DNA from: Ypsolopha sequella
Taxonomy: Eukaryota; Arthropoda; Insecta; Lepidoptera; Ypsolophidae
Reading direction: 5' to 3'
Length of the DNA stretch: 64,000 bases
Assembly: GCA_934047225.1 (NCBI GenBank)
Contig: CAKOHE010000086.1
Coordinates: forward strand, 186,001-250,000
Below the pieces are notes generated by a model. It ran no database searches. It had not been told where the DNA came from and saw only the letters and a list, made by a program, of their open reading frames with translations. Shown piece by piece: positions 1 to 64,000 of this stretch (position 1 is its first letter; every line of letters starts with the position of its first letter). The position numbers were made by a program, and so were the translations under genes.

Positions 1-745
1 AAGGTCAGCAAAAGTGTTGCTTCGGTACCATCAGTCTTTATAGAATTATTATTAACTTTTTAGTGAATGACTGCTGTTACTTTTGAAGTCGGTTGCTATT
101 TTTTTGTTAAAAGTTCATTTTATTTCACATTTTTTAGTGTTGCTGGGTTAAATTGTGAAGTATGGGTAGTTCTTGCAAACGTGGTGTTAATATCAAACGA
201 AGTTCAAGTGAGTATAAGTAGCTATGTTTGAGTAGCTTCCTGCTATCATCACCCTAACACAACATGATTACCGCAATCTCGAGTTATGTGCTGTCATCCG
301 TTGAAGAGTTCTACGGTGATGAAGCCAAGATCGAAGGTCAGGTGGGTACACTGGCAATTTTCAGCAATGCCCTGCAATGAGCACCCTAACACAAACTGGT
401 TGCCGCAATCCAAAGTTATGTGCTGTCATCCGTTGAGGAGTTCTATGGTGATGAAGCCAGGATCGAAGGTCAGGTGGGTATTCTGATTATCTCCAAGTAA
501 TACCCTTGAAACAGCACCCTAAAGCAGTGATTGCCGCAATCTCGAGTTATGTGCTCTGATCCGTTGAGGAGTTCTATGGTGAATATGGTGATGAAGCCAG
601 GATCGAAGGTCAGGTGGAAGAATGCCGATTTTCAAGTAATACCTTGTAATCAGCACCCAGGTACAAAGCGATTACCTCAATTTCGAGAGGTATGCTGTCA
701 TTTTCTGAGGAGTTCCACTGCCTATCTCTGAAAACCTTCATCAGA
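1..745 (+). repeat. Foldback-type element: palindrome arm plus tandem ~130-bp units
   Basis: Bases 1-235 resemble 29430-29650, the right arm of a large palindrome. Bases 272-745 hold about three and a half diverged tandem units of 128-135 bp sharing 'gttgaggagttctatggt' and 'gaaggtcaggtgg'. The same series occurs at 29680-29956 and, beyond a LINE insertion, at 33372-33600, ending with the same 'ctgcctatctctgaaaac'. Short open frames in the units are not genes. The left end lies outside the window. Confidence 0.75.
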
Positions 746-748
746 TCC

Positions 749-940
749 TGAAATCACATAACGCCCTCGTGAGCGTTCTATATGTGTTGTACAAGCTGGT
801 ATATCAGGCAGAAGCAAAAATAACAGTGGACAAGTATGATGGAAGAATTCACCGGTCCGGGTAGGAACCTCGGTGGCGCAATTGGTAACGCGCTTGTCTT
901 GATAACAAGAGGTCGCAGGTTCGAATCCTGGCCCGGGGAA
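749..940 (+). repeat. SINE-like dispersed repeat, copy 1
   Basis: About 190 bp closely match 10719-10897, beginning 'gaaatcacataa' and running through 'aacagtggacaagtatgatg' into a tRNA-like segment. The presence of a tRNA-like internal promoter in a dispersed repeat suggests a SINE. No poly(A) or short tandem tail is obvious, so classification is tentative. Confidence 0.5.
868..938 (+). tRNA. tRNA-like sequence (probably pseudo-tRNA or SINE head)
   Basis: A cloverleaf can be drawn: acceptor strands 868-874 and 932-938 pair at six of seven positions; the anticodon stem 893-897/905-909 is perfect around a 7-nt loop; the T arm has the B-box-like 'ggttcgaatcc'. The anticodon by position is TGA (Ser), but there is no long variable arm as expected for tRNA-Ser. 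The second repeat copy at 10.85 kb has TGC at this position and a damaged T arm. Both points argue against a functional tRNA. Confidence 0.35.
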
Positions 941-968
941 TTTTTTCAGATTCTTGTCTTTGATTATT

Positions 969-1024
969 GCACTCTAATAATATTTAGAGTATTCATAGCG
1001 ATGGAATTCGCAAAATAAACATGA
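969..1024 (+). repeat. Short dispersed repeat shared with 10139-10204
   Basis: 'ctctaataatatttagagta' and 'tcgcaaaataaacatgat' occur in the same order at 10139-10204, just upstream of the second SINE-like copy. Probably part of the same repeat family, rearranged. Confidence 0.4.
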
Positions 1025-1064
1025 TATTGAGTCTGTTAGAAAGCATGTGTTATTCCATCCATCC

Positions 1065-1778
1065 ATCCATCAGTCCTACTGCTGGACATAGGCCTTTCCA
1101 AGATTTCACCACTCTTGGCGGTACTCATATGAGTATATACTATATATATATGTACTCATCAGTGGCGTAGCTATCATAGGGCCAGCTGGTGCAGTGCACC
1201 AGGGCCCCGGAGCTCAGGGGGCCCTCCAACCTAAGCTTTGAAAAGAGCGGGTCAGCCAATTCGCCAGCTCCTGAAGCTAGAAAACCTCGACTCAGCTCAC
1301 AAGAATTTTCAAGTGAAGTTACAGACTAATTGGCAAAAATCAAAGCGCGCAAGAGGTTGTCAATTGCACAGGGAACTCTGTTAAAAATCGTTTGTCTTTG
1401 TCATCTATTGATCTCATCTGTATAATAAAGATTTTATAATGCGTCGTTGCTTATTTAGTCCCATTTTCTTTTATATAAACACAGAGATTTTACCCCTCAT
1501 AGAGATGACGTATGGATTAAGCCTACTAATGATAAGTTCAACCACTGTTCCTGTATCCTGTATCCTGTACCTGTATCCTATTCTTATTCCTATCTATAAT
1601 TTTGAAGGCCAATATAAGTTGAAGCTACCGTGAAAGAGGGGGTGAGGGCCCGATTTTTTCTCTATGCACCGGGGCCTTTGCCTACCTAGCTACGCCACTG
1701 GTACTCATATGAGTACCGCCAAGAGTGGCGAAATCTTGGAAAGGCCTATGTCCAGCAGTAGGACTGATTGATGGATGA
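1065..1778. repeat. Long inverted repeat with 'tgctggacataggcctttcc' arms, split by a hAT MITE
   Basis: Arms 1071-1137 and 1703-1770 are reverse complements over about 67 bp. The arms contain the 'actgctggacataggcct' motif widespread in lepidopteran genomes. A hAT MITE occupies the centre (1160-1700). Without it the sequence would be a near-perfect snapback with 'ggtactcatatgagtacc' at the centre. Confidence 0.7.
1160..1700. mobile_element. Non-autonomous hAT element (541 bp)
   Basis: Terminal inverted repeats CAGTGGCGTAGCTA (1160-1173) and TAGCTACGCCACTG (1687-1700) are perfect. They are flanked by an exact 8-bp duplication GTACTCAT at 1152-1159 and 1701-1708. An 8-bp target duplication and CAGTGGCGTAG ends are the hAT signature. 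There is no transposase inside. Confidence 0.88.
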
Positions 1779-2084
1779 GCGTAGCTATAGCTGCTATAGC
1801 ATCCACCTGCAACGTCCTGTCGTCGGTCCAGCGAGCACGAGGTCTGCCTACGCTACGATTCAACGTCTTTTGACCCCAACGGCCAGCATGTCGGCGACAA
1901 ATATTGCCACTTCCCCTTCAAAAGGTTTACCCAAATAAAATACTTTTAAAACACTTCTAAAAACTCGTTGAATAATTACGGAACCTTACACAGTAAAATA
2001 GTCGTAATAATTGTCAACTTACCTGCCATGTGATTGCAAACATCTCTATTTGGTAATAAATTAATATTACTCGAAATTTTTTAG

Positions 2085-2248
2085 AGATCCGTCGTAGAAG
2101 CGAACCTTGACCAGCTACTAGACAAGTTCATGCAGCTGAAGATCAGTCCGAACAGCGCCAAGAAGACCAAGGTCAACCCCAAAATGGTCGACGTTAAAAA
2201 CGCATTCAAAAGCACCATTATAAGATTTGCTGTGCAGCAAGCGGAACT
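2085..2248 (+). CDS. Internal exon of an unidentified host gene
   Basis: A 164-bp open exon follows 'aattttttag' and ends at the donor GAACT|GTGAGT. Translated from AGA it reads RSVVEANLDQLL..., with GC-rich third positions unlike the surrounding AT-rich DNA. It ends in phase 2, and the exon at 4828 starts with the single base needed to continue the frame, so the two join. The product is lysine/arginine rich. I do not recognise it with certainty. Part of this exon and its donor are repeated immediately downstream (2300-2397). Confidence 0.65.
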
Positions 2249-2397
2249 GTGAGTATCAACTACTTAAGAGGCCTGCGGAGCAATCCTCGTTCATACAAAC
2301 GCATTCAAAAGCACCATTATAAGATTTGCTGTGCAGCAAGCGGAACTGTGAGTATCAACTACTTAAGAGGCCTGCGGAGCAATCCTGGTTCATACAA
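2197..2397 (+). repeat. Tandem duplication (period 99 bp) of exon 3' end plus splice donor
   Basis: Two copies, with boundaries near 2298, differ at about one base ('cctcgttc' versus 'cctggttc'). Each contains the last ~50 bp of the exon, the GTGAGT donor and ~50 bp of intron. The second copy has no splice acceptor in front of it, so it offers a decoy donor rather than a usable second exon. Confidence 0.85.
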
Positions 2398-2488
2398 ACG
2401 AAATACCAAAACCATTTGTAAATCATAGATATTCTCGAGGTAGTGTGTATTCATTCCGATTGCATTACAGAATATTTAGGTTCCCAAA

Positions 2489-2515
2489 TATATATTAAAT
2501 AAGAACACTGAACAA
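2489..2515 (+). repeat. 27-bp direct repeat, first copy
   Basis: 'tatatattaaataagaacac' plus 'tgaacaa' recurs exactly at 4321-4347, flanking 1.8 kb of intron that contains a MITE, a tRNA-like sequence and a Helitron-like end. Confidence 0.8.
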
Positions 2516-2521
2516 TCACTA

Positions 2522-3096
2522 AGGGTACGTTTCGTAACGTGTGATTAGCACTCGGAGCGATGCGAATTTTACCCTGCATCGTTCAAAAATCGACCCGAGT
2601 GAAACCGAGGGTAAACGAACTGTTACCTGACAGTTGCGCTAAGTGTTTAGAAACGCTTTCGGGAAATGTGAATATAAGTGCGATTTCTAACTCTGTTTGG
2701 GGACCGTTAAAATTCGCCTGACAGTTGTCATTTCGGAGTTTTCTCGGGATTCGGACAATTTTTGAAAATAGAATTCAACATTTCCGTACGAATACGGGAA
2801 AATGTTTCGAAACTGCTTCGACAGGATTATGGCTTGCAAATGCAAAGGTTGCAATGCCATCCATATTAAAAGCAATAGGTATTTAGGTACTTTACTTAAT
2901 TTATTTATTTTGATTTGAGGTTATGTATTTACTTGACGTGTGTCACTCCAGACCGTTTCAAAACGCTTTTCTCACGGGAATCACTCGCAAGCGTTTCAAA
3001 ACCAGATCTTTCATTCTCTTTCTAGTATATAGCTTTGTCTCTTTCTTAAAAACGAGTGAAATTTCGCACGAAGATCACACGTTTTGAAACGTAGCC
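2522..3096. mobile_element. TA-flanked MITE (Tc1/mariner-like), about 575 bp
   Basis: The left end 'ggtacgtttcgtaacgtgtg' and the reverse complement of the right end 'ggctacgtttcaaaacgtgt' form imperfect TIRs, with TA on both sides (2520-2521 and 3097-3098). It lies in the intron of the host gene and shows no coding capacity. Confidence 0.6.
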
Positions 3097-3246
3097 TAGG
3101 TACATAATATAAAACAAAGTCTTTTGCTTAGTAGCTTTGAATACACTAGCGTCCTCTAGGCGCCAAGTGGCTCACTGTAAAGTGGGTATCTATAAATATC
3201 ATTGCAGTATGGGAAAGCACATCGGTAAATTCACGAGTTGTGTTGA

Positions 3247-3320
3247 GACCTGGATAGCTCAGAGGTTAGAGCAATCGCCCGGCAAGCGTGAGGTCCCGGG
3301 TTCGAATCCCGGTTCAGAGC
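3247..3320 (+). tRNA. tRNA-like sequence (pseudo-tRNA or SINE)
   Basis: Good A-box (tagctcagaggttagagc) and B-box (gggttcgaatcccgg) with a perfect T-stem. The acceptor strands hardly pair, the anticodon stem has only about three pairs, and the residue before the putative GGC anticodon is C rather than T. Most likely a pseudogene or SINE head. Confidence 0.4.
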
Positions 3321-3349
3321 TCCTTCCTCACATCCAGATTTAATTTTCT

Positions 3350-4285
3350 TTCTGCGTTTCTATACTGCAATGATATAATGTTAATTAAAACAAAGTCGCT
3401 TCCCGCTGTCTGTCTATCCCTATGTATGCTTATATCTTTAAAACTACGCAACGTGCGTTTTTTTTATATATAGACTGATTTAAGAGGAAGGTTTATATGT
3501 ATAGTACATGCATAATATAAACATAAACATAATTTATTTTCACACCAAAATCTTTTTTACATACACTCAACAAATCAACAGACTTAAACAAACAAAATTA
3601 AATTATAATTAGAGAAAGGGAACGAGCATTCATCTGCTAAGTGTAGGTATCCGCATGGATGTTACCCTGTCTGCCAAACTAAGTTGCCTTGTCCGCATGA
3701 CAGCCAGTGGTCCTACCGATCGATGGATCAGATTTGACGTAATATAAACAAACAAAAACAATAAAAAATTATAATTAAGGTAACCAATACTGCCTAAAAT
3801 CTAAAAATACCACTATAAAACAAATATAGTAGAGAAACGCTGATAATTTAAGATGTTTCAAATGTGATGTCGTAAATAAACGCATTTTTTTGCGCTTACA
3901 TTGCAAACGCTGGCTGAACCCTACGACATAGATGAAAATAATGTACTACAGTATTGTACACTTTAAAAAGGTCTACAAAAAAGTCTCCAATGGTATATGT
4001 CTATCTCTTAGGGATAACCCACAATAACCATTTTTTATCCTTTACTTTTTACGAGAAATAATGGCTCATTTACGAAGCGATTTTAAGCAATACAAAATGA
4101 ATCCTTATCCAATTAAGTACCTTAATGTAGCATTTAATTGTAATTGTGCATTTAATGTAGATCAATATGGCTCTTTACAGCATGTAATTTAAATGAATAT
4201 TTTTAGGGACATAGCGGTTGAGGCGGTACCGGCCGGGGGGCCGGCGGCGCGTGCCTATAAATTTCTGTAGTATATTTAGTATCAG
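3350..4285. other. Intron without recognisable features
   Basis: AT-rich sequence inside the host gene's intron. I see no exon, no clear terminal repeats and no RNA gene. Confidence 0.5.
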
Positions 4286-4289
4286 CATT

Positions 4290-4320
4290 GCACCCGTGCG
4301 AAGCCGGGGCGGGTCGCTAG
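4290..4320 (+). mobile_element. Helitron-like 3' terminus
   Basis: The GC-rich stretch ending 'gccggggcgggtcgctag' precedes a T, as in Helitron 3' ends (hairpin, then CTRR, inserted before T). The matching 5' end was not found; the sequence immediately beyond is the second copy of the 27-bp direct repeat. Confidence 0.45.
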
Positions 4321-4347
4321 TATATATTAAATAAGAACACTGAACAA
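4321..4347 (+). repeat. 27-bp direct repeat, second copy
   Basis: Exact match to 2489-2515, starting right after the Helitron-like CTAG end. Confidence 0.8.
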
Positions 4348-4827
4348 GTGTAATTCCATATTACTTCATGAGAAATTCGAAAAAATGTGGAATTTCGGTG
4401 GGCTGTACTACGCAGCGTCTCTTTTTATGAGACTAGAGAATCAATCAAAGTAAACTTATTTATTTCTCCACTCTTCTTTCACGCTTGAATTTTCTTTATT
4501 CTTTATTGTACTGTACACAGATACATTAAATAGAATTATTTACAATAAAATACATGTACAGAGGCGAGCTTATCACTTAAAAGAGATTTATTACAGCAAA
4601 CCTTAGTGGGAGAGTACACTATTATAATAAAAATAAGTAGTTATACATCCGTGTACTACAAATAAAGTCATATTAACATACAAATAAAATAACAATATAT
4701 AAATTTGAATCTACTGTACTATACATGTCTACCATTAGATATATACTAATATAAATAAATACATACATGACTTACCTACTTTAAGACAGAGAGAGACATT
4801 CAAACGAATCTTAATTTTAATTTACAG

Positions 4828-5035
4828 CCGTCAGTCAATCCAGCCCGACCTACAATACACAGTGACTCCGGTCCGAAGAAGCAACCGTCTAAACTGCGCA
4901 AGCGCCGGCAAAACGCCGATGCGGTCCAACCGCAGATCGCTCGTGCAGATTTGCTCCTCCATGCGGCACATCGACGCGAGCTTGGCCGGCAAAACCAAGT
5001 TCGTGCCGAACTATACATTGCCTAGTACGCCTTGA
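4828..5035 (+). CDS. Terminal exon of the unidentified host gene
   Basis: The acceptor 'ttaatttacag' is followed by 208 bp open in the phase expected from the exon at 2085-2248 and ending in TGA at 5033-5035 (1 + 69x3 bases). It encodes a basic C-terminus containing VTPVRRSNRLN and ending TLPSTP. TPVRRS-x-RL motifs occur near the C-termini of microtubule-associated proteins of the CKAP2/DLGAP5 type; that is a hint only, not an identification. Together the two exons give about 124 codons. Codon choice is GC-rich relative to flanks. Confidence 0.65.
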
Positions 5036-5417
5036 ATAATGGTGTTTTTATTTTACTCTGAAAATTTAAAATTATTGGCATAGGAAATGTGGGACTAAAG
5101 TGCTGGTGAGTTTGGTTTATGCAGACGAATTCATACTGGAGACTCGGCGACTGATTGGTAACAGGGTCCAGTGATAGCATATCGAAAATTGAGTAATTGT
5201 TGTAAGCTTTTCAAGCTTTTCAAGGTGTTCATGTAAAGGTTCCGTACGAAACCATAATTGAGTAGAAAATTGGTTTTGTTATTTCTAAAAGATTCCTTTA
5301 CCCTCATTTCTGATCATGACCAGTGATCACTCAGCGTGTCTCCAGTGTAAATTTGGCTGCAAAATCAATATTATTATTCTCGTTTTAATTTGTGGAGTGT
5401 AAGGTCTACGTATATTA
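5036..5417 (+). other. Probable 3' UTR and downstream flank of host gene
   Basis: No other feature is visible between the stop codon and the foldback element at 5420. I could not fix the polyadenylation site. Confidence 0.35.
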
Positions 5418-5419
5418 TA

Positions 5420-6458
5420 CAGGGTGGAAAAAATTTAAGGGCCCTGGAGGGGAACTACCTTAAATCCTTTAGTTAGCTCATTTTACTGAAAGGAAACATT
5501 CCTTTATTTTTTAAAAGAAACAAAACTGCATTCAAAGATATTCTGAAATTCGCTTGTCTCACCCGGGAATCGAACCAACTAAAAATTAAAAAAAAAAACC
5601 CTCGCTATTTTATCAATACGAATCGGTAGGATTATTGTTCAGAATAAAATTTGTCTAATAAAAATTTGGTCTTACACTCATCTGTTGTAAGAGATACTCA
5701 TGAAATTAAATATTTATTACAAGTTCTTTGTTAACAATACCTAGTACTGTTCACTTGTAACAAGTAAATGGCACGTTATAATTTTCTTATCTCTCTTACA
5801 TCCAAAGACATCGTATGAAGTACAAGCTTGCTAATGTTATTTATCTTAAGTACCTTGTTGAATACTTCAATAAGAAAATCATTAAATGGTAATAATAAAT
5901 GTATGCAGAGCACAATTACTTCTTGCACTAGGCGTACTGACGAAAAGTTTAAAAAAGGAACGTATTTTTTTTGCAACGCGGAGCAACAAATTTGAAGTTC
6001 GAACCATAACTTTCAACATTTTTAAAATCGATAAAAGTATTCGTTCGAAATTCAAATTTTGTTTTGTTTTGCTTTCATTCCGTGCTGTCATTGTGTAATA
6101 ATGGCGTATAATTATTACTTTACAAGTGAACAGTACTAGGTTTTGTTAATAAAGAACTTGTAATAAATATTCAATTTCATGGGTATTTCGTACAACAGAT
6201 GAGTGTAAGACTTTAGTTTAGTATACAAATTTTATCCTGAACAATAATCCTACCGATTCGTATAATAAAATAGCGAGGGTTTATTTTTTAAATTTTTAGT
6301 TGGTTCAGTTCCCGGGTGAGACAAGCAAATTTTAGAAGATCTTTGAATGCAGTTTTGTTTCTTTTAAAAAATAAAGGAATGTTTCCTTTCAGTAAAATGA
6401 GCTAACTAAAGGATTTAAGGTAGTTCCCCTCCAGGGCCCTTTCATTTTTTCCACCCTG
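5420..6458. mobile_element. TA-flanked foldback element, copy 1 (1,039 bp)
   Basis: Ends CAGGGTGGAAAAAATTTAAG and the matching CCACCCTG, each next to TA (5418-5419, 6459-6460). The two halves are near-complete reverse complements over several hundred bases, including 'ctggaggggaactacc', so the whole element folds back. Further copies lie at 21704-22725 and 25650-26631. No transposase; a non-autonomous Tc1/mariner-like element is the best guess. Confidence 0.8.
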
Positions 6459-7408
6459 TATATGTATGTATATGGTACCAGCCAAATTGTTTCGGGTTGT
6501 CATCAAAAATAACCACGAAGGTTATTTATGGCGGTCACGTCACCTACCTAACCTAACTCTGCTGCTCTGCTGCGCTGCAGGACTTCCGAAAAACTAGTTT
6601 GGTTTAGGCCAAGGGTCTTCAACCCGCGGTCCTCGCATGCGGCTCGCCGGGACATTTTTTGGGGTGGTGCCTTGGGTTTCCAAAAAACGACCTTTCGCAA
6701 TTCCGCGAGTTTCCAAAATTTTATTTAATAAACAAATTCAGTTACTCTTGTTCCCAAAACCAAGATGGGGTACAGTCAGCATCAGAAGCAAGTTATAATA
6801 GCATAAATAAATCTTTTTTCTACTATGACCTACTTACTTACTTATTGTTGTGAACCGTTTAGTTAACAGAAATCGCAAGTTGATTTTCCAGGTGGCTTTC
6901 GTTGTAAAGCTATTGTTAAGTTTGCCCAACCCGTTTCCGAGAAATAAGAAGGCGGTCTCTATCCCTTGTAAAAGGGACAAAATTAAAACAAAGGGGCTGC
7001 CGCCTGTTTATGGTCCAGGTAAAAAAGTTTGTGAGTAGTTTATTACCAATTATCTTTTTTAAACTTAGTTGTTTGTTTGTGCACTCTTGTCACGAATAGA
7101 TGTTAGTGTCCAAATTAACTAGTGATGAATCCCGGCGTACATTTGGGTGGACCTAGTACGGTCACTCAATTTACATAATGAGTATAGCACAAGTAAGTAC
7201 CTCTTTGATTTAATCTTCCTAATATACATTATTTGCTGTGTTTACTTTAATTATTCCGTGAAACAAAAACGTCTCTCTTGCCTGAGTCGATGTTAAGATT
7301 TATGTTAATTTATTAAATATTACTTGATATTTCTAAATAAGCATTTTCTACTGTTTTATTTTATTTGTATATGATTTTTCAAAAAGTAATAATTTTTATT
7401 TTGTTTCA

Positions 7409-9194
7409 GGAGGAAGAATTGTAAGAGGTGAAAATATTTACACTTTTCATCATAATTTAAAAAGTGGTGCAGAAATGTGGCGCTGTGATGGCAAAATTAA
7501 AAATATTAAAAGATGAAATCTTGCTTGAAGACAATCACACCTGCATTACCGATTCCCGAAAACATCTCATTGCCCAGATGAAAGCGGAATGTAGAGACAG
7601 AGTGATAAAGGAACCTGCAACACACATAACAAAAATATACCAGGACGCGGTCAAAAAGTTTGTTGATGCAGGATTTTCTTTGCTTGATAGTGTAGTGGAG
7701 CTTAAAAGTGTGAAAAGCTCGCTGTATAAACTGCGTAATCAAATATTAGTGACAAAAACATGTTTCAAATACGCGAGTGAAGTTCAGATACCAGGACCTT
7801 TCAAGAAATTTAATTCAAAATTAAAAATTCAAAAAGTTTATTTTGCAAAGTAGGTATATATAATACACGTTTCACAAGTCAAATTTTAATCTTATAAAAA
7901 TATATGTAATAAAATAATAAATGTACATGAACTACTTAGATTAAATGTTTATTTAATTTATGTAGCAATATATATACAATTAAAATTATAGGTAAAATAT
8001 TATTATACAAGGTGAAATCCAATCAACCGCCCGAACCCATACCGGAGACCCGGCCAGGGACCAGGAACAAGGTTCAATGATCACCAACCGAGCCCCCAGC
8101 ACGAATCCAGGCGGCCGACCAGGTTACGTATATAAATACATGCCTACCTCCGCCCATTCGATTAGTATTGCTAAGAAGAACGGGCAAGAAACTTGGCAAG
8201 ATCATGTCTTTTTTTTAACATAAACTTAAACTATACATTGAATTACTTATATCTACTTTACTTTCTATTGTAATCTATTATCTATTCTTTATTTCTATCT
8301 ACTTACTTTATATTGTTTGACTTTAATGTTGAAGAGAGGATTATTGCATTTGCAACGCCGGAAGGAAAAAGACTGATGCAAGAAAAGAATGTCTTCTTTT
8401 TCGACGGTACGTTCAGAAGTTGCCCACCACCTTTCTACCAACTGTACAGCATCCATGTTGACATGGACAGTGACGAGAATGAGACAAATGTCATGCCCAT
8501 TGTATTCGTGCTCATGCCAAATAAATTACAGACCACATATGTGACACTTTTTGGTCTAATAAAACAACACATACCGGGATGGAATCCGCAAAAAGTAATT
8601 GTTGATTTTGAACTGGCAGTAATTAATTCAATAAGAATTTGTTTGTTCGAGGCAGTCATTATAAAAGGCTGCAATTTCCATTTCCGACAGGCCTTGGTAA
8701 AGCGTGCAAAAAAATTGGCTATCACGAATACAGAGGGAAAAAATCATGTGGCAAGATGTTCTTCTTTAGCTCATTTAGCTGAAAATGATCTTGACGATGC
8801 GTGGCTTGCGTTAATGGAATTAGCACCCAGTGACCAAAAGATTACCGAGTTCAATAATTACTTTGTGGATAATTGGCTCACCAATCATTCAATTCCACCT
8901 GAAATTTGGAATTGTAGGGGTGAGAGGCACAGGACTATCAATACCGTCGAGGCGTGGCACAAACGCCTAAACAATATTCTTAAGAAAAGGCCGCGGCTGT
9001 TGCAGTTCATATTCGTGATCTGGGACGAGGCTCGATTTTACGAAAAGTACCACACGCCGCTGAAAAAAAGAAGCCGACAGTCCATTAATGCGGATTTGAG
9101 AATAAAAAGTATTGTGAGGCAGTACGAAGACCATCAAATTACTATTTTAGAAGCGATGCAAAAATTGGCACGCCTTTGTCGTTTTGAAGACTGA
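7409..9194 (+). pseudogene. MULE transposase, split by a LINE insertion
   Basis: An acceptor 'ttttgtttcag' (ending 7408) opens a FLYWCH-like start (GENIYTFHH...GAEMWRCDG), where a small deletion/frameshift moves the frame to the one open from 7464. That frame runs to 7814, is interrupted by a LINE fragment (7815-8321), and resumes at 8322-9194. The TTTAAT target duplication shows the frame was continuous before: KKFNVEERIIAFAT. The MULE catalytic triad is visible as FFFDGTF (D1), VIVDFELA (D2) and NTVEAWHK (E). The gene was intact in its catalytic part when the LINE inserted; now it cannot make one protein. Confidence 0.85.
7815..8321 (-). mobile_element. 5'-truncated LINE fragment (family T), 3' end
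   Basis: The sequence shares 'gtttattttgcaaag' and 'ccgcccgaacccataccgga' with the fragments at 19714, 44160, 51915 and 59174. Its A/T-rich 'attcaaaattaaaaattcaa' tail lies at the low-coordinate end, so sense is minus. The duplication TTTAAT occurs at 7809-7814 and 8322-8327. Only the 3' UTR remains. Confidence 0.8.
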
Positions 9195-10204
9195 TCGATA
9201 GTTGATAAGTACATTGTTTATAAAAGTTGATTTTAAATATTTTAGATTTTTTTATCGTTAGTAAGTAAGATTGATTTTCTGTGATACTGAAAAAGTAATA
9301 TTTTTAAATACGCGATTTTAGATTTAAAGTCGTTTTCATTGTTGATTATTTGTGTTTAAGTTCAATTTATTATTTGGCTAAGATCAAAATTTGAAAGCAA
9401 GCACTAAAAGCGATATACAATATTGTTAGTTATTTACAAATATTTATATATATATTTATAATGTGTATAGTATAATACTTGTTTAGAGATAGAGCCTACC
9501 ATAACGATAAGTACTCGTAAGACAGATTTTTTTTTAAATATACTTGCTTCCTTAAATTATTATGTGATTTTATTTCAATAGCTTCCCTTTGCAACCGTTA
9601 GTATAACAATTATACAATTCTAATCAAGATCATCACTAAACCTTTGTAAACTGCTAGTGAAACATAAAATATTACATTTAAAGGCATTTATTGATGTTTC
9701 AGCAAGTGCCTTCAATCGCAAGTCAATTTAATGATTAAACCACTAAAACACATCGTGCATGTGTAACAATATAGTAAATGAAAGCGTTATAGTAATAAAG
9801 ACGTCTATTTTATATAAATAATAACTGCGAGATAGATCTAAATACAATTATATTAATTAAAAAGGAACACATTAGATAAGTAATACATTAAATAAATTAA
9901 TAATCACTTGCTCCCGCTGTCGACTGTACCAACAACATTTTTGGAAGGAAATCAATTTCATAAATAAAATATTTCTTGGAAACTGGAAGAATTAATGTAT
10001 GGAGTTTTGATTTTCTAGAGAACAAAAGAATTGGAAACCCAAGGCACCACCCATTTTTTGCGGCCCTCGAAGGGTAAGGAAATTTTCATCTATTCTATAA
10101 GACATTTTTAATTATGATATTTTCTAGTTTGTAATGCATTCTAATAATATTTAGAGTATTTAATACTCTAAATAAATATTTAATATCGCAAAATAAACAT
10201 GATC

Positions 10205-10718
10205 TTATGTTAGCTTGCGTTTCAATCAGACACAAAATTATATCATTTCAAAGGAATTTATTCCAACTGACAACCTCTCTGCTTAAACACTCAAATCGGA
10301 ATCACGTGCCGCTCAGAGCGCTCGCTCTTTTATACAAAATCTACGAGCACATGGCAGATAGAAAAATAATTGTTCTACAAAGTGAAAAACTTTAAACTAA
10401 GTCTAAATAATATTATTTTACAATATTTATTACACAATAGAAAACCACGTGTTTTGAAACATGTGAATAGCGTTATAGATTAACAATGGTGAGTATAAAA
10501 TTAAAGATTTGTAATACTACCTGAATAAGATTCTAAATTGGTGGCTGGTAAAGTTTTAGCACAATAAAATATAATGGCTATATACAAGTTTATACACTAC
10601 CAAACTACGTGTTCCAAAAGTGCTTACACTTAGTTAATGAGAACTGTGAATTTCTCAACTGTCTGAAGCAACAATATTGTAGCGACGACAGCGTCATCTG
10701 TTTCTTAAGAACAAGGCG
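10205..10718. other. No recognisable feature
   Basis: AT-rich intergenic sequence; only short chance open frames. Confidence 0.4.
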
Positions 10719-10897
10719 TGAAATCACATAAAGCCCTCGTAAACTTTCTATATGTGCAGTACAAGCTAGTATATCAAGCAGATGCAAAAATAACAGTGGA
10801 CAAGTATGATGAAAGAATTCACCGGTCTGGGTAGGAACCTCGGTGGCGCAATTGGTAGCGCACTTGTCTTGCTAACAAGAGGTCGCAGGTTACGACC
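10719..10897 (+). repeat. SINE-like dispersed repeat, copy 2
   Basis: Matches 749-927 almost throughout, including 'gtaggaacctcggtggcgca'. The tRNA-like part stops in the T arm ('caggttacgacc'), so the cloverleaf is broken here. The position of the anticodon reads TGC instead of TGA. Confidence 0.5.
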
Positions 10898-10919
10898 AAT
10901 TAGGGGTGCTAACTTTCTG

Positions 10920-12930
10920 GACAGGAACAGAAATCTTAAAATCGTTTCGAGAAATATGTTTTCTGTACAGTTTCTTTTTATCAGATTAATAAATAAGTCT
11001 ATATTTTTAAAGATATTTTAACAAAACACAATGAACTTCATTTGACTTATCTATGACGTCATCAGAAGATGTATGAAAAAATTGCCTTTGCCTGCCCACC
11101 TTGCCTACAAAAAAAAGTAAATGTCAAATGTCAATCCATGAGTGAGTGACCCTCAGAATAAGGAATACAAATAGAAGCCTGGCTAAAATAATACGCGGAG
11201 AAAGACACCTATTCTTGATTTTCTTACAACATTCTAGTGCGTTAGAGAGAGATGGATATGTATTAGTTTTTTCTTAATAAGGTAGGTTGTCACTAGTTCG
11301 TTGCTTTGCTAATGATGTAACGATAAATAAACCAAATCGAAATGAACCACGACCAATCTGCTTACCACACATTATATCGTATCAAAGTGTGAAAAAAAAA
11401 GAGAATGCAGGAGGCACCGATCTTTTTGGTGACACCCTCTTGCTTTAGAAGGAGGCCAAGAGAATTAATAGCAAAGTGGTCTCTGTCTACCCTAGTTGGA
11501 CACATGTTATATTGTGTAAATAAGGAATTAATGAAAGGATATCTCTCGTTTAGCATAATATTTTTTATTAAGTACAAATTACTATATCGTAGGCAGGTAC
11601 ATAAGTTAAGTCCAAAATTGTGCTTGTTTCTAGTACAAAAAATGCTGTAGCTTGTATCAGAGATACAACCGTAAACTATTTAAGTGGATACTTTTTAAGT
11701 CGCCTCTTAACTCAATCAAATAGATGTTCGTTGATGTCGCGATGACAGCGCAATTACTACAGAGGTAATTTAATTTTTTTTATTATTTCTATCAAATAAA
11801 CATCAACTTGTCTTGAATAATAACTAATAAAAATAATGAACGATTAAAATACCTAATAAATTGTAATAAGAAATCAAATTATGCGCAGTTCAAGTCAATA
11901 AGCATTCCCAAAATTCATTTCACGATAGAACTACCCTGTCAAAGTACTTTTATTGTCAACCACTAAATTACGAAAATGTCTTGATCTGCGGAATTTCTTC
12001 GTGAAGTCGATCACGGAAGTAACGTACAAGTTCTGAACAGGCCTTTCAGAACGATTTGCGAACATAGAAGTATGCACTTTTCTACACCACAGACATCCAT
12101 AGGTACTGGTTCTCTTGCCTAAAATTGAAAAATTATCGAGTTAATATACTATAGTATAGTACAAGCACGTACCTACAAACAAGATTGATAATGCAATTAT
12201 ACATAATTATTTAAAGGTTACCAATGTGTCTGTATCTGGTAAATACAACGTCGGTAAAGCATCTGCTTTTAACCGTCTCCATTTTAAATTTTCGTTTGGT
12301 CCAAAAGAATCCGGCGTAAAGTGTTTCGAACAAATATGACTGCTTTTATTAATTGCCCAATTTTGGTCTAATTATTCGTCTAAGCCATTCACTTTTTAAT
12401 TCTTCTCTTTTTGGAAATCTGTAACAAAAAAATATAGCGATATTTATTCGGCATTATTGTTCTTCTAACTCGCGCTGCAATTAATCTGCGGTATTATCCT
12501 TTATGCACGGCTGCCGCGGGAACCAATGTTCGATAGTTTGCCACACGGAATTTAGTACATCACTATGCGAAAAAATATAACCTCTAATAGTCGGCAGAAA
12601 ATCTATATAAAACAGGCAAATATCGGTGTAGAATTGAACACGAGTATGATTTACAAGAACTACTATTATTGTTACTGAGTTTTAGGTATGATCCTGCAAC
12701 TTATTAACATAAAAACTATCAAAACTCACCGATGAAATGATATTGCTTCATTGTTGTTTTCTTTTCTTCCTGTATGCGATTTACAGCCTTCAATCGCACA
12801 AGACAATTATTACAATGTTAAAAAAACAATCAACATAAACAATAATAAATCACATTTTCACGAATTTTGAGAGGAAGAGCATCAAAATATTTAATTTCTC
12901 TCGGTGAAGCTGTAAACTTTCGCAAAATGC
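10920..12930. other. No recognisable feature
   Basis: Two kilobases of AT-rich DNA. I found no long open frame with known motifs, no clear terminal repeats and no RNA gene. Decayed transposon sequence is likely but cannot be shown. Confidence 0.4.
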
Positions 12931-12931
12931 A

Positions 12932-14231
12932 TTATAGTTAGGGAGGCGAATAGGGCAATTTTCGGTAATACTCGAGCGTGGCAGTTTAAGATATGAGAGA
13001 TACCTTAGACCTAATAGAACAACCTTGTAAAGTATTTAGCTCTATATGTAGTGACGCGCGCCTAGGATAGACGATCAAATTAGTAAAAAAAAATCGATAG
13101 TCTGAAATACTCGAGCGCTTCAGATTAAGATATTGGGGGTTGATTTTAGTGTTTTAAGACTAAATTTAACTAATCTGACGATACGTCCTTGACGCCGCCG
13201 AGTTATAGGGTCGCGAACTTGTAAAAAAAAACGTTAATCCGGTATTCTCGAGCGCGATTTTTTTTATTTTTGTTTTGAAGAATATAATCTAAAACCTACT
13301 AAAAATACAAAATCTGCCGGTTTCCGCATGACCGGAAGTGTGGAGGAGCCATTTCGTCTTCCGAAAAACGCGTTGCGGCATATAAGTCGCGAACGATACA
13401 TTTTACAAAAAAAAAGTTTAAATAAAAAAAAAGGTCTCTTTACATTTTTGTCCAAAGTTAAAACTTTTTGACTTGAAGCATCATAAAAACTCAAACTCCC
13501 GGTTTTTTGAGTATATCTCGAAAACTAAGGGGTTTTAAAAATAAATTATATGAAATAACGATGATTATACAATAAATAATACAATTCCATCTACATTTCA
13601 TCTACATTTACGTTGGTTGTATCTATCGCTTTATTGTCATTCTTACATTCCCCGTTTTATCAAGGAGAAAGAAAGGAAAAAAAAGAAACCAAAAAACCTT
13701 TTTCGGTCAGATTAAGAGAACCCACCAACATTTTTGTCAGATTAAGAAAATATGCTTTCAGTATACCGAGATAAACCTCCCCTATGAAAATCTGACGCGC
13801 TCGAGTATTTCAAAAAAACTTTTTTTTTTTGCATTTTCAAATATTCATCGTAACTTATCGTCACGCCGAAATCGTCAGTTTTTTTAAAGGGAGCTTCCTT
13901 GGGAAAATCTGACGCGCTCGAGTAAATTTTTTTTTTTGCATTTTTGACTACTTTATATGCCTACCCCCACCACGCAAACCGGCAGATTAGTATACCGTTG
14001 TTATCAGAGGCACTTGGGGCATACGTAGTATGAATATCTGACGCGCTCGAGAATGCCCAAGTAACTGTTTTTTTTAACATTTTTGAAAAACCGTACACGC
14101 CAAACCCACCGCTAAAATGGTTTTTACCATACGAGCTTTTCTTTTCGAAATTATTTTATCTTTCGATTTTGATAGGTCTCGACGGCGCCGTTGAATTACG
14201 CCATTTAGGTACCTCGCCTCCCTAACTATAA
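12932..14231. mobile_element. Foldback element with subterminal CTCGAGCG tandem repeats (1.3 kb)
   Basis: Outer TIRs TTATAGTTAGGGAGGCGA (12932-12949) and its complement (14214-14231). Inside, three direct copies of CTCGAGCG occur at 12971, 13110 and 13247 (periods 139 and 137), then three inverted copies CGCTCGAG at 13798, 13915 and 14044 (periods 117 and 129), each in the context 'tctgacgcgctcgag'. The architecture resembles Foldback/Galileo-like elements, whose long inverted repeats contain tandem subrepeats. No transposase and no clear target duplication. Confidence 0.75.
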
Positions 14232-14339
14232 GGGACTCCATAGAAAAAAATCGCAAAGTACGCTCCTCAAATTGCAAATAAATGTGTTTTTATTTATTTC
14301 TCAATATATTTACTATATATTTTTACAATGAACTTTTTA

Positions 14340-14556
14340 ATACCTACAATTTGATACCAATATTGTATTTATATGTATATGTATATTTATATATATATAT
14401 ATATATGTATCATAAGTATCTATAATTTATAATTATTAATTTTTAAGTTTTATTTAAATTGTGTAACTGATGCCGACCACAATTAGTGGTCGAAATATAT
14501 TTTACTACTCACCTATAATTATATTTTTTTGTGTTTTCGTATATATATATATATAA
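14340..14556. repeat. AT microsatellites
   Basis: (TA)n-like runs at about 14368-14408 and 14539-14556. Confidence 0.6.
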
Positions 14557-14608
14557 TTTCTTTAATCGAAAAGACAAGAAAAGTCTATTATCATTTTATG
14601 TTAAAATA

Positions 14609-14695
14609 TACAAGGTGACTTTTTGATCATCGTCCAAATTCATACTGGAGGTTTGATAAGTGATCAGTATCTTGGATCAATAACAATTTTTGTGA
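14609..14695. repeat. Single arm of 'tacaaggtgactttttga' MITE
   Basis: The same sequence forms both arms of the palindrome at 21186-21465 ('catcgtccaaattcatact', 'gataacgatttttgtga'). Here it truncates the pogo-like transposase. Confidence 0.65.
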
Positions 14696-15083
14696 AAGAT
14701 GCAACTGGTCCGTCTCTCACAAAATTGTCTTGGTAACGTTGACGTGGGAAAATAAACATCGGTGGGACGTAGTTTCCTGTGGCATTTCCAGCTAATGCCA
14801 AAGTCACTAACGTGCCTCTCTCTGCAGACGTCATCGCACTAACTTGTTTTTCACCACGTCTTGCAATAACCCTGTCGGGTTTCTGGACTGTTGTTATGCC
14901 CGACTCATCTACGTTCCAAATGTCTTTGGCTTCGAGTCCATGTCTCTCTAAAACGGAGGTATAATTGGTAACAAATAGAGCCACGTTAGTTCTATTGAAG
15001 CTGGTAGCACGGGCTATACTCGTTGCTTGAGGTATTCTTAGCGAGAGAATGGGGTTTCGATTCATAAATAACTTCAGCCATAC

Positions 15084-15882
15084 CAAGGGCGGATCCAGGA
15101 ATTCAGGTTGTGGGGGGCCCTCGACACCTCGGTTTCAAGATTTTCAAAAAAATAATAATAAGTAAGATGCACAAGGCCGCCAATAACCCGAAGCATGTAC
15201 GCAAACAAAGAACAATCAAACAATTAAAAAAAGATTAACATTAATTATTTATTTTTCAAATGTTCGTTTAACATTTTACAAAATTAAATCAATTTTTCGT
15301 TTTCCCTTGGCAAACCGATTTATTACGTTATCAACATTAATATTTAATACCCTATGAATGTGCAGAAGCGGAAGTCCGGTAAGACGCTCTTCTGCAGTTC
15401 GCGTACGCAGCCACGGTTTCAGGCGGCGCAGGGTAGAAAAAGATCTTTCGGCCGTTGCTACACTCACTGGTAACGTTGCTAAAATGTGGAGCATTATGCG
15501 TATCGCTGGGAACATGTCTTCATCAGTGGTCTTTAATACGTCCAAAACAGTGATTGGAATTTCTCCTTTTTCCTTCTTTAAACGCAGCCACTTTTCTACC
15601 CATATAGCATATTCTGGCTCCAGACTAAAAGATCTTATACCCATATAAGCTGCGCATTTTACTCATCAAGCCTTTTTAGTTTACCAGAGCATAACCATTT
15701 TACTTGTCTTTAAAAATGTTTTTATTATACCTATGTATATAATCAAGTGTTTCGAATTCATTCGTTCGGCAGTCAGCAGGCAGGTGTCTAAGATTCTTCT
15801 ATGCAAACTGCAAAGGTGCAACTGGAAAGGGTTTGTGGGGGGGGGGGCATGGCCCCCTGGGCCCCCCCTGTATCCACCCTTG
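15084..15882 (-). mobile_element. hAT element fragment (799 bp) nested in the pogo transposase
   Basis: TIRs CAAGGGCGGATCCAGG and, on the other strand, CAAGGGTGGATACAGG. Flanked by agccatac (15076-15083) and agccacac (15883-15890), an 8-bp duplication with one mismatch. It carries the C-terminal part of a hAT transposase. Confidence 0.82.
15276..15644 (-). pseudogene. hAT transposase C-terminal dimerisation domain
   Basis: About 122 residues include LPVSVATAERSFSTLRRLK and RTAEERLTGLPLLHIH, the typical hAT family C-terminal (Dimer_Tnp_hAT) signature. The zinc finger and most of the RNase H-like core are absent, so this is a remnant inside a deleted element. The best relatives would be hAT transposases related to ZMYM/'52 kDa repressor' proteins. 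Confidence 0.85.
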
Positions 15883-16621
15883 AGCCACACCTCTCCAGCC
15901 ATTTCCCGCTCCTCCCATGAAGAAGGAAATTTCTTTTTGTATTCCACAGCTTATCTATACGCTAAATGACGTGTCTCTTTTGTTGTGAGACCAAAATTTG
16001 CTGCAGCACATGTCAGTAGATACTGGCATAGTGTATCTTCTTCTTTCGTAAAGACTGGGTTGAACATATCCAACAGTTGGTAAGATTGGTGTTTCATTGG
16101 CCTCAAATGCCTTTTTCTTCTTAATGTACCTATGTAACAATGAATAGCTCAAGCCATAAGATTAAGCAGCATCACGCAGCACAATCCCTCTTAAAAGTAC
16201 TTCTTCTGCAGCGAGTTCGTAAATGCCTACACTGCTCATACCTCGGTCTTTCTTGCGGACATATTTATTCGGCATTCTGAAATGAGAAAAACTGTTTTAC
16301 CTTTTAAAATATGTCAAGCAAACACTTTATGTCTGAAATATACGTTAATCGAAGTGAGTTGGAACAACGTGTTCCAACTCTCCTAGGTGCGAAAAATAAC
16401 GACTTTTTTTGAATTTGGCCCAAACATCCTCGTTGTACGTGAAAAATTCGGAGAAACAACATTGCAAACTAAAACTTCAATTGTCAAGCTATATTAATCG
16501 TGACTTTTCATATCCCTACATTAATTTATAAAGCAACACACACTTTTGTAAAAATACTGGATGAACTTACTTTCGACGAAATTTTTGGCGCGAACGTCAG
16601 AACTCCACAACCACACACCGC

Positions 16622-16706
16622 GTCCACGGAACATATTTACCAGGAGTCCACGGAACACATTTACCAGGAGTCCACGGAACACATTTAGCGCGTCCACGGA
16701 ACAGAA
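16622..16706 (+). repeat. Minisatellite, ~24-bp unit, about 3.5 copies
   Basis: The unit 'gtccacggaacacattta' repeats at 24- to 26-bp spacing, with gagt/gcgt variants at the start. Confidence 0.85.
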
Positions 16707-16828
16707 GAAAAAAAAAGCGACAAAATTTCTTTACCGGTAGCGCCATCTAGGGAATGCCCATCATAAACCTTCACACTGAATGAGCGGGAATTTTAAATAT
16801 TACTTGTTTGAACAGGGATAATTACTTA

Positions 16829-16929
16829 GTTTATTATATTTTATGATCGTTCGGAACTTTTATTAAAGGTGAAATTTCATATCCTTTAACAAAGATTATT
16901 TTTAAAAGCGATCATAAAATATAATAAAT
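16829..16929. repeat. Inverted repeat (~20-bp arms)
   Basis: 'tttattatattttatgatcg' at 16829 pairs with 'cgatcataaaatataataaa' at 16909. Probably a small MITE remnant. Confidence 0.6.
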
Positions 16930-17835
16930 CGAGTTTCTTAGAAACTTATATTAAAAAGCTTTAATTTACACTAAATGTTTATTGTTAAGTTAAAATTTAC
17001 AGTTTTTAAAAATTACATGTTACAATTGTGTAAAGATATAGATAGATATTATTTATTTATCAAAAGACAATTACATGATATTAATACAATTTTTGAGCCA
17101 AACTGCTCAGCAGTTTATCGGCTATAGCTCTCGGTGTCTAAATGTCTTTTTTACAAAGGCTTTTTAAATCTAAACTTATTCTAAATACAGGTTTTATTTA
17201 AGATAATAAGTTATACATTTTTTCATAATTTATGTAAAGCTGAGAAAACACTTTTTTAAAATATTTTTATATTTATTTTTACTTATTTTGCCATTTAAAG
17301 TTTCGTCAACCTCTACCGGTATTGTGTTAAATATATTTGGTATTAAATACGCGCAAGTTCTGGTTCCGTAAAATTTTTTGTACTTTGGCACAACATATCT
17401 TTGTATTAATTTAGATTTGCTCCGAGCTGGACAATAGCGTGTTTTCTTAACCTTCAAATGAGATTTTTGAAATGTTTCCATTGCGATAAGATATTTTACT
17501 TTTACATCTACAGGCATAATTTTACAAATTTTAAATAACTTTTCGTACTGTTTTTTATATTTAAATTTTTCTTTTTTGCTTACTAGACATTTCAAAATTC
17601 TCACTTGTAACTTTTTAATTTCATATAGATATGTAGGAAAAGTTCTCCCATAACTACTTAATCCATAGCTCAAAACCGGTTCCACTAGGGCGTGATAAAT
17701 ACAATATAGCACACCTCGGTTAACAAAATACTTGAGATTATTGAATTTAGCCAATAATAGTCGTAATCTACTACATACGTCTTTTATGCGATATTTCCAG
17801 TTCATATCCTTGTCTATTGTCAATATTTTCAATGC

Positions 17836-18225
17836 ATGTGCTCGTAAAGGCCCACTTTTTGTGCATCAAAACCGAACAAAAAGTCGATTATTTTGCCCTA
17901 GGGCTTTATTATTATTATTTTTTTCAATTTATTTACAATGGTTGGCTAACCTGCAGACTTTCCTGTGTACCATAGATGTTATAATTTTTTTTACACTGTT
18001 TAACGGCTCTGGATACAGTCTTTTTGAGCCAATTATAATTTAAAGTTCACAAGATTATATTTGTTTTCATTTCCTCACACTATGCATTGAAAAACGTAGT
18101 ATGATACACGGGCGTAAAAGCAATAAATTACTCGGTTACGTTTAAAACACTCGCTACGCTCGTGTTTTAAATCGTCCTCGTAATTTATTCCTTTGCGCCC
18201 TTGTAGCATAAACTACTATTAAACA
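17836..18225 (+). mobile_element. 390-bp repeat, copy 1
   Basis: Reverse complement of 20608-20998, sharing 'tgctcgtaaaggcccac' and 'aaacactcgctacgctcgtg'. It contains an internal hairpin. This copy interrupts the decayed LINE. Family unknown. Confidence 0.75.
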
Positions 18226-18478
18226 GATACAGTTCATATAATTTTGATGCAAACAGTCATATGTATGGCCAATTATTCGAAAATCTATCTCTTTTACACT
18301 GGCTTTTTGTGATCGTATGTGTATATATTTAGTTTCTTTGTACATTTAGAATAATTCCATTGTCGTGTGACCATTTTAAAATATTATCAAAATCCAGCTG
18401 GACACACCTTTCTATTGTTTTCGAATCCGTCCCCGAATACATAATGCACGTATCGTCAGCGTACATATATACTTTATA

Positions 18479-18856
18479 CTACACCTGCTCGGAAAGTACC
18501 TTCTTACTTTTTTGAAAACGATGTAGAAAATACGTCATTACTGTCATACAAATATGCGGGCGGAAAAAGTGTATGAAAATTCATTGTTAACGTGCTTGAG
18601 CGGGCAGAAAAAGTGTATGCAAATCCATTGTTAACGTGCTGTTTTTTTTTTAGATAACACAAAGAATGAGCAAGCGGCCAAGTGGCCAGTATTATTTTGC
18701 GAACTCGTACATAAAACTCGAAAAATGATACTGGCCACTTGTTTTTCCTGTACATAATAAAAGGAAATAAAAAGTGACAATCGCACGCGAGTCAGTCGGT
18801 TTCTTTTATTGTATCTTGATTAAAAGTAAAATTATACTATTTCCTCGCAGGTGTAG
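18479..18856. mobile_element. TIR element (378 bp) in the decayed LINE
   Basis: Ends 'ctacacctgctcggaaagta' and, inverted, 'ctacacctgcgaggaaatag', flanked by TATA on both sides. It lies directly beside the YADD region of the LINE. It contains direct repeats of 'cgggcggaaaaagtgtatg' type. Confidence 0.65.
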
Positions 18857-18872
18857 TATAAAGCACTATGTA

Positions 18873-18985
18873 TCACTCGGGAGAAAGGGCGATTCCCAAC
18901 CCGTGTGTATTGAGGCCCTTGGCTTCGCCTTGGGCCTCAAACTACACCCTCGTTGGTAATCTTCCCCTTTCTTCCCTCGGTGAAC
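18873..18985. mobile_element. Short palindromic MITE
   Basis: Imperfect arms 'cactcgggagaaagggcgat' and the complement of 'cttcccctttcttccctcgg', with the central hairpin 'gaggcccttggcttcgcc'. Interrupts the end of the LINE palm coding sequence. Confidence 0.55.
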
Positions 18986-19713
18986 AATGTACTATTACAG
19001 TTCTGAACGACATTACTCATGCTATTTACGTGCATTATGTACCCGAGGGGACTATACACCGAACCAGTTGGAACTCCAAGTTTTACATCGCACTCTTTGC
19101 TGTTGACATTGTTTATTTTAACTGAGATTTTTCTTGATTCCAAATAGCTCCTAAGCCACGAGCTCATTGGACCACGTATACCACACTCTTCCATGGCCTT
19201 TAACAGTGTGTCATGATCCAACGTGTCAAAGGCCTTTTTAAAGTCTATAAACGATGCCAATACATGTTCTTTTCTATTGAGACATTTATTTATTTCACTT
19301 GTAAATTCCGATAAAACTGTACCAGTTCCTTTACCACTCTGAAATCCATGTTGTACATTATTAATGATTTTATTATTTTCGAGGAACCTTGAGATCTGTC
19401 CAACAATAATTTTTTCTACTATTTTGTTAATTGTTGAAAGTATAGCTATAGGTCGGTAATTAGTGTAGTGGTCGTTGTGACAAATACCGTGGTAAACTGG
19501 TGACATTAATCATGGATTAAACATATTTTTGGTTTAGCAGCCAAACGCTCTGGCTGATACAATTTTAAATAGAATCACATCAAACATATTATTTAGAGCA
19601 TGCCAGTAAGATCAATTTGAAACGAATTCCAAGGAAGAAAAGTATTTTCCAAAAATTACTGCAACCTCTATCTTACACGTAAAGCGCTCTAAACAACTAA
19701 GCTTCAAAATAAA

Positions 19714-20548
19714 TTCAAGTTCAAATTCAAATAGTTTATTTTGCAAAGTAAATGGAAATCCAATCAACCGCCCGAACTCATACCAGAGACCCGGCCAGGG
19801 ACCAGGAACAAGGTTCAATGATCACCAACCGAGCCCCCAGCACGAATCCAGGCGGCCGACCAAATCCCATCCTATATACTACATAGTAATAGGTTACATA
19901 TATAAATACATGCCTACCTCCGCCCATTCGATTAGTCTTGCTAAGAAGAAGGGCAAGAAACTTAGCAATATCATATCTTTTTTTTTTTACATAAAACTTA
20001 TATACAACAAATGATTTATATCTACTTTAAACAAGGGATAAGAAAATACAAGACAGCAGGAATTCAGGTTAATGAAAAAAAAAAGAAAAACATATATATC
20101 TTTGTCTACCTCTCTCATATAGTCTATTTCCTTTTACTGTCTGTAATTAATTAATGTTAACTCTTTAGAGGAATCACAAGTTAGGTAATTATACTAATTA
20201 ATTAAATTATAATCTACCATCATGACAAATATCAGTATCACTATAACACCATGCTTCACCATCATCCAAATATTCATTTATTTTATAATATGCCTTTTTC
20301 AATAGGCCCTGCTTAATATACTGTTTAAACTTATTCTCTGACAAAGTAAGGACCTCTTTTGGAAGTTTATTGTAAAATCTTATACCATGTCCTACGAAAG
20401 AGGTACTCACTTTGGCGAGTCTGATTTTTGGAAAAGCCAGTTTATACTTATTTCTGGTTTCCTTACAATGTTGCTCACCAAGCCTTGGGAAAGACTAAAC
20501 ATTTTTTCTGACATATCTAAGGACTTGGTAAATATATTCACAAGGAAC
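19714..20548 (-). mobile_element. 5'-truncated LINE fragment (family T)
   Basis: The tail 'aagttcaaattcaaatagtt' lies at the low-coordinate end. The reading frame 20410-20207 encodes the C-terminus (FVGHGIRFYNKLPKEV, LKKAYYKINEYLDDGEAW) also seen at 59829-60520. More diverged than the copies at 52 and 59 kb. Confidence 0.8.
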
Positions 20549-20607
20549 CATCATCGTCACCATCATCTACACATTTATTAAAAATTAATGCCAAATAAGG
20601 AGCTATT

Positions 20608-20998
20608 ATAGTAGTTTATGCTACAAGGGCGCAAAGGAATAAATTACGAGGACGATTTAAAACACGAGCGTAGCGAGTGTTTTAAACGTAACCGAGTAAT
20701 TTATTGCTCTTATGCCCGTGTATCATACTACGTTTTTCAATGCATAGTGTGAGGAAATAAAACAAATATAATTTTGTGAACTTTAAATTGTAATTGGCTC
20801 AAAAGGACTGTATCCAGAGCCGTTAAACAGTGGAAAAAAAAGTATGACATTTATGGTACACAAGAAAGGCTGCAAGTTAGCCAACCATTGAAAATAAATT
20901 AAAAAAATAATGATAATAAAGCCCTAGGGCAAAATAATCGACTTTCTGTTCGGTTTTGATGCATAAAAAGTGGGCCTTTACGAGCACATGCATTGAAA
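20608..20998 (-). mobile_element. 390-bp repeat, copy 2 (inverted)
   Basis: Inverted relative to 17836-18225, about 2.7 kb away; clearly homologous over the full length. Confidence 0.75.
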
Positions 20999-21074
20999 AA
21001 TCAATAACAGAACTTATAACTTTTCAGTATGAATTTGGACGATTATTAAAAATATTCGAATTATTCGGAAAAAA

Positions 21075-21567
21075 TTCGGCCGCTCGACCGAAATGTATGG
21101 AAGGGAAGATTTTTTTTTTAAAGTTGTTTTATACCATTAACTGAATAAGCTCTTCAAATATGGTTACACTTTTCTGTTACACATTGTATACAAGGTGACT
21201 TTTTGACCATCGTCCAAATTCATACTAGAGGCTTGGTAAGTGATCGGTATCATGAACCGATAACGATTTTTGTGAAATTCGTTTAATGAAATTTCGACTT
21301 TCCATAGTAATTCACTTTCACTCCCAATCCTGAGTGAATCACTATGGGGAGTCAAAATTTCATTTTATGAATTTTACGGAAATCGTTATTGGTTCATAAT
21401 GCTGATCACTAACCAAGGCTCAAGTATGAATTTGGACGATGTTCACAAATTCACCTTGTATACAATGTGTAACAGAAAAGTGTAACCATATTTGAAGAGC
21501 TTATTCAGTTAATGGTATAAAACAACTTTAAAAAAAAAATCTGCCCTTCCATACATTTCGGCCGAGC
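21075..21567. mobile_element. Palindromic MITE (~490 bp)
   Basis: Arms of about 200 bp are reverse complements ('accattaactgaataagctc', 'cacttttctgttacacattg', 'acaaggtgactttttgacc'). A further partial arm follows in direct orientation at 21625-21703. One arm also occurs at 14609-14695. Confidence 0.75.
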
Positions 21568-21703
21568 GGCGTTGCATTTTTCTATGAAATAGTTTTAAAA
21601 AAACTTCGAGATACAGGGTTTGTTCCATAGTAAAAGTTGTTCTATACCATTGACTAAATAAGCTCTTCAAATATATGGTAACACCTTTCTGTTACACGTT
21701 GTA

Positions 21704-22725
21704 TAAAGATGGAAAAAATTTAAGGGCCCTGGAGGGGAACTACCTTAAATCCTTTAATTAGCTGATTTTACTGAAAGGAAACATTCCTTTATTTTTTTAA
21801 AGAAACAAAACTGCATTCAAAGATCTTCGCTTGTCTCACCCGGGAATCGAACCAACTAAAAATTAAAAAAATAAACCCTCACTATTTTGTTATACGAATC
21901 GGTAGGATTATTCTTCAGGATAAAATTTGTCTAATAAATATTTGGTCTTACACTCATCTGTTGGACGAGATACCCATGAAATTGAATATTTATTACAAGT
22001 TCTTTATTAACAATACCTAGTACTGTTCACTTGTATCAAGTAAATGACACGTTATAATTTTCTTATCTCTATAACATCCTTAAGACATCGTGTGAAGTAC
22101 AAGCTTGCTAATGTTATACCTTGTTGAAGACTTTGATAAGAAAATCGTTAAATGGTTATAATAAATCTATGCAGAGCACAATTCCTTCTTGCATTAGGCG
22201 TACTGACGAAGACTTTAAAAAGGGAACGTATTTTTTTTGCAACGCGGAGCAACAAATTTGAAGTTCGAACGATAACTTTCAACATTTTTAAAATCGATCA
22301 AAGTATTCGTTCGAATTTCAAATTTTGTTTTGTTTTGCTTTCATTCCGTGCTGTCATTGTGTAATAATGGCGTATCATTATTACTTTACAAGTGAACAGT
22401 ACTAGGTTAATAAAGAACTTGTAATAAATATTCAATTTCATGGGTATCTCGTACAGTGGAGACCGCATCAAGTAAGACACATTGGACTTTGCACCTATCT
22501 TATATTCTTCTCTGTAGGGGCTAATGTCGTACTGCAAGTGTATAGCTTGATGTGGTCTCCACTGTACAACAGTGGTTCGATTCCCGAGTGACACAAGCAA
22601 ATTTTAGAAGTAATTTGAATGCAGTTTTGTTTCTTTTAAAAAATAAAGGAATGTTTCCTTTCAGTAAAATGAGCTAACTAAAGGGTTGAAGGAGCCTCCA
22701 GGGCCCTTAAATTTTTTCCACCCTG
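21704..22725. mobile_element. TA-flanked foldback element, copy 2
   Basis: Homologous to 5420-6458. The left terminus is degenerate (aagatggaaaaaa instead of cagggtgg), the right end CCACCCTG is followed by TA at 22726. It has a nested 111-bp MITE and, beside that, a deletion of roughly 120 bp relative to the other copies. Confidence 0.78.
22454..22564. mobile_element. 111-bp MITE nested in foldback copy 2
   Basis: TIRs CAGTGGAGACCGCATCAAG and CTTGATGTGGTCTCCACTG, flanked by TA. The foldback copies at 6.2 and 26.4 kb have the empty site 'cgtacaacagatgagtg'. Confidence 0.85.
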
Positions 22726-22931
22726 TATATGTATATATAATATAAAACGAGCCGAGAGGATATATTTTGTCTATTCACTTTAAAGAGGTACGGAGGTACC
22801 TACACTCTAAAAAATATTAATGGTGTTCAAAGCAATGGCATTCGCTATAAATCATATAATCACATCAAACGTGTTTTAATATGTTCATTTTCCTTTTTAA
22901 TGCCGATGCTGATGCTTGCTCGGCAAACTCT

Positions 22932-24132
22932 CTATTTTGCAAGCAGCAAAACCTTTTGATGCATATAAAAAACACACTGTTTATAATTAAAATCTATGTT
23001 TTTGTCACAATGCTCGTTACATAATCTTAGAAATCCAAACATTTCATTCGCTTTTAAATAGTTGGCGATAGCTTGCCTTAAAAACAAAGTATGCGCATTA
23101 GTCTTTAGAAATTCATTTATAAATGATGCGCAGTATTCTACACAATGTATGAACTGCATTGTGGAGTAATTCAAGCTTTTTTTAAAGAAAGAAAGAAAGA
23201 AAAGAAAGAAAATATTTATTTGCTGTGATAAGGGTACATAGGTTGTTAGGAGTATACAAAAGAACGCCTTAATCAGCTAGTGTTATAGCATGCAAATACT
23301 TAAATTAATGATAATGTTGTCAACAAATTATTTACTATTAAATACAATTACTAATTATGTTTTACAATGCCTCTTTTTAAATAACTAAGTATGATTATAA
23401 TTAAAGTCTCTATATTCCTTAAACTCTGTAAATAAGTGAACATCATCGACCTCTTCGGTGACAAGCAATAATCTACACGTTTTACAGTTGATGTTACGTT
23501 TTTTGTTAATGAATCCACACACGTATGCGCAAGCTTGAATTTCTCCACTGTCGTGTGTTGTGCTGTTTTCAAATGTATCTTCAATGATGTTATTAAAGTC
23601 CACAAAAAGTCTGTCATCAGGAAGAGCATTTTGTGTTGTATTATTTGGTGATAATAAAGTTTCCAGATTATGCAGAACTTGATTGTCATCATTTTCGCAA
23701 TTGCGACCGACACCGATGTGTGCCAAATTGCTGTCTTGAGCCCACCCACGAATGGAGTTGCAGTAGGGTTTGTGTTAGATCCACAATTACCCCTGATGCA
23801 ACCAAAATTATTTTCCAAAGGACCCTGTTGTAACCTTCGGGTGCAGAGACTTTTAACACTCGAATACTTTTTCCTTAAATTATTCCACTATCTCTCTATG
23901 GCATTGAGAGTCTTTTGTGATGGAGGTCTACGCTTGCAGCCAATAAATTCCAAGTTTTTGAAAAACTTTTTCATTTCTGTCAAGTATTCTAAATGTAGAC
24001 TCCTATTGCTCAGATTGGTGGAGAATGGCTTGCCTCTCTTCAAATCTGGTGTATCAGCATTAACTGCGTCAAAAAGCTTGTCCATCTTTGACACTACAGT
24101 TGCAGTGATGGTTGCTTCGGTTGGTAGTTCTC
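22932..24132 (-). pseudogene. P-element/THAP9-like transposase, C-terminal exon
   Basis: The acceptor 'tattttcag' precedes GAGAACTACC at 24132, in the phase left by the exon at 27797-27985. It reads ELPTEATITATVVSKMDKLF, then YLTEMKKFFKNLEF and LENNFGCIRGNCGSNTNPT, a C-terminal signature of P-superfamily transposases, and ACAYVCGFINKK with paired cysteines. Lesions: a TAG directly after TLNAIER (about 23889), a frameshift near 23725 (KTA to HIGVGRN), and a ~200-bp retroposon between 23385 and 23180 that separates the last part (TMQFIHCVEYCASFINEF). Confidence 0.82.
23180..23388 (-). mobile_element. Short retroposon fragment with GAAA-rich tail
   Basis: The (gaaa)n run at about 23183-23215 is followed by 'aatatttatttgctgtgata'. 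Similar TTTTTAAA sequences at both ends may be the target duplication. It interrupts the C-terminal exon of the P-like gene. Confidence 0.5.
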
Positions 24133-24196
24133 CTGAAAATATAATAATGTACCTGTGTAATGTATGTATTTATGCATCTTCAATAAATCATTGTTA

Positions 24197-24410
24197 AGTA
24201 GATAGATAGATAGATAGATAGATAAAACATTTATTCACTATTACAATACGCACAATTCACATTCAACACAATTAAATATTTACATTAGCAATAAAAGAAA
24301 CGGAACAAGCCTTAGCAATAACAATAATGATACATATACTTAATTATGGACATATTACAATAGTAAAAGGGCTCCGACTCGGTATTTGCTGCAAAGATTC
24401 ACAATGCAGC
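24197..24410 (-). mobile_element. Retroposon 3' fragment with (GATA)n tail
   Basis: The 'tagatagatagatagataga' repeat leads into 'acatttattcactattac', typical of LINE/SINE 3' ends with a short-repeat tail. No coding sequence. Confidence 0.45.
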
Positions 24411-24412
24411 AC

Positions 24413-25085
24413 TTTTTTTTTTTTTTTTTTAATTTATTTACCGTTTACAAAATATTATAACATAAAATAATAATAGCAGCTAAAAACCACAAAGGTTTAA
24501 ACTTGTGCTATCGTGAGTCACGTTACACTTAGCTACGAGAGCAAAATAATAATTTGACACTTTGCTTACATAAACAGCTAAAATTATAATGTATACATAG
24601 TAATTTGTTATCTTTTACTGGAGCTAGGTAAGCGAAAAAATTAGAATAGATAGTTATGATGAATTATTTGGATCAAGAAAAAGTTTTTTTAATTTAGCCT
24701 TAATATTAATAGGAGTTAAACTGTTGCAAAGATCGGTAGGTAAACTATTGATAAGCCGAGGCACCATAAAACCGGTTGTTCGCTCGCCATACACATTGTT
24801 AGCGCGCTGTGTGAGAAGCCGTTTTTTAGCAACAGCCCGAGTGTATACAGAGTGGTCAACAGTATTTCGTAAAGATTCATTAAAGAATTGATCTCTAAGT
24901 AGTAAAAAGTTCACTTGAGTATGGACTGGTAAAACTTTACAGTGGTTAAAAAGACCGTTATCATTGTTATAAAACTGATTTTTTATTTGGGGTGAGACTA
25001 AGGTTTTGAGGAGGCACTGATCATTCTGCCGGAACCGTAGAAGAGCGACGTGCTGAACTTTTAATGTTGTGTAATTTAATTAAGA
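24413..25085 (-). mobile_element. 5'-truncated LINE fragment with poly(A) tail
   Basis: A run of about 18 T at 24413-24430 is the poly(A) tail of a minus-sense element. The frame 24914-24654 encodes a LINE ORF2 C-terminus (NNVYGERTTGFMVPRLINSL, then LKKLFLDPN). In the intron of the P-like gene. Confidence 0.7.
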
Positions 25086-25649
25086 AATAAATAATATAAT
25101 ATATGGTTATACATGTAATATTTATGTGAGTGTAATACTTATGAGTGAATATTATATTTAATATATTTATGTAATATGGTATAAAAACAAATTAAAGTAA
25201 TATGAAATAAAAATAATAATAAATTAACAAAATTTGTACTAAAATAATATAATAATGCACCTCTGCTTGCCTTACTGGGACTTTGCTACATTTTTTCTTT
25301 GCATGGCCAGCAAATGCAACCGATACTTTGCTTTAAAGTTTAAAGCAATGTTTTTTTATATATAGTCCCTTTCAATAGAATCCGGCAATAATGTAAACAT
25401 TGTCTATGGAACCTATGCTACGTAAAAAAAGTTCATTGCTATTTCTAGACATTTACTCGTAGTTGAATAGGTTTTAAATAATTATTCTAGTGCAGAATCT
25501 TAAGGGCGCACCGAGCGTTGGCTTTGTCTCTGTACTTTTCTTTACGTGTAAAGAAAGAATGAAGAAAATAAACAAACTTTTGCACTTTTTCAATGATTTT
25601 CCTTGTTATTTTCATCATATTGTTATTAAATAAAAAACTAAAGTGTATA
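25086..25649. other. No recognisable feature
   Basis: AT-rich intronic sequence of the P-like gene; nothing supported. Confidence 0.4.
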
Positions 25650-26631
25650 CAGGGTGGAAAAAAATTATGGGCCCTGGAGGGGAACTACCTTAAATCCTTT
25701 AGTTAGCTCATTTTGCTGAAAAGAAACATTCCTTTATTTTTTAAAAGAAACAAAACTGCATTCAAAGATCTTCTAAAATTCGCTTGTCTCACCCGGGAAT
25801 CGAACCAACTAAAAACTAAAAAATATACCCTCGCTATTTTATTATACGAATTGGTAGGAATATCGTTCAGGATAAAATTTGTCTAGTAAATATTTGGTTT
25901 TTGAAATAAAAAAAAGTGAAAACAAGCTTCTAATAAATACAATTGTTCTTGATACGCCATTATTACACAATGACAGCACGGAATGAAAACAAAACTAAAT
26001 TTGAAATTCGAACGAATAGTTTTATCGATTTTAGAAATGTTGCAAGTTATCATTCGAATTTTAAATTTGTTGCACCGCGTTTCAAAAAAAAAATTGTTTC
26101 CCTTTTTAAACTTTTCGTCAGTACGCCTAGTACAAGAAGGAATTGTGCTGTGCATAGATTTATAACGATTTTCTTATCGAAGTCTTCAACAAGGTACTTG
26201 AGGTAAATAACATTTGCAAGCTTGTACTTCATACGATGTCTTTGGATGTTAGAGAGATAAGAAAATTAAAACGTGTCATTTACTTGTTACAAGTGAACAG
26301 TATTTTATTAGGTATTGTTAACAAAAAACTTGTAATAAATATTCAATTTCGTGGGTATCTCGTACAACAGATGAGTGTAAGACCAAATGTTTATTAGACA
26401 CATTTTATCCTGAACAATAATCCTACCGATTCGTATAATAAAATAGCGAGGGTTTAATTTTTTCATTTTTAGTTGGTTCGATTCCCGGTTGAGACAAGCG
26501 AATTTTAGAAGATCTTTGAATGCAGTTTTGTTTCTTTTAAAAAATAAAGGAATGTTTCCTTTCAGTAAAATGAGCTAACTAAAGGATTTAAGGTAGTTCT
26601 CCTCCAGGGCCCATTCATTTTTTCCACCCTG
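25650..26631. mobile_element. TA-flanked foldback element, copy 3 (982 bp)
   Basis: Starts CAGGGTGG after TA and ends CCACCCTG before TA. Same snapback structure as copies 1 and 2, with the empty site for the nested MITE of copy 2. Confidence 0.8.
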
Positions 26632-26945
26632 TATACGCTCCAGCCATTTATGAACTTTATTTTAGTAAATGAATCATATTATCAAATTACCTATTTATAT
26701 AAAAAAGTAGGGAAATAAGAGGTGTTATTCCTAAGATTTATCTTCTCCAGGTTATTGAAGCAGATATGGACTGGACTGTACTGGACGTACCAGAGGGCGA
26801 TGGGGTCGTCACATCTTATTATTATTATTGGATATTAATAACAGGCTGTAATAATAATAGATTATTATAACGAATTGCATTATCTGTTATTTTTTTTGTG
26901 ACAGTGATGAGAAAAGTGAAAATTCGAAATATAGTATATTTCATT

Positions 26946-27062
26946 ACGAGTGCGGAAAGCCTGTCATTGCAAAGAGTTCCGACAAATGTCTACCCGAGCC
27001 GAGGCGCAGCCGAAGGTGAGGGTTGACAGTCGGAACAAGTTGCAATGACGGTTCCGCACGTG
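26946..27062. mobile_element. Small palindromic MITE
   Basis: Arms 'acgagtgcggaaagcctgtc' and the complement of 'gcaatgacggttccgcacgt', with 'gttccgac/gtcggaac' nearer the centre. Confidence 0.6.
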
Positions 27063-27796
27063 TACTGAACAACTATTTTTAATACAGTTGCGAAAAAATG
27101 AAGCAATTTAATAAAATAATAAAAACACAATAAACTCAACTAACTAATACTCCACGCAATAAATTCGTCGCATGTAGATATGTAGCGACTTTTTGACTTT
27201 TCCGGTAAAATGTTCTCCGATGCATTTTGTGCAATTATACTGAGTTCCGGTGGTGTCAATTCAAATAAAATATCGTCGAAATTACTTATTTTGTGCAACA
27301 AACAACTAAACCCGCAAAGAAAATTTTTGGAAAATGGCGCCAACCGTAAAAGAATATAAGCAGAGATTTTTTTTTGTTTTCTTCACATATTCTGGGTAGG
27401 CAAAGGGAACTATGCCCATACAGCCAAGTCTTCAGTAGAATTTTTTTATTGATATGAAATGAAAATGAAACTTAATGAGATGAAATGAAATGAAACCTAA
27501 CCTAACTCATTGAATCAAATCATTAAATCTGATATTGAAACAAAATAGTATAGCTTCTTTTTAGAAATATTTGCATGAATCATAAAAACTTCTTTGATTT
27601 TTTTTACTAAAAACTTCGTGGTTGGTTTTTTCTTTTTAATAGACAATATTTTGACAGTTGGGAAAGAGAACGCACGAGTTTGGAAAAGGTAAAGAAAAAG
27701 CTCGAGTATGTAATAAGCCCACATCCCGAACGCTATACGTCCTTGCAATACGCCACTTTTTGAGCAACTGTATTAAAAAATATTTAGTTTATATAC

Positions 27797-27985
27797 CTTT
27801 TGAAATTTTGGCAAACATGCCAGCAGCAACTGTGTGGCTCATAACCTGAGCTGCAAGGTTTACTTTGATCTTCTGCTTGCTGTTAGGATTAAGATGCTCT
27901 TTTCTCAAAGCCGGTGCAAACACAAAGTTTGGATTTTTGTTATCCACTTCGTAAAAGTCATTGATATGACTCCATTTTGCGATTC
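27797..27985 (-). CDS. P-element/THAP9-like transposase exon (insertion-domain region)
   Basis: A 189-bp exon bounded by 'actttccag' and AAAAG|GTATAT. It begins in the phase left by the exon 12.4 kb upstream (TGC-G|GA-ATC) and ends in phase 1, matching the next exon. It encodes GIAKWSHINDFYEVDNKNP, then NSKQKIKVNLAAQVMSHTVA, a very characteristic P-superfamily transposase segment. No lesion is seen in this exon. As a lone exon it is short, but the sequence match and phase agreement make it convincing. Confidence 0.85.
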
Positions 27986-28057
27986 CTGGAAAGTGAATAG
28001 TGTTTATAGATATTGTTTATAGCACATAATTATTTAAAATAATCGACTACTAATAAT

Positions 28058-28535
28058 AATAATAAAAATTCTTTATTGCACTTATAAACATAGTACACAA
28101 GGCGAACTTAATGCTAATTAGCATTATCTTCCAGTTTACCTTTGGTGATGTGGATAAATTAGGGTAGTACCGGAAAATATGATAAAATGATAATTAAATA
28201 GGTACAAGCTTATAAGTAACTAAATATTAAATAGTAAAAAGTTTACACAATATTAAAAACCATTACTTACTAAGCAGTATCAATAGTATATAGAGGTATA
28301 TATTATAAATATATATATATTTATATACAATAAATACACATATACATACATATTAATATATAGATACACATTTAAGACAAGACTCTAAACTCGTGCAAAA
28401 GAAGAAACAAAAAACCCGATTAAATTGTTTGCGTTTTAAGAAAGTGCTGATGAACTCTATTTTTAAAAACTGCTAGTGATAGAGATTCTCGTACCCTGAC
28501 CGGTAAACCATTCCAGAGACGTATTGCGGAAATGA
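28058..28535 (-). mobile_element. 5'-truncated LINE 3' fragment
   Basis: The (aat)n tail and 'aaattctttattgcac' at the low end mark a minus-sense LINE. Bases 28535-28440 encode an ORF2 C-terminus (SAIRLWNGLPVRVRESL). It is cut at 28535 by another repeat. Confidence 0.65.
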
Positions 28536-28660
28536 GGGCTTTTCAGACAGCATTAAAAAAAAATAGTTCAGAGTGCGATCAATAGACGGCGCTGACGTAT
28601 GCTCTCATGTCAAAAATATACAGTCTACTCATGAACCTAATACCCGAACAGGACTGAGTA
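28536..28660 (+). repeat. Dispersed repeat related to 39425-39545
   Basis: 'atgagggcttttca', 'gacggcgctgacgtatgctct' and flanking bases recur inverted at 39425-39545. Probably a MITE; extent uncertain. Confidence 0.5.
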
Positions 28661-29200
28661 CTTGTTTCAAAAAACGTGAAGAACGAGAAGTCATACTAGA
28701 TAATTTCATCTCTGTCTAAGTAGGGTAACCATATTTAAAAATAATTGATTGAGACCACGTAGGTAGTAAAACCGTATTCAAAACATTTATTTTATTGGTT
28801 TAAAGTCTTCTGCTTTAAAATGGCGGCTGCAGACTACTGGATTTTTACACTTTACTTCGTTTCCTAAAACTTCTAACCATTTTCTTCGGATATTTTCAGT
28901 TTTTGGAAGACTGTAATGTAAAACCCAATATCATGGTTACTCTAGCGGTATCAATGTAAACATGTATCATTTCTCCGAGAAAACGTTGTAATTATGCCTT
29001 ACCTATGAAACGATATCCCACAATTCCCAAAAATTTGGCTTCTGCAGCCCTTCACGCTGCATGCTTTAACCATTTTTACAAACAAATTATTAATTTTACA
29101 ATTTTGTTTTCAAATGTCACGGCCGTGGCGCCATTTTTAGGTAAAGGGTTACCAGTTTGCAAGCATAAGAATAATCCCAACTTTATTAAGGAATGATTGA
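28661..29200. other. No recognisable feature
   Basis: Intronic AT-rich DNA; small open frames without known motifs. Confidence 0.35.
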
Positions 29201-29214
29201 TCTTACATTTACGG

Positions 29215-29585
29215 ATAAAACTAAATGTAAAACATAAATAAACCTAACAAAAAAATAGCAGCCATTCGCTAAAAAGCTTAAAATAATTATAAAATGACCG
29301 ATGGTACCGAAATAACACTTTTTCCGCCTTCTTTCTTCCTAAAAAATATGTTCTCTAGAAGTCGGCGCTCTTATATTGGTTTCTGTGTTGCTATATCCAA
29401 GGGAACGCGGTGACTTTTAAAGAACATATTTTTCAGGAACAAAGAAGTCGGAAAAAGTGTTATTTCAGTACCATCGGTCATTTTATAATTATTTTTAACT
29501 TTTTTGCGAATGGCTGCAGTTACATTTAAAGTCGGTTACTATTTTTTGTTAAAAGTTTATTATTTTACATTTTTTTGCGTTGACG
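29215..29585. repeat. Large palindrome heading the tandem-repeat element
   Basis: Left and right arms of about 130 bp around a ~65-bp loop ('aaatgaccgatggtaccgaa' versus 'ttcagtaccatcggtcattt'; 'gcagccattcgc' versus 'gcgaatggctgc'). The right arm continues into the tandem units and matches bases 1-235. Confidence 0.75.
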
Positions 29586-29679
29586 GGTCAAATTGTGTAA
29601 TGTGGATAGTTCTTGTAAACGCGCTGTTGATATAGAACGAAGGACAAGTAATAATTGGTTATATTTAATAAATACCCTG

Positions 29680-29963
29680 TAATCAGCACCCTAATTCAAA
29701 CTGATTGCCGTAATCTCAAGTTGCCGTGCTGTCACCCGTTGAGGAGTTCTATGGTAATGAGGCCAAGATCAAAGTTCAGGTGGAGAAATTACAATTTACA
29801 AGTAGTACTCGGCAATCACTATCCTAATACAAAGCGATTGCCTTAATGTTGAGTGGTATGCTATCGTCCGTTAAGGAGTTCTATGGTGGTGAAGCCAGGA
29901 TGGAAGGTCAGGTGGGTATTCTGATAATTTCCAAGAAATGCCCGACAATCAGCACCTTACCAA
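29680..29963 (+). repeat. Tandem ~130-bp units, left part (before LINE insertion)
   Basis: Units with 'gttgaggagttctatggta' at 29738 and 'gttaaggagttctatggtgg' at 29870, interrupted at 29963 by a LINE. They continue at 33372. Confidence 0.8.
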
Positions 29964-29967
29964 TGCA

Positions 29968-32900
29968 ATGGATAGTAATTTAAACACATTACATGAATTA
30001 GACACCTTGGAAATTGCCCATAGTTATGAATGTGAAACCGACGAATTTTTAAACCGTTATGTTGTACATAAACATGATTTTACTGTTATATCTCAGAATA
30101 TACGAAGTATTTACCACAATTTTGACGATTTCACCCTGTTATTACATAGTTTGAGGATAGATGTTGACGTCATAATCTTAACAGAATCTAGACTTTCCCC
30201 GGATAAACCTACACCTCAGCTTGTTAACTACACTTCTTACTGTACAACGTGTCACCTTAATCAAAATGACGGTGTTGTGGTGTACATTAAAACCTCACTA
30301 AGACATAAAATCAAAGAGGTTAAATTAGTACACGCTTCATGTCTACAAGTTGATGTTTTGAATTCCACTTTTTTATGCATTTATCGGTCCCCATCAAATA
30401 TTTATGCCGATAATTTCATTAATTCCTTAGAAATGCACCTGGCTAGCCTTGGTTCACAAAAAAACGTGCTAATTGCAGGAGATATAAATATAAATATTAT
30501 CTCAAGGGAACAAATACGTCCGTATGAGCTAAACAATAGGTTAAACTATTTGAATATGTTATCCAGCCATGGCTACTTGCCTGGACATCGTCTACCTACG
30601 AGGGAGCAAAATTGCCTCGATCATTTTATCCTAAAAATTGACAAAACAAAAGTTTCGGCGTCGATTGCTATCTTAAACATGACTATAACTGATCACTTAA
30701 CAACCTTACTATGTCTAAGAAAAATAAAAAACAAAATAAGTTGTCTTAATACTAAACGTATAATAAATTATGAAGGTGCTTATAAAAGTTTGCTAGAGAA
30801 AAATTTAACAGAATTACTCCTTATTGATGAACCTAACTTAATAGCAACTAATTTACTTAATAAAATTTCTCTAGCCCTAACTGAAAACACCTCTACTGCA
30901 AGCTTACCTAACAGTCAACGTGTCATTAAACCGTGGATCACTACTGGCTTACTGAGATGCATTCGAAACAGGAATAAAATGCAAAAACAGCTTCGAAATG
31001 ACCCACACAACGATGTGTTAAAAATTACTTTCAAGCGATACAGGAACTTTTGTAATAAGTTATTGAAAAAGGTAAAACGTAAATATGAGAGAGATCTTAT
31101 AGAAAGTTCTAGCAAAAATACCAAGCAACTATGGAGAAACATTAAATCTCTAACTCACATTAAGCAAACGAAGGATCACAGCAATGAACTTCTTAACACT
31201 ACATATGCACCCCTTGACTCTGTCAACCATGTCAATAAATTTTTCAGTAGTATAGGTAAAAATCTTGCTGAAAGTATTATCTCAGATAATTCAAACTATG
31301 ATCATTGCAATAATATACCTTTACAAACAACATCTTTTGTACTTTTGAAAACAGACCCATCGGAAGTTCTTGCTATCTTAACGAACTTAAAAAATGAGAG
31401 TGCCCCTGGATATGATAATATACCCACCAAGTTTTTGAAGTACGCTGCTAACGAAATTGTTCCTGTAGTCACTCACTTAGCAAATGTCTGCTTTGATAAA
31501 GGTATCTTTCCTAGTCTGCTAAAGCTTGCTGTTGTCACACCTGTGTATAAGGGCGGAGACAGAGACAATGTAAATAATTATAGGCCAATTTCAGTCTTGC
31601 CTGTTATATCTAAAATACTGGAAAAACTAATCAATGTTCGGTTATTAAAATACTTAGACTCTTTCCAAATTTTATCTAAAAATCAATTTGGCTTTAGAAA
31701 AGAAAAGTCTACTGAGGACGCAGTTGCAGCTTTAACATCCCTTATCGTCAAACATATTGATAAAGGTAAAAAATGCCTTGCTGTGTTCCTTGATATCAAA
31801 AAAGCCTTTGATACCGTCTCTGTCTCCACTCTTTTGCAAAAAATTGAAAGAATCGGGATCAGGGGTACACCGCTGGCATTGCTTCGTGATTATCTTTCAG
31901 GCCGTAAGCAGTGTACTAAAATTGGTTCTTACACTAGTGACTTATGTGACTTATCTTGCTATGGTGTGCCTCAAGGTAGTGTTCTTGGGCCGACACTGTT
32001 CCTCATCTACATCAATGACTTGTGTAACTTACAAATAAAAAATGCAAACGTCTTTTCGTATGCAGATGACACTGCAATAGCATTCACAAGTAATTCTTGG
32101 GAGTCTATTGCCGTAGATGTGGAACAAGGGTTGGCCCAGGTAGCTAGATGGCTTGATGATAACCTGCTTACCCTAAACACCAGCAAAACCAATTATATTT
32201 GTTTTACGATTTCAAACAGCACACAACCCTCAAACAACTTTGAAATAAAAATACATAACTGTGACAGCATTACTCGTGAAAGTTGTGACTGCCCTAAAAT
32301 TGCCAAAGTAGCGTGCACAAAATACTTAGGTGTTATGATTGATCAACGGCTAAAGTGGCACGCTCATATCGATCAAGTCTCTAGTAGAATTAGAAAGCTA
32401 ATTTGGATCTTTAAATCACTTCGTCATATAGTGCCTGCGAATAAATTTAAACATTGTGCTAACCAATCCAAGAAAAATCTACTTAATATTGTTTATATTG
32501 CTCTGGCACAATCTACTATAACATATTGTGTCACTGTATGGGGAGGTGCACTAAAGACGAAATTCATGGAAGTTGAAAGAGCCCAACGTTCATTACTAAA
32601 AGTGATGTATTTTAAACCTTTCAGATTTCCCACTAAAGATCTTTATGAATGTTGCGATTTGTTGACAATCAGGAAGTTGTATGTCGTTCACACAATTGTT
32701 AAAAGACATAGATCTCTCGCTTATGATCCTACTATAAATAATAAAAGGAGAAAGGACATAGTGGCTCTTACTGAAAATGTTAAGACTAGTTTTGCTTGTT
32801 ACCAATATAATAAATTATCTACGTACTTATACAATTCCCTAAATAAAAAACTAGATATATACTCTATGAACACGTTTAATTGTAAAAGTACTGTTACGGA

Positions 32901-32970
32901 GTGGATTAAACCATTAAATTATGAGGATGTAGAGAAGCTTCTGATATGTACAAGTGGAACAGTGGATTAG
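29968..32970 (+). CDS. LINE ORF2: endonuclease and reverse transcriptase
   Basis: About 1,000 codons without a stop. N-terminal AP-type endonuclease (VISQNIRSIYHNFDDF, IAGDININI, ITDHLTTLL). Reverse transcriptase has NNYRPISVLPVISKILEKL, VFLDIKKAFDTVS, GVPQGSVLGPTLFLIYINDL and FSYADDTAIAF near residue 698. I start it at 29968 because the ATG at 29938 belongs to the host repeat. Relative to the LINE at 35423 it has a ~16-residue insertion after the RIRKLIWIF segment, possibly damaging. CR1/Jockey-group affiliation is inferred from domain order and motifs. Confidence 0.9.
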   Translation: MDSNLNTLHELDTLEIAHSYECETDEFLNRYVVHKHDFTVISQNIRSIYHNFDDFTLLLHSLRIDVDVIILTESRLSPDKPTPQLVNYTSYCTTCHLNQNDGVVVYIKTSLRHKIKEVKLVHASCLQVDVLNSTFLCIYRSPSNIYADNFINSLEMHLASLGSQKNVLIAGDININIISREQIRPYELNNRLNYLNMLSSHGYLPGHRLPTREQNCLDHFILKIDKTKVSASIAILNMTITDHLTTLLCLRKIKNKISCLNTKRIINYEGAYKSLLEKNLTELLLIDEPNLIATNLLNKISLALTENTSTASLPNSQRVIKPWITTGLLRCIRNRNKMQKQLRNDPHNDVLKITFKRYRNFCNKLLKKVKRKYERDLIESSSKNTKQLWRNIKSLTHIKQTKDHSNELLNTTYAPLDSVNHVNKFFSSIGKNLAESIISDNSNYDHCNNIPLQTTSFVLLKTDPSEVLAILTNLKNESAPGYDNIPTKFLKYAANEIVPVVTHLANVCFDKGIFPSLLKLAVVTPVYKGGDRDNVNNYRPISVLPVISKILEKLINVRLLKYLDSFQILSKNQFGFRKEKSTEDAVAALTSLIVKHIDKGKKCLAVFLDIKKAFDTVSVSTLLQKIERIGIRGTPLALLRDYLSGRKQCTKIGSYTSDLCDLSCYGVPQGSVLGPTLFLIYINDLCNLQIKNANVFSYADDTAIAFTSNSWESIAVDVEQGLAQVARWLDDNLLTLNTSKTNYICFTISNSTQPSNNFEIKIHNCDSITRESCDCPKIAKVACTKYLGVMIDQRLKWHAHIDQVSSRIRKLIWIFKSLRHIVPANKFKHCANQSKKNLLNIVYIALAQSTITYCVTVWGGALKTKFMEVERAQRSLLKVMYFKPFRFPTKDLYECCDLLTIRKLYVVHTIVKRHRSLAYDPTINNKRRKDIVALTENVKTSFACYQYNKLSTYLYNSLNKKLDIYSMNTFNCKSTVTEWIKPLNYEDVEKLLICTSGTVD

Positions 32971-33006
32971 GTAAATATCAATCAAATTAGAAATTGTATT
33001 AATATT

Positions 33007-33030
33007 GAAATATATATATATATATATATA
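33007..33030. repeat. (TA)n microsatellite in LINE 3' UTR
   Basis: Simple TA run following ORF2. A (CA)n run follows at about 33099-33124. Confidence 0.8.
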
Positions 33031-33254
33031 CATACAAGGAAAGAAGAGTTTAAATAATTATCGTTTATTGTTATTTAGTATACATATAAATAACTAATAT
33101 TCACACACACACACACACACACACCCTTACATACGCACCCTCACACTCACCACAAAGTAACTAGAATAAGTTAAGTTAAGTTACTTTAATTTAATTTAAT
33201 TAATTTAATGCAATCTTTACTTGTCAATGTTAACTTTATATAATAACTGTGTGG

Positions 33255-33302
33255 AAGAGCGGGGTCTCCTAATACAAGTATTTACATACTTAAAAGGAGT
33301 CT
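33255..33302 (+). promoter_or_regulatory. Conserved 3' UTR hairpin of LINE 1
   Basis: 'gagcggggtctcct' and 'aaaaggagtctcc' bracket the inner stem AAGTAT-ttac-ATACTT. The same two-part stem occurs in LINE 2 at 38660-38706. Non-LTR reverse transcriptases of the CR1/L2 type recognise 3' structures, so a role as RT recognition site is plausible. Confidence 0.6.
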
Positions 33303-33371
33303 CCAACCCAGCTATGTTAAACCGCTTTTAATGATAAATAAAGATTTTTGTATTTGTATTTTGTATTTGTA

Positions 33372-33600
33372 TTACCAAAGTGATTGCCGCAATCTGGACT
33401 TAAGTGCTCTCATTCGTTAAAGAGTTCTATGGTAATGACTTAATAAAACCAGGATCAAAGGTCAGGTGGAAGATTGACAATTTCCAAGTAATACTCTGCG
33501 ATCAACATCGTAGTACAAAGCGATTTCCTTAATATCAAGTGGTACGCTGTTACTTTCTGAGGCGTTTCACTGCCTATCTCTGAAAACTTTCATCAGATCA
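33372..33600 (+). repeat. Tandem ~130-bp units, right part (after LINE insertion)
   Basis: Continues the units broken at 29963 and ends with 'cactgcctatctctgaaaac', as at 717-736. Confidence 0.75.
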
Positions 33601-33690
33601 TGGTCAATCTTAAAATGGGACCTACCTTGAGGGAAATTTTTCCAAACAAAAAAAGAATCATTCAATTCAGTTCAGAATTGACGGAGATAA

Positions 33691-34200
33691 AGACTTCTCT
33701 TCGTGATCTATTCCTAAGCAGACGTGTTATCGGTGCTATCAAAATATTATTTTTACTATCCAATCAAATTTAGTGTTAATCACCATCAGTTAGAGTTTGT
33801 ATTCGCGTACCAGTGCAGTGATAAAATTAAAAGTGATCGGAAGGCATCGGCCCCCCGCAACCCGCGAGTAAAAGAGAGGCACTTCATAATTTGCCTCTCA
33901 TTCTTGCGGCGACAAGCAGCAGCGTGTGCGCGTCCCCCGCACCTCCTCGAGGGAAAGAGAGGATACGATATTTTTCTACTCGCTTCCTCCGTGACTACGC
34001 AGCCTCTACAGAAAGTGCTACGAGTGATACGCACCGCTACGCACAGCATCTACGACGGCTATATGCTATCAGCGACTACGAGCGCGTCGCACGAATACAT
34101 CTGGAAAGTTTTGAGTGCAGTTTAGACTAAAAACAGTGGCTTACACACTGACAGTGAGTACCAATTTATATCAATCTCCTGCCATTATATAACTTTATAC
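33691..34200 (+). promoter_or_regulatory. 5' UTR / putative internal promoter of LINE 2
   Basis: About 510 bp in front of ORF1, more GC-rich in 33840-34100 than the rest of the element, with a hairpin 'gagaggcac...gcctctc' at 33872-33900. Overlapping short open frames here look non-coding. LINEs usually carry their promoter in this position; I see no specific motif. Confidence 0.4.
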
Positions 34201-35091
34201 ATGATGAATCCTCTAAATAAGTCTGCGTCTGACTCGGAAATTAATATGTCCAGCCAATCACCGCTGAATATAACTCCAACACACTATAACGTAACCAACC
34301 GTTTTAAGAGACCCAGGGAAGACGATTTTAGAACTGAAATGAATCAATATAGAGATGAAATAAAAGAAATGATGACCTCTTTGTTCACCGCGCAAAAGGA
34401 ACAGTTACAGAAAATTGTCTCTAGTCAATCAGAAATAAAACAATCAAACGCAAACATTGAAAAATCAGTAGCGTTTCTCAGTACGCAAAATGAAGAGTTC
34501 CAAAAGAAAATCATATCATTGGAAGAACAACAAAGGGAAGACAAAAAGTATATAACACTATTGGAGGACAAAATCGAGGACTTGCAAAGGGAAAACAGGA
34601 AATCTAACTTTGAGATAAAAAACGTGCCGAAACAAAAACGAGAAACTAAAGAGGACCTTATAGAGATGGTTGCATGTTTATCGAAGAACATTGGCTGCAT
34701 TCTAGACCGAAAATATATTAAGGATATCTATAGAGTACATGGAAAAAGAGAGAGTGCACAGAATACTCCAATCATAGTTGAAACATCCTCAACTTTACTC
34801 AAGACGGACTTCTTAAAAATGTGTAAGGCATTCAATGTGAAACATCCTAAGAACAAACTGTGTGCCAAGCATTTAGGACTACGTACAGCAGAGGACACCC
34901 CTATATTTGTATCGGAGCAGCTAACAGCAAAGGGTTCCAGGTTGCACTTCCTGGCACGTGAGATTTCCAAATCAAAGTCGTACAAATTTTGCTGGACCTC
35001 TTATGGCAAAATACTTTTGAGAAAAGACGAAAACTCACCAGTAATAACGATAAATAATGAGGCTCAAGCACATCAACTGTTACAAATATGA
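34201..35091 (+). CDS. LINE ORF1 protein with coiled coil and FP-type C-terminal domain
   Basis: 296 residues. Residues 45-140 form a charged coiled coil (EQLQKIVSSQSEIKQSN, LEDKIEDLQRENRKSNFE). From about residue 140 the C-terminal domain contains NFEIKNVPKQKRETKEDLI, KNKLCAKHLGL and SYKFCWTSYGKILLRKD, a pattern shared by insect LINE ORF1 proteins and the FP-type domain family (Baculo_FP_C). No CCHC zinc knuckles. ORF1 proteins bind LINE RNA and act as chaperones. ORF2 starts 331 bp downstream. Start chosen at the first of two adjacent ATGs. Confidence 0.82.
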   Translation: MMNPLNKSASDSEINMSSQSPLNITPTHYNVTNRFKRPREDDFRTEMNQYRDEIKEMMTSLFTAQKEQLQKIVSSQSEIKQSNANIEKSVAFLSTQNEEFQKKIISLEEQQREDKKYITLLEDKIEDLQRENRKSNFEIKNVPKQKRETKEDLIEMVACLSKNIGCILDRKYIKDIYRVHGKRESAQNTPIIVETSSTLLKTDFLKMCKAFNVKHPKNKLCAKHLGLRTAEDTPIFVSEQLTAKGSRLHFLAREISKSKSYKFCWTSYGKILLRKDENSPVITINNEAQAHQLLQI

Positions 35092-35422
35092 CTTATTACA
35101 TTATTGTACCTTATGTTTATAAACTCACAATTGAACTGTACTAGCCTGTTACTAAAGTCGATTGTTTTGATTCTTTTACAATTTTTTATTAATATGTTAA
35201 ACTCAACTCAATTTATATCACACACACACAAACAAACTTACACACACAATACCGTACAAAATCTACCTACACTTATACAAAATCACACTTGTCCACTTTT
35301 GCATAACTTAAAACCTAAGAATAAAACCATATGCATAGGCTCAACTCAAACGAAATTCTATGTTAAACATAAAACAAACCCAAACGATAATAACGACCGC
35401 AGTTCTTTTTTCTATTTTAATA

Positions 35423-38389
35423 ATGATTAGTACCCTAAATAATCTTAATGAAATGGATAACACAAACATAGCAAGCGCTTGTGTTTGTGACATAGACGAA
35501 CTTCCTATATATATTAAAATTAATGACAACGACCTAACAGTTCTCTCACAAAATATACGAAGTATATACAAAAACTTTGATGATTTTGAATTAACCTTCA
35601 CAAAACTTAACATGGATATAGACGTAATTATTTTGACCGAATGTAGAATCGACTCGAACAAACCCATACCTCATTTAGATACCTACTCATGCTTTTCAAC
35701 AACTAATCACCTAAACCAGTGTGATGGAGTTGTTACTTATATTAGAAACTCAATAAATGCTACTGTGACAGAAATAATTCTTGAACACGCATCTTGCATA
35801 CAAATTGAACTCGAAAATAACACTATTCTTGGTATATACCGCTCACCTTCAAATAAAAATGCAGAAATATTTATAAACTCATTGGAAAGTCATTTAGAAA
35901 CAATCAAGACACATAATAATATAACAATTACTGGAGACATAAATATCAATATTATACCCAAAGTAGATGAAGAAAGTTATGAACGCAAAAACAAATACAA
36001 TTATCTAAATATGTTATCTACAAAAGGACTTTTATCTGGCCATTTTTTGCCTACTAGAATTGGTAATTGTCTTGATCATTTTATTCTTAAATTGGACAAA
36101 GACTTAATTTCTGCTCAAATAGCTGTACTCAACTCAACAATTACAGATCATTCCATGATCATTCTTAATCTAACAAATATAAAAACCAGTAACTCAACCC
36201 CTAAAACAAAATTAGTTATAAACTATGAAAATGCAATCACGAGTTTAGTGAGCGGAGATCTGTCGAATTTGCTTCTCAGTGATAGCCCCGATTTCGTCAT
36301 TAATCATCTAATAGATAGAATAAATATATCATTAAAGGAGAATACTAAGGAAATTAAAATCCCTAAAAATAAACGCACCATCAAGCCTTGGATGACTTCT
36401 GGTATACTACGTTGTATTAATAATAGAAACAAAATGCAGAAAAAAGTTCGACTAGACCCGTATAATGATATTCTAAATATAACTTATAAAAGATACCGTA
36501 ACTATTGTAGTAAACTTATAAAAAAATTAAAAAGACAATATGACAGAGAACTGCTAGTTAAATCTACAAAAGACTCCAAAAGCCTTTGGAACAATATAAA
36601 AAAATTAACCCACCTTTCACATGCTAACACTAACAACTTAAAATTATTAAACAATAAACCGTCTCCCATTGCAGCTGTTGATTACGTAAATAATTTTTTT
36701 GGAAATATAGGGAAAAGTCTGGCCGAAAATATTTTATCAAGTAATGATCCTCACCTCTCCGAAGATTCCAAAATTACTACTTCTCACAAACATAATTCAT
36801 CATTTGTTTTGCTTGATACCACACATGAGGAGGTCCACGGTGTGCTTATGAGCTTGAAATCAAATAGTGCCCCTGGGTGGGACAAAATAACAACAAAATT
36901 TCTTAAATTGGTTAAAAATGAAGTCATTCCGGTTATCTGTCATCTAACAAACCTTTGTTTCAACCAGGGTTTATTCCCTGCAGCCCTAAAACAATCTATA
37001 ATAACCCCTGTTCACAAAGGTGGAGATGGTGGTGATGTCAACAATTATAGACCGATTTCCGTATTGACTGTAATTTCTAAGATTCTAGAAAAATTACTCA
37101 ACAATAGGCTTCTTTCATACCTGGACAAATTTAACATTTTATCAAAGTCTCAGTATGGCTTCCGTCGTGGAAAATCCACTGAAGATGCTATTGAAACACT
37201 TACGTCATTGATTGTGAATAATTTAGATCAGGGAAATAAATGTCTAACTGTTTTTCTTGATCTTAAAAAGGCGTTTGACACCATTTCTGTCCCTATTCTT
37301 TTACGTAAACTAGAACTGATAGGCGTTAGGGGTACACCACTGGAGCTACTCAAAGATTATCTTCAATGTAGAAAACAGAGTGTTAAAATAGGAAAGTACA
37401 TGAGTAGTTCCATCAATATAACGTACGAGGTCCCGCAAGGCAGTGTGTTGGGCCCAACCCTATTTTTAGTGTACATCAATGACCTATGCAACTTAAATAT
37501 AACAAATGGTAATGTGATCTCATATGCTGATGATACGGCTCTGGTCTTTTCTGGTGCCTCTTGGAATGAAGTCAAAAAACTGAGCGAACTTGGACTTGTC
37601 CAAGTCGCTGAATGGTTAAAATGTAACCTCCTCACCCTTAATACAAATAAAACTAATTACGTTTGCTATAGTATATACAACAGTGGTCAGCCAGATTCCG
37701 ATTATAACCTAAAAATTCATAATTGTGGGAATGGGGTTCAGGTTGGATGTGATTGTCCAAAAATCAATAAAGTTGCCATGATCAAATATCTAGGAGTTAT
37801 GATAGACCAACGCCTTTCTTGGTACCCACAGATCGAACTTGTATCTGGAAGAATCAGGAAACTCATATGGATCTTTAAAACCTTAAGACATGTAGCCCCA
37901 GTAGATTTATTAAAAACTATATATGTGGCACTTGCACAATCGATAATATGCTATTGTATTCCAATCTGGGGAGGGGCCGCTAAGACAAGATACATAGAAG
38001 TAGAAAGAGCTCAACGCCTATTATTGAAAGTCATGTTCTTTAAACCACGAACATTTTCTACTGTTTTATTATATTCTACGTATCAGCTTTTAACAGTGAG
38101 AAAGCTATATATCATAAATACCACCTTGAGGCTACATAAACATTTGATATTTGACCCTGCTGTCCTAATTAGGAGAAGGGTGAACCCCATAACCACATCT
38201 ACCTATAGCACAAAAACATCTTTCGCAAGACAACAATATACTAGACAAGCTACGTATCTGTATAAAATAATCAACAAAAAGCTTAATATATATTGCAAAA
38301 CTTTTTATGAATGTAAAAAATTAGTAACTACTTGGATACAAAAATTGAATTATAACGAGACGGAGAATTTAATAATTGTCATTGAATAG
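35423..38389 (+). CDS. LINE ORF2: endonuclease and reverse transcriptase, intact
   Basis: 988 codons from ATG at 35423, which aligns with the start of the ORF2 at 29968. Upstream in-frame codons exist to 35360 but lack similarity. Endonuclease motifs: VLSQNIRSIYKNFDDF, ITGDININII, TITDHSMII. RT motifs: NNYRPISVLTVISKILEKLL, VFLDLKKAFDTIS, EVPQGSVLGPTLFLVYIND and ISYADDTALVF near residue 701. No frame lesion seen. With the open ORF1 and a complete 3' end this copy could be active or recently so. Confidence 0.92.
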   Translation: MISTLNNLNEMDNTNIASACVCDIDELPIYIKINDNDLTVLSQNIRSIYKNFDDFELTFTKLNMDIDVIILTECRIDSNKPIPHLDTYSCFSTTNHLNQCDGVVTYIRNSINATVTEIILEHASCIQIELENNTILGIYRSPSNKNAEIFINSLESHLETIKTHNNITITGDININIIPKVDEESYERKNKYNYLNMLSTKGLLSGHFLPTRIGNCLDHFILKLDKDLISAQIAVLNSTITDHSMIILNLTNIKTSNSTPKTKLVINYENAITSLVSGDLSNLLLSDSPDFVINHLIDRINISLKENTKEIKIPKNKRTIKPWMTSGILRCINNRNKMQKKVRLDPYNDILNITYKRYRNYCSKLIKKLKRQYDRELLVKSTKDSKSLWNNIKKLTHLSHANTNNLKLLNNKPSPIAAVDYVNNFFGNIGKSLAENILSSNDPHLSEDSKITTSHKHNSSFVLLDTTHEEVHGVLMSLKSNSAPGWDKITTKFLKLVKNEVIPVICHLTNLCFNQGLFPAALKQSIITPVHKGGDGGDVNNYRPISVLTVISKILEKLLNNRLLSYLDKFNILSKSQYGFRRGKSTEDAIETLTSLIVNNLDQGNKCLTVFLDLKKAFDTISVPILLRKLELIGVRGTPLELLKDYLQCRKQSVKIGKYMSSSINITYEVPQGSVLGPTLFLVYINDLCNLNITNGNVISYADDTALVFSGASWNEVKKLSELGLVQVAEWLKCNLLTLNTNKTNYVCYSIYNSGQPDSDYNLKIHNCGNGVQVGCDCPKINKVAMIKYLGVMIDQRLSWYPQIELVSGRIRKLIWIFKTLRHVAPVDLLKTIYVALAQSIICYCIPIWGGAAKTRYIEVERAQRLLLKVMFFKPRTFSTVLLYSTYQLLTVRKLYIINTTLRLHKHLIFDPAVLIRRRVNPITTSTYSTKTSFARQQYTRQATYLYKIINKKLNIYCKTFYECKKLVTTWIQKLNYNETENLIIVIE

Positions 38390-38659
38390 CCTATGTCAAT
38401 ATCGAATAGTCATCATAATTAACAAATTAATTAACAAACTTATTCCAAAATTGCATAAATTGTAAATATGCACACATAGTCACACACATCTCACATACAC
38501 ACATCCCACATACACACACATACCCTCTCACACTTACAAATTCAGCCTAAGTAAGTATATACTAAACTTTTCTTTTCTTTTTTATATTTATAATAATTTG
38601 TTAGTCACCTCTGTAAATAATAGTTTTGTTTATCACTTAATTTTGTATTTTAGTTATAG

Positions 38660-38706
38660 GAGAGCGGGGACTCCTGTTACAGGTATTTTCATACCCAATA
38701 GGAGAA
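38660..38706 (+). promoter_or_regulatory. Conserved 3' UTR hairpin of LINE 2
   Basis: 'gagcggggactcct' and 'aataggagaact' enclose GGTAT-tttc-ATACC. One pair is A-T in LINE 1 and G-C here, a compensatory change. Confidence 0.6.
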
Positions 38707-38780
38707 CTCAAACTCAGTTTATTCAATGAAGTAAGCTTAAGAAATAAATAATTTTTCATTTTCATTTTTCATTTTCATAA

Positions 38781-39130
38781 GGAATAACATACCCAAAAAA
38801 AATACAGTCGAATTGAGTTCCTCCTTTTTTTTTCAAGTCGGTTAAAAAAAAAGTGTTTACTAAAAGCTAAATACTATAAAGTCGTTGAAAAACTAAATCA
38901 TGAAAAACTCAAGCCTACCATCGCAATTTTTTTTTGTGATGGCAACTGTGCGAGTAGGACACGGGCATCGACTTTTGTTGTCCCGCTCGGCACGTTTTCT
39001 CTAGTTGGTTATGTCATAATAAAATAACTTTTAACTGTATGAAATAGAGTCTATTTTTCTACGCGTAACATCCTTCAGTGCACAATCCGGTTTAGGTATA
39101 CATCTATGAGTCTACTCTATGGTTCCTGAT
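38781..39130. repeat. Older dispersed repeat disrupted by LINE 2
   Basis: 'tacagtcgaattgagttcct' followed by 'caagtcggttaaaa' resembles a common lepidopteran repeat end; its left part is at 33650-33690. Beyond 38850 nothing specific. Confidence 0.5.
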
Positions 39131-39424
39131 TCAGTGTTGCCAACTGCACTAGAATTTGCACTAAAACTGGTGGTTTAGAAACCCATTTTAGCGGAGAAAT
39201 ATTGTTTTTAGTGGCTGGTTTTTTTTTGTGGATTAGACTTTAGTTGGTGAAAAAAGACACTCTGGCACTAAAACATTTAAAGTTTAATTTAAGTTACATT
39301 ATCCAAAGAATTAGGTAATTAATGCTATTTCATTATTGATTTTTCCACATTCTAACGCTTATGTGGAAAATAGTACTATATAATATTAAATATATTGAAA
39401 TCTTTATTATAATATATAAGGTTA

Positions 39425-39545
39425 GGTCTTGTCATAGAGTAGATTTTGTTACGTCATACATTATTGAAATTAGAGCATACGTCAGCGCCATCTAGTTCAT
39501 TTTGGTGAAACTTGATTAAGAGCTGTCATGAAAAGCCCTCATTGT
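39425..39545 (-). repeat. Dispersed repeat related to 28536-28660
   Basis: 'agagcatacgtcagcgccat' and 'tgaaaagccctcat' are the inverted equivalents of 28536-28620. Confidence 0.5.
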
Positions 39546-40382
39546 GAAAGAACTAGTAAACATGTCAGTATTATGTGTCGGAGTGCGCAGAAGTGAACGG
39601 TTCTCAGGTCGCTGACAGCGGCCAAGAGAATCGAGAGAAACAAACCGCGCAAACTAATCTGGAGATCGCGGGTTAAAATGTCGTAAGGGCACATTTGTGA
39701 TCATCAGAGTACATCTTGGTTACACACACACACAGTCGAGTAGGTATTAAACTGCTGATATTTTTCGCGATTTCAGGATTGACTCCACAGTAAAAGTTGT
39801 TCATATGGACGAGTACTATCGTCAGTTTCCGACTTCCGTAACAGCATCTTAAGAGGCTTCAGTGAGTTAAATTAGCAGCTCGAAATATGTCTGTACAAAT
39901 ATCGACAATAACGAAATAGAAATAACGTTCATGTCAGGGTGCATTGCAAAGTGGCTGTTACGACGATCGCTGTGTCGCCGGGTAGCGCAAAATAGAGAAA
40001 ATAATGCTTTTCACATGTGTTAAGTTTGATATTTAAAAGTATTAAACATCATTGTGTTACATTTTTGTATTGCTCGTGTGTGTGTGTAAGTTTTAACCTT
40101 GTCTCTTTTGAATTTAAAAAGTTTAAACTATTTATCAGTTTTTTAAAGCATTTGAAAGGTTATTAAAGGTGTTTATTTTCTCGTTGTAGGTTAAAGCTTT
40201 TAAGATTTTAAAACATCACAATTACGGGACATGGGTCAATATGTGTAATATATTTTTTTCAAAGTTTTGTAATATTCATATTATAGAAAGTTTAAACCAA
40301 TTTAAAAACGTCTGTAAACGCAGTTTTGCTTGTGAAGCCCCTTAATACCCAGTATAGATTAGTTACAATGATATTAACTCAC
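39546..40382. other. Intronic sequence without recognisable feature
   Basis: Downstream of the donor at 40382. I searched for coding similarity to the missing part of the transposase and saw none; the exon phases on each side do not require another exon. Confidence 0.4.
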
Positions 40383-40629
40383 CGCAGCCTGTTGTGTCAC
40401 TAGATTTTATGTCCGTCTGGCATTTAATATTGTACTTCAGAAAAAGATTCCTGAAGCACTTCAGTAAGTGAGGTGAGTCAAACATTGACACCACCTCATG
40501 ACCTGCATGTACAAAACTTGGATGTTCCACTGACGAGCCAAGTATGTTTAATGCCCTTTTATTTACTCCATCCATATCGCATACAGTAGCGGACACGTTT
40601 ATTCCAGCTTTAAAACAACTATCCAGAAC
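40383..40629 (-). CDS. P-element/THAP9-like transposase exon with catalytic-core region
   Basis: 247 bp, acceptor 'gattttcag' before GTTCTGG and donor TGCG|GTGAGT. Phase 0 at the start (matching the exon upstream) and phase 1 at the end. Encodes VLDSCFKAGINVSATVCDMD, where the aspartate after VC is in the position of a P-transposase catalytic residue, then MFDSPHLLKCFRNLFLKY, the conserved FD-PHLxK-RN block. No lesion within the exon. Confidence 0.87.
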
Positions 40630-40700
40630 CTGAAAATCAAATACAAAATGAGAATATAAATACTACTACAGCTAATACAAATTGGGCTAGAGTTCTACTA

Positions 40701-41258
40701 AAGTAGAGCCATCGAGTGATGGCGCCTATGACGTTTAAATGCCTAGAAAGTATCGTAATTATTTATAAGCAAGTGTGAATTAAAAAATGTTATACTTCAT
40801 TGTTGATAGTGATGTACTACTTGTTTCGGTTATTATATTTCGATTTGAATGTTGCTTTATTGTGCAATAGAATTCGTATAGAAACAAAGATTTTTTTTTT
40901 TAAGTTTCTCATGTTTTATAGGTCGTGTTTGAGTTCGCCAAGTTACGCAATAATATTTAATTAAAAACAAAATAATGACGAAGTTAAACTAAACGAAAAT
41001 AAATGATAGTAAAATACTTTTTTCGATTTAGATATTTAAACATCTCTTGGGGACCCTGGGGCACTACACCGCATAGCCCTCCGATAGCTACGCCACTGGT
41101 TTTGGCACATTTTCCTTTTGTATCATTATGTTGAATGTTGAATAACGTGTCTAATGTTGAGTAAACTCACACTTGATTTTTATTTTTAACCGAAATTTGA
41201 AATGTACCTCATCACTAAATGCAGCTGTCATAGGCGCCATCACTCGATGGCTCTACTG
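40701..41258. mobile_element. TA-flanked MITE (558 bp) in the transposase intron
   Basis: TIRs 'agtagagccatcgagtgatg' and its complement ending 'tcgatggctctactg', TA on both sides (40699-40700, 41259-41260). It carries a separate 'tagctacgccactgg' hAT-type end at about 41085-41099 whose partner I did not find. Confidence 0.75.
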
Positions 41259-41363
41259 TAGGTTTGGGTCAAGTTCTGTGTTTTTAATGTAATTTTTTTT
41301 TGCTTATTTATGGTTTATTTTTATTATTTTATTGTCGTATATACAAATCATGGCTGACTTTAC

Positions 41364-42069
41364 CTCTTTAATCAGCACGGCTAGTCTGTCTGCAGTTACA
41401 GATTCACCAGAAAAATAGTAAGCAACTGGTTGTTTCATCTTTTTGCGAATTCCGCAGATCATGAACACCAGTGCATGTGATGCAATTTCCGGGGTTCTAC
41501 CCTGTGTTCCATGATCTTGGTAACCTTCAATTGCATCAGTTTTTGGATTGTACCATAAATGTTTTCTAATGGACATTTCATCATACATTAAAATGTACTC
41601 ATTTTCTTCTGGCTCGTTTTTCTCAGATATTTGTTTTAATACATTAAACATTTGATCATTGATGCCAACATCCAAGGGTAAATTTGCCAATAATGTTTTT
41701 AATGTTGATTGGGTAGGAAGGCACCATAATCTTCTTAATAATCTATAGCAAGCTGGTGGTCTTTTATACATTCTCAGAGCTATGATTTTTTTCTGGTCTG
41801 GTCCACCTTCTTCCTTGAGCCTTAGATTTGCAGTTTCTTAGCTGAGCTTGCAGAAGAACTGCAAAGGTACTCGTCATTTTATTGTTGATTAAATCATTGA
41901 TACCTTTATTTTGGATCAAAACATTCATGAAAGATTAATTTTTTAATTGTTTAACTTTTTTCTTGAGACGGCACAACTCTTTCATACTTTTCCTACATTT
42001 TCTGTACAACTGTTTTTCCCTTGGTGTTACATTTTGGAGTTTATGTTTTGCAGTCTTTGGAATTGACTT
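41364..42069 (-). pseudogene. P-element/THAP9-like transposase exon: coiled coil and first catalytic region
   Basis: The acceptor 'atatttcag' before AAGTCAATTCC and donor AAAGAG|GTAAAGT bound 706 bp. Coiled-coil segment KSMKELCRLKKKVKQLK, then LLQAQLRNCKSKAQGRRW, YKRPPACYRLLRRLWCLP, YILMYDEMSIRKHLWYN (catalytic Asp) and VAYYFSGESVTADRL. A TAA follows KQLKN (41935-41937). A seven-A run (41791-41797) shifts the frame by one; removing one base gives 705 bp, exactly 235 codons and phase 0-0, which supports the exon model and shows the insertion is secondary. Confidence 0.85.
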
Positions 42070-42636
42070 CTGAAATATTAAATTTAAAATTGTTATAAAT
42101 TTATATTTATGTACATACCATAAAATTGTGAAATTGTTATGTACATACCATAACAATCAAAGAACATAAACCAATTATAAGCTTAAATATCTTATAAATA
42201 GTTTCATTGTTCATTCGGTCTTGTATCATCCCTGTCGTTTTCGGCTTCTGGAATAAAATAGAAAAATATATTAAAACTAAAAAAAAACGCATCATTACTC
42301 TTGTCCAGGTTATTATAACTTTTGTTTGAAATAGCTAGAATATTATTTACCAGCGAGATTATGTTTGCGTGCGAACTTATACCTGACCTGGGTTAGAAGA
42401 CGAGATGTAGACGGCTGGCGCATCTCGGTCGGGTAACACGATGAGATCAAAATTTTTGGTGTCATGACCGCGATCGGTGTTCAATATTGATTTGCTTTGA
42501 AAGAATTATTTTAAATTGGGTTAATTCTTGTGTACTAATTACAATCTGTACAATTCTTGTGTACCACGTATCGCGTTTTCCTGTGAGTGTTTTGTGTGGT
42601 TTTAGCTGTTCCGGTGTCGGAAGAACGGCTACGAAC

Positions 42637-43223
42637 AGTGTGCGCCAATCTTTTAGTCGCCTCTGAAGATAGCCGCACGAGGCGACCCAATAGCCGTTTT
42701 ACGGTGTCAGGGGGACGTTACAGGAGCGAGAGCGCGGAGCACACCCGCCTGCATGCCGCACCACACCCCCCGCTTGCCATTTAGCAGGTGTCAACACTAT
42801 GCGTTAGTGTTAGTGCTACGTCCGTACACTACACATGCGCGCGTTGCATGAAAAGTACATTCGAGGAAAAAATTCCATGATTCGTTAAGTTTATCGTTGA
42901 ATCTGTTTGTTATTGTTTTTGTTGTCTTTATTTGTTGTTTTAGTTTGTTAAAGTTTATAGTTGTTGTTATGCCTCGCGGACGTTATAGCGTTTTAAGGCG
43001 ACAATGTAAGAAAATGGTGTTTATATTAATGCTTTTTATTAATATAGTTAAGATGACACTAAAATAATAAATAAATAATGAAATAGGTAGGTACAACAAG
43101 GTACACCTTCCCACTTATAGTAAACATTTAAATCAACCGTTGATATTATTGTTTCCTTGACTGTACCTGCGCACGCTTGCACTCGTAACTCAATCAGAGG
43201 CGACTAAAAGATTGGCGCGCACT
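42637..43223. mobile_element. P-type TIR element, internally deleted copy (587 bp)
   Basis: TIR 'gcgccaatcttttagtcgcc' (42641) and its complement at the right end. Subterminal sequence on each side matches the two ends of the element at 45216-47434, in inverted orientation. It lies in the intron between the coiled-coil exon and the first linker exon. No clear target duplication. Confidence 0.78.
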
Positions 43224-43404
43224 ATACCTATTTATATTTGACTTTGTGGCCGGCCATATTAAACGGAAAATGGAGGTGTCGCTCGGACGGGACCATTCGT
43301 TTGGGGAGCACACGGGGAAGAGAGTTGAATACCTACTCATTGGGAGCCGTACATATATAATTTATTTTAGTTTATGTATTTTTATTATCCGTAAACAAAT
43401 TTAG

Positions 43405-43412
43405 CTAGGGAT

Positions 43413-43448
<36 letters not shown>

Positions 43449-43500
43449 CAGGGTAACAGGGTGTATATTATACATATATTATACACCCTGTTACCGGCAA
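43405..43500. repeat. (TA)n microsatellite and palindrome
   Basis: A TA run (~43418-43446) is followed by 'taacagggtgtatattatac' and its inverse, a 40-bp near-perfect palindrome centred at about 43475. Confidence 0.75.
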
Positions 43501-43778
43501 ACATCTCCTGGAACGTATAGCTACGGGTGAGTATTTATTTTACTCGAAATTGCTAAGCACCCACACACTGCGGTTTGGACCGAGTCGAATCGGTTCAATT
43601 AAACTCGATTCGGATTGGAGTTCCATTAAATCTTTTGTGATCTTGATTTTAATTTGGGTTCACAGACTACTGTGAACGGTTTTCGAAACCGCGCGCGACG
43701 ACCGACAGGTTTGTTGCGCGCACAACTTTGGTTATTTATATCATAGCGTAAAAACAACGCGTCATAGCGCTAGCCAAG

Positions 43779-44714
43779 CAGTGCTGCCAGATCAGCGCAT
43801 TTCGCGCTAGATCTAGCGCTTTTTTTGACCACTTAGCGCTCAAAATTCGTTTTTAGCGCCTAGCGGAAAATCTAGCGCTATTTCGAAATGAGCTTTGTTT
43901 CATTATTTTTGGCGCTTTTTCGGAATAATTTTGCTAAATCTAACGCTATTTTGGAATGTATTTTGTTTCAGTGATGATAATTCATTTAATTCGGTATAAA
44001 ATTTCATTATCTTCTTTTTATAATTCTGTACGGTTCTATAAATGACGTATTTTACTGAAAAGCCAATCAAATGCAATCAGCTAATCAATAAGGCCACCAA
44101 TATACAACATATATACATATATTACATAATTACATACATAATTTGATGTATAGTATAAGATGATGTTAAAAAAAAAAGACATGATCTTGCCAAGTTTCTT
44201 GCCCGTTCTTCTTAGCAAGACTAATCGAATGGGCGGAGGTAGGCATGTATTTATATATGTAACCTATTACTATGTAGTATATAGGATGGGATTTGGTCGG
44301 CCGCCTGGATTCGTGCTGGGGGCTCGGTTGGTGATCATTGAACCTGTTCCTGGTCCCTGGCCGGGTCTCCGGTATGGGTTCGGGCGGTTGATTGGATTTC
44401 ACCTTGTATAATAATATTTTACCTATAATTTTAATCGTATATATATTGCTACATAAATTAAATAAACATTTAATCTAAGTAGTTCATGTACATTTATTAT
44501 TTTATAACATATATTTTTATAAGATTAAAATTTGACTTGTGAAACGTGTATTATATATACCTACTTTGCAAAATAAACTTTTTGAATTTTGAATTTTTTG
44601 AATTATAAATAGCGCTTCTTCTGGCGCTTTTTATAAAAATGTATGTTTAGCGGAATCTAGCGCTTTTTTACATCGAAGTTAGCGCGCAACACTCGATTGG
44701 AGGTGGCAGCAGTG
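43779..44714. mobile_element. hAT-type element with TAGCGCT repeats, interrupted by a LINE fragment
   Basis: Ends CAGTGCTGCCA and, inverted, CACTGCTGCCA. Flanked by the 8-bp duplication TAGCCAAG (43771-43778, 44715-44722). Many copies of 'tagcgct' occur in both halves. No transposase. Confidence 0.75.
44158..44600 (+). mobile_element. 5'-truncated LINE fragment (family T), plus sense
   Basis: Contains 'tccggtatgggttcgggcgg' and 'gcaaaataaactttttgaat', the family T 3' region, with the tail at the high end. Nested in the hAT element. Confidence 0.75.
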
Positions 44715-45014
44715 TAGCCAAGCCACGAGGCAAGCACAAGCCAAGGCTCGTGTTCGGCGCATCGAGCGGGGTTTCTATAATGGTTAATTAATCTCACTTT
44801 TACGTTCATTAGTTTAGATAAAATACTCACTTACGTATTTATTTAGGCAAGCAACTTTTCAAAAACCTTTAATCCAGTTCGACTTTTTTTTTATAAAACC
44901 TGTCAATTGCAAGTAGGTCTAGCAAGCAGAGTGTTCGTAACATCCTAATAAATTAGTAGACTTGAATAAAATCTCTTGGTTTAGATTTTATACAGACTCA
45001 TCCTGTATACTTAC

Positions 45015-45143
45015 TTTTGGAGCTGATGGTCTGAAATCATCTAAGGCTCTTGATGGAACCGAAGTAGGGTCCATACTTGGTGAAGGATAATTTGGTTCAT
45101 GTGGTCTTTTCACTGCCGCTGCACTCTCCTTGCTTGGAAAGCC
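45015..45143 (-). CDS. Linker exon L1 of the P-like gene (diverged, 129 bp)
   Basis: Acceptor 'ttacattcag' before GGC TTT and donor CCAAAA|GTAAGT, phase 0-0, 43 codons. It encodes GFPSKESAAAV, a 12-residue extra piece, then MDPTSVPSRALDDFRPSAPK. The core is clearly homologous to the tandem exons upstream. It is the last linker exon before the coiled-coil exon and joins it in frame. Confidence 0.75.
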
Positions 45144-45215
45144 CTGAATGTAAGGGGAGTTATCAAAACATCTTCTCTTTATAATATTAGTTATAACATT
45201 AGTGTAGATACGTAT

Positions 45216-47434
45216 AGTGCGCGCCAATCTTTTGGTCGCCTCTGAGTGAGTTACGAGTGCAAGCTTGCGCAGGTACAGTCAAGGAAACAATAATATGAAC
45301 GGTTGACTATTAAATGTTTACTATAAGTGGGAAGGTGTACTTGTTGTACTCCTACCTATTTAATATATATTAGTATTTTAGTGCAATCTTAACTGTTTAA
45401 ATAAAACAAATTAATATAAACACCATTTTCCTACATTGTCGCCTTAAAACGCTATAACGACCGCGAGGCATAACAACAACAATAAACTTTAACAAACTTA
45501 ATCAACAAAACAATAAATAAAGGCAACACAAACAGATTCAACGATTAACTTAACGAATCATAGAATTTTTTCCACGATAGTACCATAGTAAAACCAGAAC
45601 AGTAGATTAACTCACGCCCCGTACGAGACTTCAATACCTACTGTGTCAGGGTTGTTCCTTCTTTTATTTTCGTACCTAGCTAATACAAATCAATATTTAA
45701 ATACATATATTATACATACATATACTACGTAGGTATGTATTATGTTTGTAAATATTAAATTCATTTACATTGGGCCTTCAACTCGATGGCAGCAGCAGCG
45801 ACAGCCGGTACGAATACCGATACGTTAAATGCACGTGTTACCAACTTATCTGTTGTAAACTAAAATGACTTCTATATTCATTAGTAAAAGTCTTCGTTGC
45901 CGCGAGTCGCCGAAATAGATAAGTTTGTGGTGCTGAACTTTTGATCTACAAAGACGCCGCCGCGCCGCTGCGCCGCGCCGTAGAGACCCGAATTGACCTT
46001 TATGTAGACCGGGAGCTCAGTACAGTATTTTAACCTTATATGAGGTAGATATTAATAAAAAGCACATTTATTTAAATAAGACTTCTTTAATTTAAAATGC
46101 TTATAATTTATAATATGAAGCACGATATTTTGAAACATTATCTGTCAAATCCTCACGTGATATTAATTGTAGCCATTGTAAGCGCCTGAAAACAACAAAA
46201 TAAAAATTATGACAAATCAACTGACATTTTGAAGCCGATTATGACAAATGAGCTATCAATCGACGACGTAGTGCAACATTCAAACATACATACATTCATA
46301 TCATACATAATAAACGTATAGACCTTATAACTCATAAAGAAATCTTACTTGCTTATATTAAATAAAGTAAGAAAACTTGAAAATAATCAATTATAAAATT
46401 AAAGATAAGCTCCTGAATTTACCTTAAAAACATGGGCATCGTCAAAAGGGGGAAGGGGGCAGCTGTCCCCCCCTAGAGATTTGAAAAACTTTGAGATTTT
46501 TATAATAAAGTAACCGAAAAATTTGCGAGAAACCCAAGAACAATTGTAATGTAATGAACAATTAAAAACTTTACATTTGTTTATTTTACCTACAATTCAT
46601 GTCATCTTGCCCCCCTGGCAACGCTTTTGCTTAAAAATCTTTGTGATTGTTGACTAAATTAATCAGTTCAATTCATTTAAGTACATAATAAAATTTAAGT
46701 ACCTAATCGAACATTGGCTCCTAGTCTATAATTAAAAAATCTTTGCGATTTCAACCATATCAGCTTTACATTTAAAAACACTTTGAATAATTAACAATCA
46801 TAGCACAGTTATGATCATAGGTACCTATGTTAAATGTGAACAAAGAAAGTACGGTTTACATCTCTCATTATTATTTATATGTACCATAAATTGTGTACTC
46901 ACCTTTCTTGTTGAGTTGGTATTGAGAAGAAACGATAATTCTGGATTTGAGGAATTATTATTGAGGCATCCGAAGACAGAACAATATGTACGACAGCGTG
47001 CTGTCGACATATTTGAAGTGATCGGTGCCGCGCTTGTTCGAAAGACTTGACTGAGCGCGACCGCGGCGTGACCCCGACTAGCACCGGCCTTGCATACCGA
47101 GATATTGCTGTTGTGTGCGTACTGTAGTTCGTGCGTACTAGCACGCACACATATTAGCCGCGCGATGTACCTTTGGTTGAAGATAAACTACTTTTCTGGT
47201 TTTACTATGATAGTACTTTTCATGCAACGCGCGCATGTGTAGTGTACGGACGTAGCACTAACACTAACGCATAGTGTTGACACCTGCCGAACGGCGAGCG
47301 GGGGGTGTGGTGCGGCATGCAGGCGGGTGTGCTCCGCGCCCTCGCTCCTGTAACGTCCCCCTGACACCGTAAAACGGCTAATGCGTCGATTGTTGGGGCT
47401 AGCTTCAGAGGCGACTAAAAGATTGGCGCGCACT
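45216..47434 (-). mobile_element. P-type TIR element with a THAP-like exon (2.2 kb)
   Basis: TIRs 'agtgcgcgccaatctttt...tcgcctctga' (45216-45245) and its complement (47405-47434). Both subterminal regions match the deleted copy at 42637. It contains one recognisable exon (46903-47010) resembling the N-terminal half of a THAP zinc finger, but no transposase. TIR length and the THAP exon point to the P superfamily. The high end lies four bases inside the intron after linker exon L2. Confidence 0.7.
46903..47010 (-). pseudogene. THAP-domain first exon (partial, one frameshift)
   Basis: From ATG at 47010: MSTARCRTYCSVFGCLNNNS, fitting the C-x(2-4)-C..N start of a THAP C2CH zinc finger, then ELSF. 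The expected continuation FSIPTQQER is in another frame, so one base has been lost or gained. It ends at a good donor AAAG|GTGAGT. Upstream sequence to 47434 is GC-rich and could be its promoter. The second half of the THAP domain was not found. Confidence 0.6.
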
Positions 47435-47438
47435 GTAC

Positions 47439-47531
47439 CTTTTGAGCTTTTAGTCTGAAAACATCCAAAGATCTTGATGGTACAGGGGTGGGGTCCACTG
47501 CTACCTCTGCACTGTTCTCACTTGGAAAGAC
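47439..47531 (-). CDS. Linker exon L2 (diverged, 93 bp)
   Basis: Acceptor 'ctcccctttcag', 31 codons, phase 0-0: VFPSENSAEVAVDPTPVPSR then SLDVFRLKAQK. The donor reads GTAC from the original intron plus AG contributed by the inserted TIR element, so splicing may be weakened. Confidence 0.7.
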
Positions 47532-47856
47532 CTGAAAGGGGAGATATTTTCCTTTAAAAAATATCCTATTACATAATATAATGTAAGCAGTGCCGGATTA
47601 AGCCAGCGCGGGGCCTGTAGCAAATTCTAAAAATATATACTGAATACTTGAAAAAATCGGTTGCACCGCTATATTATGTAAGAAAATAATACTCAACACA
47701 ATTACGAAACGGTCAAACAATTACGGTCGCTTTGGATGAATTATATCATGATTCAGTTCTAATGCCGTCTCTTTTGCACGCGTGAAAAAACTCTGACTCT
47801 ATCCTACTTTCAAATCATTTTATGATTCACCCAAGTCGGCCTTTTTAGATCCCCTG

Positions 47857-48210
47857 CTCAGAAAATGAAACCACATGTAGGGAATACCTCTACAAAGCCA
47901 TAAAAAAAACAATTTCGAGAAAATATTTCTGTTTACAGAAATTTGTTTTCTCGAACAAAATAAATCGTGTTCCAAGTGTGCACCTTCCCTTCCAGTATTA
48001 CTACATGTCAGTAACCTGCACGAAGCGGCAACATCGCATTTTCAAGCCTGTTAAAAAAACGTGGTTAGTACGTTACACTTGTGAGCGAAACTAAATTAAT
48101 TATTAATTTGTAGATGTATTAATAGGAATGTCGAAATGAAATTTAGTACAAAGAACCCTCATATCATCCCCTATACGTGGTTTCATTTTCTGAGCAGGTC
48201 ATCATTACAT
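47857..48210. mobile_element. ~365-bp MITE of the array (representative, truncated left end)
   Basis: TIR 'tgatgacctgctcagaaaat' ... and the inverse 'attttctgagcaggtcatca', about 35 bp long. Complete copies start near 48803, 51330, 53213, 57740, 58699, 62580 and 63543; those at 54172, 55365 and 56557 contain a nested MITE. Its position in every unit shows it was present before the array expanded. Confidence 0.8.
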
Positions 48211-48232
48211 GGTGTATATAATAGGTACATAC

Positions 48233-48325
48233 CTTTGGCGCTGTTTGTTTGACATCATCCAAAGCTCTTGATGGTACAGGGGTGGGGTCCATTGCTACCA
48301 CTGCACTGATCTCACTTTGAAAGAC
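48233..48325 (-). CDS. Linker exon L3 (tandem type)
   Basis: 93 bp, phase 0-0, acceptor 'cccctttcag', donor CCAAAG|GTATGT. Core AMDPTPVPSRALDDVKQTAP, preceded by VFQSEISAVV. Ala variant at codon 11. Confidence 0.72.
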
Positions 48326-49170
48326 CTGAAAGGGGAGATATTTTTCTTTAAAAAATGTCCTATTACATAATATAATGTAAGCAGTGCCGGATTAAGCCAG
48401 CGCGGGGCCTGTAGCAAATTCTAAAAATATATACTGAATACATAAAAAAATCGGTTGCACCGCTATATTATGTAAGAAAATAATACTCAACACAATTACG
48501 AAACCACTTTTCTCAAGAATGGTTCATATCGAAAGTACTATTATTATCATCCAAACGTAAATATCGATCATTCCTTATAGATTGGTAGTCAATATAACCC
48601 TTTTCAAATCGGTCGGGTTATTACGACTAGCACGGAGAAAATATTAGGGAATTCCCTGTTTTGTTTAGCAGTATTGCCAACTTGCGTGTAGTGCGGTGCG
48701 AAACATGAATTTTTGGTATGACCAGCAGATAGAAAAATAAAATTATAGTTGATCATTTTGATGCAAATATTTTCTTCTTAGTAATTTTGACATACAGGGT
48801 GTAATGATGACCTGCTCAGAAAATGAAACCTCATGTAGGGAATACCTCTACAAAGCCATAAAAAAAATCAATTTCGAGAAAATATTTCTGTTTACAGAAA
48901 TTTGTTTTCTCGAACAAAATAAATCGTGTTCCAAGTGTGCACCTTCCCTTCCAGTATTACTACATGTCAGTAACCTGCACGAAGCGGCAACATCGCATTT
49001 TCAAGCCTGTTAAAAAAACGTGGTTAGTACGTTACACTTGTGAGCGAAACTAAATTAATTATTAATTTGTAGATGTATTAATAGGAATGTCGAAATGAAA
49101 TTTAGTACAAAGAACCCTCATATCATCCCCTATACGTGGTTTCATTTTCTGAGCAGGTCATCATTACATG

Positions 49171-49173
49171 GTG

Positions 49174-49205
<32 letters not shown>

Positions 49206-50748
49206 CTTTATTTCAAACCATTGGTCCATATTTTAAATTACAAGATAAGATTTTAAAAACTAAAACTAATTATACATTTTCTTCCAACAAATCGTAACAC
49301 AACTTAATATTAAGGTATGTGCGCCATAGGTTTTAATAAATTTGTCCAGAAAGTCGCAATTGAACGGCTGTAGTCATGAACAGTCCTTACTAAGCCATTG
49401 CTAGTGGTAGAAAGAGCCAACCTAAAACTCGCCACCCGCTGCCTGATAACTGCCTCAGCACACGGCAGGCGCGCCTCAGCAAACATCGTGGACGCACTGC
49501 ACCATCGTGGCAGACGGAAGAGAATGCGGAAAGCATCATTGTATTGTACTTTAAATCTTCGGAAGTTTTCCTTTAAATACTTCGTCCATAAATGCGGCGT
49601 GTACATAGTTTGACAGTATGTTTTAAAAAGGAGCAACTTCGAGTCACGAGATCCCTTGCAGAACTTACGACCTATCATATTGGCACGGACCGCTAATGAA
49701 CGTCTCTCTCTATCCAAATCAGCATCATCATGAAGATCACATGTAACCCAGTGTCCAAGGTATTTAAAACTTTTAACGAACGAAATACTATCCCCGTTCA
49801 GGTAAACCGGAAAAGGACAAACAGCCTTACTGTTCTCGGAAAACACCATACCCACAGACTTAGCGGTATTGTAGACCAACTTGTGTTCAAACGCATACTT
49901 TTCGCAGATAACCAAGAGACGCCTCAGAGCTGCGGCTGATGGGCTCAGGAGGACCATGTCATCGGCGTAGCTAAGATTGTTCACACACTCACCGCCAATA
50001 TGACATCCGACACGCATCTCCCTGAGCTCACCAATCAAAGCATCAACGTACAGGTTAAAGAGCAAGGGGGAGGTAAGTCCCCCCTGCCTCACCCCGCACG
50101 GCAACACAAATTGCTCTGACAGCGCCCCGCACCACCTAACCATGTTCCTCTGATCTGCGTACCAGCTGGCAAGGATGTTGATCATGTCTGGAGGCACACC
50201 TCTTTCACGCAGTTTATTCCAAAGAATTCTGTAGTCCACTCTATCGAACGCGCGGCTCAAATCGAGAAAACATGCAAACACCGGAGTTTTTCTCTCAATA
50301 TAGTATTTGATGGTCTGTTTTAGAGAGAAAATTGCGAAATCAGTAGAACTATCTCTCTTAAATCCAAATTGAGCATCGTTAATGCTAATAAATTTTGACA
50401 AAATATCTAAAATAATGGAATCAAATAATTTTGCACATGTTGTAGCTAGAGATATCGGGCGATAATTTTTACTATCAGATGCTAACACTGTCTTACTTTT
50501 AATAATAGGCGAGACTACGGTTTCAAGTAGATCCGATGGTAAGTGAGCGTGCCTCAGACACGCATTAAAGAACACAGAGAGGAACACCACCACCCACGGG
50601 CCCCCGAAACGCAGATGCTCAACGCCAATGCTGTCGTGACCAGCAGACTTACCTAGCTTCATTGCTCTCAGCGTATTAAAAACCTTACTCTCTGAGATAT
50701 GCGAATAAGCAGCTACATGGTCAGGACTAAATTTGGATTGGTCGTCGG
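49171..50748 (-). mobile_element. 5'-truncated LINE (family R), copy 1
   Basis: The (TTA)n tail is at 49171-49203; the 5' boundary at about 50748 lies 13-14 bases downstream of linker exon L4's donor. It was inserted in array intron sequence between 'gtatgtacctatt' and 'atatacaccatg'. Confidence 0.82.
49310..50748 (-). CDS. LINE reverse transcriptase, truncated ORF2, copy 1
   Basis: About 480 LINE-derived codons. RT motifs: NYRPISLATTCAKLFDSIIL, CFLDLSRAFDRVDY, CGVRQGGLTSPLLFNLYVDA and NLSYADDMVLLS (about residue 288 counting from the GTG at 50830). The endonuclease domain is missing. The frame extends upstream through the donor-defective exon L4, giving a readthrough of MDPTPVPSRALDD... into RT. 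The clade is uncertain. Identical in protein sequence to copy 2. Confidence 0.85.
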
Positions 50749-50762
50749 AAATAGGTACATAC

Positions 50763-50853
50763 TTTGGCGCTGTTTGTTTGACATCATCCAAAGCTCTTGA
50801 TGGTACAGGGGTGGGGTCCATTGCTACCACTGCACTGATCCACTTTGAAAGAC
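50763..50853 (-). pseudogene. Linker exon L4 (two 1-bp deletions, fused to RT frame)
   Basis: Lacks one T in 'gatctcac' and one G at the exon/donor border, so it is 91 bp and no longer symmetric. The donor becomes CCAAA|GTATGT, or is read through into the LINE. The same two deletions occur in L11. Confidence 0.75.
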
Positions 50854-51717
50854 CTGAAAGGGGAGATATTTTCCTTTAAAAAATGTCCTATTACATAATA
50901 TAATGTAAGCAGTGCCGGATTAAGCCAGCGCGGGGCCTGTAGCAAATTCTAAAAATATATACTGAATACTTAAAAAAAATCGGTTGCACCGCTATATTAT
51001 GTAAGAAAATAATACTCAACACAATTACGAAACCACTTTTCTCAAGAATGGTTCATATCGAAAGTACTATTATTATCATCCAAACGTAAATATCGATCAT
51101 TCCTTATAGATTGGTAGTCAATATAACCCTTTTCAAATCGGTCGGGTTATTACGACTAGCACGGAGAAAATATTAGGGAGTTCCCTGTTTTGTTTAGCAG
51201 TATTGCCAACTTGCGTGTAGTGCGGTGCGAAACATGATTTTTGGTATGACCAGCAGATAGAAAAATAAAATTATAGTTGATCATTTTGATGCAAATATTT
51301 TCTTCTTAGTAATTTTGACATACAGGTGTAATGATGACCTGCTCAGAAAATGAAACCACATGTAGGGAATACCTCTACAAAGCCATAAAAAAAACAATTT
51401 CGAGAAAATATTTCTGTTTACAGAAATTTGTTTTCTCGAACAAAATAAATCGTGTTCCAAGTGTGCACCTTCCCTTCCAGTATTACTACATGTCAGTAAC
51501 CTGCACGAAGCGGCAACATCGCATTTTCAAGCCTGTTAAAAAAACGTGGTTAGTACGTTACACTTGTGAGCGAAACTAAATTAATTATTAATTTGTAGAT
51601 GTATTAATAGGAATGTCGAAATGAAATTTAGTACAAAGAACCCTCATATCATCCCCTATACGTGGTTTCATTTTCTGAGCAGGTCATCATTACATGGTGT
51701 ATATAATAGGTACATAC

Positions 51718-51810
51718 CTTTGGCGCTGTTTGTTTGACATCATCCAAAGCTCTTGATGGTACAGGGGTGGGGTCCATTGCTACCACTGCACTGATCTCAC
51801 TTTGAAAGAC
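51718..51810 (-). CDS. Linker exon L5 (tandem type)
   Basis: 93 bp, phase 0-0, intact sites; Ala variant at codon 11. The intron on its upstream side carries a LINE family T fragment. Confidence 0.72.
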
Positions 51811-51914
51811 CTGAAAGGGGAGATATTTTCCTTTAAAAAATGTCCTATTACATAATATAATGTAAGCAGTGCCGGATTAAGCCAGCGCGGGGCCTGTAGC
51901 AAATTCTAAAAATA

Positions 51915-52828
51915 TTCAAATTCAATTCAAATTCAAATAGTTTATTTTGCAAAGCAGGTATAGATATATACACTTTTTACACGTCAAATTTAATCTAATA
52001 AAGAAAATATATGTAATAGAATAATAAATGTACATGAACTAAATTAAAGGTTTATTTAATTTATGTAGCAATATATTTACGATTAAAATGATAGGTAAAA
52101 TATATATTATACAAGGTAAAATCCAATCAGCCGCCCGAACCCATACCGGAGACCCGGCCAGGGACCAGGAACAAGGTTCAATGATCACCAACTAAGCCCC
52201 CAGCACGAATCCAGGCGGCCGACCAAATCCCATCCTATATACTACAAACTAATAGGTTACATATATAAATACATGCCTACCTCCGCCCATTCGATTAGTC
52301 TTGCTAAGAAGAAGGGCAAGAAACTTAGCAAGATCATGTCTTTTTTTCAACATAAAACTTATACTATACAATATATGACTTATATCTACTTTAACCAAGG
52401 GATAAGAAAATACAAGACAGTAGGAATTCAGGTTAATGAAAAAAAGAAAAACATATATATCTTTGTCTACCTGTCTCATATAGTCCTTTTCCTTTTACAG
52501 TCTGTAATCAATTAATGTTTACACCTTAGAGGAATCATAAGTTAAGAAATTATACTATTTAATTAAATTATAACTTACTACGAGTATCATTATCACTGTA
52601 ACACCATGCTTCACCATCATCCAAATATTCATTTATTTTATAATATGCCTTTTTCAATAGGCCCTGCTTAATATACAGTTTAAACTTATTCTCTGACAAA
52701 GTAAGGACCTCCTTTGGAAGTTTATTGTAAAATCTTATACCATGTCCTACAAAAGAGGTACTCACCTTAGCGAGTCTGATTTTTGGAAAAGCCAGTTTAT
52801 GCTTATTTCTGGTCTCCTTACAATGTTA
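51915..52828 (-). mobile_element. 5'-truncated LINE fragment (family T) in the array
   Basis: The tail 'aattcaaattcaaatagttt' is at the low end; C-terminal coding sequence at 52765-52568. Virtually identical to 59180-60089. Inserted in 'ctaaaaatatatactgaata' of the array intron. Confidence 0.82.
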
Positions 52829-53598
52829 TAATGTATATATATACTGAATACTTGAAAAAATCGGTTGCACCGCTATATTATGTAAGAAAATAATACTCAA
52901 CACAATTACGAAACCACTTTTCTCAAGAATGGTTCATATCGAAAGTACTATTATTATCATCCAAACGTAAATATCGATCATTCCTTATAGATTGGTAGTC
53001 AATATAACCCTTTTCAAATCGGTCGGGTTATTACGACTAGCACGGAGAAAATATAAGGGAATTCCCTGCTTTGTTTAGCAGTATTGCCAACTTGCGTGTA
53101 GTGCGGTGCGAAACATGATTTTTGGTATGACCAGCAGATAGAAAAATAAAATTATAGTTGATCATTTTGATGCAAATATTTTCTTCTTAGTAATTTTGAC
53201 ATACAGGGTGTAATGATGACCTGCTCAGAAAATGAAACCACATGTAGGGAATACCTCTACAAAGCCATAAAAAAACAATTTCGAGAAAATATTTCTGTTT
53301 ACAGAAATTTGTTTTCTCGAACAAAATAAATCGTGTTCCAAGTGTGCACCTTCCCTTCCAGTATTACTACATGTCAGTAACCTGCACGAAGCGGCAACAT
53401 CGCATTTTTAAGCCTGTTAAAAAAACGTGGTTAGTACGTTACACTTGTGAGCGAAACTAAATTAATTATTAATTTGTAGATGTATTAATAGGAATGTCGA
53501 AATGAAATTTAGTACAAAGAACCCTCATATCATCCCCTATACGTGGTTTCATTTTCTGAGCAGGTCATCATTACATGGTGTATATAATAGGTACATAC

Positions 53599-53691
53599 CT
53601 TTGGCGCTGTTTGTTTGACATCATCCAAAGCTCTTGATGGTACAGGGGTGGGGTCCATTGTTACCACTGCACTGATCTCACTTTGAAAGAC
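53599..53691 (-). CDS. Linker exon L6 (tandem type, Thr variant)
   Basis: 93 bp, phase 0-0, intact sites. Codon 11 reads Thr (VVTMDPTPVPSR). Confidence 0.72.
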
Positions 53692-54180
53692 CTGAAAGGG
53701 GAGATATTTTCCTTTAAAAAATGTCCTATTACATAATATAATGTAAGCAGTGCCGGATTAAGCCAGCGCGGGGCCTGTAGCAAATTCTAAAAATATATAC
53801 TGAATACTTAAAAAAATCGGTTGCACCGCTATATTATGTAAGAAAATAATACTCAACACAATTACGAAACCACTTTTCTCAAGAATGGTTCATATCAAAA
53901 GTACTATTATTATCATCCAAACGTAAATATCGATCATTCCTTATAGATTGGTAGTCAATATAACCCTTTTCAAATCGGTCGGGTTATTACGACTAGCACG
54001 GAGAAAATATTAGGGAATTCCCTGTTTTGTTTAGCAGTATTGCCAACTTGCGTGTAGTGCGGTGCGAAACATGATTTTTGGTATGACCAGCAGATAGAAA
54101 AATAAAATTATAGTTGATCATTTTGATGCAAATATTTTCTTCTTAGTAATTTTGACATACAGGGTGTAATGATGACCTGC

Positions 54181-54410
54181 CCCCCTATTCTGTATCTTTA
54201 GTTGCCAACTGAACGAGGTGCCTATCATCAAAAACATAGATAAAAACTGAAATTACAAAATTGCCTTTAGTGGGTATTGAACTATTAACAATCTGTGTCG
54301 TCACTTCAAGTGCGAACATATCCTTAGGACATCGGAATTCGATAGTATATCTATGTTTTTGATGATAGACACCCAGTCCAGAAGGCAACTAGAGATACAT
54401 AATAGGCCCG
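54181..54410. mobile_element. 230-bp MITE nested in the array MITE, copy 1
   Basis: TIRs 'cctattctgtatctttagtt' and the inverse of 'actagagatacataatagg', flanked by ctgc. Sits inside the TIR of the array MITE. Small open frames here have no gene-like features. Confidence 0.78.
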
Positions 54411-54790
54411 CTGCTCAGAAAATGAAACCACATGTAGGGAATACCTCTACAAAGCCATAAAAAAAAACAATTTCGAGAAAATATTTCTGTTTACAGAAAT
54501 TTGTTTTCTCGAACAAAATAAATCGTGTTCTAAGTGTGCACCTTCCCTTCCAGTATTACTACATGTCAGTAACCTGCACGAAGCGGCAACATCGCATTTT
54601 TAAGCCTGTTAAAAAAACGTGGTTAGTACGTTACACTTGTGAGCGAAACTAAATTAATAATTAATTTTTAGATGTATTAATAGGAATGTCGAAATGAAAT
54701 TTAGTACAAAGAACCCTCATATCATCCCCTATACGTGGTTTCATTTTCTGAGCAGGTCATCATTACATGGTGTATATAATAGGTACATAC

Positions 54791-54883
54791 CTTTGGCGCT
54801 GTTTGTTTGACATCATCCAAAGCTCTTGATGGTACAGGGGTGGGGTCCATTGTTACCACTGCACTGATCTCACTTTGAAAGAC
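54791..54883 (-). CDS. Linker exon L7 (tandem type, Thr variant)
   Basis: 93 bp, phase 0-0, intact sites; unit length 1,190 bp because of the nested MITE. Confidence 0.72.
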
Positions 54884-55372
54884 CTGAAAGGGGAGATATT
54901 TTCCTTTAAAAAATGTCCTATTACATAATATAATGTAAGCAGTGCCGGATTAAGCCAGCGCGGGGCCTGTAGCAAATTCTAAAAATATATACTGAATACT
55001 TAAAAAAATCGGTTGCACCGCTATATTATGTAAGAAAATAATACTCAACACAATTACGAAACCACTTTTCTCAAGAATGGTTCATATCGAAAGTACTATT
55101 ATTATCATCCAAACGTAAATATCGATCATTCCTTATAGATTGGTAGTCAATATAACCCTTTTCAAATCGGTCGGGTTATTACGACTAGCACGGAGAAAAT
55201 ATTAGGGAATTCCCTGTTTTGTTTAGCAGTATTGCCAACTTGCGTGTAGTGCGGTGCGAAACATGATTTTTGGTATGACCAGCAGATAGAAAAATAAAAT
55301 TATAGTTGATCATTTTGATGCAAATATTTTCTTCTTAGTAATTTTGACATACAGGGTGTAATGATGACCTGC

Positions 55373-55601
55373 CCCCCTATTCTGTATCTTTAGTTGCCAA
55401 CTGAACGAGGTGCCTATCATCAAAAACATAGATAAAACTGAAATTACAAAATTGCCTTTAGTGGGTATTGAACTATTAACAATCTGTGTCGTCACTTCAA
55501 GTGCGAACATATCCTTAGGACATCGGAATTCGATAGTATATCTATGTTTTTGATGATAGACACCCAGTCCAGAAGGCAACTAGAGATACATAATAGGCTC
55601 G
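55373..55601. mobile_element. 230-bp nested MITE, copy 2
   Basis: Same position and boundaries as at 54181, one base shorter (gataaaactg versus gataaaaactg). Confidence 0.78.
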
Positions 55602-55980
55602 CTGCTCAGAAAATGAAACCACATGTAGGGAATACCTCTACACAGCCATAAAAAAAACAATTTCGAGAAAATATTTCTGTTTACAGAAATTTGTTTTCTC
55701 GAACAAAATAAATCGTGTTCCAAGTGTGCACCTTCCCTTCCAGTATTACTACATGTCAGTAACCTGCACGAAGCGGCAACATCGCATTTTTAAGCCTGTT
55801 AAAAAAACGTGGTTAGTACGTTACACTTGTGAGCGAAACTAAATTAATTATTAATTTTTAGATGTATTAATAGGAATGTCGAAATGAAATTTAGTACAAA
55901 GAACCCTCATATCATCCCCTATACGTGGTTTCATTTTCTGAGCAGGTCATCATTACATGGTGTATATAATAGGTACATAC

Positions 55981-56073
55981 CTTTGGCGCTGTTTGTTTGA
56001 CATCATCCAAAGCTCTTGATGGTACAGGGGTGGGGTCCATTGTTACCACTGCACTGATCTCACTTTGAAAGAC
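55981..56073 (-). CDS. Linker exon L8 (tandem type, Thr variant)
   Basis: 93 bp, phase 0-0, intact acceptor and GTATGT donor. Confidence 0.72.
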
Positions 56074-56562
56074 CTGAAAGGGGAGATATTTTCCTTTAAA
56101 AAATGTCCTATTACATAATATAATGTAAGCAGTGCCGGATTAAGCCAGCGCGGGGCCTGTAGCAAATTCTAAAAATATATACTGAATACTTAAAAAAATC
56201 GGTTGCACCGCTATATTATGTAAGAAAATAATACTCAACACAATTACGAAACCACTTTTCTCAAGAATGGTTCATATCGAAAGTACTATTATTATCATCC
56301 AAACGTAAATATCGATCATTCCTTATAGATTGGTAGTCAATATAACCCTTTTCAAATCGGTCGGGTTATTACGACTAGCACGGAGAAAATATTAGGGAGT
56401 TCCCTGTTTTGTTTAGCAGTATTGCCAACTTGCGTGTAGTGCGGTGCGAAACATGATTTTTGGTATGACCAGCAGATAGAAAAATAAAATTATAGTTGAT
56501 CATTTTGATGCAAATATTTTCTTCTTAGTAATTTTGACATACAGGGTGTAATGATGACCTGC

Positions 56563-56792
56563 CCCCCTATTCTGTATCTTTAGTTGCCAACTGAACGAGG
56601 TGCCTATCATCAAAAACATAGATAAAAACTGAAATTACAAAATTGCCTTTAGTGGGTATTGAACTATTAACAATCTGTGTCGTCACTTCAAGTGCGAACA
56701 TATCCTTAGGACATCGGAATTCGATAGTATATCTATGTTTTTGATGATAGACACCCAGTCCAGAAGGCAACTAGAGATACATAATAGGCCCG
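56563..56792. mobile_element. 230-bp nested MITE, copy 3
   Basis: Same insertion point as in the two preceding units, so copied by unit duplication. Confidence 0.78.
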
Positions 56793-57170
56793 CTGCTCAG
56801 AAAATGAAACCACATGTAGGGAATACCTCTACAAAGCCATAAAAAAAACAATTTCGAGAAAATATTTCTGTTTACAGAAATTTGTTTTCTCGAACAAAAT
56901 AAATCGTGTTCCAAGTGTGCACCTCCCCTTCCAGTATTTCTACATGTCAGTAACCTGCACGAAGCGGCAACATCGCATTTTTAAGCCTGTTAAAAAACGT
57001 GGTTAGTACGTTACACTTGTGAGCGAAACTAAATTAATAATTAATTTTTAGATGTATTAATAGGAATGTCGAAATGAAATTTAGTACAAAGAACCCTCAT
57101 ATCATCCCCTATACGTGGTTTCATTTTCTGAGCAGGTCATCATTACATGGTGTATATAATAGGTACATAC

Positions 57171-57263
57171 CTTTGGCGCTGTTTGTTTGACATCATCCAA
57201 AGCTCTTGATGGTACAGGGGTGGGGTCCATTGTTACCACTGCACTGATCTCACTTTGAAAGAC
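57171..57263 (-). CDS. Linker exon L9 (tandem type, Thr variant)
   Basis: 93 bp, phase 0-0, intact sites. Confidence 0.72.
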
Positions 57264-58128
57264 CTGAAAGGGGAGATATTTTCCTTTAAAAAATGTCCTA
57301 TTACATAATATAATGTAAGCAGTGCCGGATTAAGCCAGCGCGGGGCCTGTAGCAAATTCTAAAAATATATACTGAATACTTAAAAAAATCGGTTGCACCG
57401 CTATATTATGTAAGAAAATAATACTCAACACAATTACGAAACCACTTTTCTCAAGAATGGTTCATATCGAAAGTACTATTATTATCATCCAAACGTAAAT
57501 ATCGATCATTCCTTATAGATTGGTAGTCAATATAACCCTTTTCAAATCGGTCGGGTTATTACGACTAGCACGGAGAAAATATTAGGGAGTTCCCTGTTTT
57601 GTTTAGCAGTATTGCCAACTTGCGTGTAGTGCGGTGCGAAACATGATTTTTGGTATGACCAGCAGATAGAAAAATAAAATTATAGTTGATCATTTTGATG
57701 CAAATATTTTCTTCTTAGTAATTTTGACATACAGGGTGTAATGATGACCTGCTCAGAAAATGAAACCACATGTAGGGAATACCTCTACAAAGCCATAAAA
57801 AAAAACAATTTCGAGAAAATATTTCTGTTTACAGAAATTTGTTTTCTCGAACAAAATAAATCGTGTTCCAAGTGTGCACCTTCCCTTCCAGTATTACTAC
57901 ATGTCAGTAACCTGCACGAAGCGGCAACATCGCATTTTCAAGCCTGTTAAAAAAACGTGGTTAGTACGTTACACTTGTGAGCGAAACTAAATTAATTATT
58001 AATTTGTAGATGTATTAATAGGAATGTCGAAATGAAATTTAGTACAAAGAACCCTCATATCATCCCCTATACGTGGTTTCATTTTCTGAGCAGGTCATCA
58101 TTACATGGTGTATATAATAGGTACATAC

Positions 58129-58221
58129 CTTTGGCGCTGTTTGTTTGACATCATCTAAAGCTCTTGATGGTACAGGGGTGGGGTCCATTGCTACCACTGC
58201 ACTGATCTCACTTTGAAAGAC
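58129..58221 (-). CDS. Linker exon L10 (tandem type)
   Basis: 93 bp, phase 0-0, Ala variant, one silent change (TTG to TTA in ALDD). Its unit shares private variants with that of L3. Confidence 0.72.
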
Positions 58222-59061
58222 CTGAAAGGGGAGATATTTTTCTTTAAAAAATGTCCTATTACATAATATAATGTAAGCAGTGCCGGATTAAGCCAGCGCG
58301 GGGCCTGTAGCAAATTCTAAAAATATATACTGAATACTTAAAAAAATCGGTTGCACCGCTATATTATGTAAGAAAATAATACTCAACACAATTACGAAAC
58401 CACTTTTCTCAAGAATGGTTCATATCGAAAGTACTATTATTATCATCCAAACGTAAATATCGATCATTCCTTATAGATTGGTAGTCAATATAACCCTTTT
58501 CAAATCGGTCGGGTTATTACGACTAGCACGGAGAAAATATTAGGGAATTCCCTGTTTTGTTTAGCAGTATTGCCAACTTGCGTGTAGTGCGGTGCGAAAC
58601 ATGAATTTTTGGTATGACCAGCAGATAGAAAAATAAAATTATAGTTGATCATTTTGATGCAAATATTTTCTTCTTAGTAATTTTGACATACAGGGTGTAA
58701 TGATGACCTGCTCAGAAAATGAAACCTCATGTAGGGAATACCTCTACAAAGCCATAAAAAAAATCAATTTCGAGAAAATATTTCTGTTTACAGAAATTTG
58801 TTTTCTCGAACAAAATAAATCGTGTTCCAAGTGTGCACCTTCCCTTCCAGTATTACTACATGTCAGTAACCTGCACGAAGCGGCAACATCGCATTTTCAA
58901 GCCTGTTAAAAAAACGTGGTTACACTTGTGAGCGAAACTAAATTAATTATTAATTTGTAGATGTATTAATAGGAATGTCGAAATGAAATTTAATACAAAG
59001 AACCCTCATATCATCCCCTATACGTGGTTTCATTTTCTGAGCAGGTCATCATTACATGGTG

Positions 59062-59105
<44 letters not shown>

Positions 59106-59173
59106 CTTTATTTCAAACCATTGGTCTATATTTTAAATTACAAGATAAGATTTTAAAAACTAAAACTAATTAA

Positions 59174-60523
59174 ATTCAAATTCAAATTCAAATTCAAATA
59201 GTTTATTTTGCAAAGCAGGTATAGATATATACACTTTTTACACGTCAAATTTAATCTAATAAAGAAAATATATGTAATAGAATAATAAATGTACATGAAC
59301 TAAATTAAAGGTTTATTTAATTTATGTAGCAATATATTTACGATTAAAATGATAGGTAAAATATATATTATACAAGGTAAAATCCAATCAGCCGCCCGAA
59401 CCCATACCGGAGACCCGGCCAGGGACCAGGAACAAGGTTCAATGATCACCAACCAAGCCCCCAGCACGAATCCAGGCGGCCGACCAAATCCCATCCTATA
59501 TACTACAAACTAATAGGTTACATATATAAATACATGCCTACCTCCGCCCATTCGATTAGTCTTGCTAAGAAGAAGGGCAAGAAACTTAGCAAGATCATGT
59601 CTTTTTTTCAACATAAAACTTATACTATACAATATATGACTTATATCTACTTTAACCAAGGGATAAGAAAATACAAGACAGTAGGAATTCAGGTTAATGA
59701 AAAAAAGAAAAACATATATATCTTTGTCTACCTGTCTCATATAGTCCTTTTCCTTTTACAGTCTGTAATCAATTAATGTTTACACCTTAGAGGAATCATA
59801 AGTTAAGAAATTATACTATTTAATTAAATTATAACTTACTACGAGTATCATTATCACTGTAACACCATGCTTCACCATCATCCAAATATTCATTTATTTT
59901 ATAATATGCCTTTTTCAATAGGCCCTGCTTAATATACAGTTTAAACTTATTCTCTGACAAAGTAAGGACCTCCTTTGGAAGTTTATTGTAAAATCTTATA
60001 CCATGTCCTACAAAAGAGGTACTCACCTTAGCGAGTCTGATTTTTGGAAAAGCCAGTTTATGCTTATTTCTGGTCTCCTTACAATGTTGCTTACCAAGCC
60101 TTGGGAAAGACTCAACATTTTTTCTGACATATCTAAGGACTTGGTAAATATATTCACAAGGAACCGTTAATATATTAATTTCTTTGAACTTTTGTCTTAA
60201 TGAATCCCGGTGCTTCATATTATAAATAGCCCGAATTGCTCTCTTCTGCAAAACAAAGACTGCGTCTGTATCCGCGGCTCTACCCCATAACAGCATGCCG
60301 TATGACATAATGCTGTGAAAGTAACTAAAATAGACTAGTCTAGCAGTATCTACATCAGTAATTTGTCTTATGCGTCTAACAGCGTATGCGGCCGAACTAA
60401 GTCTACCACATAGGGCTTCTATGTGGGGACCCCACTGAAGACGAGAGTCTACCGTAATGCCTAAAAACTTTGTTTCGTTAACTAACTCCAGCTTGGACCC
60501 CTGCAAAAGCAAATTACAATTAT
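59174..60523 (-). mobile_element. 5'-truncated LINE (family T) nested in family R copy 2
   Basis: Tail 'aaattcaaattcaaattcaa' at the low end, AATTA on both sides. The empty site is in copy 1 at about 49267-49272 ('actaattatacattttc'). Confidence 0.85.
59829..60520 (-). CDS. LINE ORF2 C-terminal region (family T)
   Basis: About 230 codons of post-RT sequence: KFLGITVDSRLQWGPHIEAL, YGMLLWGRAADTDAVFVLQK, FVGHGIRFYNKLPKEVL, ending DNDTRSKL. The catalytic RT region is missing through 5' truncation. Similar to Jockey/CR1-group C-termini. The ATG at 60527 belongs to the host LINE, not to this one. Confidence 0.8.
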
Positions 60524-60559
60524 ACATTTTCTTCCAACAAATCGTAACACAACTTAATA

Positions 60560-61998
60560 TTAAGGTATGTGCGCCATAGGTTTTAATAAATTTGTCCAGA
60601 AAGTCGCAATTGAACGGCTGTAGTCATGAACAGTCCTTACTAAGCCATTGCTAGTGGTAGAAAGAGCCAACCTAAAACTCGCCACCCGCTGCCTGATAAC
60701 TGCCTCAGCACACGGCAGGCGCGCCTCAGCAAACATCGTGGACGCACTGCACCATCGTGGCAGACGGAAGAGAATGCGGAAAGCATCATTGTATTGTACT
60801 TTAAATCTTCGGAAGTTTTCCTTTAAATACTTCGTCCATAAATGCGGCGTGTACATAGTTTGACAGTATGTTTTAAAAAGGAGCAACTTCGAGTCACGAG
60901 ATCCCTTGCAGAACTTACGACCTATCATATTGGCACGGACCGCTAATGAACGTCTCTCTCTATCCAAATCAGCATCATCATGAAGATCACATGTAACCCA
61001 GTGTCCAAGGTATTTAAAACTTTTAACGAACGAAATACTATCCCCGTTCAGGTAAACCGGAAAAGGACAAACAGCCTTACTGTTCTCGGAAAACACCATA
61101 CCCACAGACTTAGCGGTATTGTAGACCAACTTGTGTTCAAACGCATACTTTTCGCAGATAACCAAGAGACGCCTCAGAGCTGCGGCTGATGGGCTCAGGA
61201 GGACCATGTCATCGGCGTAGCTAAGATTGTTCACACACTCACCGCCAATATGACATCCGACACGCATCTCCCTGAGCTCACCAATCAAAGCATCAACGTA
61301 CAGGTTAAAGAGCAAGGGGGAGGTAAGTCCCCCCTGCCTCACCCCGCACGGCAACACAAATTGCTCTGACAGCGCCCCGCACCACCTAACCATGTTCCTC
61401 TGATCTGCGTACCAGCTGGCAAGGATGTTGATCATGTCTGGAGGCACACCTCTTTCACGCAGTTTATTCCAAAGAATTCTGTAGTCCACTCTATCGAACG
61501 CGCGGCTCAAATCGAGAAAACATGCAAACACCGGAGTTTTTCTCTCAATATAGTATTTGATGGTCTGTTTTAGAGAGAAAATTGCGAAATCAGTAGAACT
61601 ATCTCTCTTAAATCCAAATTGAGCATCGTTAATGCTAATAAATTTTGACAAAATATCTAAAATAATGGAATCAAATAATTTTGCACATGTTGTAGCTAGA
61701 GATATCGGGCGATAATTTTTACTATCAGATGCTAACACTGTCTTACTTTTAATAATAGGCGAGACTACGGTTTCAAGTAGATCCGATGGTAAGTGAGCGT
61801 GCCTCAGACACGCATTAAAGAACACAGAGAGGAACACCACCACCCACGGGCCCCCGAAACGCAGATGCTCAACGCCAATGCTGTCGTGACCAGCAGACTT
61901 ACCTAGCTTCATTGCTCTCAGCGTATTAAAAACCTTACTCTCTGAGATATGCGAATAAGCAGCTACATGGTCAGGACTAAATTTGGATTGGTCGTCGG
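60560..61998 (-). CDS. LINE reverse transcriptase, truncated ORF2, copy 2
   Basis: The same protein as at 49310-50748, residue for residue as far as I can compare, including YADDMVLLS, with the same readthrough from the damaged linker exon. Identity shows that this copy arose by recent duplication of the unit, not by an independent insertion. Confidence 0.85.
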
Positions 61999-62012
61999 AA
62001 ATAGGTACATAC

Positions 62013-62103
62013 TTTGGCGCTGTTTGTTTGACATCATCCAAAGCTCTTGATGGTACAGGGGTGGGGTCCATTGCTACCACTGCACTGATCCACTTTGAAA
62101 GAC
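62013..62103 (-). pseudogene. Linker exon L11 (two 1-bp deletions, fused to RT frame)
   Basis: Carries the same two single-base deletions as L4. Confidence 0.75.
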
Positions 62104-62967
62104 CTGAAAGGGGAGATATTTTCCTTTAAAAAATGTCCTATTACATAATATAATGTAAGCAGTGCCGGATTAAGCCAGCGCGGGGCCTGTAGCAAATTCT
62201 AAAAATATATACTGAATACTTAAAAAAATCGGTTGCACCGCTATATTATGTAAGAAAATAATACTCAACACAATTACGAAACCACTTTTCTCAAGAATGG
62301 TTCATATCGAAAGTACTATTATTATCATCCAAACGTAAATATCGATCATTCCTTATAGATTGGTAGTCAATATAACCCTTTTCAAATCGGTCGGGTTATT
62401 ACGACTAGCACGGAGAAAATATAAGGGAATTCCCTGCTTTGTTTAGCAGTATTGCCAACTTGCGTGTAGTGCGGTGCGAAACATGATTTTTGGTATGACC
62501 AGCAGATAGAAAAATAAAATTATAGTTGATCATTTTGATGCAAATATTTTCTTCTTAGTAATTTTGACATACAGGGTGTAATGATGACCTGCTCAGAAAA
62601 TGAAACCACATGTAGGGAATACCTCTACAAAGCCATAAAAAAAACAATTTCGAGAAAATATTTCTGTTTGCAGAAATTTGTTTTCTCGAACAAAATAAAT
62701 CGTGTTCCAAGTGTGCACCTTCCCTTCCAGTATTACTACATGTCAGTAACCTGCACGAAGCGGCAACATCGCATTTTCAAGCCTGTTAAAAAAACGTGGT
62801 TAGTACGTTACACTTGTGATCGAAACTAAATTAATTATTAATTTGTAGATGTATTAATAGGAATGTCGAAATGAAATTTAGTACAAAGAACCCTCATATC
62901 ATCCCCTATACGTGGTTTCATTTTCTGAGCAGGTCATCATTACATGGTGTATATAATAGGTACATAC

Positions 62968-63060
62968 CTTTGGCGCTGTTTGTTTGACATCATCCAAAGC
63001 TCTTGATGGTACAGGGGTGGGGTCCATTGCTACCACTGCACTGATCTCACTTTGAAAGAC
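62968..63060 (-). CDS. Linker exon L12 (tandem type)
   Basis: 93 bp, phase 0-0, Ala variant, intact sites. Confidence 0.72.
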
Positions 63061-63929
63061 CTGAAAGGGGAGATATTTTCCTTTAAAAAATGTCCTACTC
63101 CTATTACATAATATAATGTAAGCAGTGCCGGATTAAGCCAGCGCGGGGCCTGTAGCAAATTCTAAAAACATATACTGAATACTTAAAAAGATCGGTTGCA
63201 CCGCTATATTATGTAAGAAAATAATACTCAACACAATTACGAAACTACTTTTCTCAAGAATAGTTCATATCGAAAGTACTATTATTATCATCCAAACGTA
63301 AATATCGATCATTCCTTATAGATTGGTAGTCAATATAACCCTTTTCAAATCGGTCGGGTTATTACGACTAGCACGGAGAAAATATTAGGGAATTCCCTGT
63401 TTTGTTTAGCAGTATTGCCAACTTGCGTGTAGTGCGGTGCGAAACATGATTTTTGGTATGACCAGCAGATAGAAAAATAAAATTATAGTTGATCATTTTG
63501 ATGCAAATATTTTCTTCTTAGTAATTTTGACATACAGGGTGTAATGATGACCTGCTCAGAAAATGAAACCACATGTAGGGAATACCTCTACAAAGCCATA
63601 AAAAAACAATTTCGAGAAAATATTTCTGTTTACAGAAATTTGTTTTCTCGAACAAAATAAATCGTGTTCCAAGTGTGCACCTTCCCTTCCAGTATTACTA
63701 CATGTCAGTAACCTGCACGAAGCGGCAACATCGCATTTTTAAGCCTGTTAAAAAAACGTGGTTAGTACGTTACACTTGTGAGCGAAACTAAATTAATTAT
63801 TAATTTGTAGATGTATTAATAGGAATGTCGAAATGAAATTTAGTACAAAGAACCCTCATATCATCCCCTATACGTGGTTTCATTTTCTGAGCAGGTCATC
63901 ATTACATGGTGTATATAATAGGTACATAC

Positions 63930-64000
63930 CTTTGGCGCTGTTTGTTTGACATCATCCAAAGCTCTTGATGGTACAGGGGTGGGGTCCATTGTTACCACTG
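63930..64000 (-). CDS. Linker exon L13 (tandem type, cut by window end)
   Basis: The first 71 bp counted from the donor side are present; Thr variant. Array and gene continue upstream beyond 64000, where a THAP exon and promoter would be expected. Confidence 0.7.

Follow-up and report, generated by a model that had tools for sequence, protein, structure and literature searches.

In the P element/THAP9 family, as described in the portion of PMC7776569 available to us, the transposase follows the order THAP, dimerization region, RNase H domain with a GTP-binding insertion, and C-terminal part. The gene analyzed here, located on contig C116 and lying partly within a 64,000-nucleotide stretch (the window, in whose numbering all coordinates are given), appears to share this domain order. 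Unlike the P element and THAP9 as presented in that same portion of the source, it holds several phase-0 linkers, one of which stands in a 19- to 40-copy array here and at sister loci of the same genome (C61, C74). No title or opening of an abstract listed in the literature searches described an array of exons or linkers for a gene of the P family. Satellites derived from transposons are also close comparators, since central parts of DNA transposons are described as one source and unequal crossing-over as one route in the available portions of PMC12628747 and PMC6947457, and the array resembles them as a tandemized fragment of a transposable element. It differs from them in that the monomer still contains, within the parent gene, an exon whose splice sites are usable, and in that a two-copy form survives at the sister locus C72. 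The LPA kringle IV-2 VNTR is translated in a working gene, whereas the gene copy here is broken. Dscam exons are diverged alternatives, whereas the C116 array exons are nearly identical; what the two have in common is the tandem arrangement of homologous exons, as Dscam-type arrays are described in the accessible part of PMC1397879.

The array occupies the linker between the DNA-binding and the catalytic parts of a single P/THAP9-like gene, since THAP-type exons lie at ~83.28-83.18 and 82.99-82.81 kb, outside the window, and the coil exon lies at 42.07 kb. The second THAP exon matched half of the domain profile (PF05485, profile positions 23-84, E=0.0016, 19.6 bits, under the curated 23.9) and aligned to the relative P0007 at 54% over 63 residues. 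On the minus strand, the coil and RNase H exon (41361..42069, whose coiled coil was assigned from position and visual inspection) is followed by a transposase exon (40381..40632) which aligns to PDB 6p5a and, over its whole length, to relatives at 53-67%, with no Pfam match of the P family. The P-family RNase H-type core is present (PF21787, E=1.1e-27), and its detectable similarity to PDB 6p5a (Transposable element P transposase, E=3.8e-06) likens it to the Drosophila P element/THAP9. The GTP-binding insertion domain is likewise encoded (TNP-like_GBD, PF21788, E=6.1e-09, 27795..27986, minus strand), and the C-terminal exons (22871..24151, minus strand) carry a stop, a small deletion and a frame change. 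Lepidopteran P-like transposases of the same family include P0001 from Helicoverpa armigera (51% identity over 81% of the query), P0005 from Bicyclus anynana (46% over 84%) and P0031 from Parnassius mnemosyne (71% over 36%), for a query whose first ~65 residues derive from another element. Among eligible proteins (0.55-1.75 times the 415-aa query), none had three 5-residue words in common with the array exon.

The reading frame, by which an active P element is judged, is not intact at C116 and is broken at both ends. THAP exon 1 carries a stop and a frame change, and the coil exon meets an in-frame stop after KKVKQLKN as well as a frame change before KIIAL, ahead of the RNase H part. No convincing terminal inverted repeats were found when 2.65 kb upstream and ~3.4 kb downstream of the gene were compared at C116 and C61, the best candidate (20/23 nt, E=0.043) occurring in C116 only.

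The original prediction of at least 13 tandem minus-strand linker copies agrees with what the window holds, namely 11 array-type and two diverged exons, within a larger locus of 24 linkers (19 in the array and five diverged ones flanking it). The core that it attributed to all thirteen is exact, as DPTPVPSRALDD, in 11/11 array copies, while the two diverged exons depart from it: the 129-bp, 43-aa phase-0 exon closest to the coil exon (a45, 45015..45143) reads DPTSVPSRALDD, and the one at the downstream edge of the array (b47, 47439..47531) reads DPTPVPSRSLDV. Nine of the eleven array copies are open 93-bp exons with an AG acceptor and a GTATGT donor and are in phase 0 at both ends (48233..48325, 51718..51810, 53599..53691, 54791..54883, 55981..56073, 57171..57263, 58129..58221, 62968..63060, and 63930..64000, the last truncated by the window edge and complete to 64022 in the adjoining stretch). 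The other two (50762..50853 and 62012..62103) each have a 1-bp deletion and a base missing at the donor, with a LINE-A copy beginning 10-13 bp downstream; the eleven had been described as having, or having once had, identical splice sites and phase. As proposed, the reading frame runs on from a45, the nearest linker, into the coil exon, where in this copy it meets the stop. The initial description is upheld: the linker exon is symmetric, with phase 0, comes from a P/THAP9-like gene and was amplified in tandem.

The repeat comprises exon plus intron, in short units of ~960 bp (~955-962) and long units of ~1190 bp, as represented by the 1192-bp unit at 53692..54883 (minus strand); unit positions 474-703 are confined to the long units. 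The array extends from 48.2 to 78.5 kb, continuing past the window end, and is far beyond chance because whole units match one another, mostly at 98-99.8%. It has the organization of a satellite, that is, a head-to-tail array of homogenized monomers with higher-order blocks, and at C74 block duplications reach 13.9 kb at 99.8%. Among the unit matches listed (40 scored of 115 candidates), all were on three contigs, C72 having been found another way; a plasmid search with one unit gave no match, as expected for an insect repeat.

Several units carry inserted elements on the minus strand. LINE-A, present in three C116 units, occupies 49183..50749 with a 4-bp overlap at unit 103-106, and a second copy (59071..61999), co-amplified with its unit, contains the dispersed repeat B. 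The latter also lies at 51915..52837 with a 4-bp overlap at unit 1088-1091 and resembles a LINE by eye only; the longest copy of its ORF (59829-60623) gave no Pfam match. The RVT_1 ORF at 49310-50875 (E=9.3e-32) continues into the linker-exon frame; this frame and that at 60560-62125 are LINE insertions whose reading frames were joined to the exon by accident, and a reverse transcriptase fusion was rejected. A separate inserted element (45205..47436), whose ends match a short repeat at 42635-43246 and which is absent at C72, contains a frame at 47.0 kb with no Pfam THAP match even at E=10, so the label THAP-like was assigned by eye alone. This frame was discarded as the THAP of the gene because it sits in that insertion, and the placement of the array 5' of the gene which it suggested was ruled out by the P-type THAP exons at ~83 kb.

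Sequence variation among the copies bears on two coding roles that had been put forward for the array. The 16 open C116 array exons (nine T-type and seven A-type) encode only two peptides, one residue apart, and the 36 open exons of C74 encode three. Such uniformity falls short of the divergence of a mutually exclusive exon array and makes a Dscam-like bank of exclusive cassettes scarcely credible, even though the exons are tandem and homologous, an inverted repeat directly follows the donor in each unit, and competing RNA pairings can make the splicing of tandemly duplicated exons exclusive (according to the portion of PMC6071210 available). Exclusion is not a necessary consequence of phase 0 at the two ends, and the gene copy is broken. 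Diversity in the C116 array is 0.0082 for the exon as against 0.0098 and 0.0060 for intron parts, and no constraint was seen in this comparison, both varying alike. Most array exons are open (16/19 in C116, 19/24 in C61, 36/40 in C74), an observation that counts against the origin proposed below; at ~1% divergence, this openness may only reflect youth.

The other coding role, a protein with a repeated linker, would have a transposase or a THAP-linker repressor splice in many repeats, whose number would set the reach from DNA binding to dimerization. The linkers are in phase 0 and mostly open, and pN/pS was below 1 in 14/15 pairs of the six C72 linkers (p<0.05, uncorrected, in 5/15), from which the older linkers were probably translated. 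Additionally, an exact 38-aa tandem repeat occurs in the linker region of 4/47 relatives, all of them predicted Parnassius apollo proteins, namely P0003, P0018, P0020 and P0030, though its two-copy sequence differs from the array exon and the four may be copies of one element, as one repeat is common to all. The C116 array itself does not fit this role, since the gene is broken at both ends, 3/19 exons are frameshifted and would shift the frame, and no sign of constraint was seen; at C74, no transposase exon, whether coil or catalytic, was found in the 39 kb (660-699 kb) downstream of the array. A HARBI1-type part of P0046 matching C74:692742-692876 was not counted as P transposase. We consider the functional repeated linker unlikely on this balance. 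Modest multi-linker proteins are plausible, whereas a functional repeated linker or a cassette bank made from the big array is unsupported.

By alignment, array-type copies in this assembly number two at C72, 19 at C116, 24 at C61 and 40 at C74 (a stricter exon pattern gives 23 for C61 and 38 for C74; the alignment counts are used). Mis-joined repeats or unpurged haplotypes could have inflated such numbers, as assemblies break at arrays and contig C46 starts 13 bp past the linker nearest its coil exon; C61 and C116 are moreover 99.97% identical over 56.8 kb, as in unpurged haplotypes. Alleles were not distinguishable from paralogs. An artefact is nonetheless improbable, considering that the units differ from one another and carry different insertions and that the C116/C61 arrays and the C74 array have different structures.

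The four other members read also have homologous phase-0 linkers, two to six each, and it seems usual in this family for a gene to contain several. The members at C16, C20, C13, C46 and C72 were each read in part, and further members lie on C27, C24, C106, C63 and C131. This multi-linker state, together with the loci of 2, 24 and 40 copies, had escaped the original prediction because it lies outside the window. C16 has four compact linkers, and C72 has six, two of them array-type exons (arr1 and arr2); the intron between the two linkers is ~860 nt in C72 versus 74 nt in C16. The gene is less broken elsewhere, the coil/RNase H exon being open at C46 and THAP exon 1 being free of the C116 lesions at C72, so one of its alleles may be intact.

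The main array exon type is a chimera of the two C72 copies, its 5' part matching one and its 3' third the other. The T-type exon agrees with arr2 at two positions (nt 31 and 34) and with arr1 at nt 18 and the six differing sites within 71-87, a pattern that suggests unequal crossing-over within the exon. A single crossover does not account cleanly for these sites, as nt 18 must be private to the C72 arr2, and the A-type exon agrees with arr1 at nt 31 as well. Comparison of the array with b81 alone gave no significant breakpoint (6/57 vs 7/36 nt, p=0.24); the breakpoint argument rests on the C72 comparison instead. At C13, an exon with L1 sequence 5' and b81 sequence 3' is a putative contraction by the same route, recombination within the exon. 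The b47 exon differs from the array exons at 12-13/93 nt and in the acceptor-side intron at 2/~178 (Fisher p=7.5e-5), a contrast which was read as mosaic copies in preference to positive selection on the exon.

Of the three alternatives initially offered, that of a gene fragment turned satellite best suits the large array. We consider it probable that the 19-copy array of a P/THAP9-like linker exon was made by unequal crossing-over and is now satellite-like in a decayed gene. Members of the family seem as a rule to have more than one homologous linker exon in phase 0, and in one lineage the intron between two of these, arr1 and arr2, is ~860 nt long rather than 74 nt. Unequal crossing-over of arr1 with arr2, with its breakpoint within the exon, would then have produced the ~960-bp unit, and unequal exchange would also have driven its amplification from two copies (C72) to 19, 24 and 40, carrying inserted elements along. 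Two copies presumably preceded many, rather than resulting from contraction. The transposase copy would have decayed, leaving an array that probably has no present function and turns over as a satellite; such behavior is suggested by the shared variation of exon and intron, the frameshifted exons, the co-amplified LINE and the failure to find a transposase exon in the 39 kb downstream of the C74 array. A broader and rather doubtful conjecture is that of a family in which interchangeable phase-0 linkers recombine within the exon and vary in number from two to more than 40 in one genome, where modest numbers might be translated in working transposases and adjust how far DNA binding lies from dimerization, before runaway arrays kill the copy.

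Satellites arising from transposons are known, but the stages by which they begin rarely survive. In this case, a real exon is seen turning into a satellite-like repeat within a decaying family of jumping genes, and one genome holds the compact multi-linker form, the two-copy form, the arrays of 19, 24 and 40 copies, a contracted fusion and recombination points within the exon. The finding makes testable whether the stretch from THAP to the dimerization region of P transposases tolerates or uses repeated exon cassettes, given that a two-copy linker repeat of another sequence is present in the predicted P. apollo proteins.

The window (C116:186001-250000) belongs to an assembly of 866.8 Mb in 151 contigs, and all 13 minus-strand linker exon copies of the original prediction, phase-0 exons between the THAP and coil exons, were present in it. 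The predicted tandem amplification is also confirmed, but the unit repeated is the exon plus its intron, not the exon alone. Eleven of the 13 copies are array members, in units of ~960 or ~1190 bp that are mostly 98-99.8% alike, and the remaining two, at 45015 and 47439, are diverged relatives of the array exons. The identical splice sites and phase 0 predicted for eleven copies hold for nine of the 11 array exons (93 bp, open, AG acceptor, GTATGT donor, phase 0), including the one at 63930, which is completed by the adjoining stretch beyond the window end; those at 50762 and 62012 have each lost two bases, one from the exon and the other from the donor. With 60 kb beyond the window added, in continued window numbering, the array ended at 78,528 and comprised 19 copies, bringing the linker exons to 24 when the flanking ones are counted (47439 and 45015 at one end; 81165, 81338, and 82380 at the other). 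Of these five outer linkers, 81165 does not read in frame in C116 and 81338 has no GT donor there. Each array intron (representative unit, 53692-54883) carries an inverted repeat, 52/67 paired, which starts directly after the donor and has its arms at ~98-160 and ~442-508 in short-unit coordinates; in RNA, pairing between any two copies would be possible.

The named proteins closest to the transposase are lepidopteran. THAP exon 2 was placed by relatives at 82,992-82,807, as a half domain under the curated cut-off (PF05485, E=0.0016), with THAP exon 1 directly upstream; the coil and RNase H exon, its coil judged by eye and position, lies at 42,069-41,361, and further transposase exons at 40,632-40,381, 27,986-27,795, and 24,151-22,871. 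Since the THAP, coil, and later exons share the minus strand and follow one another in gene order, the array fills the linker between THAP and coil in a single P/THAP9-like gene. A frame at 47.0 kb, THAP-like by eye (CSVFGC) and without a Pfam THAP match, was rejected as the THAP of this gene because it sits inside a separate 2.2-kb insertion (45205-47436), the ends of which match a 0.6-kb repeat at 42635-43246; the linkers flanking the place of this insertion are only 72 bp apart in C72, another contig of the assembly. A possible THAP-like fragment (VVCSRHFKAEDF; weak match, E=0.74) was also observed at 28802-28927, within the long transposase intron. The intron preceding the GTP-binding exon spans ~12.4 kb in C116 versus ~2.2 kb on contig C61, and holds in C116 two long frames, alike and LINE ORF2-like by eye (29893-32970 and 35339-38389), with an ORF1-like frame between them (29893-38389 overall). 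Elsewhere in the window, an ORF with a MULE transposase domain was detected at 8274-9194 (PF10551, E=1.9e-07), to which an ORF in a stretch fetched outside the window (L003:7421-8317) seems related by eye.

The C116 gene copy is broken at several points. An in-frame stop and a frame change interrupt THAP exon 1, a stop interrupts the coil exon, the frame changes ahead of the RNase H part, and the C-terminal exons carry a small deletion besides a stop and a frame change. C116, C61, and C74 are identical over the THAP exon 1 stretch with its lesions, and both the coil stop and the subsequent frame change recur in C61; the C72 THAP exon 1 is free of the C116 lesions, the coil/RNase H exon is open in C46, and a 177-aa RNase H frame and the C-terminal stop are common to C72 and C116. 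No copy open end to end was seen among the members examined, most of them read in part. C61 is 99.97% identical to C116 over 56.8 kb, falling to about 94-99% beyond 39,109, and carries 24 array exons. The C74 locus has 40 and one partial, and blocks of up to 13.9 kb are duplicated within it. In its upstream flank, four blocks of 2.1-3.3 kb each match C116 (98.8-99.8%), separated by unmatched stretches; in its downstream flank the matches to C116 are short and dispersed, and no transposase exon was found in 660-699 kb. A 1-bp deletion is carried by 3/19 array exons in C116, 5/24 in C61, and 4/40 in C74. In C72 the same gene contains only two array-type exons (arr1 and arr2), 957 bp apart. Relative to C116, these three loci may be either alleles or paralogues. 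The linker exon L1 gave 13 full matches and one of 142 nt genome-wide among the matches listed, which puts the family at up to 14 assembled members with this type of linker among those matches, haplotype copies included.

Besides the array loci, four of the 14 L1-matching members (C16, C72, C20, C13) were examined, each over the linker region, and all four have two to six linkers: four of phase 0 in C16 (159, 93, 93, and 129 bp; introns of 47, 74, and 72 nt), six open ones in C72 (GT donor in five), at least three in C20 (one without a GT donor), and two in C13, one of them a fusion. In C16 (L034, C16:10994550-10996050) and C13 (L036, C13:18834400-18835600) the linkers are directly followed by the GTP-binding exon, and with the coil and RNase H exons absent both members resemble internally deleted non-autonomous elements. 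Among the six C72 linkers pN/pS was <1 in 14 of 15 pairs, with uncorrected p<0.05 in five, the pairs being non-independent and mixed by recombination, but these linkers were likely translated in the past. An internal repeat occurs in five of 47 relatives, four of which are predicted P-like proteins of Parnassius apollo (P0003, P0018, P0020, P0030) sharing a single, exact 38-aa tandem repeat between THAP and coil; the 38-aa stretch is present once in P0014 of the same species.

Regarding the origin of the array, nine sites distinguish arr1 from arr2. At nt 31 and 34 the T-type array exon (9 of 16 open C116 copies) has the arr2 base, and at nt 18 and the six sites in 71-87 that of arr1; the A-type (7 of 16) has the arr2 base at nt 34 only. 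A crossover within the exon between nt 34 and 71 would yield the T-type if the nt 18 base of arr2 is peculiar to C72. The C13 fusion exon, with L1 sequence on its 5' side and that of another linker, b81, on its 3' side, shows what would be the opposite outcome to this crossover. The arr1-arr2 intron measures 864 nt in C72 versus 74 nt between the corresponding exons in C16, and an insertion probably made the long unit. A LINE (LINE-A) occupies one shared unit position in three C116 units and therefore was copied along with its unit. Another element, dispersed repeat B, LINE-like by eye and without a Pfam match, entered the window twice. A 230-bp segment of the long units is probably mobile, since it is also found in an intron of the C46 copy (L032:1978-2225), where C116 has none. 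We infer an expansion from two copies to many; the two-exon state of C72 could alternatively be a contracted array.

Among aligned window units, the pairwise diversity of the exon was 0.0082 and that of two intron parts 0.0098 and 0.0060, a comparison of low power with no sign of constraint on the array exon. Translated exon-bearing VNTRs exist, as in LPA KIV-2 (abstract of PMC11462820), and satellites derived from central parts of DNA transposons have been described (PMC12628747, PMC6947457); no exon array in a P-family gene was described in the titles and abstract openings of the literature matches listed. Given that the gene copy is broken and that the C74 array stands without a transposase body, the simplest reading, which we consider quite probable, is a satellite-like array grown out of a transposase exon.
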